A stretch of DNA of 64,000 nucleotides from Nesterenkonia muleiensis. GTDB taxonomy: Bacteria; Actinomycetota; Actinomycetes; Actinomycetales; Micrococcaceae. The translations under genes were made by a program, and so were the position numbers. Location: assembly GCF_003600155.1 (NCBI RefSeq), contig NZ_QWLD01000016.1, positions 186,001-250,000 on the forward strand. Direction: 5' to 3'. This document shows, piece by piece, positions 1 to 64,000 of this stretch. The stretch's first letter is position 1, and each line of letters begins with the position of its first letter. Below the pieces are notes generated by a model. It did not search any database and had not been told where the DNA came from. It saw only the letters and a program-made list of their open reading frames with translations.

Positions 1-249
1 CCGCTGGCATCTTCCAGCCTTCAGGTCACCGGGGTCGACCATGAGGGCGAGAGTGTGACCGTCAACCTCACCGGTGCTGCTGCCAGCACCAGCGTCTGCC
101 AGTCCTGGCAGATGCTCAAACAGATCGAGACCACCGCGCGGGCTGCCACCGGTGCTCAGACCGCGGAGATCCTTCTGGATGGATCCCCCTTGGCCGCCCA
201 GCTGGGGCTGGAGGATTCCGGTCAGTTGAGCATCCACAGCCTCGACTGA
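1..249 (+). CDS. C-terminal part of an unknown protein, truncated by the window start
   Basis: The frame is open from the first base and stops with TGA at 247-249, leaving 82 residues. The visible tail is alanine-, threonine- and serine-rich, has one cysteine (SVCQSW) and a segment EILLDGSPLAAQLGLED that looks like a small folded domain with beta strands. I do not recognise a family. It converges on the dehydrogenase E2 gene with only 23 bases between the stop codons. Real coding is supported by the GC-rich third positions and by the frame being open at the edge, but the function is unknown. Confidence 0.55.
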   Translation, partial: PLASSSLQVTGVDHEGESVTVNLTGAAASTSVCQSWQMLKQIETTARAATGAQTAEILLDGSPLAAQLGLEDSGQLSIHSLD

Positions 250-272
250 GACGGTCCGCCGGCGAGACCACC

Positions 273-1673
273 TCAGCCGAGGAGCAGTCCGGGCTGCTCC
301 AGCACTGATGCGATATCAGAGACAAAAGCTCCCGCCAGGTCCCCGTCGATGAGCCGGTGATCGAAGGAACCGCCGATGGTCATGACTTCCCTCGGCACGA
401 TCTGCCCCTTCACCACCCAGGGCTTGGTGCGCACTGCCCCCAGCATCACAATCGAGGCCTGCCCCGGGGGCAGGATCGGTGTGCCGTAGTCCAAGCCCAG
501 CGAACCGATATTGGTGATCGAGACTGTTCCGCCCTGCATCTCAGCGGGGGTGGTTCTTCCTTCCCTGGCGTCGGTGGTCAACGCGGTGATGGCCGCGGCG
601 AGTCCCTTGGTGGTGTAGGTATGGGCTTCATGGATCACCGGGACCACCAGTCCACGGGGGGTGGCGGCTGCGATCCCGAGGTTGACGTAGTTGCACAGGG
701 TGTAGTGGGTGTCGTGCCAGGTGGCGTTGACCTGCGGATTACGGCGCGCAGCCCAGATGATCGCCTTGGCGGCGAACAGCATCGGGGAGACCGCCAGACC
801 CTGGTAGGACGGATCATCGCGCAGCACCGACCGCAGTTCCATGGTGGCGGTGACATCGACCTCTTTGAAGACCGAGACATGCGGCACGGTGGAAGCCGAG
901 GCCGCCACGTTCAGCGCAGTTGCCTTGCGCACCCCACGAACATCGACCTTTTCCTCGCGGGGGCCGTCGTAGAGCAGCCCGAGACTGGGTGGCGGGGTCT
1001 CTCCCGCAGACTCGCGGGAGACGCTCTTCTGCTGGGCCTGTCGCTCGACATCGTCCCGGGTGATCTGCCCGTTTCTGCCTGAGCCGACCAGCTCCCAGAC
1101 AGCCACGCCCAGCCGCTTGGCCAGCGCCCGCACCGGTGGGGACGCCTTCTGCACGATATCGGCGAAATCCCCACCGGCGCCCCGCCGGGGAGCCTCACCC
1201 ATCTCAAGTCCCGTGAGATCAACCAGGTCCAGTGCTGCAGGGCGGGTCCGGCGCCGGGCCTTGGGAGCATCAGCCTTGGGCCCTGATCCGACCAGGGCCT
1301 GCTGCTGGTCCTCTGTGGTTGCCTGATCCGGGGAACCTTCCTGCCGGGTTTCCCCGCCGCTGGAGTTCTCGTCAGGTGTGATGGCCGCCGGCGCTGAAGC
1401 CGGCCGAGAAGCTGGCGGTGTCTCTCCACCCCCGGGTTCGGCGCTGATGCGGATCAGCGGTTGGCCGACCTCGAGGGTCTCGCCCTCACCGGCCACCAGC
1501 TCTTCGACAGTCCCGGCGAAGGGCACCGGCAGCTCCACCAGGGACTTGGCAGTCTCTATCTCACAGATCACATCGTTGACCTCGACGGTGTCTCCCACCG
1601 CCACTCGCCACGACACGATATCGGCCTCGGTCAGGCCTTCGCCGACGTCGGGAAGATTGAAGGTCTGGGTCAT
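273..1673 (-). CDS. Dihydrolipoamide acyltransferase (E2) of a 2-oxo acid dehydrogenase complex
   Basis: This is the core acyltransferase that moves the acyl group from E1 to CoA. Residues 1-77 form a lipoyl domain with the lipoylated lysine in ETAKS (K43). A proline/alanine/serine-rich linker follows. Residues about 176-212 form the peripheral subunit-binding domain that docks E1/E3 (SPPVRALAKRLGV, GRNGQITRDDVE). The catalytic domain runs to the end, with the HRxxDG active-site motif as HRLIDG near 439-444. At 466 aa with one lipoyl domain it fits the branched-chain type. It starts 2 bases after the E1 beta stop, as the last gene of the operon. No E3 (lpd) gene lies in the window. Substrate, branched-chain 2-oxo acids versus pyruvate or acetoin, is inferred from the adjacent aminotransferase and is not certain. 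Confidence 0.93.
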   Translation of the reverse strand: MTQTFNLPDVGEGLTEADIVSWRVAVGDTVEVNDVICEIETAKSLVELPVPFAGTVEELVAGEGETLEVGQPLIRISAEPGGGETPPASRPASAPAAITPDENSSGGETRQEGSPDQATTEDQQQALVGSGPKADAPKARRRTRPAALDLVDLTGLEMGEAPRRGAGGDFADIVQKASPPVRALAKRLGVAVWELVGSGRNGQITRDDVERQAQQKSVSRESAGETPPPSLGLLYDGPREEKVDVRGVRKATALNVAASASTVPHVSVFKEVDVTATMELRSVLRDDPSYQGLAVSPMLFAAKAIIWAARRNPQVNATWHDTHYTLCNYVNLGIAAATPRGLVVPVIHEAHTYTTKGLAAAITALTTDAREGRTTPAEMQGGTVSITNIGSLGLDYGTPILPPGQASIVMLGAVRTKPWVVKGQIVPREVMTIGGSFDHRLIDGDLAGAFVSDIASVLEQPGLLLG

Positions 1674-1675
1674 AG

Positions 1676-2731
1676 TCAGCGGCCTCCTGCGGTGGCGTAG
1701 GCGAAACTGCGCTCCAGGGCTTCGAGCATCCGATCGATATTCGGCAGATAGCGGTGCTCCTGCCCGGAGGGCGGATAGGGCATGTGAAAGCCACCGACCC
1801 GCAGCACAGGGGCGGCCAGCCGGTGGTAGGCCCGCTCCGAGACCCGGGCGGCGATCTCGGCCCCGAAACCCCCGAACGTCGGTGCCTCATGGGCAACCAC
1901 TAGCCGTTGAGTCTTGGCGGCCGAACGGGCGATCGTCTCATCATCCAGGGGGCTGATCGAACGCACATCCACCACCTCCACGCTGCGCCCCTGATCGGCA
2001 GCGACCTCAGCGGCGGCCAGAGCCACCGGCACCAGCGGACCGTAAGTGGCTAGTGTAGCCTCTGTCCCCTCACGCAGCACCTGTGCGGTGAAAGCGTCCG
2101 GAGCTGGATTCTGCAGGTCCACCTCACCTTTGAGCCAGTAACGGCGTTTAGGCTCCAGCACGATCACCGGGTCTGCGCTGGCGATGGCCTGACGGGTCAT
2201 CCAATAGGCGTCATGCGGGCTCGACGGCGCCAGGATACGCAGTCCGGCGGTGTGGGCGAACAGCGCCTCCGGAGACTCCGAGTGATGCTCAATGGATCCG
2301 ATATGCCCGCCATAGGGGAGCCGGATGGTCACTGGAACAGTCACCGCACCGTCAGTACGATTATGAATCTTGGCCAGCTGGGTGGTGATCTGGTTGAACG
2401 CAGGAAACACGAACCCGTCGAACTGGATCTCAGCCACCGGCCGATACCCTCGCATGGCCAAGCCGATGCAGGTGCCGATGATCCCTGACTCCGCCAGCGG
2501 GGAGTCGATCACCCGATCGGTACCGAACCGGGCCTGCAGACCGTCGGTGACCCGGAAGACTCCGCCCAGCGCACCGATGTCCTCGCCCATGAGGAGGGTC
2601 TTCGGCTCCGCGGCGAGCTCATCGCTGAGAGCGCGGTTTATCGCTTTGGCCAGCGGCAGGGTGGTCACAGCCGGCACAGAGTCCTCCTGCGGCGTGGTGG
2701 CGGCCTTCGCATCTGAAATGCCACTACTCAT
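1676..2731 (-). CDS. 2-oxo acid dehydrogenase E1 component, beta subunit
   Basis: Together with E1 alpha this subunit forms the thiamine-diphosphate enzyme that decarboxylates the 2-oxo acid. The 351 aa product is the usual length, with the family segments LMGEDIGALGGVFRVTDGL, DSPLAESGIIGTCIGLAMRG and the EIQFDGFVFPAFNQI helix, followed by the C-terminal transketolase domain (SISPLDDETI). I chose the ATG at 2731, preceded by GAGGAGGTGGACC, over an upstream in-frame ATG. The gene starts inside the end of E1 alpha (8-base overlap), which implies translational coupling, and it is followed after 2 bases by E2. Confidence 0.93.
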   Translation of the reverse strand: MSSGISDAKAATTPQEDSVPAVTTLPLAKAINRALSDELAAEPKTLLMGEDIGALGGVFRVTDGLQARFGTDRVIDSPLAESGIIGTCIGLAMRGYRPVAEIQFDGFVFPAFNQITTQLAKIHNRTDGAVTVPVTIRLPYGGHIGSIEHHSESPEALFAHTAGLRILAPSSPHDAYWMTRQAIASADPVIVLEPKRRYWLKGEVDLQNPAPDAFTAQVLREGTEATLATYGPLVPVALAAAEVAADQGRSVEVVDVRSISPLDDETIARSAAKTQRLVVAHEAPTFGGFGAEIAARVSERAYHRLAAPVLRVGGFHMPYPPSGQEHRYLPNIDRMLEALERSFAYATAGGR

Positions 2732-3884
2732 GGTCCACCTCCTCGGCGAAGCCCGCCTCATAGTCCTTCAGCCAAGACTTTTCGACCTCAACCTGGCGGT
2801 GCGGCTCAGCGTAAACAGTGTCGAAGACCCGTTCCAGGTCCATCGGCTCCATCGCCAGGACTGCGGTGCGCAGGTCACTGGCGAGATCCGCGGCCTCCTG
2901 GTCCACCTGGTCCACGTACTCCTGATCGACCTTTGACCCCGTCAGCAGCCAACTGCGGTAGCGGGAGATCGGGTCTCTGGACTTCCATTCCTCCAGTTCC
3001 TCCCGGCTGCGGTACTTGGTGGGATCATCAGCGGTGGTGTGCGCGCCCATCCGGTAGGTCACCGCCTCCACCAGCTTTGGTCCGCCCCCGGCCCTTATCT
3101 GCTCGGTCATGTATCGGGACACGGCGTAAGTGGCCAGCACGTCATTGCCGTCGACGCGGATGCCCTCGAACCCGTAGCCGGCTGCGCGGTGGGCCAGCGG
3201 GGTGCGCGACTGCGTCTTCTGCGGCACTGAGATCGCCCAGTGGTTGTTCTGGATGAAGTACAGCACCGGCAGCTGATAGGAACTGGCGAAGACCATTGAC
3301 TCATGGGCATCTCCTTGGCTGGTGGCACCATCGCCCAGACATGCCAGGACCACCTCATCAGCTGCTCTGCCCTCGGGCAGGCTGCCGGTGGCCACATCCT
3401 GTGTGATGCCCATGGCCCATCCGGCGGCGTGGAGGGTCTGGGTGGCCAGCACCACCGAGTATCCGTTGAAATCGTATGTGTGCGGATCCCAGCCGGAGTG
3501 GCGCGTGGCACGGAAAGTGCCCATCAGCTCCTCAGGGCTGATCCCCCGGTACAGCGCCATGGCGTGCTCCCGGTATGTCGGAAACACCCGGTCAGAGGAT
3601 CTTAGTGCAGCAATCACACCGATCTGCGCAGCCTCCTGGCCCAGGGCCGGCACCCACAACGCCAACTGCCCCTGCCGCTGCAGTGAGGTGGCCTCCGCGT
3701 CGAACCGCCTCTCCACCACCATATGCCGGTACAGCTCACGCAGCACCTCATCCTCGAGGTCTTCGACATAGCTGCTGAACTGGGGATGCTCGGAGAGGGT
3801 GCCATCCTCTCGCAACAGCTGCACGGGCACTGGATCAGCCAACTGGAAGTCGTTCATGTGATCGACGTCTCTCATGGGGCTCAT
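2724..3884 (-). CDS. 2-oxo acid dehydrogenase E1 component, alpha subunit
   Basis: This is the catalytic alpha subunit of the E1 heterotetramer. The thiamine-diphosphate motif is complete: GDGATSQGD followed about 30 residues later by NN in FIQNNHWAIS. RVFPTYREHAMALYRG and the phosphorylation-loop-like YRMGAHTTADDPTKYR segment are also family features. The frame is open far upstream into the aminotransferase gene. The ATG at 3884, 4 bases after that gene's stop with GGAG about 12 bases upstream, gives 386 aa. ATGs at 3875 and 3857 are alternatives. The order aminotransferase-E1a-E1b-E2 suggests that the operon degrades branched-chain or aromatic amino acids. Confidence 0.92.
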   Translation of the reverse strand: MSPMRDVDHMNDFQLADPVPVQLLREDGTLSEHPQFSSYVEDLEDEVLRELYRHMVVERRFDAEATSLQRQGQLALWVPALGQEAAQIGVIAALRSSDRVFPTYREHAMALYRGISPEELMGTFRATRHSGWDPHTYDFNGYSVVLATQTLHAAGWAMGITQDVATGSLPEGRAADEVVLACLGDGATSQGDAHESMVFASSYQLPVLYFIQNNHWAISVPQKTQSRTPLAHRAAGYGFEGIRVDGNDVLATYAVSRYMTEQIRAGGGPKLVEAVTYRMGAHTTADDPTKYRSREELEEWKSRDPISRYRSWLLTGSKVDQEYVDQVDQEAADLASDLRTAVLAMEPMDLERVFDTVYAEPHRQVEVEKSWLKDYEAGFAEEVDHE

Positions 3885-3888
3885 TGTT

Positions 3889-4995
3889 TCAGGCGGCTCC
3901 CTGAGGGCCGCTGTAGGTTGTGCACAATGTGATGAAACGGTCATTGGCTGGTGGTTCTCCGATGCTGACCCGAACCCCTTCTCCGGCGAATGGGCGCACC
4001 GCCAGCGCCTGGACTCCGGCCGCCTCGGCAAAGTCCAGGGAGCCTTGCCCCAGCGGCAGCCAGACAAAGTTGGCCTGAGTCTCCGGGATATTCCAACCAG
4101 CCTCCGCGAGCGCAGCTGTCACTCTGCGCCGTTCCTGTACGATCTCCTCCACCCGCTGGTGAACCTCGTCGATGTGGCCCAGGGAGGCGATGGCCGCGGC
4201 CTCTGCCACCGCATTGACCGCGAAGGGCACTGCCACTTTGCGCAGGTGTGCGGTGATCGACTGCTGGGCGATCGAGTAGCCTACGCGCAGTCCGGCCAGC
4301 CCATGAGCTTTGGAGAAGGTGCGCAGCAGGGCGACATTCGGGTACTGCCGGTACAGGGCCAGCCCGTCGACCGGATCCGCGCTGCGGACGAACTCCAGAT
4401 ACGCCTCATCGATCACGACGACGACGTCGCGGGGAACCTGCTCCAGGAACCGGACGACGTCGGTGTGGGACAGGGCCGGGCCGGTGGGATTATTGGGTGT
4501 GCACAGCAGGATCACCCTGGTCCTGGCGGTCACTGCAGCGGCCATGGCCTGCAGATCGTGGCGCCCGTCGGTGGTCACCGGCACCGGAACATCCTGGGCA
4601 CCGGCGGTGCGCACCACAATCGGGTAGGCCTCGAAGGAGCGCCAGGCGTAGATGACCTCATCGCCGGTGCCATCAGCTCCGGTGCCCGCATAGGCGCTGA
4701 TGAGCTGGGTGAGGGCTCCCAGGCTTCCTGCCCCGGCGACGATGTCGTCGAAGGGAACACCGAGGTGACCGGCCAGTGCCTCGCGCAGCGCCTCGGCGCT
4801 GGGGTGGGGATAGCGGTGCAGTGCGGGGGCCTCCGCGGCTGCCTGGGCGGCTGCCGGAACCGGACCCAGGGGGTTCTCATTGGAGGAGAGCTTATAGGGG
4901 GTCAGCCCTTCTGCGGGCCTCGGCGGCTTGCCGGCGGCGTAGGCGGGAAGGCCGGCGACGGCGTCGCGGGGGAGGATCTCTGGTGTGGTGCTCAC
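3889..4995 (-). CDS. Class II aminotransferase of the HisC/aromatic aminotransferase family
   Basis: PLP-dependent transaminase, 368 aa. The fold is shown by SNENPLGPVP near residue 38, CTPNNPTG, VIDEAYLEF and the PLP lysine in RTFSKAHGLAGLRVGYS. The family includes histidinol-phosphate transaminases and the actinobacterial aromatic aminotransferase Pat. Because this copy heads an oxo-acid dehydrogenase operon and not a his operon, I favour transamination of an aromatic or branched-chain amino acid feeding the E1/E2 enzymes. That is an inference from context. It starts 45 bases from the divergent holin-like gene. Confidence 0.85.
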   Translation of the reverse strand: MSTTPEILPRDAVAGLPAYAAGKPPRPAEGLTPYKLSSNENPLGPVPAAAQAAAEAPALHRYPHPSAEALREALAGHLGVPFDDIVAGAGSLGALTQLISAYAGTGADGTGDEVIYAWRSFEAYPIVVRTAGAQDVPVPVTTDGRHDLQAMAAAVTARTRVILLCTPNNPTGPALSHTDVVRFLEQVPRDVVVVIDEAYLEFVRSADPVDGLALYRQYPNVALLRTFSKAHGLAGLRVGYSIAQQSITAHLRKVAVPFAVNAVAEAAAIASLGHIDEVHQRVEEIVQERRRVTAALAEAGWNIPETQANFVWLPLGQGSLDFAEAAGVQALAVRPFAGEGVRVSIGEPPANDRFITLCTTYSGPQGAA

Positions 4996-5039
4996 GTGGC
5001 GTTCCTCGCTGTCCGGGTGGGCGTGAGAAGATATGTCCT

Positions 5040-5429
5040 GTGAGAATCCTACTGGCGATCCTGCTCAACGCACTGGCCCTAGGTGCCGCCGCGCTGCTGG
5101 TCCCGGGCATCAGGCTCGAGGGCTGGGGCGATGGACCAGGGGCGGTCATCCTGGCCTATGTCTTTGTCGGTGCGGTCTTCGGCGTAATCAACGTGACCAT
5201 CAAGCCGATCGTGTCGGTGCTCTCACTGCCTATCACCTGCCTGACCCTGGGGCTGTTTGCGATTGTCATCAACGCCCTGATGCTGATGCTCACCGGCTGG
5301 CTGACCTCCTGGACCCCGGCCAGCTTTGTGGTGGAGAGCTTCTTCTGGGACGCCGTGCTGGGCGCGATTGTGGTCTCGATCGTCTCGGCCCTGCTCAACC
5401 ACTTCGTGCTCACCCCACGTACACAGTGA
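5040..5429 (+). CDS. Small four-helix membrane protein, phage holin family (PF04020-like)
   Basis: The 129 aa product has about four hydrophobic helices: VRILLAILLNALALGAAALL, a second around VILAYVFVGAVFGVINV, a third around LTLGLFAIVINALMLML, and a last one around AVLGAIVVSIVSALL. The motif NVTIKPIVSVLSLPITCLTLG is typical of the small chromosomal proteins annotated as phage holin family. They are not tied to prophages and their role is unknown. I chose the GTG at 5040, preceded by AGAAG with a 9-base gap, because longer in-frame starts run antisense to the aminotransferase. A terminator-like hairpin follows at 5434-5456. Confidence 0.82.
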   Translation: MRILLAILLNALALGAAALLVPGIRLEGWGDGPGAVILAYVFVGAVFGVINVTIKPIVSVLSLPITCLTLGLFAIVINALMLMLTGWLTSWTPASFVVESFFWDAVLGAIVVSIVSALLNHFVLTPRTQ

Positions 5430-5433
5430 CCTC

Positions 5434-5456
5434 CGGAGACCCCGGTGAGGTCTCCG
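5434..5456. terminator. Hairpin between convergent genes, probable bidirectional terminator
   Basis: CGGAGACC at 5434-5441 pairs perfectly with GGTCTCCG at 5449-5456 around a 7-base loop. It lies in the 49 bases between the stops of the holin-like gene and the lipase-like gene, which converge. There is no long T-run, as is common in high-GC actinobacteria. Confidence 0.6.
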
Positions 5457-5478
5457 CGCCGGCTCGACTCGTTGCCCC

Positions 5479-7050
5479 CTACTCCGGGATCTTCGGCAGC
5501 GTCTTCTTCGCCGTACCCCAGTCGACGGTGCCAGGTGTGGCGGAAGTGTCCGGGCCCGGCCACTTCCTCAGCTCCCTGACCCCGTCCTCCAAGGCGTCCT
5601 GCAGGTATTCGAGGTCCTCAAGGCTCTCCGCCTCCCAGGGCAGGATGTGCTCCGGGACCTCGGCCTGCTGCCATGTGGTGTCGAAGACGTAGGTCTCGAT
5701 CTCGCCCTCGGGGAACAGCTGGGCCCGGAATTCGTCCAGATGATGCTTGGACCGGGCACCGGGCTGCTGACTCTCATGAGCTTCGAACAGCTCGATGGCC
5801 TCCACATTGTGGTCCCAGTCGTGGGCTGAGCCGGCAAGGTTCTCCACCACAGCGTCCGGGCTGTGGTGGTGGTACTCGATGACCATCCGCTCGGCGGAGA
5901 GCTCCGGCCTGTCCCCGGTGATACGCGGCACCGGGTCACGGGCGTCCTCAAAATGGGTGACCTTCACCCCGTCCTCGGTGGGCCCTTGGGTCACAGGACT
6001 GGCAATGGTGGTGACCGTGCGCAGTGTGAACTTCTGCTGGAAGTCCTTGTTCCTGGCCATATTGGTGGCATGGAGCCCGCCCAGGCTGAATCCTGTCATG
6101 TAGACCTCCGCGTTCTCCGGGGCACCCACCTCGGCCAATGCCTGCTCCACAGCGCTGGTCATCCGCTCCGAACCGTTGGCCAGCCCGTCGACCAGGCTCA
6201 TCGGGCTGCGTCCGTGTTCGAGGTGGAACCCGTCGATGTCCAGACCGGGAAGGTGGACCGCATAGGCCGGATCCACAGTTCCTCGCTGAATCACTGAGAC
6301 GGCGATATCGCCGTGATCAGCAACGCTGTCCATCTGCTGCAGGTACCCGGCGAGGCTTCCATCGGCTCGGTGGGTGAAACGGTGGGAGGCCTGCGGGTCC
6401 ACCACCTGTTCGTTGCGACCCATCAGTGCCGGGGTGAGACCGGCGTTCTTCTCCACCGCTGCCAAGGTGCTCAGCATGACCGCAGCCTTGGGGTACTTCT
6501 TCAGCAGGACGTCGATTCCGGCCCCGCCGGCGCCCACTCCGGTGGTGACCAGCCAGTTGTAGAAGTAGGTGTCATCACCCTCAGGGTGCATCAGATGCTC
6601 CAGAGCCAGCTCGGCCTCCGCGATCTTGAGGGCCAGGTGGAAGTATCCCTGCGCGTCGGCCTCCATGCTGCGGTAGGCCTGGTGGGCCTGCTCAATACCG
6701 GTGCTCGCATGCAGAAGGGCCTGCTCGGTGGCCGAGGTGGAGGTCACCAGTGCACCCAGCCGGAGGTGAAAGCCCGGGATGCTGACATGCAGGTGGGCAA
6801 ACCCTGCTCCGGAAAAGGCCTCGTAGACGGAGACCAGCTCGCCTCTGAGCTCAGTGAATCTCTCTGCGGCGTCCTGGATGTGCACTGTGGCCTCCTGCAG
6901 CGATGCCCACTCCAGATTGATCCTGGTCGGCCCGCCGGAGCTGCGCACCGTGAACCCAGGAACGCTCATTCCCTCCTCAGCGCTGTCTTCGGGGTCGGAG
7001 GTAGGCTCCTCGGCGCGGCCCGGTGGCCGCCAGACATTGATCAGGGGCAT
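5479..7050 (-). CDS. Alpha/beta-hydrolase (lipase-like) protein with an N-terminal WXG-like helical region
   Basis: The 523 aa product has two parts. Residues about 45-145 are alanine- and glutamate-rich helices with no membrane segment, resembling the helical hairpin of type VII secretion substrates. Residues about 220-440 look like a serine hydrolase: AVHLPGLD, the nucleophile elbow GFSLGG (S322), an acid in HFEDARDPVPRI and a histidine in SAHDWDHN. No signal peptide is visible. The ATG at 7050 has a clear AAGGAGA ribosome site. It follows the 172-codon WXG-like gene by about 21 bases, so the two are probably cotranscribed and may act together. Whether the protein is exported or what it cleaves cannot be told from the sequence. 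Confidence 0.7.
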   Translation of the reverse strand: MPLINVWRPPGRAEEPTSDPEDSAEEGMSVPGFTVRSSGGPTRINLEWASLQEATVHIQDAAERFTELRGELVSVYEAFSGAGFAHLHVSIPGFHLRLGALVTSTSATEQALLHASTGIEQAHQAYRSMEADAQGYFHLALKIAEAELALEHLMHPEGDDTYFYNWLVTTGVGAGGAGIDVLLKKYPKAAVMLSTLAAVEKNAGLTPALMGRNEQVVDPQASHRFTHRADGSLAGYLQQMDSVADHGDIAVSVIQRGTVDPAYAVHLPGLDIDGFHLEHGRSPMSLVDGLANGSERMTSAVEQALAEVGAPENAEVYMTGFSLGGLHATNMARNKDFQQKFTLRTVTTIASPVTQGPTEDGVKVTHFEDARDPVPRITGDRPELSAERMVIEYHHHSPDAVVENLAGSAHDWDHNVEAIELFEAHESQQPGARSKHHLDEFRAQLFPEGEIETYVFDTTWQQAEVPEHILPWEAESLEDLEYLQDALEDGVRELRKWPGPDTSATPGTVDWGTAKKTLPKIPE

Positions 7051-7071
7051 GGTGGTTCTCCTTATGCTCTC

Positions 7072-7590
7072 TCACCACGGCAGCACAGCCTGCCGCACCC
7101 CCTGCTCGAGGATGTGGGGGATACCGCCGTGCCGGTCGATGAATTCCACGAAATGGGCTGCGTCACCGCCCAGTGCTGAGGTGGCCTGCTGCCAGACCTG
7201 TTCGAACTGCTCTGCCGCCGCACCCCAGGCCATATCCAGAAGTGGCACCGACGCCGTCACTGAGAGCATCAAGGAGATCAGATTCTGCGCCTGCTGAGCG
7301 TAGTGCCGCAGATCATCGGCGATCGAGCTTGCCTCAGCGGCCAGCGCAGACAGTTCCACGATCATCAGCTTCGCGGGCAGCCTCAGCAGCTGCAGCACCG
7401 AGCGAAAGGCGTCGCTGGCCATGGAGTCCCAATGGACTTCCTCCACCCGGTCCAGCTGACCCTGGTACTCAGGCAGCTTGGCGAGTACTCCGCGCAGCCT
7501 GAAGGCGGCGTCGTCGTAGGCCTCGGCCGCCTGTGAGAGCTGCAGCGGAACGGTAGTGACTGCCGCCGTCACGTCAGCGCCGATGAACAT
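7072..7590 (-). CDS. WXG100-like helical protein of unknown function
   Basis: The 172 aa product is almost entirely helical. It contains VHWDSMASDAFRSVL, which resembles the W-x-G/S turn between the two helices of WXG100/LXG-type proteins, flanked by heptad-like leucine and alanine repeats (LQLSQAAEAYDDAAFRLRGVL and LSALAAEASSIADDLRHYA). A second tryptophan-rich segment, AWGAAAEQFEQVWQQA, follows. The ATG at 7590 has AGGAGAGAAC upstream. It is the first gene of a two-gene unit with the lipase-like protein. It could be a secretion partner or an antitoxin-like partner of that protein; no ESX core gene is in the window. Confidence 0.6.
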   Translation of the reverse strand: MFIGADVTAAVTTVPLQLSQAAEAYDDAAFRLRGVLAKLPEYQGQLDRVEEVHWDSMASDAFRSVLQLLRLPAKLMIVELSALAAEASSIADDLRHYAQQAQNLISLMLSVTASVPLLDMAWGAAAEQFEQVWQQATSALGGDAAHFVEFIDRHGGIPHILEQGVRQAVLPW

Positions 7591-7787
7591 GTTCTCTCCT
7601 GAAGGGTTGTCGTATGTGCCCTAATTGATGGGGACCCGGATGGTGTGAGCCTATGGAGGCTCCCCCGCCCCTGGGCTGCCCCCCACCGGTTCCTGTGGAG
7701 TACTCGGCGAGTCACCAGCGGCCACCTGCCGCCTGGGGAACATTCTGCGGCTGAGCCTCTGCCGCGCGGCGTGGAAGAATGGGACCT

Positions 7788-9194
7788 ATGACCCGTGTTT
7801 CGCTGACGACTGCTGAACCTGCCATCGCCCTGGGGGCCCTGGACGGCCGGTACCGGTCTGTGGTGGCCCCGCTGGTAGACCATCTCTCCGAGGCTGCGCT
7901 GAACCGCAACCGCGTCCATGTGGAGGTCGAGTGGTTCATTCATCTCTGCCAGTCCCAGGTGCTGCCCGGTCTGCCGGAGCTGAGCGCGGAGCAGGTCGGT
8001 GGCCTGCGCGGGATCGTGGAGTCCTTCGGCCCGGAGGAGATCGCCGAACTCGCCGCCATTGAGGCCGAGACCGTCCATGACGTCAAGGCCGTGGAGTACT
8101 TCATCGTCCGCCGACTGCCACCGCTGGGCCTGGAGCGGCTGGCCCAGCTGGTGCACTTCGCTTGCACCTCCGAGGACATCAACAACCTGGCCTATGCGGT
8201 GGGCATCCGCGACGCCGTGTCCCAGGTCTGGCTGCCCGCCGCCCGGCAGATGGTCGAACAGCTGGGCGCCCTGGCGCAGGAGGCCGCCCAGACCCCGATG
8301 CTCTCCCGCACCCATGGCCAGCCCGCCACCCCCACCACGCTGGGCAAGGAGATCGCGGTGTTCGTCCACCGGCTGACCCGGCAGATCCGCCGGGTCGAGA
8401 CCCAGGAGTATCTGGGCAAGATCAACGGGGCCACCGGCACCTATGCCGCGCATCTGGCCGCAGCACCTGAGGCGGACTGGCAGTCGGTGGCCAAGTCGTT
8501 CGTGGAGGGTCTGGGGCTGAGCTTCAACCCGCTGACCACCCAGATCGAGTCCCATGACTACCAGGCGGAGCTCTACGCTGACATCGCCAGATTCAACCGG
8601 ATTCTGCACGGCCTCTGTGTGGACGTATGGAGCTACATCAGCATCGGATTCTTCCGGCAGATCCCGGTGGCCGGGGCGACGGGGTCATCGACCATGCCGC
8701 ATAAGGTCAACCCGATCCGGTTCGAGAACGCCGAGGCCAATCTGGAGATCTCCAACGCCCTGCTGGACAGCCTGGGGGCGACGCTGGTGGAGTCCCGCTG
8801 GCAGCGGGATCTCACCGACTCCTCCGGCCAGCGCAATATCGGCACCGCACTGGGGCATTCGGTGCTGGCACTTTCCAACGTCACCAAAGGACTCAGGCAG
8901 CTGGACGTGGCTGAGGAGGTCATCGCCGCTGATCTGGGCACCAACTGGGAAGTGCTCGGCGAGGCGATCCAGACGGTGATGCGCGCCGAGGCCATCGCGG
9001 GAACAGAAGGCATGGCCAACCCCTATGAGCGGCTCAAGAACCTGACCCGCGGCCGCCGGGTGGACGCTGAGAAGCTCAAGGAATTCGTCGCCGGCCTTGG
9101 GCTCTCCCCGGAAGCCGAGGAGCGGCTGAAGAACCTCACCCCGCACCAGTACACCGGGCTCGCCGCTACCCTCGCCGCGCAACACGGCACGTAG
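7788..9194 (+). CDS. purB: Adenylosuccinate lyase
   Basis: PurB cleaves SAICAR to AICAR and fumarate, and adenylosuccinate to AMP and fumarate, in purine synthesis. The 468 aa product carries the fumarase/aspartase superfamily signature GSSTMPHKVNPIRFEN, the conserved histidine regions ACTSEDINN and SRTHGQPATPTTLGKE, and the N-terminal LGALDGRY typical of the longer PurB class. Two ATGs compete (7779 and 7788). The second has GGAAG ten bases upstream and is preferred. It stands alone, as is common for purB in actinobacteria. The 197 bases upstream of it hold no other gene. Confidence 0.96.
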   Translation: MTRVSLTTAEPAIALGALDGRYRSVVAPLVDHLSEAALNRNRVHVEVEWFIHLCQSQVLPGLPELSAEQVGGLRGIVESFGPEEIAELAAIEAETVHDVKAVEYFIVRRLPPLGLERLAQLVHFACTSEDINNLAYAVGIRDAVSQVWLPAARQMVEQLGALAQEAAQTPMLSRTHGQPATPTTLGKEIAVFVHRLTRQIRRVETQEYLGKINGATGTYAAHLAAAPEADWQSVAKSFVEGLGLSFNPLTTQIESHDYQAELYADIARFNRILHGLCVDVWSYISIGFFRQIPVAGATGSSTMPHKVNPIRFENAEANLEISNALLDSLGATLVESRWQRDLTDSSGQRNIGTALGHSVLALSNVTKGLRQLDVAEEVIAADLGTNWEVLGEAIQTVMRAEAIAGTEGMANPYERLKNLTRGRRVDAEKLKEFVAGLGLSPEAEERLKNLTPHQYTGLAATLAAQHGT

Positions 9195-9324
9195 GTCCGG
9201 TACAACGTCACCGCGTCGTCGTGCTGGGCACGGCCTGCCAGCCACTCACTCCTGCACGCACCCCACCACCGCGCTGAGCGTAGTTGCTTCTGACTTAAAC
9301 CGCCGGTTGTCGGTGTTTTCCCAC

Positions 9325-9784
9325 AGGAGCAACTGGCAGCGGCTGCGCGCCGGAGACTGGTATCAGGCCGACGCCGAGGTGCTCGAGACCTCCGCAGCCG
9401 CCCAGCAGCTGGCTGCCCAGCACAACATCCTCTTTCAGCAGGCCGACTACGACGCCGCATCAGCACTGCTTCGGTAGCTGATGGGTGACCTCGGACAGGA
9501 CGTGGCGACGATCCGCATCGGGGCCGACTGCCAGCTCGGCCACCGTCCAGCTGCTTACGCCCGTCCATTCCCTGGAGTCCGGTCCCCGGCAGGAGAAGTG
9601 GGAGTCAGCCCGGCCCATCACTCTCGGGGACAATGTCTGGCTCGGAGGCGGCGTCATCGTCTGTCCCGGGGTGACCATCGGCGAGAACTCGGTGATCGGA
9701 GCCGGTGCGGTGGTCACCAAGGACATTCCGGCCAATGTGCTGGCCGTGGGCAATCCGGCGCGTGTGGTCAAGCAGCTGGAGTGA
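9325..9784 (+). pseudogene. Decayed maltose O-acetyltransferase (Maa/LacA family)
   Basis: Three pieces match the maltose/galactoside acetyltransferase family in order. The frame through 9475 encodes RLRAGDWYQADAEVLE and ASALLR, the N-terminal maltose acetyltransferase cap, and is ended by TAG at 9475-9477. The same frame continues with LMGDLGQDVATI and then jumps to IGADCQLG, so about 45 residues that normally hold the first hexapeptide repeats are missing. A frame change then leads to TVQLLTPVHSLE and the C-terminal left-handed helix ITLGDNVWLGGGVIVCPGV, ending at VGNPARVVKQLE. A stop, an internal deletion and a frameshift together make this a clear pseudogene. No good start codon is left. 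Confidence 0.85.
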
Positions 9785-9822
9785 TCTGATTCCGGGATCA
9801 GACCGGCCCTCGTCAAAATCAT

Positions 9823-9879
9823 GTCTCGAAACTGCCGGAACTCCGAGGATTGCCGGGAGAGTTTCGGCAGTTCTGAGAC
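9823..9879. terminator. Long imperfect hairpin between convergent genes
   Basis: The 21-base arms at 9823-9843 and 9859-9879 pair with three mismatches (GTCTC, AACTGCCG and AACTC against GAGTT, CGGCAGTT and GAGAC). A smaller stem, TCTGAT/ATCAGA, lies at 9785-9802. The position between the end of the acetyltransferase remnant and the end of the VOC gene suits a bidirectional terminator. A mobile repeat unit is an alternative because the arms are long. Confidence 0.5.
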
Positions 9880-9892
9880 GCAATGTGCAGGA

Positions 9893-10318
9893 CTACTCGG
9901 TGGGCCCGACCATGAACATCCACTCCGCGCCGAATCGGTCCCTGAGATGGCCGTACTTCGAATCAGGTTCCCAGGGAGCAGTGTCCAAGGGAACGATGAC
10001 CTCTGAGTCCGGAGCGAACTTCTCCCACCAGCTGGCGAGGCGGGCGTTCTCCTCCTGATCATCGTCACTAGCGCTCAGCGCTGTGGTGCCCAGCCCGTTA
10101 GTCGGCTGTCCCGGGAAGAGATCGGCCCCCATGAGGTGGGCACCGCGTTCCAGATAGAGCGAGCTGTGCATGATCCGGTCCTTGGTCTCACCTTCCTCCC
10201 CCATGCCCTCGCCGTAGGTGAGCAGGTCGAGCTCGCCTCCGAAGATATCGGCGTAGTAGGTCATCGCCGCGCGGGCGGTCCCAGGGAACATGAGGTAGGG
10301 GGTGAATCCGAATGCCAC
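9893..10318 (-). CDS. VOC-superfamily (PhnB-like glyoxalase-fold) protein
   Basis: The 141 aa product opens with the PhnB-type motif GFTPYLMFPGTARAAMTYYADIFGGEL and later has HSSLYLERGAHLMGAD and the closing DRFGAEWMFMVG. Proteins of this group (DUF1338/3-demethylubiquinone methyltransferase-like by old naming) are mostly uncharacterised; some bind metals and confer resistance or isomerise small molecules. I chose the GTG at 10318, with AAAGG six bases upstream, over an ATG 36 bases further out because homologous proteins start near this residue. It is divergent from the kinase at 10450. Confidence 0.82.
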   Translation of the reverse strand: MAFGFTPYLMFPGTARAAMTYYADIFGGELDLLTYGEGMGEEGETKDRIMHSSLYLERGAHLMGADLFPGQPTNGLGTTALSASDDDQEENARLASWWEKFAPDSEVIVPLDTAPWEPDSKYGHLRDRFGAEWMFMVGPTE

Positions 10319-10449
10319 GGCGGGCCTTTCTTCGAAAGATATGGGGACGTGCACATTCTGGCCCTCTGCAACAGGCCATGGGAAGACCTGGCCGCCCGGA
10401 ACGCCGAAGGGGTTTGTGGGCCAGTGAAGGCGCAGGATACCGTTCGGAG

Positions 10450-11349
10450 ATGGTCACCGATGAGGTTTTGATACGGGAGGGTGCCGGGCTGCACGACCGC
10501 TTCGGCGTTGAGCGTGCCGATCAGTTCGGCCAAGCACTTCCTTCCCTGGTGGCCGAGCTGACGGATCTCTGGAGTCTGAGCATCGAGAAATTCCTTGATG
10601 CCGGTGCGACCTCGATTGTGCTCAGCGCCAGTGATGATGCCGGGACCCCGGCCGTCCTGAAGATCAGTCCTGACCAAGAGTTCCTTGCCCGTCAGGTGAC
10701 AATGCTCCGGCACCTGACACCGACCACACGTGTGCCGGCAGTCCTGCGGTCCGCGCACAGCGCCGGTGCTGTGCTGCTGGAGCGGGTTCTGCCAGGGCAC
10801 ACCCTCAGCAGTGCGGACGCGCCCCTGCCGACAGTGCAGGATTGGGCAGCCCTACTCCATGACCTCCATGCAGCGCCCGCTGAGGGCGTGACCGACCTGC
10901 TCGATGATCGGTGTGAGGAGATGTTCGAGCGGATCGGGCAACGCCAGCGGAATCCGGTCGTCCGGGAGCGGGTGCCGGACATCGTGTGGGCGGAGACAGT
11001 GGATCTGTGCCGTGAGCTGCTGGGCAGCAACGCAGAGAAAGTGGTGATCCACGGGGATCTGCACCTGGGAAACGTCCTGGCCAGCGATGAACATGGACTG
11101 GTGGCGATCGACCCGAAGCTGTGCCTGGGCGATCCCTGCTTCGATATGGTCGACTTCGCGATGGTCGAGGGCGGGCCGGCTGAGATCGCCTCCTGCGCCG
11201 GTCAGCTGGCTGAGATCGTCGGGGTCGATCGCAGCCGGATGCTGGCCTGGACCAAGGTGAACGCTGTGGTCTCCTCGATTTCCTACCTCACCTTCTACGG
11301 CCCGGAGGAACGCAGCAAGAATCTTCTAGCTTTCGCCTCACTCACGTGA
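10450..11349 (+). CDS. Aminoglycoside-phosphotransferase-family kinase (APH(6)/hydroxyurea kinase-like)
   Basis: The 299 aa product has the APH fold: an ATP-binding lysine in GTPAVLKISPDQEF, a hinge around LLERVLPGHTLS, the catalytic loop VIHGDLHLGNVLAS and the metal-binding AIDPKLCLGDPCFDMVDF. The HGDLH and AIDPKxxxGDP pattern is closest to the streptomycin 6-phosphotransferase/hydroxyurea phosphotransferase branch. Activity on aminoglycosides cannot be read from sequence, since many members act on other substrates. The ATG at 10450 has only a weak ribosome site. It stands alone next to other drug-related genes. Confidence 0.75.
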   Translation: MVTDEVLIREGAGLHDRFGVERADQFGQALPSLVAELTDLWSLSIEKFLDAGATSIVLSASDDAGTPAVLKISPDQEFLARQVTMLRHLTPTTRVPAVLRSAHSAGAVLLERVLPGHTLSSADAPLPTVQDWAALLHDLHAAPAEGVTDLLDDRCEEMFERIGQRQRNPVVRERVPDIVWAETVDLCRELLGSNAEKVVIHGDLHLGNVLASDEHGLVAIDPKLCLGDPCFDMVDFAMVEGGPAEIASCAGQLAEIVGVDRSRMLAWTKVNAVVSSISYLTFYGPEERSKNLLAFASLT

Positions 11350-11414
11350 AGCGGCGGAATCCAGCGGACACCACCGGCGCGGTAGAACGTTTGATCTCAA
11401 TCGCGGCAATGGGC

Positions 11415-11700
11415 CTACCACCTCTGACGAGCGACACATCGGCCTCGTCGCCCCTTGCGGTTCGGCAGGGATACGCGGTGCAAACATGGGAACATTGCGT
11501 TCGAGATACGAGCGCACAAGATCAAGCCGCCACTGAAGTGACGCTGTGTCTCCGGAAGCCAGCAGCGACTCCGGAAAGCCACCACGAAGCCAACGCTCAT
11601 CGACTGGGATACCAGCGCTCTGCGCCTCATCGACATTGACGCCGCTGAGCTCCATAGAGGAGATACGACCCGCAAGACTTTCCGAGGAATCATGATGAGT
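11415..11700 (-). pseudogene. Remnant of an AAA ATPase with DUF4143 domain
   Basis: On the minus strand an open stretch of about 90 residues carries the middle of the family: SSESLAGRISSMELSGVN, then RWLRGGFPESLLASGD, then SLQWRLDLVRSYLERNVPMFA. In intact proteins (about 400 aa) a Walker-A ATPase domain precedes this and a C-terminal domain follows; both are absent here. The flanking sequence (11350-11414 and 11701-11857) shows no further recognisable coding, apart from one short minus-strand stretch near 11750-11810 (DANRYWANLKSAVGF) that I cannot place. This is a degenerate fragment and not a functional gene. Confidence 0.65.
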
Positions 11701-11857
11701 GCAAATCCAACAGCAGATTTTAGATTTGCCCAATACCGATTCGCGTCAACTATCTCACCGCATTGCTCATCTGAATACCTCGCTCCAGAGGAGTGAGGCC
11801 TGCCCTCAGATAGGCGTGCCAGGGTGCGGAGTAGTTGGGCCAAGGCGCTGCTTCTGC

Positions 11858-12697
11858 TCAGCGGGCGACTTTCTTGGGGAAGATCACCGCGGCCAGCCAG
11901 ACGGCGAGCGCGATGAAGCCTGCGCACCACAGGATGCCGATCCACCATTCGTTGCCGGGCGCTTCGCCGTTGAGCAGAGCCCGCGAGGAGTCGATGATGG
12001 GGGTCATCGGCTGGTGCCCGGCGAAGCCACGCAGCCAGCCGGGCATGGTCTCCACCGGGGCGAAGCCGGAGGACACATAGGGCAGGAACAGCAGGATGAA
12101 GCCGTAGCCGCTGGCGGCCTCGGCGGAGCCGGCGATCATGCCCAGCACCGCGAAGACCACCGTGATGACCAGGATCCACAGCGAGATGAGCCCGACCGCA
12201 CCCAGGAACTGGCCCACCGAGGCATCAGTCCTGAATCCCAGCGCAAAGGCAACTCCGACCACCACAGCGGTGGCCAGCAGGTTGCGCACCATCGAGGACA
12301 CTGTGTGCCCCAGCAGCACGGTGACCGCGGGGAAGGGCATGGTCCGCAGTCGGTTCATGAAGCCAGTCGTCATGTCATTGGAGACCACCACGGCGGTGTA
12401 GGAGGCGCCGAATCCGGCCGCCGTCAGTGCGATGGCAGGCAGCACATAGGCCAGATAGTCGCTGCGGCCCCCACCCTGGCCTGCGGCGATGGATTCGCCG
12501 AAGATGAAGGTGAAGATCAGCATGAGCATCAGCGGCAGTAGCACGGCCATCAACAGGGATTCGCCGTCACGGAAGGAGTGCTTGAGACTGCGAGCGCTGA
12601 AGATGCGCAGTCCGGTCATCGCCCCTGCTCCCCGCATCGGCACAGCTCCGGGGTGGGCCGGCGCCGTCGTACTCTGTTCTGTCAAGGTGATGCTCAT
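11858..12697 (-). CDS. ABC-2 type exporter permease, DrrB-like
   Basis: The 279 aa product has about six membrane helices, starting with LLMAVLLPLMLMLIFTFIFG near residue 50. The ABC-2/DrrB pattern continues through YTAVVVSNDMTTGFMNRLRTMP and the closing GWLRGFAGHQPMTPIIDSSR segment. DrrB partners expel anthracyclines and other lipophilic drugs in the best-known cases. The gene overlaps the ATPase gene by 4 bases (ATGA), so the two subunits are coupled. Substrate is unknown. Confidence 0.88.
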   Translation of the reverse strand: MSITLTEQSTTAPAHPGAVPMRGAGAMTGLRIFSARSLKHSFRDGESLLMAVLLPLMLMLIFTFIFGESIAAGQGGGRSDYLAYVLPAIALTAAGFGASYTAVVVSNDMTTGFMNRLRTMPFPAVTVLLGHTVSSMVRNLLATAVVVGVAFALGFRTDASVGQFLGAVGLISLWILVITVVFAVLGMIAGSAEAASGYGFILLFLPYVSSGFAPVETMPGWLRGFAGHQPMTPIIDSSRALLNGEAPGNEWWIGILWCAGFIALAVWLAAVIFPKKVAR

Positions 12698-13608
12698 GCC
12701 GGGGCGTTCTCTTTCTGCTTGTCGTTCTGATCGGTGACGGGTTCTCCTGTCAGCTCCAGGAAGACCTCGTCGAGGGTGGGGCGGCGGACGGTGATGCCCA
12801 CGTCCGGGCGCTGCCGGGCGAGAGCGGAGAGGGCGTGGGCCACTTCCTGCGCTGAGCCCTGGGTGGGCAGGGTCTCGATGATGTGACCGGCGCCGTCGTG
12901 AACCTGAATGGTCGAGCCGCCTACGCGGTCTTTGAGCTGGCTGGCGGTGCCATCCGCCACGATCCGGCCGTCGTGGAGGACCATGATCCGCTCGGCGAGC
13001 ACATCTGCCTCCTCCAGGTACTGGGTGGTCAGGAAGATAGAGGTGCCCAAGGCGGCGAGCGCATTAATCTCATCCCACAGCGCCTGCCGGCTCCGGGTGT
13101 CGAGACCTGTGGTGGGCTCATCGAGGAAGATCAGCTGCGGGCCGGCGATGAGACTGGCGGCGATGTCCAGCTTCCGCCGCATACCTCCGGAGTAGGTGGC
13201 CACCCGCTTGGCGGAGGCTGCAGTCAGCTCAAAGCGTTCCAGGAGGTCATCGGCCCGGTGCTTGGAATCCCGGCGGGAGAGCCCGAAGAGCTGACCCATC
13301 ATCAGCATGTTCTCCATACCAGTGAGTGCACCATCCACGGCCGCGTACTGCCCGGTGAGCGAAATTAGCCCTTGCAGCTGGCTGCGCTGGCGCTGCGGGT
13401 CCAGCCCGAGGACCCGAACGCTTCCGGAGTCATAGGGAATCAGGGTGGAGAGGATGTTGACCAGGGTGGTCTTGCCCGCCCCATTGGGGCCCAGCAGCGC
13501 GTGAATGCCGGGGTCTAGGGTGAGGCTGAGGTCATTCAGGACGTGGTGTTTGCCATAGCTCTTGGAGAGTCCCGATATCTCGACGAGCGGCTTATCTGCG
13601 TATCGCAT
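12694..13608 (-). CDS. ABC exporter ATP-binding protein, DrrA-like
   Basis: The 304 aa ATPase has Walker A GPNGAGKTT, Q-loop near SLTGQYAAVD, signature YSGGMRRKLDIA, Walker B LIFLDEPTTGLD and the DrrA-type C-terminal tail RPTLDEVFLELTG. The GQYAAVD segment is typical of daunorubicin-resistance ATPases. I chose the ATG at 13608 (MRYADKPLVE); the frame is open further, but that DNA forms the intergenic region shared with the divergent TetR gene. The operator-like repeat at 13630-13644 suggests that the exporter is repressed by that regulator. Confidence 0.9.
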   Translation of the reverse strand: MRYADKPLVEISGLSKSYGKHHVLNDLSLTLDPGIHALLGPNGAGKTTLVNILSTLIPYDSGSVRVLGLDPQRQRSQLQGLISLTGQYAAVDGALTGMENMLMMGQLFGLSRRDSKHRADDLLERFELTAASAKRVATYSGGMRRKLDIAASLIAGPQLIFLDEPTTGLDTRSRQALWDEINALAALGTSIFLTTQYLEEADVLAERIMVLHDGRIVADGTASQLKDRVGGSTIQVHDGAGHIIETLPTQGSAQEVAHALSALARQRPDVGITVRRPTLDEVFLELTGEPVTDQNDKQKENAPA

Positions 13609-13629
13609 AAACAGAGTATGACACACACA

Positions 13630-13644
13630 GTGTATTGAGTACAC
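13630..13644. promoter_or_regulatory. Inverted repeat, candidate TetR operator
   Basis: GTGTA-TTGAG-TACAC is a perfect repeat with 5-base arms, 22 bases upstream of the exporter ATPase start and 48 bases upstream of the TetR start. The place between a divergent regulator and exporter and the size of the site fit TetR operators. Confidence 0.5.
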
Positions 13645-13691
13645 ATCTTGGCATCGGTGAGTTCTCACACACCGATGAGAGAATGACGCTC

Positions 13692-14471
13692 ATGGCTGAG
13701 ACCACAGACACCGGACTTCCACGCGCCGTTGCCATCGCCTGGGGGATGCAGGAGGCACCCCAACGCGGGCCGAACCGCGGGCTCAGCCATGAGCGGATCG
13801 TCGCTGCCGCCATCCAGATCGCTGATGCTGAAGGGCTGGCCGCAGTCACTATGCAGGCGGTGGCCAAGTCACTGGGCTTCACCACTATGTCGCTCTACCG
13901 GTACGTCTCCAGCAAGGACGAACTGCTGCGGCTGATGCAGGACGCTGCGATTACTCTTCCGGAGAAGGTCAAGCTGCCCGGTGACTGGCGCGACGCTCTG
14001 CGCGCTTGGGCCGGGATAGTCCGGGACGCCTACCGCGCCCACCCCTGGACATTGGATCTCCCGCGCGGACCGATCGCTGTATTGATGCCCAATAATGTCC
14101 GAGCGGCAGATCTGGGATTAGCCGCGATGAAGGATCTGCCCCTGCCCGATGACGAGAAGATCGGCGTGATCCTGGTGATCTCGCAGCATGTGGGAGCCTC
14201 AGTCGAGCTGGAGCAGAATCTGGCAGCTGAAGGTGCAGTCGCTATCCCCGATGAGGGGGCGCAGCTGCTCAACGAAGTCATCACGCCTGCACGATTCCCG
14301 CACCTGGCACCGGTGATGGAATCCGGCAACTACATTCCCGATGATTCCCCGGTAGTCGAAGCGGAGGATGGCATCGACCCCGAATACGATCTGGGACTGG
14401 ACCTGATCATCTCCGGACTTGAGGTCATGGAGAAGCAGAAAGCCGGGCATGAATCTTCATCCGGAATGTGA
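13692..14471 (+). CDS. TetR-family transcriptional regulator
   Basis: The 259 aa product has a TetR DNA-binding domain at about residues 30-75: SHERIVAAAIQIADAEGL, then VTMQAVAKSLGFTTMSLYRYVSSKDELL. The C-terminal half resembles the TetR_C (tetracycline-repressor-like) ligand-binding domain, with RDAYRAHPWTL. I chose the ATG at 13692, with GAGAG nine bases upstream; an ATG at 13683 is possible. It is divergent from the DrrAB-type exporter and probably represses it until a ligand binds. Confidence 0.88.
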   Translation: MAETTDTGLPRAVAIAWGMQEAPQRGPNRGLSHERIVAAAIQIADAEGLAAVTMQAVAKSLGFTTMSLYRYVSSKDELLRLMQDAAITLPEKVKLPGDWRDALRAWAGIVRDAYRAHPWTLDLPRGPIAVLMPNNVRAADLGLAAMKDLPLPDDEKIGVILVISQHVGASVELEQNLAAEGAVAIPDEGAQLLNEVITPARFPHLAPVMESGNYIPDDSPVVEAEDGIDPEYDLGLDLIISGLEVMEKQKAGHESSSGM

Positions 14472-14499
14472 CCTGGGTCGCATTCCGTAGACTGAGGCG

Positions 14500-15588
14500 A
14501 TGCATACCCGATTCGACCCAGCACCAGCCCTGGACAAGATCGAGCAATTGGCTGCCAAGGACAGCTTCTCCGGTGCCGTTCTGATCCGGCAGGGCAGTGA
14601 GCTGCTCGCTCATCAGGCCCACGGCGTGGCTACCCGACGCTGGAATGTGCTGGTGAAGACAGCCACTCGGTTCGACATCGCCTCGATCACTAAACTGTTC
14701 ACCGCTGTTGCCGTGCTTCAGCAGGTCGACGCCGGCGGCCTGGACCTAGATGACCGCGTTCACACCCATGTGAACCTCGCCGGCACCGCCATCCCAGAGG
14801 ATGTCACCATCCATCACCTGCTCAGCCATACCTCCGGGATCGCTGACGACGCAGATGAGGAGGCCGGAGAATCATACGAGGCCCTCTGGGTGGCGACGCC
14901 CACCTACTCGGTCACTGAGACCAAGGACTTCCTGCCCCAGTTCGTGCACAAGGAGCCGGTCTTCCCCGCCGGCACCGACTGCAGGTACAACAATGCGGGC
15001 TACATCCTTCTGGGCCTGGCCCTGGAGAACCTCACTGGACGCAGCTACCACGATGTCATCCGCGAGGAGGTCTTCGCACGAGCCGGGATGTGCTCCTCGG
15101 ACTTCTTCAATATGCGCCAGGCGGTGCCCGATGTTGCCGAGGGCTGGGATCCGCTCACCGACGATGGGAAGATCACCGGATGGCGGCAGAACATCTTCTC
15201 CTATCCGCCCATCGGCTCCCCCGCTGATGGCGCACATGCCACCGCTGGGGATCTGGTGAGGTTCTTGGACGGCGTCGAGAGCGGGAGGCTGCTCTCCGAG
15301 GAGTCCACCGCGCGGTTCCTGAGTTCCCAGGCACTGCACCACAGGGTGCAGGAGCCAGAGTCACCAACCTCGACCCATGAGCTGCACCACGCCTATGGCC
15401 TGGAGATCGAGTACGATGGCGCCGGCCAGGTCCGCTCCTACTACAAGGACGGTATCAACACCGGAGCCAGCGGCATTCTGCGTAAATACCCGCGCCTTGA
15501 TCTGACCGTGGTGGTGCTCGCCAACAGTGAGGACGGGGCCTGGGAGCCCATCGATCTGATCGATCGGGCCGCCGCCAAGCTGCTCTGA
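14500..15588 (+). CDS. Serine hydrolase of the beta-lactamase class C/esterase family
   Basis: The 362 aa product has the class C fold: SITK at 62-65 (nucleophile S62 and K65), then HLLSHTSGI, then YNN at 163-165 as the YxN motif, and a C-terminal strand near ASGILRKYPRLDLTVVVLAN. There is no signal peptide, so it probably acts in the cytoplasm. Such proteins are usually esterases or peptidases and only rarely true beta-lactamases. It starts 29 bases after the TetR gene on the same strand and may share its transcript. Confidence 0.85.
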   Translation: MHTRFDPAPALDKIEQLAAKDSFSGAVLIRQGSELLAHQAHGVATRRWNVLVKTATRFDIASITKLFTAVAVLQQVDAGGLDLDDRVHTHVNLAGTAIPEDVTIHHLLSHTSGIADDADEEAGESYEALWVATPTYSVTETKDFLPQFVHKEPVFPAGTDCRYNNAGYILLGLALENLTGRSYHDVIREEVFARAGMCSSDFFNMRQAVPDVAEGWDPLTDDGKITGWRQNIFSYPPIGSPADGAHATAGDLVRFLDGVESGRLLSEESTARFLSSQALHHRVQEPESPTSTHELHHAYGLEIEYDGAGQVRSYYKDGINTGASGILRKYPRLDLTVVVLANSEDGAWEPIDLIDRAAAKLL

Positions 15589-15657
15589 GAGCCGAACCCA
15601 GCTTAGCGCCGGACAGGATTCGATTCCGTAGTGTGTGATGGGCTAAATTTCTTTTTT

Positions 15658-15699
15658 ATGGGTTCAATAACTTCAGTCGTGGCACGCCCCTGGGCGTAA
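15658..15699 (+). CDS. Putative Erm leader peptide
   Basis: An ATG-started 13-codon frame encodes MGSITSVVARPWA and stops with TAA, 167 bases upstream of the rRNA methylase start. It sits immediately before a set of mutually exclusive hairpins. Short leader peptides on which ribosomes stall are the known way of inducing many erm genes. The ribosome site is weak, and the peptide does not match a known stalling motif exactly, though VVAR resembles hydrophobic-plus-arginine types. This is an inference from position. Confidence 0.4.
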   Translation: MGSITSVVARPWA

Positions 15700-15857
15700 C
15701 GCCGCGGCGTCGAGCTTCCTCATTCTCTCCGGCGCCGCGCCAGCTTGTCTGAACAGCTGGGCGGCACAGGCTCATACCCAAAATACCCTTTCCGGTCCAT
15801 TCGGACCCTGCGTATCTGCACCTCTGTGCCTGCCCAGGAAGATCACATACTTCCTGG
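15685..15857 (+). promoter_or_regulatory. Attenuator-like leader of the Erm gene
   Basis: Three stems share bases and cannot coexist: CGCCC/GGGCG at 15685-15696, GGCGT/ACGCC at 15693-15703, and the palindrome ACGCCGCGGCGT at 15699-15710. Further hairpins are CCAGCT/AGCTGG (15740-15760) and GGTCC/GGACC (15794-15807). The last, CCAGGAAG/CTTCCTGG with loop ATCACATA (15834-15857), ends at the edge of the ribosome site GGAG at 15856-15859. A stem next to the ribosome site and an upstream switch at the end of the leader peptide match the logic of translational attenuation. Confidence 0.5.
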
Positions 15858-15866
15858 AGAAGGACT

Positions 15867-16721
15867 TTGCACACCTATACCGACGGCCGTCACGAGCACG
15901 GCCAGAACTTCCTCACCGACCGCCGTGCAGCGCGCCGGATCGTCAGCCTCGTCGCTGAGACCTCCGGCCCCATTCTGGAGATCGGCCCCGGCCAGGGCGC
16001 GCTGACCCTGCCGATGCAGCGGCTCAGCAGACCGATCACCGCCGTGGAGATCCATCCCGGCATGGCCAAGAAGCTGTCGGCACGCACCGCAAAGCACACC
16101 GAGGTGATCACCGCCGACTTCCTGCGCTACCGGATACCGAAGGGGCCACGCGTCGTCGTCGGTAATCTGCCCTTCCACCTCACCACCGCGATGCTGCGGA
16201 AACTCCTGCACAGCCCTGAGTGGACTGATGCGGTGCTCATCGCCCAGTGGGAGGTGGCGCGGCGCCGGGCAGGCCTCGGCGGTGCCACGATGATGACCGC
16301 CCAGTGGTCCCCGTACTACGACTTCGGGCTGGCCGGGAGGATTCCCGCCCGTGCCTACACTCCCGCCCCGGGTGTGGATGCGGGGATCATGACCATCAGC
16401 CGCCGCGACTCCCCGCTGCTGCCGTGGAAGCAGCGCAGGCACTACGCCGGATTCATCCACCGGGCGTTCACCGGTCCCGGCCGCGGGATCGCACAGGTGC
16501 TGCGCAACGTCACCGGAGCCGGCAAGCAGCAGGTCGGTCAATGGCTGGGTGAGCTCGGCATACGGGGCACCTCCCTGCCCAAGGAGCTGGAGGCCGAACA
16601 GTGGGCAGGACTCTACCGGCGCTCCACCGGGGACTCCCGCCGTTCAGGCGCCCGGCTGGGCAAGACCGAGCGCGCCGGCCCGAAGCGCCGTTCCGGCGGG
16701 AACCCCCGCGGCAAGCAATGA
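15867..16721 (+). CDS. erm: 23S rRNA (adenine-N6) methyltransferase, Erm family
   Basis: Erm enzymes methylate A2058 of 23S rRNA and so protect ribosomes from macrolides, lincosamides and streptogramin B. The 284 aa product starts with HEHGQNFLTD, has the S-adenosylmethionine site EIGPGQG (38-44), the acidic VEIHPGM and the catalytic NLPF (100-103, VVGNLPFHLTTAML). The NLPF motif, the lack of the extra KsgA domain features and the long basic tail (KRRSGGNPRGK) separate it from the housekeeping dimethylase RsmA. The TTG start at 15867 has GGAGAAGG just upstream. The long structured leader suggests induction by drug. Confidence 0.88.
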   Translation: MHTYTDGRHEHGQNFLTDRRAARRIVSLVAETSGPILEIGPGQGALTLPMQRLSRPITAVEIHPGMAKKLSARTAKHTEVITADFLRYRIPKGPRVVVGNLPFHLTTAMLRKLLHSPEWTDAVLIAQWEVARRRAGLGGATMMTAQWSPYYDFGLAGRIPARAYTPAPGVDAGIMTISRRDSPLLPWKQRRHYAGFIHRAFTGPGRGIAQVLRNVTGAGKQQVGQWLGELGIRGTSLPKELEAEQWAGLYRRSTGDSRRSGARLGKTERAGPKRRSGGNPRGKQ

Positions 16722-16743
16722 CCCTTGGTCAAAACGGAGAGCC

Positions 16744-17451
16744 TCAAGCGCGAGCTTGGCCACGGCGGAAGCGGGACAGGGCATAGTCGATGAGCCAGAG
16801 CAGGCAGGCGAGGCCCATGAACCCCAGCAGGATGGCGACCACGTAGACGCTGACTCCGGCATAGCCCATGCCCGGCACATCCAGGATGGTGTAGGGGTAC
16901 CAGTCCAAGACAGGGCCCCGGATGAGGGTCACCGCAAGCCATGCCAGCGGGATCACTGTGGAGCCGAGAACCACTCGTCCGTTGATCCGCCCGTGAGGCC
17001 CGAGGCCAAGCCACACCACCGGGACCAGAACAGGCAGGATCACGTGCAGCACACGGTCGTTGAACAGCCAGACCCCCGTCATGGGAACATCAGTGCGGAG
17101 CAGGAGGTTGAACACCACTCCGGTGATGATCACCTGGACCACTCCTGCCAGACGTAGGCTGTGGAACAGCTGTGAGCTGCGGCGGGTACGCAGGGCCATC
17201 AGCGCAGAGGTAAGGCAGACCAGCAGCGCTGAGACCACGGTGAAGTAGGCCGGCTGGTTCAGCATATGCTCCCACCCGGCGGAGAACCCTCCGGAGTAGC
17301 CCACCCCATCGGGCAGGCTGGTCTCCTCGGTCCATCCGAGGTAGAGCGAACTGAGCAGTCCAGCCAGGCACAGCAGCGCGATGCTTGCATGGACTCCACG
17401 CGCCGGCGCTGCGTGCTGCCAGGCCGGTGCTCTCTGCCGCGTTGTGCTCAC
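16744..17451 (-). CDS. Pr6Pr-family integral membrane protein
   Basis: The 235 aa product has six predicted membrane segments, with the family motifs TVVSALLVCL, HVILPVLVPVVWL and the WYPYTILDV turn followed by the last two helices. Members are bacterial relatives of the androgen-induced FAR-17a/AIG1 proteins and have no settled role. I chose the GTG at 17451, with AGGGGA nine bases upstream. It converges on the Erm gene, whose stop lies in a small hairpin (TGACC/GGTCA at 16719-16731). Confidence 0.75.
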   Translation of the reverse strand: MSTTRQRAPAWQHAAPARGVHASIALLCLAGLLSSLYLGWTEETSLPDGVGYSGGFSAGWEHMLNQPAYFTVVSALLVCLTSALMALRTRRSSQLFHSLRLAGVVQVIITGVVFNLLLRTDVPMTGVWLFNDRVLHVILPVLVPVVWLGLGPHGRINGRVVLGSTVIPLAWLAVTLIRGPVLDWYPYTILDVPGMGYAGVSVYVVAILLGFMGLACLLWLIDYALSRFRRGQARA

Positions 17452-17488
17452 CCTGGGATTATCCCCTACCGGGGCGAGCACTCACCGC

Positions 17489-18286
17489 TCAGATGTGGAT
17501 CTCGACCTCGGCATCCTCACGCAGATCATCGACATAGGCCATCAGCGCCTCGCTCTCCTTCTGCTGGGCCAGCTCTTCCTCGATCTGCGGACGCAGCTCC
17601 TCCAGATCCGGTGTCTCAGACTCCTCACCGTCCTCCCCCTCCACGGGAGGGGCCTGTGCGGCGAACTGCTCGTAGGCATCCTCCACCTCTTCATCGGTGG
17701 GGTCATCGACCTCCAGGGAAGCCACGATCTGCTCGATGATCACCTCCGCCTCCACGTCCTCGCGGAACTCCTCCTCGCTGAGGCCCTGCTCCTCAGCGAT
17801 CTCAAAGACCTGATCCACCGAGTCCAGGTCGTTCATCTCCGCCAGCTGTTCGAGCTGCTCGTCGACCTCCTCCTCGCTGACCTCATAGCCTGATTGCTCA
17901 GCCTCCTGGTCCAGCAGCTCCAAGCCGATGAGATTGTCCAGGACCTGCTGCTGCAGGGCATCCTCGTCAACGCCTTCGCCGGTCATCTGAGCCTGCATGG
18001 CCATCTGCATGTACTGGCTCTCAAAGGAGGTGCTGAATTCCTCCCCGGTGATGTCCTCACCGTTGACCTCTGCTACGACATCCGGCACATCACCGAGGTC
18101 AGGCTCTGGCATCTCCGGCTGCTCCAGATCATCCGGCTCCTCCGCGCCGCCTTCATCCGGCTGCTGGTTCTGCTCAGCGGCAGCGTCCTGCTGTTCGGCG
18201 TCGTCGTTGTCACATGCGGCGAGTCCGAACAGCAGCGCGGCGGCGGCCACGGATGTCACCAGCTTCTTCTGGGTGCTCGTGCACAT
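17489..18286 (-). CDS. Acidic lipoprotein with a SurA N-terminal-like (peptidyl-prolyl isomerase-associated chaperone) domain
   Basis: The 265 aa precursor has a lipoprotein signal with lipobox LAAC (C26), so it is anchored outside the membrane. A glutamate/glutamine-rich linker follows, then VVAEVNGEDITGEEFSTSF, which is the typical opening of SurA_N/PpiC chaperones, and many helices. No parvulin catalytic domain is seen, so chaperone activity is more likely than isomerase activity. The protein is extremely acidic. The ATG at 18286 has a strong AAGGAGGT site. The divergent XRE gene shares its upstream region. Confidence 0.78.
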   Translation of the reverse strand: MCTSTQKKLVTSVAAAALLFGLAACDNDDAEQQDAAAEQNQQPDEGGAEEPDDLEQPEMPEPDLGDVPDVVAEVNGEDITGEEFSTSFESQYMQMAMQAQMTGEGVDEDALQQQVLDNLIGLELLDQEAEQSGYEVSEEEVDEQLEQLAEMNDLDSVDQVFEIAEEQGLSEEEFREDVEAEVIIEQIVASLEVDDPTDEEVEDAYEQFAAQAPPVEGEDGEESETPDLEELRPQIEEELAQQKESEALMAYVDDLREDAEVEIHI

Positions 18287-18391
18287 TCCCAGTACCTCCT
18301 TATTGCAGACGAACCCGCAGGGTAACAGTCTGAACACAACACCGCACTCAGCTGATGACCAGGCCTCCACCAGGTAAAAAGTCAATTCACC

Positions 18392-18408
18392 TTGACATTT
18401 TATGTCAA
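18392..18408. promoter_or_regulatory. Perfect inverted repeat, candidate operator of the XRE regulator
   Basis: TTGACAT-TTT-ATGTCAA has 7-base arms and lies 20 bases before the XRE start and about 105 bases before the divergent lipoprotein. A second partial repeat, GTCAA/TTGAC, overlaps it at 18381-18396. The TTGACA half may double as a -35 element. Autoregulation by the small XRE protein is the simplest reading. Confidence 0.5.
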
Positions 18409-18427
18409 GTTAAGTTGTCATGGCTCC

Positions 18428-18679
18428 ATGGTTCCCCAAGACGCGACGACGCCGGCGCATCCAGTGCGAGCGCTGCGGAAGGCACAGCGCCTCACCCAAG
18501 CAGAGCTGGGCAAGGCCGTGGGCGTCAGCCGGCAGACCATCGTTGCCGTAGAACAGGGCGATTATGCCCCCTCGGTGTTCCTGGCCCTGCGGATCGCAGG
18601 AACACTGGGGACCACCGTCGAAGGGCTCTTCGGCGACCAGGACCCACAGCAGAAAACCACCTCAGGAGGGCGGTCATGA
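18428..18679 (+). CDS. Small XRE-family regulator
   Basis: The 83 aa product is little more than one helix-turn-helix: VRALRKAQRLTQAELGKAVG, VSRQTIVAVEQGDYAPSVFLAL, then the closing GLFGDQD. This YgzD-like type usually controls an adjacent membrane-protein gene. The ATG at 18428 has a weak ribosome site. Its TGA overlaps the next start (ATGA at 18676-18679), tying it to the membrane proteins downstream. Confidence 0.85.
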   Translation: MVPQDATTPAHPVRALRKAQRLTQAELGKAVGVSRQTIVAVEQGDYAPSVFLALRIAGTLGTTVEGLFGDQDPQQKTTSGGRS

Positions 18680-19372
18680 ATCGCAGGAGGAGCATAGTGG
18701 ATACAGCGGCGGAGCAACTGGTCAACATGGACAACGCCAACTATGCCGATGAGAGGGAGCGCTCGGTGTACCTGGAGGCCCAAGCCTTCGGAATGCAGCT
18801 CACCATGTTGACCTGCTGGCTCACAGCCCTCGTCTTGGCAATCTTCGGGCAGGTACTGACTTCACTGGCGCTCATCGTCCTCCCGACCCTACCGGCTGAT
18901 GGCACGCGGGCCCGTCGCCAAGACCATGGCCTGGAGCGGTTTCTACGGCCTGCTGCTCTTCGGCACCTCTGCGGCTCTTGTGCACCGCGCCTACTACGGT
19001 GAGGGCTTGGTCGACTTCTCGATCGCTGTCGAGGTCGTCGGAGAGGAGCTGCAGTACGCCCTGGCCGTCGGCGCAATCCTCGGCATGGGCCTGGCCGCTC
19101 TGGTCTCGGTCCTTGGGATGGGGTACCTCGTGTGGCACCACCGGCGCAGCGAGAAGCGGGAGCTTGAGGAGGGTAAGGATGACGACGCCGTGGTCAGCTC
19201 TTCCCTCGGCTCGATCGTGCTGCCGATTGCCGGTGCAGTGGTGGCTGCAGTCGCGGTGGTGCCTCTCCTGATGGGCAGCACCGACGGGTTCGCGCTCTCG
19301 CTCGCCGCATGCGGCCTTCTGTACGGGGCGGCAATGCTCGGGCTCTATCTCAAGACAAGGAGAGAATCATGA
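18676..19372 (+). pseudogene. Frameshifted integral membrane protein, paralogue of the next gene
   Basis: From the ATG at 18676 the frame encodes YADERERSVYLEAQAFG and a first helix pair ending at LALIVLPTLP near 18895, then runs out of frame to a stop at 19002. The rest of the protein continues one frame over from about 18890 (ARGPVAKTMAWSGFYGLLLFG and later helices) to the TGA at 19372. Compared with the following paralogue, about 15 residues after the second helix are missing at the break, so a small deletion probably caused the frame change. The start overlaps the XRE stop and the end overlaps the next start, as in an intact operon. A sequencing error is possible but would not explain the missing residues. 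Confidence 0.65.
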
Positions 19373-19896
19373 TGGGAGCTGAAAAACTGCTCGGCTCGGA
19401 AATCGCCCACGGCGACGAGCGCGAGCGCGCTGTCTACACCGCTGGTGGTGCCCTCGGGATGCATACGGGCATGTACCTGTGCTTCGCCGCCGCCCTGGTC
19501 TTTGCCCTGTTCGGGCACATCCTGGTGCCCTTTGTGCTGATCGTGCTGGCAGCTGTACCGAGCCTCATCGCCATCTCCTACGCGGAGAGACGCGGGGTTG
19601 ATGCCTTCGATATCCTGGCGCGGGGCCGCGCAGGCGCTTCGGCCGCCTCAGGGGTCGTGGTCACCATCATCCTGCTGCTGATCTCCGCTGCCATGATCTA
19701 TACCAGTACTTCCGGCCGCGGACTGCTGGAGTTCGAGTTCACCGAGGCCTGGGCAGAACGCTTCGGGTCGTTCGGCAACGGCGCGGCGGTCGGAGGCGCT
19801 TTCGGCGCGGTGGGCGGCTACCTCTGGACCGTCTGGCTGATCAGACGGCGCCGGAAACAGCAGCAGAAAGAGCTCAGCGTTCCCGACCGGGACTGA
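19369..19896 (+). CDS. Integral membrane protein, DERE-motif family of unknown function
   Basis: The 175 aa product has four membrane segments: two around MYLCFAAALVFALFGHILVP and LIVLAAVPSLIAISY, then VVVTIILLLISAAMIY, then GAFGAVGGYLWTVWLI. Before the first helix lies HGDERERAVYTAGGALGMHTG. The DERER stretch recalls DUF2178/DUF3796-like proteins found next to small XRE regulators. It is related over the N-terminal half to the frameshifted gene upstream, so the pair arose by duplication. AAGGAGAG lies upstream of the ATG at 19369. Confidence 0.72.
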   Translation: MMGAEKLLGSEIAHGDERERAVYTAGGALGMHTGMYLCFAAALVFALFGHILVPFVLIVLAAVPSLIAISYAERRGVDAFDILARGRAGASAASGVVVTIILLLISAAMIYTSTSGRGLLEFEFTEAWAERFGSFGNGAAVGGAFGAVGGYLWTVWLIRRRRKQQQKELSVPDRD

Positions 19897-19910
19897 CCCA
19901 GTGACCGGCT

Positions 19911-21080
19911 TCAGCTGTGGAAACCACTGATGCGTTCCAGGCCTTCGGCCACCGCGGCAGACCCTGGGGCCAGGCTGAGCCGGATCCATTCGTGGCCGTT
20001 GACCGGATCGAAGTCCGTGCCGGGGACTATCGCCACAGATGCCTCCTGCAGCAGCGCCCTGGCGTAAGCAGGTGAATCACCGTGACGCGCCAGATGATCA
20101 CCGAGGTGGGCGTAAACGTAGAAGGCCCCGTCAGCAGGGGCTGCCTGCCCCCAGCCCAGGTCCGGCAGAGCCTCAAGCACCATGTTCCGGGCGCTCGCGT
20201 ACTCTGCGAGCTGTGACTCGGCAAAGCCCAGGGACTCCTCGGTGAACGCTTCGACGGCGGCGATCTGTGAGCCATGCGGCGGACACAGCGCCACATTCCC
20301 GGCCAACCTGGAGACGGGGTCCACCAGATGCTCAGGAAGCACCATCCACCCCAGACGCCAGCCCGGCATCCCCCAGTACTTGGAGAAGGAGGAGATGACC
20401 ACCGCGTCGTCGTCCACTTCCAGCGCGCTGACCCCGGGGTGGGCGAAGGTGATGCCGTGGTAGATCTCATCGGAGATCAGCTGGGCGTCATTGGCCCGGC
20501 ACCACCCCGCCAAGCCGGTCAGCTGCTCCCGGTCGACCATGGTGCCGGTGGGATTGGCCGGTGAGGCTACCATGACGCCATGGATCGGGCCATTGGCCGC
20601 CACCTCGGCGTCGAGCTGTTCAGGCGTGGGCTGGAAGCGGACCCCGGGGCCACAATCCAGTTCCACCACCTTCACTCCGAGGCTGGCAAGGATATTACGG
20701 TAGGCGGGGTATCCGGGGCGGGCAAGCACCACCCGGTCACCGGCGTCGAAGGCCGCCAGGAAGCTGAGCACAAAGGCCCCGGAGGAACCGGTGGTCACCG
20801 CGATCCGCTCCACCGGAACATCGGTGCCGTACCAGTTGCGGTAGTGGGCGGCGAGCGCCTGGCGCAGCGCAGCGATGCCGAAGGCCGGCGAGTAGTTCAG
20901 CACAGTGTTCTCCGCATGGACCCGGGCTGCGGCAGCGTTGACCGCCGGCGGGGCACCAGAGCCGGGCTCGCCGGCGGTCAGGGAGACGATGTCCCGCCCC
21001 GAAGAGCGCAGCCTCTCGATCTCGGCAAGGATGCTCATCACTTCGAAGCCAGGGACCTCGGAACGCCGTGAAGGTTTCAT
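19911..21080 (-). CDS. Class I/II aminotransferase (aspartate aminotransferase-like)
   Basis: PLP transaminase, 389 aa. Typical parts are SLTAGEPGSGAPP, NYSPAFGIAALRQALA, TTGSSGAFVLSFLA, the substrate-contacting SPANPTGTM, ISDEIYHGI and the PLP lysine in SSFSKYWGMPGWRLGW. The ISDEIYHG plus MPGWRLGW pattern is common in AspC/alanine transaminase-like enzymes. The substrate cannot be assigned. It is divergent from the molybdate operon, with 66 bases between the starts, and probably unrelated to it. Confidence 0.88.
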   Translation of the reverse strand: MKPSRRSEVPGFEVMSILAEIERLRSSGRDIVSLTAGEPGSGAPPAVNAAAARVHAENTVLNYSPAFGIAALRQALAAHYRNWYGTDVPVERIAVTTGSSGAFVLSFLAAFDAGDRVVLARPGYPAYRNILASLGVKVVELDCGPGVRFQPTPEQLDAEVAANGPIHGVMVASPANPTGTMVDREQLTGLAGWCRANDAQLISDEIYHGITFAHPGVSALEVDDDAVVISSFSKYWGMPGWRLGWMVLPEHLVDPVSRLAGNVALCPPHGSQIAAVEAFTEESLGFAESQLAEYASARNMVLEALPDLGWGQAAPADGAFYVYAHLGDHLARHGDSPAYARALLQEASVAIVPGTDFDPVNGHEWIRLSLAPGSAAVAEGLERISGFHS

Positions 21081-21117
21081 TCCTCCACCCTAGCGAAACC
21101 AAGGGTGCCACCCTTTT

Positions 21118-21129
21118 CCGCATATGCGG
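21118..21129. promoter_or_regulatory. Palindrome upstream of the molybdate operon, candidate operator
   Basis: CCGCATATGCGG is a perfect 12-base palindrome 17 bases before the start of the TOBE regulator. An AT-rich stretch (GATATATACTTGGATAATG) directly follows and could hold the -10 element, so bound protein would block transcription. Confidence 0.45.
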
Positions 21130-21146
21130 AGATATATACTTGGATA

Positions 21147-21548
21147 ATGTCGCAAATACGGATATCAGAGGCCGCTCATCTGCTGGGAGTCAGCGACGAC
21201 ACCCTCCGGCGCTGGGTGAGCGCCGGGGAGCTGTCTGCCAGCGTCGATAGCACCGGCCGAAAAGTGATCGACGGCGCCGACCTGGCTCACTTCCTCCGCG
21301 AACGCAGCACCAGCCTGCCCGCTCCGTCAGGGACCTCCTCGGCGAGGAACCGGTTCACCGGCCTGGTCACCCAGGTCACCTCGGACACCGTGATGTCACA
21401 GGTGGAGCTGCAGTGCGGCCCCTACCGCATGGTCTCACTGATGAGCACCGAGGCTGTCCGCGAGCTCGGCCTGAAACCCGGAGTGCTGGCCACTGCCTCC
21501 ATCAAGGCCACCCATGTGGTCGTCGACAGACCAGAAGGAGACCGATGA
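21147..21548 (+). CDS. Molybdate-responsive regulator with MerR-like HTH and TOBE domain
   Basis: The 133 aa product has a MerR/excisionase-type helix-turn-helix at 1-50 (ISEAAHLLGVSDDTLRRWVSAG) and a TOBE/Mop domain at about 65-130 (RNRFTGLVTQVTSDTVMSQVE, then SLMSTEAVRELGLKPGVLATASIKATHVVV). TOBE domains of this kind bind molybdate or tungstate. Fused to this DNA-binding domain, it is the common actinobacterial substitute for ModE. It overlaps modA by 4 bases and is probably autoregulated through the palindrome at 21118-21129. Confidence 0.87.
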   Translation: MSQIRISEAAHLLGVSDDTLRRWVSAGELSASVDSTGRKVIDGADLAHFLRERSTSLPAPSGTSSARNRFTGLVTQVTSDTVMSQVELQCGPYRMVSLMSTEAVRELGLKPGVLATASIKATHVVVDRPEGDR

Positions 21549-22288
21549 AACGCACCATCGCACTAGCCGCTGCGGGAGGACTGGCCCTAACCGCCTGCGC
21601 AGACAACGACGACGAGGGCATCACCGTCTTCGCCGCAGCGAGTCTCCATGAAGTCTTCGAGGAGATCGGCGAGCGGTACACCGAGGAGACCGGGGTGGAA
21701 GTGGAGTTCACCTTTGCCGGCTCCTCCGGGCTGGTGGAGCAGCTGGAGAACGGAGCCCCCGCAGATGTGCTGGCCACCGCCGATGAGGCCAATATGGACG
21801 CCGCCGCCGGCTCCGGCCTGGTATCTGGTGACCCTGAGCTGTTCGCTGAGAACTATCTGGTCATCGTCACCCCTGCGGGCAACCCTGGACAGGTGAGCGG
21901 CCTGGAGGACCTGGATGACGAAGATCTCCAGGTGGTGATCTGTGCTGAGCAGGTTCCCTGCGGTGCGGCAACTCAGCGCATCTCGGCAGCCGCCGGTGTG
22001 CAGATCAGTCCCGTCTCCGAGGAGACCTCGGTCACCGACGTGCTCGGGCGGGTGCGCAACGGCGAGGCTGATGCGGGGCTGGTCTACGCCACCGATGCCC
22101 TGCAGGCCGGTGATGAGGTGGAGACTTTCGAGATCGACGGGGCGCAGGAGGACCCCAACCTCTATCCGATCGCCCTGCTGGAGAGCGCCGATGCCCCTGG
22201 GCCCGGGCAGGAGTTCGTGGACTTCGTCATAGGTGATGAACAGGCTCGGCAGATCCTTGAGGACGCAGGTTTCACCGAACCGCGATGA
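21545..22288 (+). CDS. modA: Molybdate ABC transporter substrate-binding lipoprotein ModA
   Basis: The 247 aa precursor has a lipobox LTAC near residue 18 and the ModA signatures [47 protein letters not shown] and [18 protein letters not shown]. It captures molybdate outside the membrane and hands it to ModB. The start overlaps the regulator stop (ATGA), and the stop overlaps modB by 4 bases. Confidence 0.94.
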
Positions 22289-23082
22289 GTGCCGCCACAC
22301 GGAGTCTGTCCCGACCGCCGGCGTGGGTGCTCATCCCCGCCCTGCTGGGCGCAACGGTCATCCTGCTGCCGGTGACCGGCATGATGACCAGACTGAGCTG
22401 GGCCGAACTGCCGGCGCTGCTGACCTCGCCGTCCTCGCTGGCCGCACTGCGGCTCTCGCTGTGGACCGCCGGGACATCCACTGTGCTGTGCCTGGTGCTG
22501 GGCGTGCCCCTGGCACTGGTACTGGCATATGCCCGGTTCCGCGGTGTGACGGTGCTGCGCTCCCTGCTGCTGCTGCCGCTGGTGCTTCCCCCGGTGGTGG
22601 GCGGCTTGGCGCTGCTGTACACCTTCGGCAGTCAGGGGATGCTCTCCGGGGCCCTGGAGTTTCTGGGCATCCGTGTGGCCTACACCTCCATCGCGGTGGT
22701 CCTGGCCATGGCGTTCGTGTCGATGCCATTTCTGGTCATCAGTGTGGAGACCGCGGTACGGGGAGTGGACCCGGAGATCTTGGAAGCCGCTACCGTCGAC
22801 GGCGCACACCGCACAGCGATTCTGCGATATATGGTGCTGCCGCTGGTCGGTCCCGGGCTGGTCTCCGGAGCGGTGCTTGCCTTCGCCCGCAGCCTCGGCG
22901 AGTTCGGGGCCACCCTGGCTTTCGCCGGCAACCGGCAGGGGGTCACCCGCACACTGCCGCTGGAGATCTACCTGCAGCGAGAGACCGACCCGGATGCCGC
23001 GGTGGCCCTCTCGCTGCTGCTGATCGCGGTGGCCATCCTGGTCATCTCCATCGCCTACGGCCGCAGCCAGCGAGGCGGCTGA
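22285..23082 (+). CDS. modB: Molybdate ABC transporter permease ModB
   Basis: The 265 aa permease has five to six membrane helices and the ATPase-contact motif [21 protein letters not shown], followed by the ModB/CysW-type [16 protein letters not shown]. Normally the ATPase gene modC follows directly. Here only a hairpin and about 270 bases without a gene follow, so the ATPase must be encoded elsewhere or be shared. Confidence 0.93.
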
Positions 23083-23350
23083 AAGACCTCATCTGTCCTC
23101 CGGGCAGCCGGTGTGGTTCGAGGGTTCGGGGGCGTCTCCGGGGTGGTTGTAGGCGGAACCACCCCCGGCACCAACATCTGCGCACTATGCCGCTGGAGTC
23201 TCCCTCTGATCGATGATCACACCGTCCTCGGAGGACGCGATGGATGAACCACACCGCCAAACCATGCGCTGCTGCGGTGCAGCTCTACCACAGCAAGGAG
23301 ATCGGCATCAGCGACGTCGCGTCAAGAGAGAAGATTTTCCCAGAGAGGTG
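23083..23350. other. Non-coding stretch after modB with a terminator and a possible recombinase scrap
   Basis: The stretch holds the terminator hairpin listed separately. It also holds a short plus-strand open piece at about 23246-23340 (AAAVQLYHSKEIGISDVA) that resembles the helix-turn-helix tail of a site-specific recombinase or transposase. The match is too short to name. No intact gene is present and modC is absent. Confidence 0.35.
23140..23165 (+). terminator. Terminator-like hairpin after modB
   Basis: GGGGTGGTT (23140-23148) pairs perfectly with AACCACCCC (23157-23165) around an 8-base loop, 58 bases after the modB stop. No T-run follows. It is the likely end of the mod transcript. 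Confidence 0.6.
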
Positions 23351-23800
23351 TCAAGCGCTCAGCTTCTCGGTTTCTCTGCGCGATACCCGCTGAGCTGCCA
23401 ACCTGTCGATGCTGAAGTCACCTGGCCCGGTCAAAGCGAAGGCGAGTCCCATCACACCCAGCAGCAGCACGTAAGCGTAACCACCGTTGTCGGGGAAGAA
23501 CCCGTGAGCAGCATGAGCGGTGAACAGCGCAACGGTCATTGACACCATGAAGAGCACGCCGATCACCCGGGTGAGGGCACCAACACCAAAGAGAATCCCC
23601 CCGACAAACTCCAGGGCAATGAGCAGCACCGCGGCCAACGGGGCGAATGGCACCCCAAAGCCCTGGAGCATTCCGGTCACACCCTCATGGCCGAAAACCG
23701 TGAGCTTCTGCCAGCCGTGGACGATGAAGATCAGCCCGACGGTGACACGTGCCATGAGCAGTCCAGCGTTCAGCAGGGTGATGCGTGTCTTTGTGTTCAT
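23351..23800 (-). CDS. DoxX-family membrane protein
   Basis: The 149 aa product has four membrane helices with the DoxX pattern GLLMARVTVGLIFIVHGWQKL, then EFVGGILFGVGALTRVIG and a last pair ending at FALTGPGDFSIDRL. DoxX proteins are small quinone- or redox-linked membrane proteins with unsettled roles. The ATG at 23800 (MNTKTRITLL) is chosen over an upstream start, which would add a basic segment not typical of the family. It lies downstream of rlmN on the same strand. Confidence 0.85.
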   Translation of the reverse strand: MNTKTRITLLNAGLLMARVTVGLIFIVHGWQKLTVFGHEGVTGMLQGFGVPFAPLAAVLLIALEFVGGILFGVGALTRVIGVLFMVSMTVALFTAHAAHGFFPDNGGYAYVLLLGVMGLAFALTGPGDFSIDRLAAQRVSRRETEKLSA

Positions 23801-23889
23801 AGCAGGTACTACGCGGCGCCTCAGCGGCAGGGATTGCAGTGTGCGGGACATCACTTCCCTCGCAAGCCGCTCCGGGCTGCCTGTCCTGG

Positions 23890-25227
23890 TCAGCCTTCTG
23901 CGGCAAGCTGTCCGCAGGCGCCGTCGATCTCCTTGCCCCGGGTGTCACGCAGCGTGGTGGGCACCCCGGCGGAATTGAGCCGGTCGATGAACTCCTGCAT
24001 CACCGCAGGCTCCGAGGAGGTCCACACTGAGTTCGGAGTCGGGTTCAGTGGAATCGGGTTCACATGCACCCACCCACGGCCGCGCGCGTTGAGCTTCTGC
24101 GCCAGCAGGTCGGCCCGCCAGGGGTGGTCGTTCATGTCCTTGATCAGCGCATACTCGATCGAGACCCTACGGCCGGTGGTCTCGTAGTAGTAGCGGGCGG
24201 CGTCGATGGCCTCATCGGCCTTCCACCGCGAGTTCACCGGAATCAGCTCATCGCGCAGTTGGTCGTCCGGCGCGTGCAGGCTCAGCGCGAAGGTGATCGG
24301 CAGGTGCTCATCGGCCAGTTTCCTGATGGCCGGCACCAGCCCGACCGTGGAGACGGTGATCCCGCGGGCGGACATGCCCAGTCCCTCGGGAGCGGGGTCG
24401 ATCATCCGCCGCACCGCATTCATCACCCGCTTGTAGTTCGCCAACGGCTCCCCCATACCCATGAACACAATGTTGGAGACTCGTTGCGGACCGGCCTTCC
24501 CTCCGGAGGCGGCAGCGGTGGAGGCCTGCCCCTGTTTGACCGCTGAGGTCTCGGGCTCTGCGAAGTCCGACTCCTCGCCGAGCCCTGCGTGGTCGGCTTC
24601 TTCGGCCAGCTCCTTGGCGTTGGGAGCGTCAAGCTCACCGGCGGCGATGACCCGATTGGCCTGCACGATCTGGTCGACGATCTCCCCGGTGGACATGTTC
24701 CGGGTCAGCCCGTTCTGCCCGGTGGCGCAGAAGGGGCAGTTCATCCCGCAGCCGCACTGGCTGGAGATGCACAGGGTGATGCGCGACTTATAACGCATCA
24801 GCACCGACTCCACCAGGGCACCGTCGAAGAGCCGCCAGAGAAACTTGATCGTGGCGCCGTCGTCGGTTCTCAGCCGGCGCACCTCGGTGAGCAGCGGTGG
24901 GAGGAACTCCCCCACCAGCTGCTCGCGGGTATCAGCGGGCAGGTCGGTCATCAGCGCCGGATCGGAGGTGTAGTGCTGGAAGTAGTGGACGCTGAGCTGC
25001 TTGGCGCGGAAGCCGGGAAGGCCCAGCTCCTTCGCCTTGGCAATGCGCTCCTCCAGGGACAGATCTGCCAGATGCGTGGGCGGCTGCTTGATCCGCTTGG
25101 ACTGGGCGAACTGCAGCTTGGGCCGGCCCTCGGCGTCGACGGCCTGGGTCCATCCTTCGGCACGGGGCTTGACCTGAGGGCGGGAGACGGAGGACGACGC
25201 CGCCTCGGCACCAGTTGTTTCAGACAT
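23890..25227 (-). CDS. rlmN: Dual-specificity rRNA/tRNA (adenine-C2) methyltransferase RlmN
   Basis: RlmN is a radical S-adenosylmethionine enzyme that methylates A2503 of 23S rRNA and A37 of some tRNAs. The 445 aa product has the 4Fe-4S motif CGMNCPFC in [16 protein letters not shown], the strand motif [14 protein letters not shown], and the second catalytic cysteine near the C-terminus in [25 protein letters not shown] hydrophilic, acidic insertion of about 50 residues (from roughly AAGELDAPN to GKAGPQ) lies between the cluster motif and NIVFMG, making the protein longer than the usual 350-400 aa. A nested hairpin lies in its upstream region at 25272-25338. Confidence 0.95.
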
Positions 25228-25271
25228 CCCGCCTATTCTCCCACGGGCGGACCAATCCAGTGCTCCATTGC

Positions 25272-25338
25272 ATCTGCACAGTCAGATTGCCAGGAATCGC
25301 TGGATTCCTCAGCTGGATGGCAAATAGACTGTGCAGAT
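25272..25338. repeat. Nested 67-base inverted-repeat structure
   Basis: ATCTGCACAGTC (25272-25283) pairs perfectly with GACTGTGCAGAT (25327-25338). Inside lie TTGCCA/TGGCAA (25287-25292 and 25318-25323) and GGAATC/GATTCC (25293-25298 and 25303-25308), giving one long cruciform-like stem. It sits between the end of the siderophore-interacting protein gene and the start of rlmN, both on the minus strand. It may be a terminator of the iron operon or a small palindromic repeat element. Confidence 0.6.
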
Positions 25339-25390
25339 TCGGTCGGGATGCGGGGAACCGCGGTTCAGCAGGGCTGGCGGCAGGTCCGCG

Positions 25391-26389
25391 CTAGGCGCCG
25401 GGGGTTCCTTTGCGCCAGTAGCCCATGAAACTGACCTGCTTCCGCGACAGGGCCACGTCTTTGACCAAGTGGCGGCGCAGGCCGGCGATGAGCCCCGCCT
25501 CTCCGGCCAGCCAGGCGTATTCGCGAAAGCCGTCAGGGGTCGCGGTCTCCCAGAGAACACCCGCGTCGTCGACCTCCGGCAGTTCCTGAGGCGTACCGAC
25601 CAGCGCACCGACCGGCTCTGCGCCTGGCTCCCAGGTGGCACGGCGAGCGGTGAAGATCTTCATCCGACGTTGGCCCCAGTCCTGGACCGAGGAGCGCAGA
25701 GCTGCCCCCAGGTACACGCCATCACGCGGCAGCCAGTGGATGCGCACGCTGGAGCGAGAGGCCACCTCGAGCACGTCCTCAGCGGCGGGAACCTCCAGAT
25801 AGGCCTCGCCGTGGTAGTGCTCAGGCAGTGATTCCAGGATCGCGCAGATCGCAGGGACGGCGGTCTCATCCCCTGCCAGCAGCAGGTCATGGGCACTGCC
25901 CGGAGTGAAATCGATACCTCCGCCGGACTGCTCAGAGCGCCGGTCGGGGCCGATGATGACCAGCTCATCCCCGGGTTCGGCCGATACTGCCCAGCCGGCG
26001 GCGGGCCCGGAGCCTCCATCGGGCTCCACGTGGATGACGAAGTCGATGTCGACCTCCCGGACGTGAGTCCGGATGGCCCGCACCGTATAGGTTCGGATCG
26101 GGTTGCGCTGGTCATCGTCGAGCTGCCGCCAGGCGTTGTACCACTGCATCATCGGTGCCGGAGGGTCGGCAAAGAGACCCAGTTCAGGCAGGGAGCCGTC
26201 CTCACGGGGCAGAAAGAGCTTGATGCGCTGGTCCCAGGCAGCCGGTGAGTCCCCCGAGCCCGCCGGCCCGAAGTGTTCCAGCTCCTCGCCGGTGACAGTG
26301 ACCCGCAGGAAGTGCGGGGACAGCCTGACCACCCGCGCCACCTGAGTCAGGTAAGCGCGAGTGGCCGGCCGCAGTGCAGTCTCAGCCAT
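25391..26389 (-). CDS. Siderophore-interacting protein (NADPH-dependent ferric-siderophore reductase family)
   Basis: The 332 aa product has the FAD-binding part, with RTYTVRAIR (the R-x-Y-T flavin motif), DIDFVIHVEPDGGSGPAAGWA and LVIIGPDRRS, and the C-terminal SIP domain with LLAGDETAVPAICAILESLP and EYAWLAGEAGLIAGLRRHLV. ViuB/FhuF-like flavoproteins of this group release iron by reducing the ferric siderophore in the cytoplasm. It starts directly after the stop of the binding-protein gene, as the last gene of the uptake operon. Confidence 0.93.
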   Translation of the reverse strand: MAETALRPATRAYLTQVARVVRLSPHFLRVTVTGEELEHFGPAGSGDSPAAWDQRIKLFLPREDGSLPELGLFADPPAPMMQWYNAWRQLDDDQRNPIRTYTVRAIRTHVREVDIDFVIHVEPDGGSGPAAGWAVSAEPGDELVIIGPDRRSEQSGGGIDFTPGSAHDLLLAGDETAVPAICAILESLPEHYHGEAYLEVPAAEDVLEVASRSSVRIHWLPRDGVYLGAALRSSVQDWGQRRMKIFTARRATWEPGAEPVGALVGTPQELPEVDDAGVLWETATPDGFREYAWLAGEAGLIAGLRRHLVKDVALSRKQVSFMGYWRKGTPGA

Positions 26390-27439
26390 TCAGTCGATGT
26401 TCTCCACGGCCTCGGCCAACTGCGGGGTCAGCTCTTCGAGCACCAGTTCGATGCTCAGCGGGGACCCGGCGCTGAAGGCCTGGACCAGATCGGAACCGTC
26501 CTCCAGGATCACCGCGCGGTCCTCCGCGACCACTGATAGGGAGCTGATCAGCGGGTCCTCACGCAGCTCATCGGCGGTGAACCCTATCGGGAACAGCACA
26601 GCGACATCGGCGTCGAAGACCTCGACCTGCTCCTCGGCCACCTCGGCGTAGAAATTGTCCGGGTCAGCGATGTCCGCGGCTGGACCGTAGAGCTCGAAGC
26701 CCAGCATCTCGATGAGGTCCCAGCGCATATCCCCTGCGGTGTGCAGGCCGTAGGCCGCGCCGAATTTGGAGCCGGTGACCGCCTCCAGCCCTTCGAACTC
26801 GGGGTGTTCCTCAGCCACTGCGTCGATGCTCTCCTGGGTCTCGGCGACCAGCTGCTCGCCCTCCTCTGAGAGCCCGAGCGCATCGGCGACCAGCTGGGTC
26901 TGATTGTCCCAGCCGGGGTTGAAGTTCCCCGCGCCCTCAGGCCCTGAGATGGTGGGGGCGATCTCGGAGAGCCGATCATACTCGTCCTCCTCATAGCCGG
27001 AGTTGACGTTGAGGATCAGGTCAGGGTCCAGCGACTGGATGAATTCGTAGTCGATCTCCTCAGCCCGGGGAATCACCTCTGGGGCCTCGCTGAACAGGTC
27101 CGCGGCCCAGGGGCCGACGCCGTGGGTCTCCTCGCCGAAACCCAGCCAGTCATGGACGGCGACCGGCTCCACGCCGAGCGCCAGGGCGATCTCCGCATCG
27201 GACCAGCCGAGGGCGACCACCCGGAGGTCTCCGTCCTCGGGTGCCAGGACTTCGGTGGGGCCGTACATGTGGTCGACCACGGCCAGGACACCGTCGGCGG
27301 CGGCATCAGTCGTCTCAGCGGTGCCGTTGCCGGTGTCAGTGTCGTCTGCAGCGGCGTCGTCTCCGTTGTCACCGCAGGCGGTCAGCGCCAGCGCGGAGGC
27401 GGTGAAGACTGCGGTGAGGGTCAAGAGCGGTTTCTTCAA
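26390..27439 (-). CDS. Ferric-siderophore ABC transporter substrate-binding lipoprotein
   Basis: The 349 aa precursor has a signal with lipobox LTAC (C22) and a low-complexity D/T/A linker. The mature part is a FepB/FhuD-type fold with RVVALGWSDAEIALALGVEP and LDPDLILNVNSGYEEDEY. It binds the iron-loaded siderophore outside the cell. A 64-base gap separates it from the ATPase gene, and the sequence AAGGTTAATTCGG there could be a weak second iron-regulator half site. Confidence 0.92.
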   Translation of the reverse strand: MKKPLLTLTAVFTASALALTACGDNGDDAAADDTDTGNGTAETTDAAADGVLAVVDHMYGPTEVLAPEDGDLRVVALGWSDAEIALALGVEPVAVHDWLGFGEETHGVGPWAADLFSEAPEVIPRAEEIDYEFIQSLDPDLILNVNSGYEEDEYDRLSEIAPTISGPEGAGNFNPGWDNQTQLVADALGLSEEGEQLVAETQESIDAVAEEHPEFEGLEAVTGSKFGAAYGLHTAGDMRWDLIEMLGFELYGPAADIADPDNFYAEVAEEQVEVFDADVAVLFPIGFTADELREDPLISSLSVVAEDRAVILEDGSDLVQAFSAGSPLSIELVLEELTPQLAEAVENID

Positions 27440-27503
27440 TGGGTCTCCTTCAAGAGGTGAGGGAAGGTTAATTCGGAGGTGGTGCTTTCACTTGGGGCAG
27501 CTC

Positions 27504-28334
27504 TCAGTCCGGTGCAGGTGCCCGGGGGATGACCAGGGGGCGTCCGGTCTCGGGATCATCGATCACCCGGGCGGCGACGCCGAAGACCTCTTGGACGAGC
27601 TCTGCGGTGCCGATCTGCTCCGGGGTTCCTTGGGCGATGATCTCGCCGCTGCGCATGGCCACCAGGTGGGTCGCATAACGCAGGGCCTGGTTGAGGTCGT
27701 GGAGCACCGCGACCAGGGTGCGCCCTTGACGCTGGAGCTGGGTGCACAGTTCCAGCACTTCGATCTGATGGGCGATGTCCAGGTAGGTGGTGGGTTCGTC
27801 CAGCAGCAGGATGGGGGTCTGCTGGGCCAGGGCCATGGCGATCCAGGTACGCTGGCGCTGCCCACCGGAGAGCTCGTCCACCGACCGGGTGGCCAGTTCT
27901 GCGGTCCCGGTGACCTCCAGCGCCTGGCGGACAGCAGCCTCGTCCTCCCGGCCCCAGCGTTTGAGCAGGCTCTGGTGGGGATGCCTGCCCCGGGAGACCA
28001 GGTCGGTGACGGTGATGCCCTCCGGCGCCACGGATGATTGCGGCAACAGCCCTACCGCCCGGGCAAGCTGTTTGGTGGGCAGCGAGGTGATGGCCGAGCC
28101 GTCGAGCAGCACCTCTCCGGCGCTCGGACGGATGAGCCGGGCCAGGCTGCGCAGGAGGGTGGATTTTCCGCAGGCGTTGGGGCCGATGATCACGGTGAAC
28201 GAACCGTCGGGAATCCGCAGGTTCAGTTCGCTGAGCACGGTGCGTTGGTCGTATCCGGCGGTCAGCCCCTGAGCTGCCAGCCGGACAGCGGTCTTCGCAC
28301 ATGCCGTGCCAAGGTCAGGGTGGAGGGTGGTCAT
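27504..28334 (-). CDS. Ferric-siderophore ABC transporter ATP-binding protein (FepC-like)
   Basis: The 276 aa ATPase carries Walker A GPNACGKSTLLRSLARLI, Q-loop near VGLLPQSSVAPEGITV, signature DELSGGQRQRTWIAMALAQ and Walker B ILLLDEPTTYLDIAHQIE, a pattern specific for iron-siderophore and cobalamin importers. The asparagine-alanine-cysteine in Walker A is normal for this family. The ATG at 28334 overlaps the permease stop by 4 bases. Confidence 0.94.
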   Translation of the reverse strand: MTTLHPDLGTACAKTAVRLAAQGLTAGYDQRTVLSELNLRIPDGSFTVIIGPNACGKSTLLRSLARLIRPSAGEVLLDGSAITSLPTKQLARAVGLLPQSSVAPEGITVTDLVSRGRHPHQSLLKRWGREDEAAVRQALEVTGTAELATRSVDELSGGQRQRTWIAMALAQQTPILLLDEPTTYLDIAHQIEVLELCTQLQRQGRTLVAVLHDLNQALRYATHLVAMRSGEIIAQGTPEQIGTAELVQEVFGVAARVIDDPETGRPLVIPRAPAPD

Positions 28335-29395
28335 GAGACTCCTTTCCGGCTGCGGCCCATGGTCACCAGCAGCCACACCAGATACGCCCCGCCCAGCACC
28401 AGGGTGACCACGCCCACCGGCAGGCTGACCGGGATCATCTCTGTCCGGGCGATGGCGTCTGAGGCGGTCAGCAGCACCGCTCCCATCGCGGCGGCCGGAA
28501 TCAGCTGGACCGAGGAGGCCCCGGTCAGCCGAAGGGCCAGCTGCGGGGCCACCAGCGCGATGAAGGCGATGGGGCCCGCCGCCGCGGTGACCACCGAGAC
28601 CAGCAGGATCCCGCAGACGAACTGCACCATCCGCACGCGTTCCAGCCGTATGCCCAGCCCTGCGGCGGCGTCGTCGCCCATCTCCATCAGACGCATGTCC
28701 CTGGCGTGGATGAGCATGACCGGTAGGGCTGCAGCGATGATCACCAGCAGCGGCAGCACGTGGACCCAGGCGATGTCATTGACCGAGCCCGCACCCCAGG
28801 TGGCCACAGACATGGCGGCCTCGAGGCTGAGCACAGTGAGCAGATAGGTGTTGAATGACCCCAGGAAGATGCTGACCCCGATGCCCACGATGATGATCCG
28901 CAGCCCGGACACGCCGCGCTTCCAGGCCAGCAGATAGACCGCTGCACCGGTGGTCAGGCCGCCCAGGACGGCACCGACCGGGGTGGCCCAGAGCCCGGTG
29001 AAGCCCGCGGCTGCCACCAGCAGGGCACCGGTGTAGGCGCCGGTGGAGAAGCCGATGATGTCGGGGCTGCCTAGCGGGTTGCGGGTCTGGGACTGGAACA
29101 CCGCGCCGGCCAGAGCAAGCGCCGCCCCGCCGAGCAGAGTGAAGACCACCCGCGGGGCACGCCATTCGAGCACGACTCTGGCGGCGCCGTCATCGGCACG
29201 GCCCAGGAGGCTGTCGATGACCTCAGACGCCCCCAGCATGGCTGATCCGCTGATCATGTTCCACCAGGCCACTGCTGCCGCAGCCAGCAGCAGAACGGCG
29301 GTGACTACGACGGCTCGGTGTTCCACAGCAGCACTGAACGGACCGATGCGCACCGGACGACTGCCCGGACCGAACAGCTCTGCGGTGGCGGTCAC
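28331..29395 (-). CDS. Ferric-siderophore ABC transporter permease (FecCD family, second subunit)
   Basis: The 354 aa FecCD permease has about ten helices. Family marks are GAALALAGAVFQSQTRNPLGSPDIIGF, the AWGAGSV-type loop (ATWGAGSVNDIAW), LGIRLERVRM and GPIAFIALVAPQLALRLTG. The GTG at 29395 overlaps the first permease's stop (GTGA), and its own end overlaps the ATPase start. Longer in-frame starts would be antisense to the other permease. Confidence 0.92.
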   Translation of the reverse strand: MTATAELFGPGSRPVRIGPFSAAVEHRAVVVTAVLLLAAAAVAWWNMISGSAMLGASEVIDSLLGRADDGAARVVLEWRAPRVVFTLLGGAALALAGAVFQSQTRNPLGSPDIIGFSTGAYTGALLVAAAGFTGLWATPVGAVLGGLTTGAAVYLLAWKRGVSGLRIIIVGIGVSIFLGSFNTYLLTVLSLEAAMSVATWGAGSVNDIAWVHVLPLLVIIAAALPVMLIHARDMRLMEMGDDAAAGLGIRLERVRMVQFVCGILLVSVVTAAAGPIAFIALVAPQLALRLTGASSVQLIPAAAMGAVLLTASDAIARTEMIPVSLPVGVVTLVLGGAYLVWLLVTMGRSRKGVS

Positions 29396-30462
29396 AGGTT
29401 CTTCACCGCCTTCCGCCGAGTCAGCCAGATCAGCACCGGGGCGCCGAGGAAGGCGGTCACCACACCGGCGGGCAGCTCGGCGCTGACGACGACGCGGGCC
29501 AGGACGTCTGCGGTGAGCACCAGGATGGGTGCGGCCAGCAGGCTCAGCGGGATCAGCCAGCGGTGGTCCGGGCCCACCAGTATGCGCAGCGCATGGGGGA
29601 CCATGAGCCCGATGAAGGACAGCGGCCCGGCGGCTGCGGTGGCCGCCCCGCACAGCAGCGTCACCGCTGCCAGGCCGGTGATCCGGGTCAGTCCGGGCCG
29701 GGCGCCGAGGGCGACGGCGGCGTCGTCGCCCAGGGACAGTGCGTTCAGAGCACGGGGCAGCAGCAGCCCCAGCGCTGTGCCGGCCAGGATGAACGGCAGG
29801 ACAGCGCCCAGCTCGTCGAAGCCGCGGCCCTGCAGGGAGCCGGCTGACCAGAAGCGGACCCGGTCGAAGACATGAGGCATAGTCAGGGTGATCGCAAAGC
29901 TGATCCCGGTCAGCAGGGCGGCGATGGCCACTCCGGTGAGCACCAGTTTGGCAGGACTGGCACCCATGGGCCCAGTGGTGCCGATGATGTAGACGGCCAC
30001 ACCGACTACCAGCGCCCCGGTCATGGCCAGCCAGACGTGAGCACCGCCGATGGTGGTGCCCAGTGTTGTCGAGCCCAGCACCACCGCAGTGTAGGCCCCG
30101 GCGTTGACTCCTAGGAGTCCGGGGTCCGCCAGCGGGTTGCGGGTCATGGCCTGCATCAGGACTCCTGCTGCGCCGAGGGCTGCTCCGACCAGTACAGCCA
30201 GCAGCGTGCGCGGGACCCGGCGCTCCAGAATGAGCAGCTCTGTGGTGCTGCGGGATTCCGGCGGGAGGTCACCGGCAATCCAGCGGGTGAGTGTCTCGGA
30301 CACGTGGTGGGCCGAGATGTCACCGGAGCCGATGAACAGGCTGCTCCAGCACAGTGCCGCCAAGGCTGAGGCACCGATGAGGATCACCAGCAGACGACGG
30401 CGCCCGGGCGAGCTGAGCCGCTGGGCGGCCTGCAGCTCGTGTTGGGCGATCTGAACGCTCAC
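29392..30462 (-). CDS. Ferric-siderophore ABC transporter permease (FecCD family, first subunit)
   Basis: The 356 aa permease is the first gene of the uptake operon. It shows LILERRVPRTLLAVLVGAAL, GVLMQAMTRNPLADPGLLG, FWSAGSLQGRGFDEL and GPLSFIGLMVPHALRILVGPDH, all typical of FecCD/BtuC-fold permeases. The start at 30462 lies about 90 bases from the iron-box-like repeat at 30551-30568, which implies repression by a DtxR/IdeR-type regulator when iron is plentiful. Confidence 0.93.
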   Translation of the reverse strand: MSVQIAQHELQAAQRLSSPGRRRLLVILIGASALAALCWSSLFIGSGDISAHHVSETLTRWIAGDLPPESRSTTELLILERRVPRTLLAVLVGAALGAAGVLMQAMTRNPLADPGLLGVNAGAYTAVVLGSTTLGTTIGGAHVWLAMTGALVVGVAVYIIGTTGPMGASPAKLVLTGVAIAALLTGISFAITLTMPHVFDRVRFWSAGSLQGRGFDELGAVLPFILAGTALGLLLPRALNALSLGDDAAVALGARPGLTRITGLAAVTLLCGAATAAAGPLSFIGLMVPHALRILVGPDHRWLIPLSLLAAPILVLTADVLARVVVSAELPAGVVTAFLGAPVLIWLTRRKAVKNL

Positions 30463-30550
30463 TGACGCTCCTTATGGGCGAACCCCGAGTGTGGCAGAGA
30501 AGGACACTCTTTAGATAACTATGGCGTGCCCGAATAATGCTGACTTGGAT

Positions 30551-30568
30551 AAGGTAAACCTATACCTT
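30551..30568. promoter_or_regulatory. Iron-box-like inverted repeat (DtxR/IdeR type)
   Basis: AAGGTA-AACCTA-TACCTT is a perfect 6-6-6 repeat. The left part, TAAGGTAAACCTA, resembles the DtxR/IdeR consensus TTAGGTTAGCCTAACC. It stands between the siderophore-uptake operon and the divergent FMN protein gene, so it could control one or both. No dtxR gene is in the window. Confidence 0.6.
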
Positions 30569-30749
30569 GGAGTGTGCAAGTGCAGTCTCGTGCCCAAATG
30601 GGGTCATTGAATCTCAGCGCCCCGACATCCGACAGGTGTTGAATGCATCGCCTCAAGGTTTCAACAGCTGAGGAGTGAAATAACACAGTGAAATCTGATT
30701 GTATGAGGCATGTGACACTACACCCTCTAGCCATGTGAGACACTCACTC

Positions 30750-31385
30750 ATGCTGCAAAACACCATCGCGCGCCCGGCACCGCTCACGCATGCACGGGTG
30801 CGCGAACTCATCGGTGAGCCGGATCAGTCTGCCATCGATAAGGTGCAGGACCGGATAGACCCGCACATCTACCGGTTCATCGCGCACTCACCTTTTCTGG
30901 CCATCGCCACCGCCCACGCAGACGGCACGGCGGACTCTTCCCCCCGTGGTGACTACCCGGGCTTCGTGAAGGTTCTCGACGACCAGACGTTGGCCATCCC
31001 TGACCGGATCGGCAACAACCGGATCGACACTTTCGAGAATCTGGCCAGCGATCCGCGCATCGGGCTTCTGTTCCTGGTGCCCGGGCATCGCGAGACTCTG
31101 CGGGTCAACGGCAGAGCCTATCTCACTGAGGATCCCAACGTGCTCACCCGCCTGGAGGCTGAAGGCAAGGCACCCAGGCTGGCGATCATCGTAGAAGTCG
31201 AGGAGGTGTTCATCCATTGCGGACGGGCGGTGCTGCGTTCTCGGCTCTGGGATCAGGACAGCACCGCACTGGCCGAGCATGTGCCGTCCATCGGAGAGAT
31301 TGTCGCAGCCCAGTACCATCGCGAGGATGTGACCGCCGAAGCAGTCGATGAAGGCATCGAAAGCGCCTATAAGAACCTCTACTGA
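30750..31385 (+). CDS. FMN-dependent pyridoxamine-phosphate-oxidase-fold protein, MSMEG_1061 family
   Basis: The 211 aa product has the split-barrel FMN-binding fold with FLAIATAHADGTADSSPRGD, LAIPDRIGNNRIDTFENL and IGLLFLVPGHRETLRVNGRA. The paired motifs SSPRGD and IPDRIGNNR mark the MSMEG_1061 subfamily, which lacks a proven substrate. The ATG at 30750 has a weak ribosome site. It is 19 bases before the 2Fe-2S reductase gene, suggesting a redox pair. It faces the iron-uptake operon across the iron-box-like site. Confidence 0.85.
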   Translation: MLQNTIARPAPLTHARVRELIGEPDQSAIDKVQDRIDPHIYRFIAHSPFLAIATAHADGTADSSPRGDYPGFVKVLDDQTLAIPDRIGNNRIDTFENLASDPRIGLLFLVPGHRETLRVNGRAYLTEDPNVLTRLEAEGKAPRLAIIVEVEEVFIHCGRAVLRSRLWDQDSTALAEHVPSIGEIVAAQYHREDVTAEAVDEGIESAYKNLY

Positions 31386-31404
31386 TCGGCACCTGACACC
31401 TTTG

Positions 31405-32325
31405 ATGAACACTGACTCTGAACTGCTCATAGTCGACGATATGTCTCCGGCTGCCGAGAACATCTGCACTGTCACTCTGCGCTCAGCCAGCCAGCGCAGG
31501 CTCCCCAGCTGGAGGCCCGGAGCGCATATTGACCTGGAGCTGCCCAACTGGATCACTCGGCAGTACTCCTTGTGCGGAGACCCCAACGACCAGCACAGCT
31601 ACCGCATCGGCGTGCGGCTGGAGGAGCTCAGCCGCGGCGGCTCCGAGTACATTCACCGTTTGCTGCGTCCGGGAACGCTCCTGAAGGTCCGAGGACCACG
31701 CAGCACATTTCCCGACCGAACCCCTGCTGGGACGGTGTTCATCGCCGGGGGTATCGGCATCACCGCGGTGTTGGCGATGTTTCTGCGCGACCATGCCCAA
31801 GGTCTCCGCCCCATGCTCCTCTACGCAGGACGCAGCAGAGCCGCCATGCCTTTCCTTGATGAGCTGCCGGAGGACGCGGAGGTGGTCATCGCCGCCAAGG
31901 ACGAGGATCAGCGGCTGGACTTCGCCGATCTGGCCGCACGGCTTCCTGCGGGCACTGCGATAGCGGTCTGCGGTCCTAGCCGGATGGTCTCCGCGGTGGA
32001 GGAGGCATTTCCCGAGGAGAAGTTCCAGGTTCATGCCGAACGGTTCCGCGCCGAGCCGCGCGCATTCGTCAACACTGAGTTCCTCACCGCATGCGCCCGC
32101 AGCGGCATGGAGGTCACTGTGGGTGAGCATGAATCACTGATGGGCGCACTGGCCAGAGCAGACCGCCCCCTGGCGGCCGGCTGCCGCGAAGGTGTGTGCG
32201 GCTCCTGTGAGGTCAGAGTGCTCTCCGGGGAACCGGAGCACCGGGACCTGATCGGCGCACCACCGGGAAAGATGTATCCCTGCGTCTCCCGCAGCAGCAG
32301 CGAACGCCTAGTCCTCGACCTCTAA
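31405..32325 (+). CDS. PDR/VanB-type oxidoreductase (FMN reductase with C-terminal 2Fe-2S ferredoxin)
   Basis: The 306 aa product has, in order, an FMN-binding barrel (GAHIDLELPNWITRQYSLCG), a pyridine-nucleotide site (FIAGGIGITAVLAMFL, YAGRSR) and a plant-type 2Fe-2S ferredoxin with CREGVCGSCEVRVL plus a distal cysteine in MYPCVSRS. Such reductases pass electrons from NAD(P)H to Rieske oxygenases (as in phthalate and vanillate demethylases). No oxygenase gene lies nearby. It sits between the FMN protein and an amidohydrolase with short gaps. Confidence 0.88.
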   Translation: MNTDSELLIVDDMSPAAENICTVTLRSASQRRLPSWRPGAHIDLELPNWITRQYSLCGDPNDQHSYRIGVRLEELSRGGSEYIHRLLRPGTLLKVRGPRSTFPDRTPAGTVFIAGGIGITAVLAMFLRDHAQGLRPMLLYAGRSRAAMPFLDELPEDAEVVIAAKDEDQRLDFADLAARLPAGTAIAVCGPSRMVSAVEEAFPEEKFQVHAERFRAEPRAFVNTEFLTACARSGMEVTVGEHESLMGALARADRPLAAGCREGVCGSCEVRVLSGEPEHRDLIGAPPGKMYPCVSRSSSERLVLDL

Positions 32326-32349
32326 CACCACCGACCGCGAAGGAGCCTG

Positions 32350-33936
32350 ATGGGTCAGCTGTTCATCAACGGGAAGATCTTCACCGCTCGCAGCGAAACC
32401 GACTTCGCCTCCGGCTTCCTGGTGGAGGACGGTCGGATCAGCTGGGTGGGGGATGCCGGGCACCTCAACCCCGCAGAGTATGCGGGGGCGGTAGATCTTG
32501 AGGGCCGGACTGTGCTGCCGGGACTGTTGGATATGCACGTCCACCCTGCGCTGATGGCCGATACTGCCGATGCCGTCGAGTGCCTTCCTCCACGGGTGGA
32601 GTCGGTGGCCGGGCTGGTGGAGGCGCTGCGCTCACACCCCGCCCATCAGACCGGAGCCGATGCCTGGATCCTCGGCGCCGGATACGACGAGACCAAGTAC
32701 CCCGACGGTTGCCCCACCGCCGCTGACCTCGACGAGGTCAGTCGCAGCCAACCGGTACTGGTGTGGAGAGCCGACAGGCATACCGCGCTGTGCAACACCC
32801 GGGCGCTGGAGATCGCCGGGGTGACCGACGCTACCCCAGATCCAGAGAGTGGCCGTTTCGGCCGCTATCCCGATGGAACCCTCAACGGAGTGCTGGAGGA
32901 GTTCTCCGCCATCAGTGAGGTGACTGCCCATATGCCGCAGCGCACAGCGGCCGAGCGGGCAGATCTGTTGGAGACGGTGGGCAAGCGACTGCTCTCCCGG
33001 GGGGTCGTGGGTGTCTGTGACCTGCTCGCCACCACCATTCCCCACCCCCTGGAGACATATCGCACAGTTGCTGAGCGGGCACCATTTCCACGAACGGCGC
33101 TCTTCCTGGGCTGGAATCGGCCCCATGACCTCAACGACCTCGAGGCGCAAGAGACCAGCGGAGCCACGCGAGTGGCCGGGGTCAAGGTGCTCATGGATGG
33201 TGCCTACTCCAACCGCACCGCCTGGGTCTGCTCCCCGTACCCGGACTCCGAAGAGAATGGTCTGCGCACACTCAGCGATGACCAACTGCTGGCAGCTGCG
33301 GACTGGGCACGCCGCAACGGAGTGCAACTGGCGGTCCACGCGATGGGCGACCGGGCCATCGCGCATACGGTCGATCTGCTCGGAGACCTGGAGCCCTGGC
33401 TGGAAGGCACTCCCTCGGTGCGCATTGAGCACGCCACGCTGATGTCCCCGGAGCTGACCGCACGGCTGGCTGCTGCGAAGATGCGGTTCGGCATCGCCAC
33501 CCACACCATCTTCTTCTACTCGGAGTACGAGGCCTATGCGAAGAACCTGCGGCCCGAACAGGTGTCAGATGCCTATCCGGTGCGTTCGCTCTACGAGTCG
33601 GTGGAGGCTCTGGCGCTGTCCTCAGACTGCCCCGCGACCGCATGGAGCGAAGCCGACGATGTCTTCGTCTCCATCGAGGCGGCGGTGCAGCGCCGGACCC
33701 ACACCGGCGCGGCCTTCGGGCAGCAGGCGGCCATCACCGTTCCGCAGGCGGTGCTACTCTACACCGCACGAGCCGCTAGGGTCACTGCGCTGCCCGGACT
33801 GGGGCGGCTGGCCGAAGGATATGAGGCCAGCTTCGTAGTGCTCGACCAGGACATTTTCACCGTTTCTGCCGAGCAGATCGCCCAGACCACAGTGCTTCAG
33901 ACCTGGCAGGCCGGGGATCTCGTCTATTCTCGCTGA
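32350..33936 (+). CDS. YtcJ-like metal-dependent amidohydrolase (Amidohydro_3)
   Basis: The 528 aa product has an urease-like beta sandwich (LFINGKIFTARS and TVLPGLLDMHVHPAL, where HVH binds metal), a TIM barrel with GVKVLMDGAYSNRT (lysine K), AVHAMGDRAI and RIEHATLMS, and the catalytic-site ALSSDCPA near the end. Members hydrolyse N-acyl groups, exoenzyme amides or unknown cyclic amides. It follows the reductase gene by 24 bases. It converges with a second YtcJ-like gene with only two bases between the stop codons. Confidence 0.9.
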   Translation: MGQLFINGKIFTARSETDFASGFLVEDGRISWVGDAGHLNPAEYAGAVDLEGRTVLPGLLDMHVHPALMADTADAVECLPPRVESVAGLVEALRSHPAHQTGADAWILGAGYDETKYPDGCPTAADLDEVSRSQPVLVWRADRHTALCNTRALEIAGVTDATPDPESGRFGRYPDGTLNGVLEEFSAISEVTAHMPQRTAAERADLLETVGKRLLSRGVVGVCDLLATTIPHPLETYRTVAERAPFPRTALFLGWNRPHDLNDLEAQETSGATRVAGVKVLMDGAYSNRTAWVCSPYPDSEENGLRTLSDDQLLAAADWARRNGVQLAVHAMGDRAIAHTVDLLGDLEPWLEGTPSVRIEHATLMSPELTARLAAAKMRFGIATHTIFFYSEYEAYAKNLRPEQVSDAYPVRSLYESVEALALSSDCPATAWSEADDVFVSIEAAVQRRTHTGAAFGQQAAITVPQAVLLYTARAARVTALPGLGRLAEGYEASFVVLDQDIFTVSAEQIAQTTVLQTWQAGDLVYSR

Positions 33937-33938
33937 GC

Positions 33939-35591
33939 TCAGCCCAGCGACTCGGCCCCGAAGACCACCTCTCCACCGAGCACCGTGGCCCGCACTGCGA
34001 TGTCACCGAGTTCAGCCGGTTTCGCAGCAAAGGGATTGGCCCCCAGCACGGCCATATCGGCCAGCAGCCCAGGCATGAGGCGTCCCTTGATGTGCTCTTG
34101 GTGGGAGGCGTAGGCCGAGCCGTAGGTATAGGCGCGGAATGCCTGCTCCACGGTGACCCCCTCATGGAGACCGATGGGCTGCCCGTCGGCGGTACGGCGG
34201 TTGACCATATCGTGAATCCCCTTCATGGGATGGGCCTCGACCACGGGAGTGTCGGAGCTGCCGGGCAGCTCGACTCCGGCGTCGAGGAAGCTTTTCATCC
34301 GGTAGACGAGGCGGTCAGCACGCTCGGTGCCGAGGACATCAATGAACCCATCGCCCAGCTCGGTGAGGAACCGGCCCTGCGGTACGGGGATGATGCCGAG
34401 TTCGGCAATACGCCGCACAGATTCGTCAGAAGCCATGCCGCAGTGCTCAATCCGGTGCCGGGGAAGCACTCGGCGTGGGTGACTCTGCTGTGCCCTGCGG
34501 AGATGCTCGACGGCGTGCTCAACAGCGCGGTCACCGATGGCGTGAACGGCCAGCTGCCATCCGCTGCGGTGCAGGCTGCTCAGCGTCGCGCCGAGTTCCT
34601 CCGGGTCGAACAGCAGCATGCCGTCATCGGCGTGGTCGTGGTAGTCACAGGTCAGGGCGGCGGAGCGGCCGATGAGCGAGCCGTCACTGAGGACCTTGAC
34701 CGCGCCGATGCTCAGGTGCTCGTCTCCGAAGCCGCTGCGGAGGCCAAGATCTAGCCCCCAGCCGTCACTTCCGGGTTCGAAGTGCTCGATTCCATGGGTC
34801 GCGGTGAGATACGGCATGGCCGTGACCCGCACGTGCAGACGCTGCTGCTCACGTGCCCGTTGATACGCGTGGAGATCTGCGGGACCCATACCGATGCCGT
34901 TCGTCGCGCCGATGCCGGGGTCGGCGACAGAGGTGATGCCCTCGGTCAGTGCGATACGCGATCCGGTCTCCAGGGAGGTGATGATGTCTGAGACCGGATA
35001 GGGTTTCAGCCGACTGTCGAACCACTTCTTGGCGTTCTCCAGGAAGAGCCCGGTGGCCAGGCCGTCCTCACCGACCTCGATCAATCCGCCGGTCATTGTC
35101 GGTGGGTTCGCCAGATCTGTGACGCCCACCCTATGCATTGCGGAGGTGCTGGCCACTGCCATGTGCTCGGAGACGTGAGTGATCCACACTGGGCGCCCGC
35201 CGGCGGCAGTGTCGAACTCTTCCCGGGTGGGGAATCCGCCGATCTTGTTCTGGTCGAAGCCTCCGCCGCGGACCCAGGAATCCTCCGGAAGGATACGCGC
35301 GTGTCCAGCGATGACTTCCAGCAGCCTTTCTCGGCTGGGGGCGGCGTGGAAGCCTAGGTCCAAAGCAGCGAGACGCTGGCCGCGGAGGGCAAGATGGTGA
35401 TGAGCGTCGTAGAAGCCGGGGACCACAGTCCTGCCACTGAGATCCACGGTCTGGGCTGCGGGGAGCTGGAGCGCGTCGTCGCCGAGAGCGGCGACCCTGC
35501 CGAATGCCACACTGAGTGCGTGAGCCCAGGGTCGGGCAGGATCCCCGGTCCAGATCTTCCCGTTGACGAAGACAGCGTCTGCTTTCACCAT
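33939..35591 (-). CDS. YtcJ-like metal-dependent amidohydrolase (Amidohydro_3), second copy
   Basis: The 550 aa product is a diverged paralogue of the neighbouring amidohydrolase: FVNGKIWTGDPARPWAHAL, TVVPGFYDAHHHLAL, GAVKVLSDGSLIGRS, AVHAIGDRAVEHAV, PRHRIEHCGMAS and GSSDTPVVEAHP. It follows the ABC-transporter ATPase gene by about 42 bases and is probably the last gene of that operon. The transporter could therefore bring in its substrate. Substrate is unknown; N-acylated amino acids, small amides and cyclic imides are possible. Confidence 0.9.
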   Translation of the reverse strand: MVKADAVFVNGKIWTGDPARPWAHALSVAFGRVAALGDDALQLPAAQTVDLSGRTVVPGFYDAHHHLALRGQRLAALDLGFHAAPSRERLLEVIAGHARILPEDSWVRGGGFDQNKIGGFPTREEFDTAAGGRPVWITHVSEHMAVASTSAMHRVGVTDLANPPTMTGGLIEVGEDGLATGLFLENAKKWFDSRLKPYPVSDIITSLETGSRIALTEGITSVADPGIGATNGIGMGPADLHAYQRAREQQRLHVRVTAMPYLTATHGIEHFEPGSDGWGLDLGLRSGFGDEHLSIGAVKVLSDGSLIGRSAALTCDYHDHADDGMLLFDPEELGATLSSLHRSGWQLAVHAIGDRAVEHAVEHLRRAQQSHPRRVLPRHRIEHCGMASDESVRRIAELGIIPVPQGRFLTELGDGFIDVLGTERADRLVYRMKSFLDAGVELPGSSDTPVVEAHPMKGIHDMVNRRTADGQPIGLHEGVTVEQAFRAYTYGSAYASHQEHIKGRLMPGLLADMAVLGANPFAAKPAELGDIAVRATVLGGEVVFGAESLG

Positions 35592-35633
35592 TCCCTGCCT
35601 TTCTGCTCCCCCGCCGCCGAGACAAGCGACATG

Positions 35634-36416
35634 CTATGTACGGATCGCGAATCCTGGTCCGCCGGGCACGGAGTCCAGCAGCTGGCGGGTGTACTCGGCT
35701 TGTGGAGCGGTGAAGACTTGTTCGACCTCACCGTGCTCCACCAGCTCGCCGGATCTGAGCACGGCGACGTTGTCGCTGACGTGCCGGACCACGGAGAGGT
35801 CGTGAGAGATGAACAGCATGGTCAGATCCAGCTCTTCGCGCAGCTCTGCCAGCAGCTTCAGCACCTCCACCTGTACAGAAAGGTCCAGGGCCGAGGTGAT
35901 CTCATCGGCGATCACGGCCTCGGGCCGGATGCACAGAGCTCTTGCGATGGCGATTCGCTGCCGCTGACCGCCGGAGAACTCATAGGGGTATTTGTCGATG
36001 GATCCTTGGGGAAGTTCCACCCGGTCGAGCCACTCGGCGATCGTCTTCCGGTGCCGGCTGACCCGGGACCACAGGGGGTCCAGAGCCTCTGCCAGTGCCT
36101 GTCCGGCGGTACGCCGTGGGTTCAGCGAGGAGTAGGGGTCCTGCGGAATCAGCTGCAACTGCTTCGGAGTGCGGCGGCGCCGTCCGGTGCCGGCACCGTA
36201 GGTCTGCCCCCCCACTGTCACCTGGCCACTGGTGATGGGCACGGCCCCGATGAGTACCTTGGCCAGGGTGGACTTCCCCGAGCCGGATTCGCCCACCAGA
36301 CCAACAGACTTCCCCTTCCAGATCTGCAGCGAGACATCTTTGAGGGCCTGATGCTGGCTAGCACCTGCGCCGAAGACGACACTGAGTTCCTCTGCTTCAA
36401 TAGTGGCTTCAGGCAT
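35634..36416 (-). CDS. Oligopeptide-type ABC transporter ATP-binding protein (OppF/DppF-like)
   Basis: The 260 aa ATPase shows Walker A GESGSGKSTLAKVL, DPYSSLNPRRTAGQAL, signature YEFSGGQRQRIAIARAL and Walker B VIADEITSALD. It is short: the usual C-terminal oligopeptide-transporter domain with its cysteines is missing, and the protein ends soon after YTRQLLDSVPGG. The ATG at 36416 overlaps the end of the permease-ATPase fusion gene by 8 bases. Confidence 0.9.
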   Translation of the reverse strand: MPEATIEAEELSVVFGAGASQHQALKDVSLQIWKGKSVGLVGESGSGKSTLAKVLIGAVPITSGQVTVGGQTYGAGTGRRRRTPKQLQLIPQDPYSSLNPRRTAGQALAEALDPLWSRVSRHRKTIAEWLDRVELPQGSIDKYPYEFSGGQRQRIAIARALCIRPEAVIADEITSALDLSVQVEVLKLLAELREELDLTMLFISHDLSVVRHVSDNVAVLRSGELVEHGEVEQVFTAPQAEYTRQLLDSVPGGPGFAIRT

Positions 36417-38145
36417 TGTTGGCCTCTGTCTCCTCGCTGACATCGGTGAACTTCGCCGCATCCAGCAGCTTCTGCGTGTAGGGATGCTGAACCTCTTCAG
36501 CGGTGAGCTGATCACAGGTGAGCTCCTCGATAACCTCGCCGTGACGCATCACCACCACCCTGTCGCAGAGCGCTTCGACGACACCGAGGTCATGGGAGAT
36601 GAACAGCACCCCAGCACCCAGTCGCTCGGCCGCACCGACGAACTGGCGGAGCACCTCCGCCTGGACGGTCACATCCAAAGCTGTGGTGGGCTCATCGGCG
36701 ACGATCAGCTTCGCCTCAGTGACCAGAGCCGAGGAAATCATGGCCCGCTGCAGCATGCCTCCTGAAAGCTCGTAGGGGTGCTGCTCTCCGCGGCGCTCCG
36801 GTGCGGAGATGTTCAGCTGTGCGAACTTCTCCGCCAGCTCCAGACGAGCCTGGCGCCTGGTAGCGCCCAGATGGACCCGCGAGACCTCGGTGAGCTGGCT
36901 GTTGAGCTTCAGTGCCGGGTTGAAGGAGGACATCGGGTCCTGATAGACCAGAGCCACGTCACGAGCCAGATCCCCGGACTTGGGGTGCCGGAGCATGTCG
37001 TGGCCTGCGGCCCGCAGCTCATCAGCTGAGGCAGTCACGCCTTCGGGAACCAGCCCCGCGGCAGACATCGCGGTGAGTGACTTGCCAGATCCGGATTCGC
37101 CGACCAGCCCCACAATTTCGCCCTTCTTGACCCGTAGAGAGACCCCTTTGACCAGTTGTTGCCCGGCAGCGCTGGTGACACAGAGGTTGCGGACCAGCAG
37201 AGCGTCGTCGTTCTCGGCGGCGCTCTTCGCAGCAGCAGACTCATTGGCCTGCAGAAGGGTGCCGGTCCTGCGGCCCTTCACTGCACGGCGCAGGCGCGGG
37301 TTGCTGCGTGCAGCCAGACCGTCCCCAATGAACATCGCTGCGACACCGGTGAGGACGATCATGATGCTCGGGCCGAGAACGTGCACCGGCTGTGTGTAGA
37401 CGTTCGGGAGCGCATCGGCCAGCAGCCGTCCGAAGTCGTATTCGGGATTCTGCACGCCCAAGCCGATGAAGGACAGCCCAGAGAGCTCAGTGAGCATCAC
37501 CGCATAGGAGTTCGCGGCCAGGATCAGCAGCGGTTCGCCCAGATTCGGCAGCACATGACGGGCCAGAATAATGGGCCGGGGTACACCGAGCTGCTTGGCC
37601 GTGCCCACATACTCCCGAACCATGATGGGCGCTGCCATATTGGCAGCGAGCCTGGTGAACGCGGGAATTCCGGCGATGCCGACTGCAATAGTGGCTGAGA
37701 ACGCGCCGGGTCCCAGAATCGCGGCGACGACCAGGGCAAGAACGAGACCCGGAAAGGCAACGGCCACCGCGTTGGCGGTGAGCACAAAGTTCCGGATCCG
37801 CTCGGGCATCATCCATACCAGGATTCCGGTGACCACGCCCAGGACAACAGCAATCGCGGTGGCCGCCGTGGTCAGGATAAGCGTCAGCCGGGTGGCCACC
37901 AACGCTCGGGCAAAGAGATCACGGCCGAACTCATCGGTGCCCAGCCAATGCTCGGAGGAAGCCCCTTGACGCATATCACCGGTCAGCTCACGGGCGGTCT
38001 CTCCCAGCACCATCGGGGAAATAATCGCCACTAGGACCAGCGCCATTGCAAGCCCCAAGCCGATGGCCAGCATGGGGTTGAGGCGTCTCTCCCTGGCCGG
38101 GCTGTGAGAACCAGTCTGGACGTCGGCAACTGCCACAGTGGTCAT
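36409..38145 (-). CDS. Fused oligopeptide-type ABC transporter permease (DppC) and ATPase (DppD)
   Basis: One 578 aa frame holds two subunits. Residues about 20-290 are a DppC permease with helices and the EAA-type loop REYVGTAKQLGVPRPIILARHVLPN. Residues about 320-578 are a DppD ATPase with Walker A GESGSGKSLTAMSA, DPMSSFNPALKLNSQ, signature YELSGGMLQRAMISSAL and Walker B LIVADEPTTALD. The linker (RRAVKGRRTGTLLQANES) is basic then acidic. Such fusions are known in actinobacteria and replace two separate genes. The ATG at 38145 overlaps the DppB stop by 4 bases. The frame is open further upstream, but only as antisense-phase noise within DppB. Confidence 0.92.
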   Translation of the reverse strand: MTTVAVADVQTGSHSPARERRLNPMLAIGLGLAMALVLVAIISPMVLGETARELTGDMRQGASSEHWLGTDEFGRDLFARALVATRLTLILTTAATAIAVVLGVVTGILVWMMPERIRNFVLTANAVAVAFPGLVLALVVAAILGPGAFSATIAVGIAGIPAFTRLAANMAAPIMVREYVGTAKQLGVPRPIILARHVLPNLGEPLLILAANSYAVMLTELSGLSFIGLGVQNPEYDFGRLLADALPNVYTQPVHVLGPSIMIVLTGVAAMFIGDGLAARSNPRLRRAVKGRRTGTLLQANESAAAKSAAENDDALLVRNLCVTSAAGQQLVKGVSLRVKKGEIVGLVGESGSGKSLTAMSAAGLVPEGVTASADELRAAGHDMLRHPKSGDLARDVALVYQDPMSSFNPALKLNSQLTEVSRVHLGATRRQARLELAEKFAQLNISAPERRGEQHPYELSGGMLQRAMISSALVTEAKLIVADEPTTALDVTVQAEVLRQFVGAAERLGAGVLFISHDLGVVEALCDRVVVMRHGEVIEELTCDQLTAEEVQHPYTQKLLDAAKFTDVSEETEANNA

Positions 38146-39116
38146 GTCAGAGCCTTTCCGGCCCGCAGGGTCCGCGGGTCTACCAGAGCGAGCAGAATGT
38201 CGATGATCACATTGGCGGTGATGGCCAGGGCGCCGATAGTAAGGATGATGCCCCGAGTGAGGCCGAAGTCCCGCTCGATGATGGACTCCACCACAGTGCG
38301 TCCGAGCCCGGGCCAGGAGAAGACCGTCTCCACAATGATGGCACCGCCGATCATGGCGGCGAGGATCAGGCCGGAGAGCGTCAGTGTTGAGGACAGCAGA
38401 TTCGGCACAGCATGCTTGGAGTACTGCCGCGCGGTGCTGATCCTCCAACCGCGGGCGGTGCGCATATAGTCCTGCTCCAGGACGACGGCGGCCTCCCGGC
38501 GCACCATGCGGGACATGGAGCAGATGGGCCCGATGGCGATCGCAGTGGTGGGCAGGATGTAGGAGGTGAGCTGATTGGCCCCGCCTGCCGGCAGCAGCCC
38601 CCAGTTGACCGCGAAGACCACAATGAGGATCGCGCCGATGACATAGACCGGCAGCGCAAGGGCCGAGGCAGTGATCCAGCCGAAGCCGGAGTCCAGCCAC
38701 TGGTTCCGGTTGCCGCGGGTCAGGCCGGCGACCAGCAGTCCCAACGCCAGGGAGACAAGCACGGTGATGGCGATGCCGATCAGGGCAATGGATGCGGTAA
38801 AGGGAAGTCGTGCGACGATGACGTCGGCGACCTCGGTGGTGGGACGGCGCCACGAGTTGCCGAGGTCCAGCGTCAGCACACCGACGAAATAGTCCCAGAA
38901 CTGCACCAGCACAGGCCGGTCCAGTCCCAGTCTCCCGCGGGTGGCCTCCACTTGCTCGGCGCTGGCGTCCATTCCGGCGATCACCCGGGCCGGATCACCG
39001 GGGACGAGGTGAACCATGATGAAGGTGAGCACCACAAGCGCAAGGAGCGCCAAGACGAACTCAAAGACCTTCCTTAGGAGGAATGCCGGCCAGGGCCGGG
39101 CCAGAACGGCGGGCAT
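38142..39116 (-). CDS. Oligopeptide-type ABC transporter permease (DppB-like)
   Basis: The 324 aa permease has six helices, the N-terminal FIMVHLVPGDPARVIAGMDASAEQ typical of DppB/OppB, and the ATPase-contact loop DYMRTARGWRISTARQYSKHAVPN. It ends in a 4-base overlap with the permease-ATPase fusion gene. A strong hairpin (39176-39214) lies just upstream, between it and the binding-protein gene. Confidence 0.93.
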   Translation of the reverse strand: MPAVLARPWPAFLLRKVFEFVLALLALVVLTFIMVHLVPGDPARVIAGMDASAEQVEATRGRLGLDRPVLVQFWDYFVGVLTLDLGNSWRRPTTEVADVIVARLPFTASIALIGIAITVLVSLALGLLVAGLTRGNRNQWLDSGFGWITASALALPVYVIGAILIVVFAVNWGLLPAGGANQLTSYILPTTAIAIGPICSMSRMVRREAAVVLEQDYMRTARGWRISTARQYSKHAVPNLLSSTLTLSGLILAAMIGGAIIVETVFSWPGLGRTVVESIIERDFGLTRGIILTIGALAITANVIIDILLALVDPRTLRAGKALT

Positions 39117-39175
39117 TGTTCACCTCTAGCAACTGTGGGGCAAAGATGTTCGGAACACATGGATTACATTAAGGG

Positions 39176-39214
39176 GCAGTGCCCGCCCAGCGACAGGACT
39201 CGAGCGGGCACTGC
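39176..39214 (-). promoter_or_regulatory. Intercistronic hairpin between binding-protein and permease genes
   Basis: GCAGTGCCCGC (39176-39186) and GCGGGCACTGC (39204-39214) form a perfect 11-base stem with a 17-base loop, 18 bases after the binding-protein stop. Such a stem commonly protects the upstream mRNA and partly ends transcription, so that the binding protein is made in excess over the membrane parts. Confidence 0.6.
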
Positions 39215-39231
39215 GGCCTCAGAAGGACTGG

Positions 39232-40824
39232 TCAGTCGAGGATGCGGAGGCTGGTCAGGTCTTCGTTGCCGCCGGGCCCGTAGATGGTGAAGCCGTCACG
39301 GATGACAAAGGTTCTGGTATCCATGGAGATCGGGATGAAGTCCACGGCTGCCAGTGCCTCCTCCTGGGCAATCTGGTAGTACTCGCACATCTCTTCCTCG
39401 GAGCCCGCGGCCAGCGCCGCGTCTAGGGCTTCGGTAGCCGCCGGGTTGTTCGACACGCTGGTGTTGCGGCCTCCCTCAGTGTGGGGAACACCGATGACGG
39501 TGCCCAGCCCCCAGGAGATCGTACCGATGTTGTTGACCGTGGCGAAGACGGTCACATCCCACCATTCAGGCTCCTCATAGATATCGGTGACCCAGGTGCC
39601 GACGTCGAGGTTCTGCAGCTCGACCTCAGCTCCCGCGGCGAGCAGCTGCTCCTGAACGTAGATGGCACCGGCACCGTTCTGACCGATGGCATTGGTGCCG
39701 ATGACGTTGACCTGCACACCGTCGAGGGCCTCGGATGCAGCCTCCGCGTCGTAGTCCTCCAGCAGAGAGAAGTCCGTATTGGCGCATTGCATGTTCTCAT
39801 CGCCGAGTGTGGCGATCAGCTCGCCGTTGGGATCGACGATCTCAGCCAGTGTCTCCCTATCGACGATCTGGGCCAGCGCCCGACGCATCTCCTCGTCCTG
39901 GAAGGGGCTCTGCTCCCCGTGGTTAAACAGGATGTAGAACTCTCCTGTAGTCACCGTGGTCTGATCGTAGCCTTCCTCGTCCTCGAAGCGATCGAGTTCC
40001 TGATCGGTCACCGGAGCGACGTCGAGCTCATCGGTCAGGAGCTGATTCGCGACGGTGTCATCAATGCCCACATAGAACTCCAGGTACTGCGCGGGCACGC
40101 CCTCGAGTTCCTCAGAATAGTCAGGCCAGCTGTCATAGCCCTCACGCAGCTCGAAGACGTAGCTGACCCCGTCATTGGCCTCGCTGAGCACATAGGGGCC
40201 GCTGAAGGCGGCCTCAACCTGCCCAGCGGCCGTGCTCTCGGGGTCCTCTAGACCGGCCGGGCAGACAATACCCGACTGCGGGATGGCAAGGCCCGCCGGC
40301 AGGTCCGAGTGGGGTTCGGAAAGTTCGATGACCACTGTGCTGGCATCGTCGTCGGCGGTGATGGTGGCCTCGCCGGGACCGAAGACACCGTCTCGCTGGA
40401 CGGCACTTTCAGTCTCGTCGGCGAAGTAGGTGAGCGAGTCGGCCACAACTGTGGGGGTGATCTCCGTGCCGTCGGCACAGGTATGGCCTTCCCCGATGGT
40501 CAGAGTCAAGCCCGATTCCTCCAACTGGTAGTCATCGGCGATGCCGCCGATGAGTTCGCCGTCAATATCACGGCGCAGCACTGTATCGTAGAGCAGCCGT
40601 GCAGCGCGATAGTCGTCCGTTGCAGTGGTGGTCATCGGCAGGAATCCCACCGGGTCGGTGATCCAGGCGCCCCGGATGGTGTCGGTGTGCGGGCCGTCGC
40701 CGTTTCCCTCTGTGGTGCCGTCCGCTTCGATGCTTCCGTCCTCGGTGGTGCAGCCTGCCAGGGCCAACGCCCCGATGCACAGTGCGGCACCCAGCCTTCG
40801 GCCGCGCTTCGATGCCTGTGTCAT
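39232..40824 (-). CDS. Oligopeptide/nickel-type ABC transporter substrate-binding lipoprotein
   Basis: The 530 aa precursor has a lipobox LAGC (C25), a low-complexity linker, and a family-5 solute-binding fold (RAARLLYDTVLRRD, GLTLTIGEGHTCADGTEI, EEMRRALAQIVDRETLAEIV, WVTDIYEEPEWWDVTVF). Ligands of this family range from peptides to glycosides and opines. The mature protein is very acidic. It leads the transporter operon. About 165 bases separate it from the racemase-like gene, where a small hairpin (GTGGT/ACCAC, 40974-40986) touches that gene's end. Confidence 0.9.
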   Translation of the reverse strand: MTQASKRGRRLGAALCIGALALAGCTTEDGSIEADGTTEGNGDGPHTDTIRGAWITDPVGFLPMTTTATDDYRAARLLYDTVLRRDIDGELIGGIADDYQLEESGLTLTIGEGHTCADGTEITPTVVADSLTYFADETESAVQRDGVFGPGEATITADDDASTVVIELSEPHSDLPAGLAIPQSGIVCPAGLEDPESTAAGQVEAAFSGPYVLSEANDGVSYVFELREGYDSWPDYSEELEGVPAQYLEFYVGIDDTVANQLLTDELDVAPVTDQELDRFEDEEGYDQTTVTTGEFYILFNHGEQSPFQDEEMRRALAQIVDRETLAEIVDPNGELIATLGDENMQCANTDFSLLEDYDAEAASEALDGVQVNVIGTNAIGQNGAGAIYVQEQLLAAGAEVELQNLDVGTWVTDIYEEPEWWDVTVFATVNNIGTISWGLGTVIGVPHTEGGRNTSVSNNPAATEALDAALAAGSEEEMCEYYQIAQEEALAAVDFIPISMDTRTFVIRDGFTIYGPGGNEDLTSLRILD

Positions 40825-40989
40825 GGTTTCCTCCCAGTCGGTGCGGTGTGGTGTAGTCCATCAAACCAAGGGGTCTGGGGCTGTTCATCGCGCAGGCGTT
40901 GAAAGATGCCCAGATCATTTACGACACATGTTGAAACTCGTGTGGTGTGCCGCCACGCACAACACGTCTGAAGGTGGTAGCACCACAGA

Positions 40990-41778
40990 TCAGACGTGGC
41001 CGTAATGCTCACGGTGGTTGACCACTGAGTAGGCGTAATCGAGCAGCGTGCTCCAGCTGAAGAGGGGCAGATCGAGCTCACGCTGCACTGCACGGGCGAA
41101 AGGCTGGAATCCTGTGCACTCGAAGACCAACGCTCCGATGTCGGGATGCCGCTCGATGGCTTTGCGGCAGAGCGTAAGGAACTCGCGTTCGGCAATGGAG
41201 TAGTCAGCTGTGGGCAGCTCAGGCCTCTGGTCGCTGAGCCAGAGGTTGGCAAACTCCTCGATCGGGTGGTCCTCACGGTTGCCGATGAGGGCCACCCGGT
41301 CCTCATCCTCTATACCCACACTGTGCAGGTGGGTGTCGGTGAGCTGCTCCCGAGAGGCGCAGATGACGCCGACCTTCTTCTGCGGGCCGATGATCTGCTG
41401 TGCAAGCGGCACCTGCAGCAGGCTGGACATGAAGACGGGAACTTCGACGTGGGCGGCGACCTCACGCTGGAAGTAGGCGAAGTAGCCGCATTCGGCGGCA
41501 ATGGCCCGAACACCCATCCGTTCGAGTCTCCTTGCTGCAGCGAGGATCGGCTCCAGGCAGGCTGACTTGTCCTCGGCGTAGACCAGCTGCTGGATATCGA
41601 CACCGGCGGCGATGTCGTACTGGATGGGAAAGGGGTAGGCGCTGGCGTTGCGCACATCGCCGGGGAATCCAGGGTAGACCTCGTCGACCAGCATGATGCC
41701 GAGGCCCATGCCGTAGGCGTACTTTCCAGGCCGCGCGGTGATCCTGGTGACGCCCCAGTCGCGATTTCCGTACATCAT
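40990..41778 (-). CDS. Asp/Glu racemase-superfamily protein
   Basis: The 262 aa product shows the two-cysteine layout of the aspartate/glutamate/hydantoin racemase clan: AAECGYFAYFQ (C97) and FECTGFQPF (C221), with KVGVICASREQL between them. In this clan the two cysteines act as acid and base on opposite sides of the substrate carbon. The substrate is unknown. It lies 12 bases after the alpha/beta hydrolase gene and before the transporter operon, so all are likely to act on one imported compound. Confidence 0.85.
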   Translation of the reverse strand: MMYGNRDWGVTRITARPGKYAYGMGLGIMLVDEVYPGFPGDVRNASAYPFPIQYDIAAGVDIQQLVYAEDKSACLEPILAAARRLERMGVRAIAAECGYFAYFQREVAAHVEVPVFMSSLLQVPLAQQIIGPQKKVGVICASREQLTDTHLHSVGIEDEDRVALIGNREDHPIEEFANLWLSDQRPELPTADYSIAEREFLTLCRKAIERHPDIGALVFECTGFQPFARAVQRELDLPLFSWSTLLDYAYSVVNHREHYGHV

Positions 41779-41790
41779 GCTCTACAGCCC

Positions 41791-42591
41791 TCAGGCAGGC
41801 TGTAGGAAGGACAGAATCGCCGCATTGACCGCCTCCGGACTCTCCTGGGCCGACATGTGGCTGGCCCCGGGGATGAACCGGAGGGATGCCTCTGGAATAG
41901 TACGGGCCATCTCTTCGGAGGCTTCACGACTGATGTACTCTTCCTTCTCTCCGTGGAGCACCAGGGTGGGCGCCTCGATGCGCTTCAGGTCCTCCAGCAC
42001 AAGAGTGGGCTGGGTGAGCCACACCTGGGTGACCAGTTTGATGAAGAAGCGCTCCCACGCCCGGGCGTCCGCAAAACGCCTCTTCGCCTTGCTGACGGCC
42101 TCACCCACGTGGGAGTGCAGGTCGGCAGTACTGCGGTAGACCTCAGGGGTAAGGGTCTTGTATGCCTCGATGACGCCCTCGCAGTAATTGGACGTGTGGT
42201 AGGGAGTGCCCAAAAGAACCAGCCGATCAACCAGTTCGGGATGTCGCAGGGCCAGCAGCAGCCCCGTGCAGCCCCCATCGCTGAATCCGACGATATGTGC
42301 CTTGGCCGCACCGAGCGCAGCCAGCAGCTCCGCCGCATCGTCGGCGAAGCGCTGATAGCTCAGCGGCTTCTCCGAGTCTGAGGAGCGGCCGTGGGCTCTG
42401 GTGTCCGGCGAGATGACTCGGAACATTTCGGCGAGCGCGGGGATCTGGTTCCCCCAGGATTGATGGTCGATGAGCCCGCCGTGCAGGAGAAGCACAGGAG
42501 GTCCCTCGCCATGCTCCTCAAGGTAGACCGAAATATCGTCAATGTCGATCACGCGTCCTTGGCCGCGGGTGGGCCGGATGAGCTCTTCCAT
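41791..42591 (-). CDS. Alpha/beta hydrolase
   Basis: The 266 aa product has the oxyanion-hole motif LLLHGGLIDHQSW, the nucleophile elbow HIVGFSDGGCTG, an acid in APTLVLHGEKEEYIS and the catalytic histidine in IPGASHMSAQES. It is 12 bases upstream of the racemase-like gene. GFSDGG is common in esterases and C-C hydrolases of small substrates; no closer assignment is possible. An inverted repeat at 42671-42686 lies about 80 bases upstream and may be a regulator site. Confidence 0.88.
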   Translation of the reverse strand: MEELIRPTRGQGRVIDIDDISVYLEEHGEGPPVLLLHGGLIDHQSWGNQIPALAEMFRVISPDTRAHGRSSDSEKPLSYQRFADDAAELLAALGAAKAHIVGFSDGGCTGLLLALRHPELVDRLVLLGTPYHTSNYCEGVIEAYKTLTPEVYRSTADLHSHVGEAVSKAKRRFADARAWERFFIKLVTQVWLTQPTLVLEDLKRIEAPTLVLHGEKEEYISREASEEMARTIPEASLRFIPGASHMSAQESPEAVNAAILSFLQPA

Positions 42592-42670
42592 GGTGTCAGC
42601 TCCTCAACTCCATAGATCGGTGGGCCGGTTCCATGCCATCAGAGGATCGCGTTGGTGTCACCGCGGCAAT

Positions 42671-42686
42671 GGTGAAAGTTTTCACC
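42671..42686. promoter_or_regulatory. Inverted repeat upstream of the hydrolase-racemase genes
   Basis: GGTGAAA-GT-TTTCACC has perfect 7-base arms. It lies between the PucR stop (42718) and the hydrolase start (42591), on the promoter side of the latter. A PucR operator is a fair guess because the regulator gene is next to it. Confidence 0.4.
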
Positions 42687-42717
42687 TGGCTTTGCGACAT
42701 CTGTTGCAGAGCCCGGC

Positions 42718-43917
42718 TCAGCGACGGTCGCGGATGGCCAGCCACAGCTGAAGGAGGAGTCGGTCGCGGCCGCTGTCAAGTGAGAGCCCAGTCTCCTTCT
42801 CGAACTGGCGAAGCCGGTAGTAGACGGTGGTCCGGTGCAGGTGGAGCAGCTCGGAGGTCCTCGCGGCGTTGCCGGCCTGATCGAGGAAACAGGCGACGGT
42901 GTGCAGAGTCTCCTCCGGCACGGACCCGACGTCCTCACTGAGCACCGGGGGCAGCCCGGCAGGATCAACGGTGGGCGCGATGACAGTCGCCAGCAAAGCC
43001 TCCAGCGGATGGTCGCTCCAGTGCGCCAGCGGCAGGTCCTTCTCCGCAGCGATCTTGGCTGCGGTCTGGGCATGGTCGTAGGAGCGCGACACCTGCCCCA
43101 GCTCGAGGGTGGATCCGATGCCGCAGCGTATCCTGTGCTTCAGACCCGGATCCAGCCGGCTCAGTTCGTGACGTGCCCGCTCGGCGACTTTGCTGAGTTC
43201 TGCCCCCGCGGTCACGCCGCGGCTGCCGATCAGCAGGAATCCACGGTTCTCGGTGACCGCAAAAGCCATGGAGCGCCGTCCTGCACGGCCTCCGGTGGCC
43301 TGTTTGAGGCCTCGGCGCAGCACAGCGGCGATCTCCTCGGTCGGGCGGGCGGCAGGGGGCTGCTCAATGGACACCGCCAGGACGGTGATATGCGTGGAGG
43401 CCTCGAAATACCCGAGGTCGGCGAGATCGCGGAGGGCGGTCTCCCGGTCTGCCGCGTCATCGGAGAGCAGCGTGAACAGCAGTGTCTCCACTTCACGATC
43501 GGTATCCAGGTCCGCCTGAGCCTGCCGGTCGAGGAGGCGCTCCATCTGATGGGCGACGGCCAGGCACTTCTTCATCTCAGCCTCGGTAAGGTCCCGTTCG
43601 TCGGTGAGGATCAGCCACATTACCCCCAGCAGCCCGTACCGGGAGCGCAGGGGGAAAGCCATCCGGTCGTACTCATGGCCCTCGATGCCCAATGCTTTGC
43701 CCCGCCGCGGCTCTCGCCACTGCAGGAAGCCGGCGGCGAAGGTCGCCTCACGAACAGGTCCCTCGATGCGGCGGTTGGCCAGCGAGCTCAGCCGCAAGGG
43801 GTCAGCGTCCTCGAAGTGAGTGCTGTAGCCCAGAAGACGCAGGTCGGCGTCGTCGACGGCTACGCTGCGCTTGATCTCCTGAGCCAGCTGCTCGGCTAGG
43901 TCTGTGATCGCATCCAC
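42718..43917 (-). CDS. PucR-family transcriptional regulator
   Basis: The product is about 399 aa. A central GAF-like/GGDEF-related region (DREVETLLFTLLSDDAADRE and GIGSTLELGQVSRSYDHAQTA) precedes the C-terminal PucR helix-turn-helix: SELLHLHRTTVYYRLRQFEKETGLSL. PucR proteins usually activate catabolic genes for purines or amino acid derivatives. The GTG at 43917, behind GGAGGAGGTGACAGGG, is preferred; the frame stays open to 44019. It sits at the head of the hydrolase-racemase-transporter-amidohydrolase series and is divergent from the M20 gene, so it probably controls both. Confidence 0.85.
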   Translation of the reverse strand: MDAITDLAEQLAQEIKRSVAVDDADLRLLGYSTHFEDADPLRLSSLANRRIEGPVREATFAAGFLQWREPRRGKALGIEGHEYDRMAFPLRSRYGLLGVMWLILTDERDLTEAEMKKCLAVAHQMERLLDRQAQADLDTDREVETLLFTLLSDDAADRETALRDLADLGYFEASTHITVLAVSIEQPPAARPTEEIAAVLRRGLKQATGGRAGRRSMAFAVTENRGFLLIGSRGVTAGAELSKVAERARHELSRLDPGLKHRIRCGIGSTLELGQVSRSYDHAQTAAKIAAEKDLPLAHWSDHPLEALLATVIAPTVDPAGLPPVLSEDVGSVPEETLHTVACFLDQAGNAARTSELLHLHRTTVYYRLRQFEKETGLSLDSGRDRLLLQLWLAIRDRR

Positions 43918-44101
43918 CCCTGTCACCTCCTCCGCCCGGTCAGTTTCTCCATACCTTAGTGTGACATCGACATCGCTGGAATACCGGTGACCGAGCGACA
44001 AGACGCTCCAGGAGGCCATTCAACATCTGTATGAGTCACCGTCTGAGATTTTCGACGTCCACCCAGAGAACATGACCTTCGACCGTGGTTGACTCGTTCA
44101 T

Positions 44102-45331
44102 ATGATCTCCGGCCCCTTCCTGGCACGCCCCGACAACCCATTCCCGCAACGTGCTGATCACATGCTGGACGAACTCCAGCAGCTCAGACGCCGCTTTCAC
44201 GCCATTGCAGAAGTCGGACTGGATCTTCCACAGACACAACGAAGCGTGCTGCAGGCCCTGGAAGGGCTGCCGTTGGAGATCACCCTGGGCAAAAGGCTCA
44301 GCTCGGTCACAGCGGTGCTGCGCGGGGGCAGGCCCGGGACCACGGTGCTGCTGCGCGGGGATATGGATGCCCTGCCGGTCGCAGAGGCCACCGGTCTGGA
44401 ATACGCCAGCCCCCATGGGGCGATGCACGCCTGCGGGCACGATCTCCACATGGCCGGGCTGATCGGTGCCGCCCGGCTGCTCTGCTCTGTCCGGGATGAG
44501 CTTCCCGGGACGGTCGTTTTCATGTTTCAGCCCGGGGAGGAGGGCCACGGCGGCGGGGAGCTCATGATTGCCGAGGGCGTTCTCGAGGTCACCGAGGAGC
44601 ACCCGGCCGCAGCCTACGCCGTCCATGTGGACAGCACGACGCCGTTCGGACACTTCATCACCCGGCCCGGCCCCCTGATGGCCGGGGTCAACGCCCTGGA
44701 TATCCGCATCATTGGCACCGGAGGCCATGCTGCGGCCCCGCATCTGGCCGTGGATCCGGTGCCGGTGGCAGCAGAGGTCATCCTCGCTGTGCAGAGCTTT
44801 GCCGCACGCCGCCTCAATCCGGCTGATGCCGGGGTGATCTCCATCGGAAAGCTGTCCAGTGATTCAGCCGCCGGGAATGTGCTGGCCCGTGAGGTGGCCA
44901 TGTCCACCAACATGCGGCACTTCTCTGACGAGGTGGGCACACTGTTCACCGATGAGCTGCCCCGGATGATCCGCGCCCTGGCCGAAGCTCACCGCTGCCG
45001 TGCCGAGATCACGCTCATTCCCTCCTATCCCGCCACCGTCAACGATGCCGCTGAAACCGAATTCCTCATGGACCGCCTTTCCGCACTTCACGGCACGCAG
45101 CGAGTGCGGCGGATGCCCGAACCGGCGATGGCTGCCGAGGACTTCTCCTATGTGCTCCAGAAGGTGCCCGGTGCCATGGTCTTCCTGGGAGCGAAGCCAC
45201 CGGATCTTGCTGAGGATGACGTCGCTCCGATGCACTCAGAGAGGGTGCTCTTCGACGACCGTGTGCTGGCCGTCCAGGCCGCGAGCTTGGCGAATCTGGC
45301 CTGGAGCAGGCTGACACTCGGCACCGCGTGA
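44102..45331 (+). CDS. M20-family metal-dependent amidohydrolase
   Basis: The 409 aa product is a M20D-type hydrolase: LRRRFHAIAEVGLDLPQT, the metal sites GDMDALPV and HACGHDLHMAGL, FQPGEEGHGGG with the catalytic glutamates, a lid domain (IRIIGTGGHAAAPHLAVDPV) and the last metal histidine in APMHSERVL. Such enzymes split N-acyl, carbamoyl or peptide bonds (hippurate, indole-acetyl amino acids). It is divergent from the PucR regulator and may be under its control. The ribosome site is weak. Confidence 0.92.
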   Translation: MISGPFLARPDNPFPQRADHMLDELQQLRRRFHAIAEVGLDLPQTQRSVLQALEGLPLEITLGKRLSSVTAVLRGGRPGTTVLLRGDMDALPVAEATGLEYASPHGAMHACGHDLHMAGLIGAARLLCSVRDELPGTVVFMFQPGEEGHGGGELMIAEGVLEVTEEHPAAAYAVHVDSTTPFGHFITRPGPLMAGVNALDIRIIGTGGHAAAPHLAVDPVPVAAEVILAVQSFAARRLNPADAGVISIGKLSSDSAAGNVLAREVAMSTNMRHFSDEVGTLFTDELPRMIRALAEAHRCRAEITLIPSYPATVNDAAETEFLMDRLSALHGTQRVRRMPEPAMAAEDFSYVLQKVPGAMVFLGAKPPDLAEDDVAPMHSERVLFDDRVLAVQAASLANLAWSRLTLGTA

Positions 45332-45352
45332 GACAGGCTTAGCCGCAGCAGC

Positions 45353-46309
45353 TCAGTACCCGTAGAGCGGAGCGAGCTCGATCTCACCCTCAGCCCGGGA
45401 GACGCAGCACAGCATCACGTCCTGCCGCTCCAGGTCGCTGAGTGCAAGATCGCGGTGCTGGACTTTCCCGGAGAGGACCCTCAGCCGGCAGGTGCCGCAG
45501 GTTCCCGACCGGCAGGAGCTGCTCACCGCGACCCCTTGGTCCTTCAGCGTATCCAGCAGGCTCCGGTCGGCCGGGACATCGATCCGCGCACCAGTGGGCA
45601 GCCACACCGCGGTGAACGGCTGGGCGTGGGGGTCCAGTGCAGAGACACCACTGAAGTCCTCGAAGTGCAGGTGCTTTGCCCGCCAATGCATCGTCAAGGC
45701 GCGGACCTCCTGCAGCAGCGGCTGGGGGCCGCAGCAGAAGATCCGCCGGTCCCCCGGCTCAGCCAGCACGCTCCACAGGTCGAACCGACGTCCGGCGTAC
45801 TCCTCCTTGGCGTGCAGGAGGACATCGATCCCGTCGAGCTCCTCCACGTACGCTGCATGAGCCCTCGAACGTGTGAGATAGACCAGTCGCGCCGGGGGCC
45901 CGTGACTGGCGATCAGGTGTCTGTAGATCGAGAGCATCGGTGTGATGCCCACTCCACCGGCGATGAGCAGCAGCTCCTGGGCCTCAGTGTCGATCCGGTA
46001 CTCACCCTGGGGCGGTGAGATTCGCAGCAGTGTGCCCTCGGCGGCATGTGCGTGCATGCTGAACGACCCGCCCTCGCCGTGCGGGTCAAGGGCCACGGCG
46101 ATCTCGTATCTGATCGGTGCCTTCTCCGGGACTGAGGTCAGCGAGTAGTTCCTGCCCAGCCCCGAGGGAGTCTCCACCTCCAAGTGCGCTCCGGGAGAGA
46201 ACCCCGGCAGCGCGCCGGCGTCGGGACGCTGGAGATGGAACTCGACAATCTGCTGGGCCACCTGCCGGCGCCGGGCGACGAAGACGTCAATCCGCTCTGG
46301 CTCGCCCAT
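45353..46309 (-). CDS. PDR/VanB-type oxidoreductase with C-terminal 2Fe-2S ferredoxin
   Basis: The 318 aa product has the same layout as the reductase at 31405: a flavin-binding part (GAHLEVETPSGLGRNYSLTS), a nucleotide-binding part (LLIAGGVGITPMLSIYRHL, YLTRSR, FCCGPQPLL) and a ferredoxin with CRSGTCGTCRLRVL and a distal cysteine in VMLCCVSRA. It starts 3 bases after the stop of the MOSC gene, so the pair is cotranscribed. I infer that it feeds electrons to the molybdenum protein. Confidence 0.88.
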   Translation of the reverse strand: MGEPERIDVFVARRRQVAQQIVEFHLQRPDAGALPGFSPGAHLEVETPSGLGRNYSLTSVPEKAPIRYEIAVALDPHGEGGSFSMHAHAAEGTLLRISPPQGEYRIDTEAQELLLIAGGVGITPMLSIYRHLIASHGPPARLVYLTRSRAHAAYVEELDGIDVLLHAKEEYAGRRFDLWSVLAEPGDRRIFCCGPQPLLQEVRALTMHWRAKHLHFEDFSGVSALDPHAQPFTAVWLPTGARIDVPADRSLLDTLKDQGVAVSSSCRSGTCGTCRLRVLSGKVQHRDLALSDLERQDVMLCCVSRAEGEIELAPLYGY

Positions 46310-46312
46310 AGT

Positions 46313-47125
46313 TCAGCGTCCGTCCCCGGCGTCAGCGCCCAGCATGTGGATCGGTGCTCCCAAGGTGACCGTGCCTGCGGCCTCCACCGTTGCGTAGAGG
46401 CCCATTTCAGTGTGCCCGTAATGCTGTTTGAGCAGGCGCGGCACGGGAATGTCGAGCTCTGCAGTGGCCCGGTTGACCTCGGTCGCTGCGCAGCGGGGTG
46501 TACCCATCTCCACAGTGAGCCCGGCTTCTCCCAGACCGAGCCGCTGCTGGGTCCAGTTCCGCTCCACCCAGGCCTCACCGGCGTCGAAGTAAATATTGGC
46601 GCGGAAGCGCAGCGGGTCGATCTCTTCGCCGACGCGCTCACCCAGCTCGCGCACTGAGGCGAGGTTCACTATGTGCACAGCACGTCCCATGCGGGCAGAG
46701 ATCGTTGCCGTATAGGTGTAGTTGTAGTTTTCGCTCGTTCGGCGGATCAAGCGGGGGGCGTGGTGAGGGTCGAGGTCCAGGACCCGGGCCAGCAGCTGCT
46801 CCGCCTCGGCACGGTCTCCCTCATGCGCCAGGCAGCAGGAGAGCACCTGGTGCTCACGGACATAGACCTCGAGCTGCTGGGTCTCGGTGTTCAACTGGGT
46901 GCGGATTCCGGCCAGGCGCGGGTCATAGGTGGGCCCGTGATAGTTGTACGAGCTCAACGGCTTCTCCGGCAGTCGGATAGCTTCACCGCCGTGCCGTGCC
47001 AGTGCCCAGGCGCGATCGTGGGGAAACCCGCGTTCCGGGGAAAGCCGGACCTGCTCAAGGTGTTGGGCGCTCATCCCTCGGATCGGGTAAACGCAGAGGC
47101 CCGTGACGGTGCCGGTCGGTGCCAT
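46313..47125 (-). CDS. MOSC-domain molybdenum-cofactor protein (YcbX/mARC-like)
   Basis: The 270 aa product has an N-terminal MOSC_N barrel (VTGLCVYPIRGMSAQHLEQV, ERGFPHDRAWAL) and a C-terminal MOSC domain with DPLRFRANIYFD and the molybdenum-ligand cysteine in EMGTPRCAATEVNRAT (C212). In E. coli YcbX and animal mARC these domains, together with a 2Fe-2S partner, reduce N-hydroxylated compounds. Here the iron-sulphur part is absent from the protein but present in the adjacent reductase. It probably acts with that gene and needs molybdate from uptake such as the mod operon at 21 kb. Confidence 0.87.
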   Translation of the reverse strand: MAPTGTVTGLCVYPIRGMSAQHLEQVRLSPERGFPHDRAWALARHGGEAIRLPEKPLSSYNYHGPTYDPRLAGIRTQLNTETQQLEVYVREHQVLSCCLAHEGDRAEAEQLLARVLDLDPHHAPRLIRRTSENYNYTYTATISARMGRAVHIVNLASVRELGERVGEEIDPLRFRANIYFDAGEAWVERNWTQQRLGLGEAGLTVEMGTPRCAATEVNRATAELDIPVPRLLKQHYGHTEMGLYATVEAAGTVTLGAPIHMLGADAGDGR

Positions 47126-47138
47126 ACCCGCACTCTAC

Positions 47139-48347
47139 CTAGTCTGCGACAGCCGATTCGGCGGGCTCGGTCTCCAAAGCGAAGGTGATCGGGTACTCCG
47201 GGTCGGAGACAGCCGGCCGACTCAAGCTCATGGCCGAGATGTCGTGCTCAGTGCTTCCGGCAGTGGTGAGGTCGGCAAGGATCTGCCCCATGATGCTGCC
47301 GAACTTGGCAGCGTGACCGGCACCGTTGAACACCGCCACATGCGGATGGCCAGGAAGGGTGTCGAGCACAAAGCCGCGGTCCGGTGTCATGTCGTAGACG
47401 CAGGTGCGGTGCATCAGTGCAGGGCCCGCTGAGGCGGGCAGGTGCTGACGGAGGAAGTCGGCAAGCAGCTCGCCCTCCACACTGTCGCCGGTGAAAACCC
47501 GGTCCTTGCTGGCGATGAAGCGGCTGCGCATATCCCGGCCCAGCTTGGTGGCGGCCTCCCCGTAGACGGGGAAGCCGTAGTAGGTGTCCTCTGCTCCGTG
47601 GTAGATCCACACCGGGTGCTTGTCCGGGGTGAACTCGGAGAGCTTAGAGCTGGAGAAGTAGCTGACCTGTTCCTGGGACAGTGTCAGGGTGAAGCTCAGG
47701 CCCAGATCCTCCATGAGCTCGCCCATCCAGGACCCGGCGGCCACCAGCAGGTTCTCGGCGTGGATCGCACCGTCAGCAGTTCTGACCACGACGCCGTCGT
47801 TCTGAAGGTCGATGCCGAAGACCGCGCAGTTGCCGCGGAACTCCACCCCGGCAGACTGTGCCACTGACGTATGCGCGCTGACGGTGCGGCGGATGTCAAG
47901 CACACCGGCGTCGGGCTGGAAGAGGCCGAATGTCTCATCGGAGACCTGCCACTGCGGAAAGCGCGCACGCAGCTCTTCGGCGCTCAACGAGTCATAGCTG
48001 ACACCGGCCTGGTCCATGACGCGCCGGGCGTTGGCGACGTACTGGGCACCTCGGGTGCCTTCCTCCGCGAGGTCGAGGCCACCGGTGGTGGTGATCAGCG
48101 GCAGCCCGCTCTCCTGCTCCACCTGATGCCACGCGGCGAACATGGCGTCGGTGAGGCGCACGTAGTCTGCCGAGGGGTAGACACGGCGAATGATGCGCGA
48201 GTGATCGCCGAACGAGCCGAAGGGGTGAAGCAGGTCGAACTGCTCCAGCACCAGCACTCTCTCCGCGCCGCGCTGGGAGAGCCAATAGGCGGCCGCGGAC
48301 CCGACGGTCCCGCCGCCGACGACGATGTGTGAATAGGCCTGCGGCAT
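47139..48347 (-). CDS. solA: FAD-dependent amine oxidase, monomeric sarcosine/N-methyltryptophan oxidase family
   Basis: The 402 aa product has an N-terminal FAD site (HIVVGGGTVGSAAAYWLSQRG), FDLLHPFGSFGDHSRIIRRVY, AAGSWMGELMEDLG, and near the end RTCVYDMTPDRGFVLD, in which the cysteine matches the residue that binds FAD covalently in sarcosine oxidase, then NGAGHAAKFGSIMGQIL. Enzymes of this family oxidise N-methyl or other secondary amines with oxygen, giving peroxide. The ATG at 48347 has AGGAG six bases upstream. It precedes the MOSC-reductase pair by 13 bases, so the three may form one operon handling an N-substituted amine. Confidence 0.86.
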   Translation of the reverse strand: MPQAYSHIVVGGGTVGSAAAYWLSQRGAERVLVLEQFDLLHPFGSFGDHSRIIRRVYPSADYVRLTDAMFAAWHQVEQESGLPLITTTGGLDLAEEGTRGAQYVANARRVMDQAGVSYDSLSAEELRARFPQWQVSDETFGLFQPDAGVLDIRRTVSAHTSVAQSAGVEFRGNCAVFGIDLQNDGVVVRTADGAIHAENLLVAAGSWMGELMEDLGLSFTLTLSQEQVSYFSSSKLSEFTPDKHPVWIYHGAEDTYYGFPVYGEAATKLGRDMRSRFIASKDRVFTGDSVEGELLADFLRQHLPASAGPALMHRTCVYDMTPDRGFVLDTLPGHPHVAVFNGAGHAAKFGSIMGQILADLTTAGSTEHDISAMSLSRPAVSDPEYPITFALETEPAESAVAD

Positions 48348-48530
48348 TCGTTGCTCCTGAATAGACGTCGAAAGAAGTGGACCGAGTCCAGTCTCCGGCC
48401 CTGGGAGCAGAGTCCGCGACCGCTCGGCGTCGAATCTTCTCCGCCCGCACTGCAACAGCTGTAGGAAGCCCGATGCGGGGCCGCTCTGCTTGGATGGGCA
48501 GAGTTATGAACCGGCCTGTAGGGGGAAGCT

Positions 48531-48851
48531 TTGGAGCACGGAATCATCATCGACGGATGCAACCCGAGCAACTGGAACTCGCCTGCCGTCGTCGGCAGTC
48601 TGCTGCGGGGCAAGGTCAGCGCCGTCAACGCCACGATCGCGATCTGGGAGGGATTCGCGGAGACCGTCGACGAGACCGCCACCTGGCACCGCAGGTTCCG
48701 TGAGCAGGACAACCTGGTTCACGTCCGTGAAACCGCCGATATACAGCACGCCCATGAGACGGGAAGGCTCGGGGTGATCCTGGGCTGGCAGAACATCTCC
48801 CCGATGGAGAACTTCCCTACCCGCCAGACTGGTGTGAGACACCCGGGCTGA
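48531..48851 (+). pseudogene. N-terminal fragment of a membrane dipeptidase-like (M19) hydrolase
   Basis: The first 95 or so residues follow the family well (IIIDGCNPSNW, VSAVNATIAIWEGFAETVDET, HETGRLGVILGWQNISPMEN). The sequence then loses similarity near 48815, runs into unrelated residues and stops at 48851. Intact relatives are about 350 aa, and the missing part carries most of the metal-binding histidines, so the fragment cannot be active. The break coincides with the change to AT-richer DNA and with the left edge of the island. The TTG/ATG start is ill-defined (ATG-like at 48531). Confidence 0.75.
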
Positions 48852-49168
48852 TTGTGTATGAGACTGAGGACCTACTTGAAAGAGACCTCATCTTCCCCAA
48901 CTAGGGATCCAGGACTTTGACGAAACCGGGGTAGTCGCCACGTGGCGAACGGGCTGCAGAACCATCGACATTGGCTGTCGCCATCGTTAGAAACAGGGAA
49001 TGCGTGATGAACCGGTGCATGTGACGGTCGATGCAACCTGCACCTTGTCGTTGGTCCCTCAGCGGGCTCACCAATGAACTCGCGTACCCTCTCCTGAGAG
49101 ATTGGAGCTGGGCACTCAGCCAGTCAGGGCAATAGTCCCGGATAGAAATCAGGCGAAGTCATCAAAGT
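48852..49168. other. Gene-free island edge
   Basis: These 317 bases lack a convincing frame on either strand. The composition is already lower in GC than the region to the left (the 60 bases at 48841-48900 are half G+C). A 14-base palindrome lies inside it (listed separately). GGTGTGAGACACC at its left edge is itself a small inverted repeat and could be a worn mobile-element end, but no transposase is seen. Confidence 0.5.
48935..48948. repeat. Perfect 14-base palindrome in the island edge
   Basis: TCGCCACGTGGCGA reads the same on both strands. It lies about 220 bases beyond the end of the last transporter gene. It could be a terminator, a regulator site or part of an integration site; nothing around it decides this. 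Confidence 0.45.
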
Positions 49169-50197
49169 CTACTCCTTGATGTCTTCGAAATGCTCAATAG
49201 CACTGGAAATGTCGTAGTCACGGGAACCGTCGTCGTTCACACGGTGACACGCGACACTACCACCGTCGGGCATGATGCGAATGGCTGGTCGCTCCTGCAC
49301 ACAGGTTTCTAAGGCGAAGGGACAGCGGCTGGCGAAGGGACAACCCTTAGTTTGGTTCTCCTGGCTGGGTGGCTCACCTCTTACTTGAATACGGTCCTTG
49401 GTAGTTGTCTTAACAGAAGGTAAAGCGCCAAGTAGAGCGACCGCATAGGGATGTTTGGGCTTGGCGAAGATCCCAGCGGCCGAGGCCTCCTCCATGATCT
49501 GGCCGAAGTAGAGTACGATCACCCTGTCTGCGATGAACTGCACCACGGAGAGGTCATGGGAGATGAAGATAGTAGCCACCTGGTGCTCCTGCTGCAACTG
49601 CTTCATAGAATTGAGCACTTGCGCTTGGACAGAAACATCCAGAGCCGAAACTGCCTCATCGGCTATTAGAACCTCCGGCCGGTTGATCAGCGCGCGCGCT
49701 ATACTGATCCTCTGCCGTTGACCACCCGAGAACTCGTGAGGGAAACGGTCTAGGTAGCTCACGCTCAGCCCCACCGACTCGATTGCCTCCTCTACCCGGG
49801 AACGAATCTCACCGCGAACAAGTCCGTGGGGGCGGAGCGGCTCGGCTAAGGAGCGGCGGATCTTCCAGCGAGGGTTGAAGGACCCGAAGGGGTCCTGGAA
49901 GACCATCTGGCGTAAGCCGGGAATCTTTTTGGTATCCGAATCGGAGTCAGAGGCGTAGGTAACAGCTCCTTCAGTGACTGGCGCCATACCTAACAAAGCC
50001 TTGCCGATTGTAGACTTCCCTGACCCGGACTCACCCACGAGGCCGATTGTCTCTCCGGCCTCGATAAAGAACGAGACATCGTCAATAGCCACAACGTTGC
50101 GTCTACCTCTCAGCGGGTAGTGGACCGAAAGGTTTTCCACTATTAGAGGGGGCGTCTTTTCCTCGCCCCTTGTGCGCTGTCTCTCACGCATATTCAT
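49169..50197 (-). CDS. Oligopeptide-type ABC transporter ATP-binding protein (DppF-like), island
   Basis: The 342 aa ATPase has Walker A GESGSGKSTIGKALL, DPFGSFNPRWKIRRSLAEPL, signature HEFSGGQRQRISIARAL, Walker B VLIADEAVSALD and the C-terminal oligopeptide domain with the cysteines KGCPFASRCPFALETC. Unlike the copy at 35.6 kb it keeps this domain. It overlaps the DppD gene by 4 bases and is the last gene of the ten-gene island operon. Codon use is less GC-biased than in the flanking native genes. Confidence 0.92.
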   Translation of the reverse strand: MNMRERQRTRGEEKTPPLIVENLSVHYPLRGRRNVVAIDDVSFFIEAGETIGLVGESGSGKSTIGKALLGMAPVTEGAVTYASDSDSDTKKIPGLRQMVFQDPFGSFNPRWKIRRSLAEPLRPHGLVRGEIRSRVEEAIESVGLSVSYLDRFPHEFSGGQRQRISIARALINRPEVLIADEAVSALDVSVQAQVLNSMKQLQQEHQVATIFISHDLSVVQFIADRVIVLYFGQIMEEASAAGIFAKPKHPYAVALLGALPSVKTTTKDRIQVRGEPPSQENQTKGCPFASRCPFALETCVQERPAIRIMPDGGSVACHRVNDDGSRDYDISSAIEHFEDIKE

Positions 50198-51213
50198 GCT
50201 GAGGCCACTCCCTCAACACGGTCGGCCAAGCGGTGACATCGGGTAGCATGCTCACCGCTAGTACGGTAAAGCGGAATATGATTACTGCTGCAGTCCTCCT
50301 GCGCCACCTGACATCGGTCAGCGAAGCGACATCCGGTAAAATGGGTGCCAGGCTGGGGCACTGTACCCGAGATGGTGGGCAGCACCTCGGAACCGATGTT
50401 ATTCTCCGGAAGACAGTTCAGTAGCGCTACGGTGTAAGGATGTTGCGGGTCATCGAGCACGTGGCGCATATTGTTGCTGCGCTCCACAACCTGACCGGCG
50501 TACATTACCAGGATCTCATCGCAGGTTTCAGCCACCACTCCGAAGTCATGAGTGATGAACAGTATAGCGGCCCCCTCCTCTTTGCAGAGCTCAACAATAA
50601 GTTGGAGAATCTCAGCCTGAATTGTCACGTCGAGCGCAGTGGTGGGCTCGTCAGCGATGAGCACCTTCGGACGGCATGACATGGCCATGGCGATCATGGC
50701 CCGTTGCCGCATACCTCCCGACAATTCGTACGGAAAGCGACCAAGAAAGCTAGCGGGGCTTGAGATCCCTACGCGCTTGAGTAAGGCAATTGCTCTAGCC
50801 TGGGCGTCCTTGCGGCTCAAACCGAGGTGGATGCGCATCGGCTCGCAGATTTGAAACCCCACGGTAAAGGAAGGATTCATGGAAGACATCGGGTCCTGAA
50901 AGATCACTGCGATTTCCGAGCCTTGGAGCGAGCGAAGCTGCTTCTTTGGCAAGTCAAGGTAGTCCTTGCCCTGAAAAGTGACTTCTCCACTCACCTTGGC
51001 TTCCTTCTTGTCGAGCAGACCCATGAGCGCCAGCGAGATGGTGGACTTGCCGCAGCCCGACTCGCCAACTAGCCCACAGATCTTTCCGCGTTGCAGATCA
51101 AGGGAGACGTTCTCCACCACAGGAATGAGCTTGCGGCCGGCGCCAATGTACGACACCGATAGATTTCGTACGCTCAGAACTGGGCTATTTGGCCGGGTCA
51201 GCTTTGTGTTCAT
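50194..51213 (-). CDS. Oligopeptide-type ABC transporter ATP-binding protein (DppD-like), island
   Basis: The 339 aa ATPase has Walker A GESGCGKSTISLALMGLL, DPMSSMNPSFTVGFQICEPM, signature YELSGGMRQRAMIAMAM, Walker B VLIADEPTTALD and the C-terminal FTGCRFADRCQVAQEDC. I chose the ATG at 51213, behind GAGGAT and 10 bases after the binding-protein stop, over an ATG at 51246 that would overlap that gene. It pairs with the DppF-like ATPase as the two motors of the importer. Confidence 0.92.
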   Translation of the reverse strand: MNTKLTRPNSPVLSVRNLSVSYIGAGRKLIPVVENVSLDLQRGKICGLVGESGCGKSTISLALMGLLDKKEAKVSGEVTFQGKDYLDLPKKQLRSLQGSEIAVIFQDPMSSMNPSFTVGFQICEPMRIHLGLSRKDAQARAIALLKRVGISSPASFLGRFPYELSGGMRQRAMIAMAMSCRPKVLIADEPTTALDVTIQAEILQLIVELCKEEGAAILFITHDFGVVAETCDEILVMYAGQVVERSNNMRHVLDDPQHPYTVALLNCLPENNIGSEVLPTISGTVPQPGTHFTGCRFADRCQVAQEDCSSNHIPLYRTSGEHATRCHRLADRVEGVASA

Positions 51214-51223
51214 AGTCTTATCC

Positions 51224-52777
51224 TCAGTCCTCGTAGTAGAGCTCATGGAGGCGTGGGACGACGCTCACATAGTTGTAATAACCGCTCAGGTTCGAGCTGT
51301 GCGCCACGGTCACGTCAGGGGCATAGAGATAGATCCAGGGGACATCCTCGGCGAGGATGGCCTGGGCCTCGCTCCAGAGCTCCGCTTGGATTTCCTCATC
51401 CTCAAACTCAGCAGTTCGGACAATCTCGTCGAACTCCGGGTTCTCGTAGTTGGAGAAGTTGGCCGCGCCCTCGGAATCCAGCAACCAGCCAAAGTGATAC
51501 TGGGGCTGGTTAATGTAGGAAAGCCAGTTCCCTATCAACGCCTGCGAATCAAAAAACTGCTCCTCGTACTGGGAACTGTTCAGAGTTTGGACACTCATGT
51601 CGATGCCGACCTCTGCATATGCATCCTGCAGAATAGTTGCAGTGTCTGCGGCGAAGGGATCTCCATTGTTAACTATGGCATCGAAAGAGATGTCCCCTTC
51701 AGAATAGCCAGCCTGCTCCAACACCTCTCGAGCCATACTCGGATCATATTCGTACTCCCAGACCTCTGAGGCGTAGTGGGGGGTAATCGGGGAGATGGCC
51801 GATTCGAGCCTCTGGCCGTATCCCATTAGTACTGAATCAATGACTTCCTCGTAAGGAGTAGCCCAAGCAAGAGCCTGCCTCACAGCGACATCGTCGAAGG
51901 GCTCAACCTGCACGTTCAAGGAGAGCCACTCTGTATTGCCGGCATCAGCGGCAATGACCTCAATATTTTCATCATCTTCGAGATCAGCGAGGTTCTGCGG
52001 CGGAATTGAAATAATCAGCTGAACATCATCCTGCTGAAGCTGTTGGATCTGGGTGGTCATTTCTGACACAAAACGGAGTGTGAACTGCTGGATAGCCGGC
52101 TCCTCTCCCCAGTAATCAGGATTTGCAGTCAGCACAGCCTCCGAGGAAGGGTCCCAGGATTCTAAGATGTAGGGGCCAGAGCCCGCTGCGTTGCTAGCCA
52201 GATAGGAGTCGATGTCATCAACCTCGTTCTCCAAGTACGCACTGTCCATAATGGACATCATGCCGAAGTAGTCGGGTAGGACAGGTTGCGGCGTATGCAG
52301 CTGGAACTCGACGGTGTGCTCGTCGATAGCCTCGACGCTCTCGATATTCGCCAGCTGATAAAGCGAACTGAGCTCGAAGCCCTCGAAGGACCAGAGCACA
52401 TCAGCGGCAGTGAACTCGTTCCCAGACTGGAAGGTAACATCGTTGCGAAGGTTGAAAGTCCAGGTAAGGTCGTCTTCGCTGACCTCCCAGGACTCAGCCA
52501 ACGCCGGGTCGTACTCCCCATCGACCTGGTTACCGTCCTCCCCAATGTGATTGGTAACGAGGGTATTGTAGGAGGCAAGCAAGATAGTATTGGGCACTGC
52601 ACCATGGGCAGCTCTCGGATCAAGAGTGGCTCCACCATCAGTGAATGCCAGGGTGGCCGTATTTCCAACTACACCGGAATCGCCACCAGGACTGATCTCG
52701 GAATCGTCACCACAGGCACTCATCAACAGTGCCGCAAGGGCCAAACTGGCAAATATTCTAATATTTACTTTAGTCAT
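51224..52777 (-). CDS. Oligopeptide-type substrate-binding lipoprotein, island
   Basis: The 517 aa precursor has a lipobox MSAC (C22) and a family-5 solute-binding fold: YDPALAESWEVSEDDLTWTF, NLRNDVTFQSGNEFTAADV, GSGPYILESWDPSSE, FDDVAVRQALAWATPYEEVI. The order is unusual, as the binding protein lies after the two permeases and before the ATPases. A good ribosome site (AAAGGAT) precedes the ATG. The sequence just upstream (52778-52829) is very AT-rich. Confidence 0.92.
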   Translation of the reverse strand: MTKVNIRIFASLALAALLMSACGDDSEISPGGDSGVVGNTATLAFTDGGATLDPRAAHGAVPNTILLASYNTLVTNHIGEDGNQVDGEYDPALAESWEVSEDDLTWTFNLRNDVTFQSGNEFTAADVLWSFEGFELSSLYQLANIESVEAIDEHTVEFQLHTPQPVLPDYFGMMSIMDSAYLENEVDDIDSYLASNAAGSGPYILESWDPSSEAVLTANPDYWGEEPAIQQFTLRFVSEMTTQIQQLQQDDVQLIISIPPQNLADLEDDENIEVIAADAGNTEWLSLNVQVEPFDDVAVRQALAWATPYEEVIDSVLMGYGQRLESAISPITPHYASEVWEYEYDPSMAREVLEQAGYSEGDISFDAIVNNGDPFAADTATILQDAYAEVGIDMSVQTLNSSQYEEQFFDSQALIGNWLSYINQPQYHFGWLLDSEGAANFSNYENPEFDEIVRTAEFEDEEIQAELWSEAQAILAEDVPWIYLYAPDVTVAHSSNLSGYYNYVSVVPRLHELYYED

Positions 52778-52829
52778 AATTTTAATCCTTTTATTGAACG
52801 AATGAAATAATATTTAAAAGTGGATTTTA

Positions 52830-53729
52830 TTATAATTTATATCGAGGATCAAAGACATCTCTTAACGTGTCACCTAATAGATTAAAGCTCAGAACTAATA
52901 TAGCTATAGTAAATCCAGGAAAAAAGGTTATCCACCATTGCCCAGAGAGAATATAGTGCCTACCCTCAGAGACCATGAGACCCCATTCTGCATCCGGAGG
53001 TTGTGCCCCGAGACCAATAAAGCTGAGTGCCGAAACGTTAAGAATAGCGAAACCTAGAGCTAATGTGAGCTGCACTAAGATAGGGCTAATGCAGTTAGGA
53101 AGAACATGAGTGAACATAATCCGAAGGCTGCTAATACCTGATATCCTAGCTGCATAAATGAACTCGCTCTCCTTCATGCTCAGGACCGTGGAGTAGGTAA
53201 CGCGAGCGAAAGGGGCAATAGCGCCAAAGGCTATTGCTATCACGGTGGTCCAGAACCCTGGACCAATAGCGGCGGCGATACTCATAGCGAGAATTAAATC
53301 CGGAAAAGAAAATAAAATGTCTATAAATCGGTTTATAATATTTCTAGTATAACCGGGGAAATATCCAGACACAAGGCCGAGAGTTACACCAAATATTGCC
53401 GATCCAAAAACAGCCAAGGCGGCCGCTGAAAGTGTAATACGACCGCCATTGATGACACGAGAGAAAATATCGCGCCCAAAGCTATCGGTGCCGAAATAAA
53501 ACTCAGCTGAGGGTGCATTGAGTGCAGACATTGCGTCACGCGCGCTCGGTTCATGGGTCTGGATCCACGAGGCGAAGATAGAAGCGATTACTGCAATAAG
53601 GATCACCATAGCTCCAACAATGGCGAGGGGATTGCGCAACGCCCATTTCAAGGCAGAGCTAAATCGGATACTGGAGGCAGCAATTCTCGCGGTTCCGAGC
53701 CTTGGTGTTGTCACTACCGGATCTCTCAT
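52830..53729 (-). CDS. Oligopeptide-type ABC transporter permease (DppC-like), island
   Basis: The 299 aa permease has the DppC N-terminal helix WALRNPLAIVGAMVILIAVI, the periplasmic FYFGTDSFGRDIFSRVINGGR, and the ATPase-contact loop EFIYAARISGISSLRIMFTHVLPN, ending with DTLRDVFDPRYKL. Its DNA is the most AT-rich coding sequence in the window (the 60 bases at 53281-53340 hold only 16 G or C), a clear sign of foreign origin. The start overlaps the DppB stop by one base (TGATG). Confidence 0.93.
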   Translation of the reverse strand: MRDPVVTTPRLGTARIAASSIRFSSALKWALRNPLAIVGAMVILIAVIASIFASWIQTHEPSARDAMSALNAPSAEFYFGTDSFGRDIFSRVINGGRITLSAAALAVFGSAIFGVTLGLVSGYFPGYTRNIINRFIDILFSFPDLILAMSIAAAIGPGFWTTVIAIAFGAIAPFARVTYSTVLSMKESEFIYAARISGISSLRIMFTHVLPNCISPILVQLTLALGFAILNVSALSFIGLGAQPPDAEWGLMVSEGRHYILSGQWWITFFPGFTIAILVLSFNLLGDTLRDVFDPRYKL

Positions 53730-54745
53730 CAGACTCCCCTTGTTTTCGGGTCGACGATCATCTGGGCCACATCGGCCAACAAATTTACAAAAATGAACAA
53801 CCCCGCAGTAAGCACCATTACTGTCTGGACGGGCGCGTAGTCATTGGCGTTAACCGCTGTGTAGATATAGCTGCCGATGCCGGGCCACCCGAAGATCACC
53901 TCAACAACTACTGCACCAGCAAGCAGATACCCCAATTGCATGGCGGAAATAGTGAAGATCGCCGGTGACGCATTCTTCAAAGCATGTCCACGAATGATAA
54001 AGCTAGGTGAAACGCCCTTAGCCCTTGCAGAGCGAATATAATCGCGTCGAAGGACATCCAGCATTGCGGAGCGAGTCATACGCGAGATGACAGCGACGCC
54101 AACTAGGCCAAGGGCAAAGGTGGGCAGTACCAGGTGTTGAGCAGCCATGATTGCGGTCCCCCACTCGCCCTGCAGAATCGCATCGAGTACGTAAAGGCCG
54201 GTGATACGCTCCGGGACATAGGCGTTAGCACTTAACCTTCCAGATGGGGCGGGCGCCACCTGCAGCTGAACATAAAAAATCTGGATGAGCTGAATGCCCA
54301 GCCAAAAGCTAGGAACAGAGAGCCCAACGAGGGCACCCACGCGAAGCAGCAGGTCCAGGGTGCCACCTGCCCGGGTCGCCTGCAGCATACCAATAGGTAT
54401 GCCGATAACCAGAGCGAAGATGAATGCCCATAATGCTAGCTCAATAGTGGCTGGCAAGCGATTTCCCAAATCCTCCACCACAGGACGACTGGTGTGCCAA
54501 GCGATACCAAAATCTAGACGAAATAGATTCCAGATGTAATTCAAAAACTGCATCCACAACGGATCGTTTAACCCCATCTGCTCTCGCAAGGCCTCCAACT
54601 GGAGTTCACTCGCTTGGGTTCCGAGGACGGCGCGAGCAGGGTCCCCCGGCAGAACTCGGTTGACGAGAAAGGCAAGAGTAGCTACACCTAGCAAAGTAGG
54701 AATGGTACTTATCACCCGCTGTAGAATCATGATCGTCGGTAGCAT
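53729..54745 (-). CDS. Oligopeptide-type ABC transporter permease (DppB-like), island
   Basis: The 338 aa permease has FLVNRVLPGDPARAVLGTQASE near the N-terminus, six helices and the loop DYIRSARAKGVSPSFIIRGHALKN that contacts the ATPase. It ends with DVAQMIVDPKTRGV. I chose the ATG at 54745, behind GAGGAGAAAATC, over the ATG at 54766. It follows the amidase by 33 bases and begins the transporter part of the operon. Confidence 0.92.
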   Translation of the reverse strand: MLPTIMILQRVISTIPTLLGVATLAFLVNRVLPGDPARAVLGTQASELQLEALREQMGLNDPLWMQFLNYIWNLFRLDFGIAWHTSRPVVEDLGNRLPATIELALWAFIFALVIGIPIGMLQATRAGGTLDLLLRVGALVGLSVPSFWLGIQLIQIFYVQLQVAPAPSGRLSANAYVPERITGLYVLDAILQGEWGTAIMAAQHLVLPTFALGLVGVAVISRMTRSAMLDVLRRDYIRSARAKGVSPSFIIRGHALKNASPAIFTISAMQLGYLLAGAVVVEVIFGWPGIGSYIYTAVNANDYAPVQTVMVLTAGLFIFVNLLADVAQMIVDPKTRGV

Positions 54746-54778
54746 GATTTTCTCCTCATCCTTCATGCCAGCTAAGGG

Positions 54779-56200
54779 TCAGACTCTTGCAGGCTCAGCA
54801 AGAAATTTGTGCCACTCGAAAACCGATTCCATCTCGGCTGCTACCTTCAAGATCAGATCCTCCCTGAAAAGTCCCCCCACCAGTTGCGCACCCACAGGAA
54901 GTCCATTCGAATCGAAATGAACAGGCAAGCTAATCGCGGGAAGCCCCGACATGTTGCACAAGCTTGTAAATGCGCAATCGCGTCCGAGGAGCGTGTTCTT
55001 CCAGACCCCAAGGTGAGCCTTATCCCTCACATCGTCATAGACTTCCCCCACTCGACTTGCCAAACTCGCCATAGTGGGAGTGACCAGGAGGTCGAAATCA
55101 CGCCCCCACTGTGCCACGATTCGCCGAGACTCAAACTGCATCCTAAAAGCAAGATCTACATACTGGCCAGCATGCGCGCTCTCCGCGCGACTGCGCCATG
55201 TCTTGACATACGAGTCTGCTTTTTCGGGTTCGTCTAATGGAGTAGCCCAGGACGCAGCCCCGAGCAACAGATCTCCGAATCCATCGACAAGCTCAGGGCT
55301 GAACACTTCTGGTTCAACAGGGAACACAGTATGACCCGTGCCTTCTAGTTCAGTGGCAAGTCGTTTTGCGGCATCGACATTTTGGGGGTCGACATAAACA
55401 TCAATAGGCGCCTCAGTCATAAGACCAATTCTGAGACGTCTAACCGGTCTATATAATGTATCTAAATATGTTTCATTTGGTATCGGTGGCGCATAACATG
55501 CGAGGGGATCTGGGACACTAAGAATATCAAGCAGTGCAGCCGTATCTTCCACGGTGCGAGTTATCACGCCGTCAGTAACGGCATCTTCCATACTTCTGAT
55601 TATCGGGGTGATGCGACTCCTCGTAGGCTTGAGACCTATCAAGCCGGTCAGTGAGGCAGGAATTCGAGTGGAACCGGCTCCATCTGAGGCATGCGCTAAT
55701 GGCGCAAGTCCTCCAGCTACAGCTGAAGATGCACCCCCAGATGATCCGCCTGAAGTGTAATCGATATTCCAAGGGTTTCGCGTTTTGCCAAACCTCACGT
55801 TCTCAGAAACACTCAATAGGCCAAGTTCCGGTGCATTGCTATGCCCCATAAGAACAAACCCAGCCTGTTCAAGGCGTTCTACGGCTGGCACACTGAAGTC
55901 CGAGAGCCTCTCCCTGACTCCGTATGATGCGTTGCTGAATGGCTGACCTTGCACTGGACTAAGGCACTTAATAGGTATCGGGACTCCTTCAAACTGGCGC
56001 GCCTTGCCACTGGTGATTCGGCGATCCGCTTCATGCGCGCGATTCATGACATCTTCGTCATCAAGCCAAATAATGGAATTAATGTCACCGTCAATCTCGT
56101 GTATTCGTTTCAGATAATACTCCGCTGCTTCAATTGCTGACACATCTCTGCTTCTCAATTTGTCTCTTAATTCATGTGCAGTCAGTGACGGTTTTAACAT
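54779..56200 (-). CDS. Amidase-signature-family amidohydrolase
   Basis: The 473 aa product keeps the whole Ser-cisSer-Lys triad: K78 in GVPIPIKCLSPV, S153 in DYTSGGSSGGASSAVAGG and S177 in HASDGAGSTRIPASLTG. Such enzymes hydrolyse carboxamides of many kinds (AmiE-like, GatA-like, hydantoinase-linked carbamoyl or acyl amides). It is not GatA, since no GatB or GatC is near. It lies between the aldehyde dehydrogenase and the transporter genes, so it probably acts on the imported compound or an intermediate. Confidence 0.92.
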   Translation of the reverse strand: MLKPSLTAHELRDKLRSRDVSAIEAAEYYLKRIHEIDGDINSIIWLDDEDVMNRAHEADRRITSGKARQFEGVPIPIKCLSPVQGQPFSNASYGVRERLSDFSVPAVERLEQAGFVLMGHSNAPELGLLSVSENVRFGKTRNPWNIDYTSGGSSGGASSAVAGGLAPLAHASDGAGSTRIPASLTGLIGLKPTRSRITPIIRSMEDAVTDGVITRTVEDTAALLDILSVPDPLACYAPPIPNETYLDTLYRPVRRLRIGLMTEAPIDVYVDPQNVDAAKRLATELEGTGHTVFPVEPEVFSPELVDGFGDLLLGAASWATPLDEPEKADSYVKTWRSRAESAHAGQYVDLAFRMQFESRRIVAQWGRDFDLLVTPTMASLASRVGEVYDDVRDKAHLGVWKNTLLGRDCAFTSLCNMSGLPAISLPVHFDSNGLPVGAQLVGGLFREDLILKVAAEMESVFEWHKFLAEPARV

Positions 56201-56286
56201 TAAAATATCTTTCTTTTATTTATTAATCTGATATAGGTCGCTTTGGTTCAAGTTTTAATGTTCGTTCCAGTTAACATTTTATCTAA

Positions 56287-57699
56287 CTAATGAAGGCCAC
56301 TTTCATTTATATATAATAGCCTTTTATTGACAAACTCATCCATTCCTAGCGGGCCAAGCTCACGACCGAAGCCGGACCGTTTAATGCCTCCAAAGGGCAT
56401 GTCAGGCGCTCCCGACTCCCCAATATTCACCTTTGCCATGCCACATTCCAGCTGCTGAGCTATTTCGCAGGCCAACTCTTGATCCTCAGAGAACACAGCT
56501 CCTCCCAGTCCATAGGGCGAGCTGTTAGCGATAGCTAATGCTTCTTCAGCGGTCTTCACACGATAGAGCGATATCACTGGCCCAAAGACTTCCTCATGAT
56601 AGATATCCATCTCCGGCCCTATCCCCGACAGGACAGTCGGTTCCATCCATGCTCCAGGCTGGTCCGGCCTACCACCTCCTACGTGAAGCACCGCACCTTG
56701 TTCCACTGCGTGTCTGACCTGCCGATGAACCCTCTGTGCGGCCACCTCCGAAGAGAGTGGTGAATAACTGTTTCTAGCAGGGGCTAGCTGATCGCCTGGA
56801 AACATTTCCGAAGCAGCTTTGCTGACATGGTCGACAAACTCATCGAAAATGTCATCATGAACAAGTAGCCTCTTATTGGAAGTACACGATTGACCCATAT
56901 TCTGCATTCGCTGATTGAATGCCTGTAGGGCAACACTTTGAACGTTTTTGGCATCGAGATAGATATGCGCATCTGATCCACCGAGTTCCAGTACCACCTT
57001 CTTCAGATTCCGCCCAGCAACCTCAGCGATCGCCGAACCAGCACGTTCGGAACCCGTAACAGAAATTCCCTGAACCCGAGAGTCGCTAATCACAGTCTCC
57101 ACCTGCTCATGAGTGGCAAAGATGTTTTGATATACTCCTTGAGGCAAGCCGCTATGCTTCAAGAGACCTTCTACCGCTAAGGAGGCTTGAGGACATATCT
57201 CTGCATGCTTCAGGAGGATGACGTTTCCTAGAATAAGATTAGGAGCCGCAAAACGTGCTATCTGATAATAAGGAAAGTTCCAGGGCATTATGCCCAAAAT
57301 CACACCTAAGGGCCTCGATTGTATGATCGCTTTATGGCCACCTTTATTCTTGATTAGCTTATCCGCAACCAAGTCCTCAGCGTTGTCAGCGAAGTACCGG
57401 AAGATCAGTCCGCAAAATTTGACTTCTCCCTGCGCGGCAGGTAGTGACTTCCCCATTTCTCTCGTAGCGATTGCTGCGAGCTCTTTCTGCCTCTCATCGA
57501 AGGAGTCGGCGATCTGGTATGCAATATCAGCACGCTCCTTCATACCCAAGCGTGACCAAGACTCATAGGCTTCCTGAGATTTATCTAAGACAACCTGAAG
57601 AGATTCATTTCTTAAATATTCAAAGCGTTTTTCTATTTCATTAGATGAAGGGTTTTGTGTACGAAAACCTTTTTCTTCTGTTATTTGTAAATTATTCAA
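56287..57699 (-). CDS. NAD(P)-dependent aldehyde dehydrogenase (succinate-semialdehyde dehydrogenase-like)
   Basis: The 470 aa product has the Rossmann part (GVILGIMPWNFPYYQIARFAAP, ILLKHAE), E238 in VVLELGGSDAHIYL and the nucleophile C272 in NMGQSCTSNKRLLV, plus EEVFGPVISLYRV and PFGGIKRSGFGRELG. The short N-terminus and QSCTSNKR motif resemble GabD/Sad-type enzymes that oxidise semialdehydes. Its likely job is to turn an aldehyde released by the hydrolases into an acid. It is separated by 119 AT-rich bases from the AroM gene and 86 from the amidase gene. Confidence 0.92.
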   Translation of the reverse strand: MNNLQITEEKGFRTQNPSSNEIEKRFEYLRNESLQVVLDKSQEAYESWSRLGMKERADIAYQIADSFDERQKELAAIATREMGKSLPAAQGEVKFCGLIFRYFADNAEDLVADKLIKNKGGHKAIIQSRPLGVILGIMPWNFPYYQIARFAAPNLILGNVILLKHAEICPQASLAVEGLLKHSGLPQGVYQNIFATHEQVETVISDSRVQGISVTGSERAGSAIAEVAGRNLKKVVLELGGSDAHIYLDAKNVQSVALQAFNQRMQNMGQSCTSNKRLLVHDDIFDEFVDHVSKAASEMFPGDQLAPARNSYSPLSSEVAAQRVHRQVRHAVEQGAVLHVGGGRPDQPGAWMEPTVLSGIGPEMDIYHEEVFGPVISLYRVKTAEEALAIANSSPYGLGGAVFSEDQELACEIAQQLECGMAKVNIGESGAPDMPFGGIKRSGFGRELGPLGMDEFVNKRLLYINESGLH

Positions 57700-57818
57700 G
57701 ATTTAACCTTTTTCGCCAATTTTGCATTTATTTTCCATTAAAAATTGGGTATAAATATTACATAAATATATAATGCAGCTCATTTTCTCACCGTACTTCA
57801 CATATTCTTAGAGGACGA

Positions 57819-58598
57819 TCACTTGGCGCCCAGCAATTTCAGCATTTCAGCGGCAAATTCGGCAGCTGCGTAACGAGCGTGCACAACTTGAACCCCCGTC
57901 TTTTCCGCAAGAAAATTTCTTTGTTCTCTTGTGTAACCCATGCAGTCTAATATTATTAGATCAGATCCATTTTCCTTGAATTTCCTCCCTACTTCAAGAA
58001 AGTTATAAATATTTTCTGCGTATGGAGAGCAGTTTTGAACTTGTAGTTTTCTAATCGAGGGCAGTCGGGAAAACTTTTCTTCAACTAATCCGATCTGTTC
58101 AGGAAGAGGACAAATAATGCTCACTCTGTTGTATTTTTCTGCTAGTTCTCTAACTGTGTAATACACCGCGTGCCCTGAAACTATGAGAGGCTTAGAATGA
58201 GGAATCTCCGAGAATTCTCCTGTGCAGGCAATCAGAATCGCATCGCACTTGTCTTCCACTTCCAGCTTCTGCACCGCAATTGTCGTACGAGAGGAGACCA
58301 ACGCTTTGCTGACCACAACACTCTCTCCGCTCCTGAGCTTTGTCACGAGTCCAGGAGCATCCCCCACAGCTTTGCTCGAATAGATCTCATCTTCGGATGT
58401 ATCGTCAAGAGCGCCTCGTTCAATAAGTTGAATGCCTGGCAAGAGACTTCTTAACTCGCTCATCATACTCACCCTTGGTGTTTGTCCTACTGAAATAATT
58501 CCCATTCTAGGATTCTCATACGATATTTTGTTTGTTAAAGAAAATTTGATCACTTCACGAATTTTTGATGCGTCGACTAGGTCGATTTTTTCTTTCAT
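57819..58598 (-). CDS. AroM-family protein (Asp/Glu racemase-like clan)
   Basis: The 259 aa product matches AroM from residue 32 on (MGIISVGQTPRVSMMSEL). It keeps two cysteines placed as in racemase-clan enzymes, C125 in ILIACTGEF and C219 in IILDCMGYTR. The function of AroM is unknown; in enteric bacteria it accompanies aroL, but here it sits in a hydantoinase operon. About 31 residues precede the conserved start; they are retained because the ATG at 58598 has an AGGAGAAAGCAGGA site and the next ATG does not. I infer a role in stereochemical inversion or a related step on the imported substrate. Confidence 0.8.
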   Translation of the reverse strand: MKEKIDLVDASKIREVIKFSLTNKISYENPRMGIISVGQTPRVSMMSELRSLLPGIQLIERGALDDTSEDEIYSSKAVGDAPGLVTKLRSGESVVVSKALVSSRTTIAVQKLEVEDKCDAILIACTGEFSEIPHSKPLIVSGHAVYYTVRELAEKYNRVSIICPLPEQIGLVEEKFSRLPSIRKLQVQNCSPYAENIYNFLEVGRKFKENGSDLIILDCMGYTREQRNFLAEKTGVQVVHARYAAAEFAAEMLKLLGAK

Positions 58599-58616
58599 TC
58601 CTGCTTTCTCCTTGAT

Positions 58617-60248
58617 TCAGGTCCCGATTGGAAGTATCGGGCTGTCAAGGCGGGCCAAAGGTCCGGCTACTTTGACGGAAATCCGTATGTTTTGTTGAGT
58701 GCTATACGACATTGGAGACTCCGATACGTCAACAACTTCAACTAGCAGAGGATCTGCTCCCGCTTCGATAGCTTTGTCGATTGCAGCCCTAGAGGCTGCA
58801 TCAATCGCCACTTTGCGCTCCTCGAAATTGCTGACCTGCTGAGCACGGCCTCCCACCAGGGATAATGCGGCCCCAACAGCGTTGGCCACACCTCCATGTT
58901 TGGGGTACACGATTCCTTCTACGCCAGTTAGACCTTCTGGAACCAAAAAACCACCTCCACCAACGATAACGAGCGGAAGGTTTGCTTTTCCGTGAGAGAG
59001 GCGGTCGACCGCGTCTTGTATACGTTCATGGGCATTGATCAGGGCACACTGCATAGCTTGTCCTGTGCCAGAACTCAAATGAGAGCTGATTTTCTGACGC
59101 TCCTTTCTGCTCAAGATATTCGTCTTGACTCCACAGGCAACTGCTGCGTCAGTGAGAGTGGGGGTGGATCCGCCGAAGATCAGTGCTTCAGTGTGAAGGT
59201 GATGCCCAACGGAGCCAGAACCAATATCTCCGGTGCTGGGATCAATGCGAGTGCCCCCACCAACTCCGATGCTGATGATGTCCGGCATTCGGAAATTCGT
59301 ACGTACCCCACCGATCTCCCGAGGCAGTGTCGATTCTCGGGGGAATCCACCGGTCACCACGCCTAAGTCACTCGTAGTGCCCCCTACGTCGACAACGATC
59401 GCGTCTGTGACTCCGGAGAGCAAGGCTGCACCGCGAATGGAATTAGCCGGCCCAGAACCAATGGTCAGCACTGGGAAACGTGCAGCATAGTTCACTGCCA
59501 TAAGCGTGCCATCATTCTGGGCAAAGTAGACCGAGGAGTTCTCTAGGCCTTGTTCGTCGACGACAGTCATGAGGCCCTGAGTTACACTCTTAGCTACTCC
59601 ATACAGCGCAGCATTGATCACTGTGGCGTTCTCCCGCTCAAGCAGACCAATAGCCCCGATATCATGGCTGCGAGAGACCGGCACTGAAAGCCCCAGATGA
59701 TCGAGGACGATCTCTTCGACTTCCCGCTCCTGCTCCGGGAAGGAAGGGCTGAAGATCCCACAAATGGCGACGGCGTCGATAGGGCCTTTGATGCTATCGA
59801 GGAAGCGCCGGATAGAATCCTGATCAAGAGGACTGATCGGCATGCCATCGGCCATGAATCCGCCTGGCAGCACCGCTGATCCAGCAAGAATTGCTTTTCG
59901 AAGATCTTCAGGCCAGCCCATCAGCGGAGGAAAGCCCGTTGACGCGGGAGCGCCGAGACGAAGGACCGCAACGCGACCTAGATTCCGGCGATCCACAATT
60001 GCGTTAGTGGCGTGAGTGGTGCCCAACATGACTCTGGAGACTCGCGAGCGTTGATCTCCCAGGCTGTCGAGTACGGACTCGAGCGCTGCGCGAATTCCAC
60101 TGGTTACATCTTCCGTTGTAGCTTCCTTAGTGGAGGTCAGAATGGTGTTGTCCACGTCCAACACCACGGCATCTGTATTCGTCCCTCCCACGTCGATGCC
60201 AACAGAGTATCCACCCTGCTCGAACTCGTTCTGAAAATGCGCTGTCAT
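58617..60248 (-). CDS. Hydantoinase/oxoprolinase-family protein (HyuA-like, short form)
   Basis: The 543 aa product begins with GYSVGIDVGGTNTDAVVLD, the ATPase-like phosphate loop of the hydantoinase/oxoprolinase family, and has MLGTTHATNAIVDRR, AIGLLERENATVINAALYG, DVGGTTSDLGVV (second phosphate loop) and ISIGVGGGTRIDPSTG. It lacks the further 150 or so C-terminal residues of N-methylhydantoinase A, as is usual for members that pair with a DUF917 gene. It is probably an ATP-dependent enzyme opening a cyclic amide or hydantoin-like ring. It overlaps the DUF917 gene by 4 bases. Confidence 0.9.
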   Translation of the reverse strand: MTAHFQNEFEQGGYSVGIDVGGTNTDAVVLDVDNTILTSTKEATTEDVTSGIRAALESVLDSLGDQRSRVSRVMLGTTHATNAIVDRRNLGRVAVLRLGAPASTGFPPLMGWPEDLRKAILAGSAVLPGGFMADGMPISPLDQDSIRRFLDSIKGPIDAVAICGIFSPSFPEQEREVEEIVLDHLGLSVPVSRSHDIGAIGLLERENATVINAALYGVAKSVTQGLMTVVDEQGLENSSVYFAQNDGTLMAVNYAARFPVLTIGSGPANSIRGAALLSGVTDAIVVDVGGTTSDLGVVTGGFPRESTLPREIGGVRTNFRMPDIISIGVGGGTRIDPSTGDIGSGSVGHHLHTEALIFGGSTPTLTDAAVACGVKTNILSRKERQKISSHLSSGTGQAMQCALINAHERIQDAVDRLSHGKANLPLVIVGGGGFLVPEGLTGVEGIVYPKHGGVANAVGAALSLVGGRAQQVSNFEERKVAIDAASRAAIDKAIEAGADPLLVEVVDVSESPMSYSTQQNIRISVKVAGPLARLDSPILPIGT

Positions 60249-61396
60249 TCAATATCCCCCTGATTATCAGGGCGCATCGTCTGTGCGAGGCGTTTCAACG
60301 GTTGGTAATCGATGTCGTAGCCAAATGCCCGAGGGCCGGCAATCTCCAGCCCTCGAGTAGTACGCCACAAGGGATCACTAGGCCAAGCCAACACTGAGAT
60401 GCGCTGGCCGAAGCGCAACTGTTCGGTAGAGACGGCGTGACCCGTCTCGCTGTCCACAACGGTCACTAAGTCAGGAACACTCGCCAGCACTTCTCCAGCT
60501 TCCAGAACCAGGAGATTCTCATTCTGCAGTTCCACCCGAAGCAGCCTGTCGCGCTGTTCTCCAAGACCCGCCACAGTGACCGCGCCCCGGACAAATCCGC
60601 CTTCTGTACGGCGCTCAACGTCGACGATTTTACCGGTGATGAACTTCTCCGCGCCGAGACTGCCTACTAGAGAAGAAACGGGATCCTCAGAGTTGAGCAG
60701 AACGTGGCCAACCTCGATCACGCGGCTGACTGAGCGTTCGATGACGGCACCGGGAACATGTTCAGCTTTAAGTGGTGAGGCAGCCAGACAGATAGAACCG
60801 CTCGCTACGGTCGATGCCCGAACGTGCCTCTCCAGCCATGTAGCGTTAATGGTTCGAATAACCACAACATTGCCTACCACGTCGCTAAGGACGCGGAAGT
60901 CGCGAGGCACCCCGGCGACATTCATCGCGACCATCGTTGCTTCGGGGAAGGCTCTACCCATCCCATCGGCGTCGAGGACGTCCAGCCCGAGCTGTGCTGC
61001 CCAACCGGCAGGAGCTACTCCGTTACTACCGCCAATCTCGCCAGGCATAACTGCTGTAACAGGCCGGCCGAGAGTCTGTTCAATCTCACGGAGAAGAGTC
61101 TCCGGTTGGTGCTCCGCAGAGAGCATCTCCACTCCCACTGTCGGCGCGCCCACTCCCGACATCACTATGACCAGGTCGTCGTCGGTCAGTTCTTCGACCT
61201 GGCGCAAACGAACCGTTCCGTGTTTCTCTAACGCAGCCTTCACCACGATCTGTGCACTATCGACTGATCCACCCCCGCCGGTGCCGAAGATTGCCGCCCC
61301 AGCAGCTAGCGCACTCACGTCAGAAGCAGCGATGGTCTTATGACCTGTCTGGAGACCATCAAGAGTCGCGAGATCATTGTGTGTGTCGATCACCAT
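60245..61396 (-). CDS. DUF917/S-methyl-thiohydantoin desulfurase-like (S-Me-THD) family protein
   Basis: The 383 aa product has the family's glycine-rich segment AGAAIFGTGGGGSVDSAQ (35-52), VMSGVGAPTVGVEML, MPGEIGGSNGVAPA and FPEATMVAMNVAG. One characterised relative desulfurises S-methyl-thiohydantoin in ergothioneine breakdown; most others are uncharacterised. It nearly always stands beside a hydantoinase-like gene, as here. It is the first gene of the minus-strand operon, 72 bases from the divergent PucR start, and its promoter lies in that gap. Confidence 0.87.
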   Translation of the reverse strand: MVIDTHNDLATLDGLQTGHKTIAASDVSALAAGAAIFGTGGGGSVDSAQIVVKAALEKHGTVRLRQVEELTDDDLVIVMSGVGAPTVGVEMLSAEHQPETLLREIEQTLGRPVTAVMPGEIGGSNGVAPAGWAAQLGLDVLDADGMGRAFPEATMVAMNVAGVPRDFRVLSDVVGNVVVIRTINATWLERHVRASTVASGSICLAASPLKAEHVPGAVIERSVSRVIEVGHVLLNSEDPVSSLVGSLGAEKFITGKIVDVERRTEGGFVRGAVTVAGLGEQRDRLLRVELQNENLLVLEAGEVLASVPDLVTVVDSETGHAVSTEQLRFGQRISVLAWPSDPLWRTTRGLEIAGPRAFGYDIDYQPLKRLAQTMRPDNQGDIE

Positions 61397-61454
61397 TCTT
61401 AGAGCTTAGGCAGCAACAGCCTCAGCTCAATGTTGTATTGACACATAAAATAAT

Positions 61455-61465
61455 TACAATTTGTA
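61455..61465. promoter_or_regulatory. Short inverted repeat at the PucR start, candidate operator
   Basis: TACAA-T-TTGTA lies 3 bases before the ATG of the PucR gene and 58 bases from the DUF917 start. It sits in a very AT-rich 30-base stretch that also holds TTGACA at 61438-61443. It is small, so the assignment is tentative. Confidence 0.35.
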
Positions 61466-61468
61466 GTT

Positions 61469-62959
61469 ATGGCACAAATTTTGATCGAAAAGCTCCTTCA
61501 GCAGGCGTCGCGACTCGGCATTACACCGATCGCAGGGCCATTGAGAGGAGTACCTGTCTCCGGAGTTGAGATCGCCGAGATCGGTCAACTCAACACGTTG
61601 TCTCCCGGAACCCTTGTAGTAGCAGACTTAAAGGAACCACCCCCTTCGTATCGGCTGGACATCGCCGTCCGGCAGGCCAGCGCCCGGCGGCTGGGCGGGC
61701 TGGTCCTCCCTGCCGATATGAGCCTCTCGATGACCTCGCAGGATCTAGCAGAGCGCGGAGGCGTCCCCATCCTGTGCGCACCCGGGGTCACGCCTTCTGA
61801 CCTGGCTGTGGCAGTGGACCGTATGGTGGGCGCCGGTGCCGCCGACACCGTCACCCGGGTGCAGTTCGCGGTCAGCCGCGCACGCGAGGCGGCCCTGAAC
61901 GAGCCCGAGGAGCCGGTCGAAGTGATTCTCGCCGCAGCTGGCCAGGCTCTCGGGGCCGCCGTGGAGCTCCAGGAGGATCCGGCGGTGAGATGGAGCGAAC
62001 CGGCCGCCGTGTTCATCGGTGAGGTTCCCCGCGGCAGACTAGTCTGCCGGGCCCCGGCGGAGGACCCGGTCGCCGACGCCGCCCACCTGGCGCTGCCGGT
62101 GATCGCCTCGGTGCTCTCCCGGGCGCTGCAACGACAGGTCGAACACCGCTTCGCGCCCAAACAGTCATCAGCAGAGCTCATCGCCCAGCTGGTGCTCGCC
62201 GACTCCTCCCGGGTCGAGACTCTGGCTGCGCAAGCCTACGGCCTGGGCTTTCCGGTCCAGCATTCCCACGTGGTCGGCTGGATCAAACCCACCGCCCGCG
62301 AGGACGGCTCAGGGCGTCCGCCCAGGGCGCTGCAGTCAGCGGTGGAACTCTACGCACTGGAGCTGTTCGAGTCGCGTGCGGAGCTGTGGCACATCGCCTT
62401 CAGCCGCGATGACGCCATTCTGGTCTCCACGGAGCGGCCCGGCTCCGGGGATCACCAGCGCAGGCTGCGGGAAGTGGCCGCCGACATCGCCGACTATGCT
62501 CAGACTCTGGCCGGCGAGGACTGGGACGTCACCGTCGGCCTGGGCACCCCGCAGACGGGAGCGGCGGGTCTTCGGCAGTCGGGGACGGAAGCGCACATCG
62601 CCGTTGAGACGGCTGTGGCAGGGGGGCGGGCCGGGCATATTCAGGTCACCGATGTCACCGGACTGCGCCGGGTGCTGCTGGACTTCTATGCCTCTCCGAC
62701 CAGCCGCGAACTGCTCCAGGACATGCTGCGACCGCTGGACGCCCCCGGCAGGGCCAAGGCGGACACTGCGGTGCGCACCCTGCTGGCCTATCTGAGCAAC
62801 CGAGGCTCACCAGCGAAAGCAGCCGCTGAGCTCAATCTCCATCCCAACGCCGTCAGCTACCGGATCCGGAACATCGAAGACAAGCTTCAGCTCGATCTCA
62901 GAGATGCGGACACGCAGTTCGCCCTGCAGCTGGCCTGCCGAGTGCGACTGCTGAGCTGA
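61469..62959 (+). CDS. PucR-family regulator, probable activator of the island operon
   Basis: The 496 aa product has an N-terminal PucR_1-like domain (residues 1-120, GLVLPADMSLSMTSQDLAERGGVPIL), a central region with HVVGWIKPTAREDG and the C-terminal helix-turn-helix AELNLHPNAVSYRIRNIEDKLQLDL. It is divergent from DUF917 and so very likely controls the catabolic operon. Base composition changes inside the gene: the first 60 or so codons are AT-rich (17 G or C in the 60 bases at 61441-61500), then from about 61650 the DNA is as GC-rich as the chromosome (43 of 60 at 61681-61740). The island edge therefore lies within the coding sequence. Confidence 0.88.
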   Translation: MAQILIEKLLQQASRLGITPIAGPLRGVPVSGVEIAEIGQLNTLSPGTLVVADLKEPPPSYRLDIAVRQASARRLGGLVLPADMSLSMTSQDLAERGGVPILCAPGVTPSDLAVAVDRMVGAGAADTVTRVQFAVSRAREAALNEPEEPVEVILAAAGQALGAAVELQEDPAVRWSEPAAVFIGEVPRGRLVCRAPAEDPVADAAHLALPVIASVLSRALQRQVEHRFAPKQSSAELIAQLVLADSSRVETLAAQAYGLGFPVQHSHVVGWIKPTAREDGSGRPPRALQSAVELYALELFESRAELWHIAFSRDDAILVSTERPGSGDHQRRLREVAADIADYAQTLAGEDWDVTVGLGTPQTGAAGLRQSGTEAHIAVETAVAGGRAGHIQVTDVTGLRRVLLDFYASPTSRELLQDMLRPLDAPGRAKADTAVRTLLAYLSNRGSPAKAAAELNLHPNAVSYRIRNIEDKLQLDLRDADTQFALQLACRVRLLS

Positions 62960-63082
62960 CTATTGTGTTCCTCACACAGATTTTGCCAATCATCTGGTGA
63001 TCAATCACAAGACTGCACCGGTGATTGCCCCTACTCTGAGGACGAATCAGGAGCACAACGCCCACCCCGAGGAGAGATCCCA

Positions 63083-63982
63083 ATGCCGTATGCGCTCATC
63101 GCCTCCGGTCAGATCTACTACGAGACCGACGGCGACCCTGACGCGCTGCCGCTTCTGCTGGTGGAGGGCGGGTTCACCCAGCTGATCGGCTGGGCGCCGG
63201 ACTTCGTCGAGCAGCTCACCGATGCCGGTTTCTTCGTCATCCGCGCAGACAACCGTGACACCGGGCTCTCCACGCACTTCGGCGGCCCGGAGGATCTCGA
63301 CGGCGGCTACCAGCTCAAAGATATGGCCGATGACATGATCGCCGTGCTCGACGACGCAGGTGTGGACTCCGCCCACTGCGCCGGTCGCTCGATGGGCGGA
63401 ATGATCAGCCAGGTGATGGCCCTCGAATATCCGCAGCGGGTACGCAGCCTGGGCCTGTTCTACTCGATCCCGGGACAGGACCCCCGGTACATCCTGCACG
63501 GACCGCGGGAGGAGCTGAGCACCCCGCAGCCCCGCTTCTCCGCCGCGGAGCTTCTGGAGCGGGCTCTGGCCGCACACCGGGCTTTCATGCCGCACGGTGA
63601 TCTCTGGGGGGAGCAGCAGTGGTATGAGGAGGAGACCCGGCGCTACATCGGCGACTCCTACGCCCGGCGGTACTCCCCCGACGGCGCCCCTCGTCAGTGG
63701 AACGCCCTCAAACGTGCGCCCGAGCGCCTGGCAAAGCTGAGGTCGGTCACCGTCCCCGCCGCAGTGGTCCATGGCCGCGAGGACCATGTGCTGCACTGGT
63801 GCGCCGCAGTGGACATCGCCGAAGCGATACCGTCGGCAGAGCTGCACGTGTATCCGGGAATGGGGCATTTCTTCCCGCCAGCGCTCATCCCGGAATTCGT
63901 GCAGATCCTGCGGCGGACCGCTCAGCTGGCTGAGCTCACCATTCCACCCGGCCGGTCGCGGCAAGCTCCCCACTGTCGTTGA
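63083..63982 (+). CDS. Alpha/beta hydrolase
   Basis: The 299 aa product has the usual fold: LLLVEGGFTQLIGWAPDF near the oxyanion hole, FFVIRADNRDTGLSTHF, the nucleophile elbow CAGRSMGGMISQV, an acid in AAVVHGREDHVLHW and the catalytic histidine in PGMGHFFPP. The RADNRDTGLS motif is common in esterase/haloperoxidase-like hydrolases of actinobacteria. The ATG at 63083 has GAGGAG about ten bases upstream. It is 123 bases after the PucR gene and has chromosomal base composition. Confidence 0.88.
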   Translation: MPYALIASGQIYYETDGDPDALPLLLVEGGFTQLIGWAPDFVEQLTDAGFFVIRADNRDTGLSTHFGGPEDLDGGYQLKDMADDMIAVLDDAGVDSAHCAGRSMGGMISQVMALEYPQRVRSLGLFYSIPGQDPRYILHGPREELSTPQPRFSAAELLERALAAHRAFMPHGDLWGEQQWYEEETRRYIGDSYARRYSPDGAPRQWNALKRAPERLAKLRSVTVPAAVVHGREDHVLHWCAAVDIAEAIPSAELHVYPGMGHFFPPALIPEFVQILRRTAQLAELTIPPGRSRQAPHCR

Positions 63983-64000
63983 CGGCAACCGCCTCAGCGG

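Follow-up and report, generated by a model that had tools for sequence, protein, structure and literature searches.

A possible hybrid catabolic operon in Nesterenkonia muleiensis joining a PucR-DUF917-HyuA cassette to an AroM and importer module

A run of ten genes in the genome of Nesterenkonia muleiensis (GCF_003600155.1) is best read, with about an even chance of being so, as a hybrid catabolic operon for the uptake and opening of a cyclic amide, in which a PucR-DUF917-HyuA cassette has been combined with a module encoding AroM, an aldehyde dehydrogenase (ALDH), an amidase and an importer. The window, that is the whole stretch of DNA analysed, comprised 64,000 nt of contig NZ_QWLD01000016.1 (positions 186,001-250,000), and the feature under study lies at window positions 48,852-62,959; the comparison sample consisted of 8 cassette loci and 29 AroM loci, with identities determined by tblastn and permease kinship by a tree and AU test. 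The PucR-controlled cassette would be without the importer of its relatives and the lower-G+C module would stand in its place after HyuA, so that the module would now be behind the PucR promoter.

The original prediction described ten minus-strand genes running from 61396 to 49169 with overlaps or gaps of at most 119 bases, catabolic in content and with a divergent PucR gene. All ten ORFs are intact at these places, profile searches returned the predicted family for every gene, the catabolic content is upheld and PucR starts 72 bases from DUF917. The junction coordinates also agree and, from DUF917 leftward, are an overlap of 4 bases, gaps of 18, 119, 86 and 12, an overlap of 1, a gap of 52 and overlaps of 23 and 4. 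The ten genes are presumably co-transcribed and, as regards the question of separate promoters, promoter-like sites were not in excess (8 against 9.6 in shuffles). What was not supported was the claim that the ten genes represent one acquired pathway, as kinship splits them into the cassette, an AroM-importer module and two unplaced enzymes, whereas composition puts all ten in one group.

The PucR/CdaR-type regulator (61469..62959, plus strand) matches PF17853 and, at its C-terminus, the HTH_30 family PF13556 (66.4 bits against a cut-off of 27); the N-terminal PucR domain, which we take to be PF07905, is absent from its profile matches at E <= 0.001. Kin of PucR, DUF917 and HyuA were found in cassette loci L010-L016 of Nocardiopsis, Murinocardiopsis, Brevibacterium sp. 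S22 and Pseudonocardia, at 49-74% identity and with best values of up to 67-74%. HyuA is 54-69% identical across the 8 cassette loci, and PucR is 49-67% identical to six complete regulators (L010, L011, L013-L016) and 36% to that of L017. The divergent promoter region (61397..61468, 72 bases) could be aligned with those of L010, L011 and L013-L017, five of the seven having a spacing of 72-73 bases and L016 one of 67 (67-73 bases covering L010-L016); that of L017 is shorter, and its promoter region is not conserved with that of the window. A CATTG block and a TAGGCTC-like block ahead of the DUF917 ATG are each kept in six of the seven, and ACAAATT occurs exactly in three. Importer genes come after HyuA in each of the 8 cassette loci, but they are of other kin than those of the window (binding protein 22-27%, permease B 29-34% identity) and in several, unlike in the window operon, permease C is fused to an ATPase. 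AroM was not found in the 8 cassette loci at E <= 1e-10.

The importer genes, all on the minus strand, encode permease B (53729..54766; PF00528), permease C (52830..53729; PF00528, PF12911), a family 5 substrate-binding protein with a lipobox-like N-terminus (51224..52777; PF00496, 296.4 bits) and ATPases D (50194..51246) and F (49169..50197), both with PF00005 and PF08352. This is a complete oligopeptide/dipeptide ABC importer set (SBP_bac_5, two BPD_transp_1 and two ABC_tran with oligo_HPY), although no NCBIfam cut-off was reached among the matches listed. Permease C is 42-47% identical to its counterparts in five AroM/DUF1177-linked importers and the binding protein 33-37% in four of them; in the fifth (L042) the figure is 26%, no nearer than for the cassette loci. 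Intermediate values were obtained for the importers of AroM loci L018, L020, L022 and L023, with 35-38% for permease B and 26-29% for the binding protein. In the tree permease B groups with AroM-linked permeases with support of 90/85, short of the tool's star. A placement of permease B with the cassette clade was also tried and was rejected (AU test, p = 0.0008). The closest relatives of AroM (57819..58598, minus strand), at 37-39% identity, also lie in AroM/DUF1177 loci. Four of the peptide-import loci of this kind (L024, L066, L073 and L075) resemble the window in their importer proteins (33-50%), in the order permease B-permease C-binding protein and in AroM (27-38%); they carry the Opp importer with DUF1177, an M20 ArgE/DapE deacylase and, in three of the four, pepE, but DUF917, HyuA, ALDH and the amidase were not found in them. 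Among AroM loci DUF1177 is present in none of 4 that bear HyuA, as against 23 of 25 that do not; as neighbours of AroM, HyuA-DUF917 and DUF1177 seem to be alternatives to each other. The ALDH and the amidase were found in none of the 29 AroM loci and none of the 8 cassette loci; the closest relatives of the amidase are 45-48% identical, and in three of seven amidase neighbourhoods examined the gene is directly beside an Opp-type importer.

The GC3 of the ten genes is 0.41-0.65, which is 3.1 to 8.5 sd below the mean of 43 other window ORFs (mean 0.79, sd 0.045, range 0.68-0.86), the latter having been selected through a filter on composition that is in itself biased towards high GC3. The pucR gene and its neighbour (0.77) are in line with the other window ORFs, but GC3 in the first 50 codons of pucR is 0.56, compared to 0.74-0.86 in the remainder, which places the composition edge within the 5' end of that gene. 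At the left edge G+C is 0.54-0.57 at 48,750-49,250 and 0.62-0.68 further left, and here a truncated M19 dipeptidase remnant of 106 codons (48531..48851, plus strand; PF01244, 27.5 bits, profile positions 40-119 of 319) comes to an end. That the operon was acquired, as had been proposed, is borne out by 29 congeners, none of which has a DUF917 relative or an AroM that exceeds the Pfam cut-off (weak matches below it occur in two), and by the lack of a full-length PucR orthologue in any of 24. The position of the composition edge inside pucR suggests that the ten genes were already together in a lower-G+C host and that recombination then put them in place of a native copy. DUF917 and HyuA are low in G+C like the module, and this tells in favour of the ten genes having arrived together and against a swap within the genome.

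The same data can be taken to mean that the ten genes are one old operon of an unsampled lower-G+C lineage that was moved whole, the kinship split reflecting incomplete sampling. Such a history would account for the low G+C common to all ten genes and for an edge inside pucR and not between HyuA and AroM, and it is a serious, if less probable, possibility; it sits poorly with the different importer after HyuA in 8 of 8 cassette loci, the grouping of the window importer with AroM/DUF1177 loci and the occurrence elsewhere of AroM, DUF917 and HyuA as neighbours in other orders. An assembly or contamination join might be suspected in a genome of 57 contigs with a stretch of differing composition, but is highly improbable, since the contig, 323 kb long, continues for at least 75 kb on both sides of the operon, HyuA and AroM are 18 bases apart and the AroM start is preceded by a purine-rich stretch, the ten ORFs are intact and conservation of the DUF917/PucR promoter spans the composition edge.

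HyuA (58617..60248, minus strand; PF05378, PF01968) is a short form, of 543 aa, of the ATP-dependent amide-activating subunit. Its best solved relative is 6yra_A (696 aa, entry name 5-oxoprolinase), here taken as the caprolactamase subunit CapA on the basis of length and residues, and D19 and D287 align with its residues 11 and 295, the two phosphate-site aspartates. The available part of one study reports that Asp11 and Asp295 of CapA were mutated and concludes that they have a role in ATP binding (PMC8453981). The window shares the HyuA subunit family and these aspartates with caprolactamase CapAB, hydantoinase HyuAB and 5-oxoprolinase, but differs in that HyuA is shorter than CapA and DUF917 takes the place of HyuB/CapB, none of the ten proteins showing a domain of that metal subunit at E <= 0.001. 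The DUF917/S-Me-THD-like protein (60245..61396, minus strand) exceeds the cut-off of 27 bits for both PF06032 (151.8) and PF20906 (201.7), and is the probable hydrolytic partner of HyuA. It falls short of the thiohydantoin/S-methyl-thiohydantoin desulfurase models NF058529 and NF058532 (98.2 bits against a cut-off of 440 and 115.3 against 450); the named relatives remove sulphur from thiohydantoins, which counts against a role in ring opening, and across 8 diverse DUF917 proteins no His or Cys is invariant.

AroM scores 179.1 bits against PF07302 (cut-off 23.8), 143.2 against the E. coli-type model NF007788 (cut-off 198) and 28.3 (E 1.8e-6) against PF01177 (cut-off 31). It retains both active-site-type cysteines of the Asp/Glu/hydantoin racemase superfamily (C125 and C219), and in so far as residues can indicate it may be the inverting enzyme that had been proposed; what could be consulted of PMC4996985 describes a second active-site Cys in racemases of the Asp/Glu superfamily. 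In an alignment of 19 the pair is C/C in 17 and S/S in two, with no mixed cases, and both S/S proteins (L018 and L022) bear a LuxR-type HTH (a Pfam match in L018, read from the alignment in L022) and by their sequences look like sensors. The ALDH (56287..57699, minus strand; PF00171) is succinate-semialdehyde-dehydrogenase-like, with C272 and E238 present and 4ogd as its best solved relative, and reached no NCBIfam cut-off in the best 25 of 42 matches; catalytic-type residues are thus retained in AroM, HyuA and ALDH. The amidase-signature hydrolase (54779..56200, minus strand; PF01425, 267.7 bits) is nearest among solved structures to the 6-aminohexanoate-cyclic-dimer hydrolase NylA (3a2p, E 2e-62, and its variant 3a2q) and next to GatA (4wj3, E 4.6e-49), but this likeness is weak evidence because the family is broad. 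An M20 enzyme encoded at 44 kb, about 4 kb past the operon end, is 60-67% identical to the M20s of cassette loci, five of 8 of which have one, and like those of cassettes L010 and L015 and Shinella L018 it passes the TIGR01891 amidohydrolase cut-off; three AroM-linked M20s pass the ArgE/DapE deacylase model.

The substrate, reactions and order of steps that we infer are as follows. The ABC importer would take up a cyclic amide of peptide origin (a cyclic dipeptide or close analogue being most likely), a stereocentre would be inverted by AroM via its two cysteines, and the ring amide would be activated by HyuA with ATP and hydrolysed by DUF917. The linear amide would then be cut by the amidase and the M20 amidohydrolase, and the dehydrogenase would oxidise an aldehyde that originates in a side chain or a product of breakdown, though the operon is without an aminotransferase or oxidase to supply one. 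A cyclic amide, the substrate originally suggested, remains likely. The hydantoin-like version of that suggestion is weakened, plain hydantoins being less likely because the M20 partners are acylase or deacylase types, not carbamoylases. A hydantoin or thiohydantoin route, in which a 5-substituted hydantoin would be opened by DUF917-HyuA, either directly or with desulfurisation, with AroM as hydantoin racemase and the amidase as carbamoylase, draws on the matches of DUF917 to the two desulfurase models, though well under their cut-offs, on a racemase-like protein at 40990-41778 (PF01177, 29.5 bits, just under the cut-off of 31) and on Pseudomonas NS671 HyuAB, which opens 5-substituted hydantoins according to the accessible text of PMC8453981. 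The authors of PMC11055893, in the portion seen, leaned to hydantoin- or allantoin-like substrates for such clusters. This route nevertheless seems unlikely, as HyuB is absent, no carbamoylase (N-carbamoyl amino acid hydrolase) model was found for the ten genes among the matches listed, the window M20 scores 40.7 bits against the carbamoylase cut-off of 204 (TIGR01879), the scores of six M20s in related loci are those of acylase or deacylase types and an oligopeptide-type importer would be an odd choice for hydantoins. Still less probable is a lactam or nylon-oligomer route, in which HyuA-DUF917 and the amidase would open a lactam or cyclic diamide ahead of semialdehyde oxidation; the CapA-like and NylA-like structural relatives and the SSADH-like ALDH would suit it, but each match is at family level only and both CapB and an aminotransferase are missing from the operon.

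The prediction that AroM, a DUF917-hydantoinase pair, an amidase and an importer make up an undescribed pathway was not quite right, since AroM is repeatedly found close to DUF917 and dipeptide importers and this is already in print: the excerpt available of PMC11055893 reports AroM, DUF917, PF01177 racemases and dipeptide importers, all common to the window, enriched beside cyclodipeptide oxidases. DUF917-HyuA-AroM loci with peptide-type or OPT importers are found on Salipiger abyssi pPABY2, Neorhizobium pNCHU2750a and Shinella HZN7 pShin-03 and in genome G1079, the last also with a PucR-type regulator as in the window; in these four DUF917 is 35-40% identical, gene orders differ, the ALDH and amidase were not found and two have an AroM-HTH fusion. 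It is a tentative and rather doubtful extension that HyuA-type ATPases have in DUF917 a hydrolytic partner of a new kind, which lacks the CapB Asp/His metal site and acts with an AroM epimerase in widespread salvage of D/L cyclic dipeptides, that DUF917-HyuA can be exchanged for DUF1177 as the module which opens the ring or amide, and that the AroM fold has turned into the ligand sensor of the pathway in some Rhizobiaceae through LuxR-type HTH fusion and loss of both cysteines. AroM, DUF917 and DUF1177 occur in many bacteria but, as far as the sources consulted show, have a settled function only in the case of a small number of named DUF917 enzymes; AroM keeps company with importers and with enzymes that cleave amides or peptides, one importer module can replace another behind a single regulator, and the locus makes a largely uncharacterised recycling pathway testable.

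The original prediction was silent on an alpha/beta hydrolase gene (62963..63982, plus strand; PF00561) and on a related gene set at 32-45 kb. In both L014 and L015 a relative of the hydrolase, at 70% identity, adjoins PucR; L011 has a match over 45 residues and L016 a relative at 52% elsewhere, and the hydrolase was not found in the other four of 8 cassette stretches. The left-hand set (32350..45331, assigned by Pfam) comprises Amidohydro_3 enzymes, ATPase F2, a permease C-ATPase fusion, permease B2, a second binding protein, the PF01177 racemase-like protein, a further alpha/beta hydrolase, a second PucR and the M20 amidohydrolase. Its importer, M20 and one Amidohydro_3 enzyme are 53-70% identical to those of L015 of Brevibacterium S22, in which the cassette and these relatives occur in one locus, and orthologues of the second importer, M20 enzyme and second PucR of Brevibacterium lie 4-17 kb past the operon end in the window.

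The putative operon consists of ten intact minus-strand genes; it starts with DUF917 (60245-61396) and ends with an importer ATPase (49169-50197), and neighbouring genes are separated by as much as 119 bases or overlap by as much as 23. The family assignments made in the original prediction were right, the products being a DUF917/S-Me-THD protein, a short HyuA, AroM, an aldehyde dehydrogenase (ALDH), an amidase-signature enzyme, two permeases (B and C), a family-5 binding protein and two ATPases. A PucR/CdaR-type regulator faces the operon and an alpha/beta hydrolase gene comes next after it. When the window DUF917 was used against named genomes in one scan, which with its single query picks up close relatives only, eight relatives were found (55-74% identity), and in all eight loci, one of which holds just the start of pucR, PucR is divergent from DUF917-HyuA and an importer follows. 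An M20 enzyme was detected in five of these eight cassette loci, and the alpha/beta hydrolase adjoins PucR in just two (L014 and L015, the latter from Brevibacterium sp. S22), with a 45-residue match in L011. The window has 72 bases between pucR and DUF917; of the seven loci compared, five have 72-73, L016 has 67 and L017 fewer. Both a CATTG block and, ahead of the DUF917 ATG, a TAGGCTC-like one are kept in six of the seven. The window copy of the TAGGCTC-like block (61397-61408) ends five bases 5' of the ATG, and a leaderless transcript is possible if this block is a -10 element.

The importer of the window is nearer to those of AroM/DUF1177 peptide-import loci than to those of the cassettes. 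Identity to four such loci (L024, L066, L073 and L075) as against the cassettes was 44-50% versus 29-34% for permease B, 44-47% versus 31-33% for permease C (L017 reaching 44%), 33-37% versus 22-27% for the binding protein and 45-49% versus 38-46% for the ATPases. A fifth AroM/DUF1177 importer, L042, was weaker at 40, 42, 26, 43 and 40% (permease B, permease C, binding protein and the ATPases), and those of the plasmid-borne AroM loci L018, L020, L022 and L023 were intermediate (permease B 35-38%, permease C 35-46%, binding protein 26-29%). In the permease tree the window grouped with the same four loci (support 90/85), and a clade of the window permease and the seven cassettes L010-L016 was rejected by the AU test (difference 36.4 log units, p 0.0008).

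A further set of genes in the left flank (32350-45331) is for the most part orthologous to the cassette-bearing locus of Brevibacterium S22. It encodes a second, peptide-type importer, two Amidohydro_3 proteins, an M20 amidohydrolase, a PF01177 racemase-like protein, and a second PucR-type regulator and alpha/beta hydrolase. Brevibacterium S22 has matches to the importer (53-70%), one Amidohydro_3 (58%) and the M20 enzyme (60%), and to part of the second PucR (56% over 94 residues, where the stretch stops); there these counterparts lie directly beside the hydrolase-PucR-DUF917-HyuA set. A search of the whole Brevibacterium S22 genome, run without a positive control, gave no match to the racemase (40990-41778), and the best match to the second alpha/beta hydrolase in that stretch was just 25%. 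Given the matches of both left flank and cassette, the window holds most of a Brevibacterium-type locus, rearranged, with an AroM-ALDH-amidase-importer module in the place of the first importer.

Base composition also varies across the locus. GC3 of the ten genes is 3.1 to 8.5 sd low relative to 43 other window ORFs (0.79, sd 0.045), themselves picked by a filter that favours high GC3; the lowest value is that of AroM (0.41), and within HyuA it falls from about 0.6 to 0.5 in the direction of AroM. PucR and the adjoining hydrolase show no departure from the 43 ORFs; over its initial 50 codons pucR has a GC3 of 0.56. Counterpart genes are even in Brevibacterium S22 (14 genes, 0.63-0.73) and Murinocardiopsis (five genes, 0.88-0.92), and thus the composition break of the window was not seen in those two. 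A truncated M19 dipeptidase (48531-48851, profile positions 40-119 of 319) adjoins the low-G+C edge; it had no match in the 34 other genomes of 35 searched, and a pre-insertion site was not found among them. Next to this remnant, 45353-48455 encodes a Fer2 reductase, a MOSC protein and an FAD enzyme that resembles N-methyltryptophan oxidase and, at 291 bits, exceeds the NF008425 cut-off of 257; together these may form an amine demethylation unit.

Matches to AroM were found in 6 of 396 genomes of a phylum sample (five over the cut-off), 17 of 396 for the order, 3 of 245 for the family and 6 of 325 for the class, the samples overlapping and the counts taking in the window's own genome; the best identity of the window AroM to any other in the order, family and class samples was 39%. 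The original prediction had proposed looking for the same gene order elsewhere, and the ten-gene order was absent from all 29 AroM neighbourhoods retrieved, each spanning some 20 kb at most, with contig ends cutting a number of them short; the set excludes G484, G523 and G702 (order), G848 (weak, family) and the plasmid hit H9, and the weak matches in G005, G006, G078 and G197 were covered to 3 kb only. Across 58 genomes (its own, 29 congeners and 28 others) AroM exceeded the Pfam cut-off in its own and one of another family, and a DUF917 relative occurred in its own and one other. A full-length PucR orthologue was found in none of 24 congeners and 14 other genomes, and the cassette-type M20 had congener matches of 51% at best and 45% next, lower than its 60-67% identity to five loci of Nocardiopsis and Brevibacterium. 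From this rarity and the weaker congener M20, the locus does not look like part of the genus core.

The ALDH and amidase were detected in none of the 29 AroM loci and none of the eight cassettes (tblastn, E <= 1e-10, against a reference set in which the seven annotated plasmid loci, added to the window proteins, match themselves by construction). The closest amidase relatives (45-48% identity) came from 5 of 217 other genomes sampled, and in three of seven amidase neighbourhoods retrieved a peptide-type importer lies directly downstream. The idea that the amidase substitutes for the cassette M20 was dropped, as that enzyme is present at 44102-45331. The ALDH is the least explained part of the operon.

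Leaving the window aside, DUF1177 is present in 23 of the 29 AroM loci, an OPT transporter in 19, pepE in 15, a PF01177-type racemase in 14, an Opp permease in 9, M20, an M29-like peptidase and DUF917 in 8 each, and HyuA in 4. DUF1177 is beside AroM in none of the four loci with HyuA (Shinella, Neorhizobium, Salipiger and genome G1079) and in 23 of the 25 without (Fisher p 0.0006, for loci that are not independent; of the two exceptions one is a 3.3 kb contig). The window obeys this exclusion, and the mutual absence suggests that HyuA-DUF917 and DUF1177 are alternatives. In G1079 (L087, 4114-11955) the same parts seem to have come together independently: HyuA, two DUF917 genes, a regulator of the PucR type, AroM and an OPT transporter are consecutive. 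Elsewhere, L045 (7167-12178) has HyuA followed by three consecutive DUF917 genes. Both superfamily cysteines are kept in 17 of 19 aligned AroM proteins; in the other two, from Shinella HZN7 and from Neorhizobium (one of its two AroM proteins), both sites are Ser and a C-terminal HTH is present, recognised by a Pfam GerE match in the former and by alignment in the latter. These AroM-LuxR-type HTH fusions (L018 9986-10936 and L022 10007-10897), which adjoin DUF917-HyuA on Rhizobiaceae plasmids, look like AroM-derived sensor-regulators, and since catalysis would have been lost and DNA binding gained, they suggest a pathway molecule as the ligand of the AroM pocket. In Neorhizobium a second, Cys/Cys AroM adjoins the fusion.

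The chemistry may be approached through caprolactamase, in which CapA Asp11 and Asp295 have been mutated and for which the authors propose that the lactim is phosphorylated in CapA and hydrolysed at the CapB metal site (PMC8453981). In 6yra, a solved HyuA relative taken for CapA, the positions aligned with HyuA D19 and D287 are residues 11 and 295; K41 as the counterpart of a CapA lysine was not borne out by this alignment. Unlike caprolactamase, the operon has no CapB among its ten genes and DUF917 stands there in the gene pair. As no His or Cys is invariant across eight diverse DUF917 proteins, its chemistry, if it is the hydrolase, must differ from that of CapB. Among the M20 enzymes, the TIGR01891 amidohydrolase cut-off is passed by those from the window, L010, L015 and L018, and the one for ArgE/DapE deacylases by those from L024, L066 and L073. 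Against the carbamoylase family, whose cut-off is 204, the window M20 reaches 40.7 bits, and this pattern points to an N-acyl or dipeptide product rather than an N-carbamoyl one. Enrichment of AroM, DUF917 and dipeptide importers near cyclodipeptide oxidases is described in a study whose authors lean to hydantoin- or allantoin-like substrates (PMC11055893). A cyclic dipeptide or similar peptide-derived ring is the favoured prediction here, because of the M20 types, the oligopeptide importer and those reported neighbourhoods.
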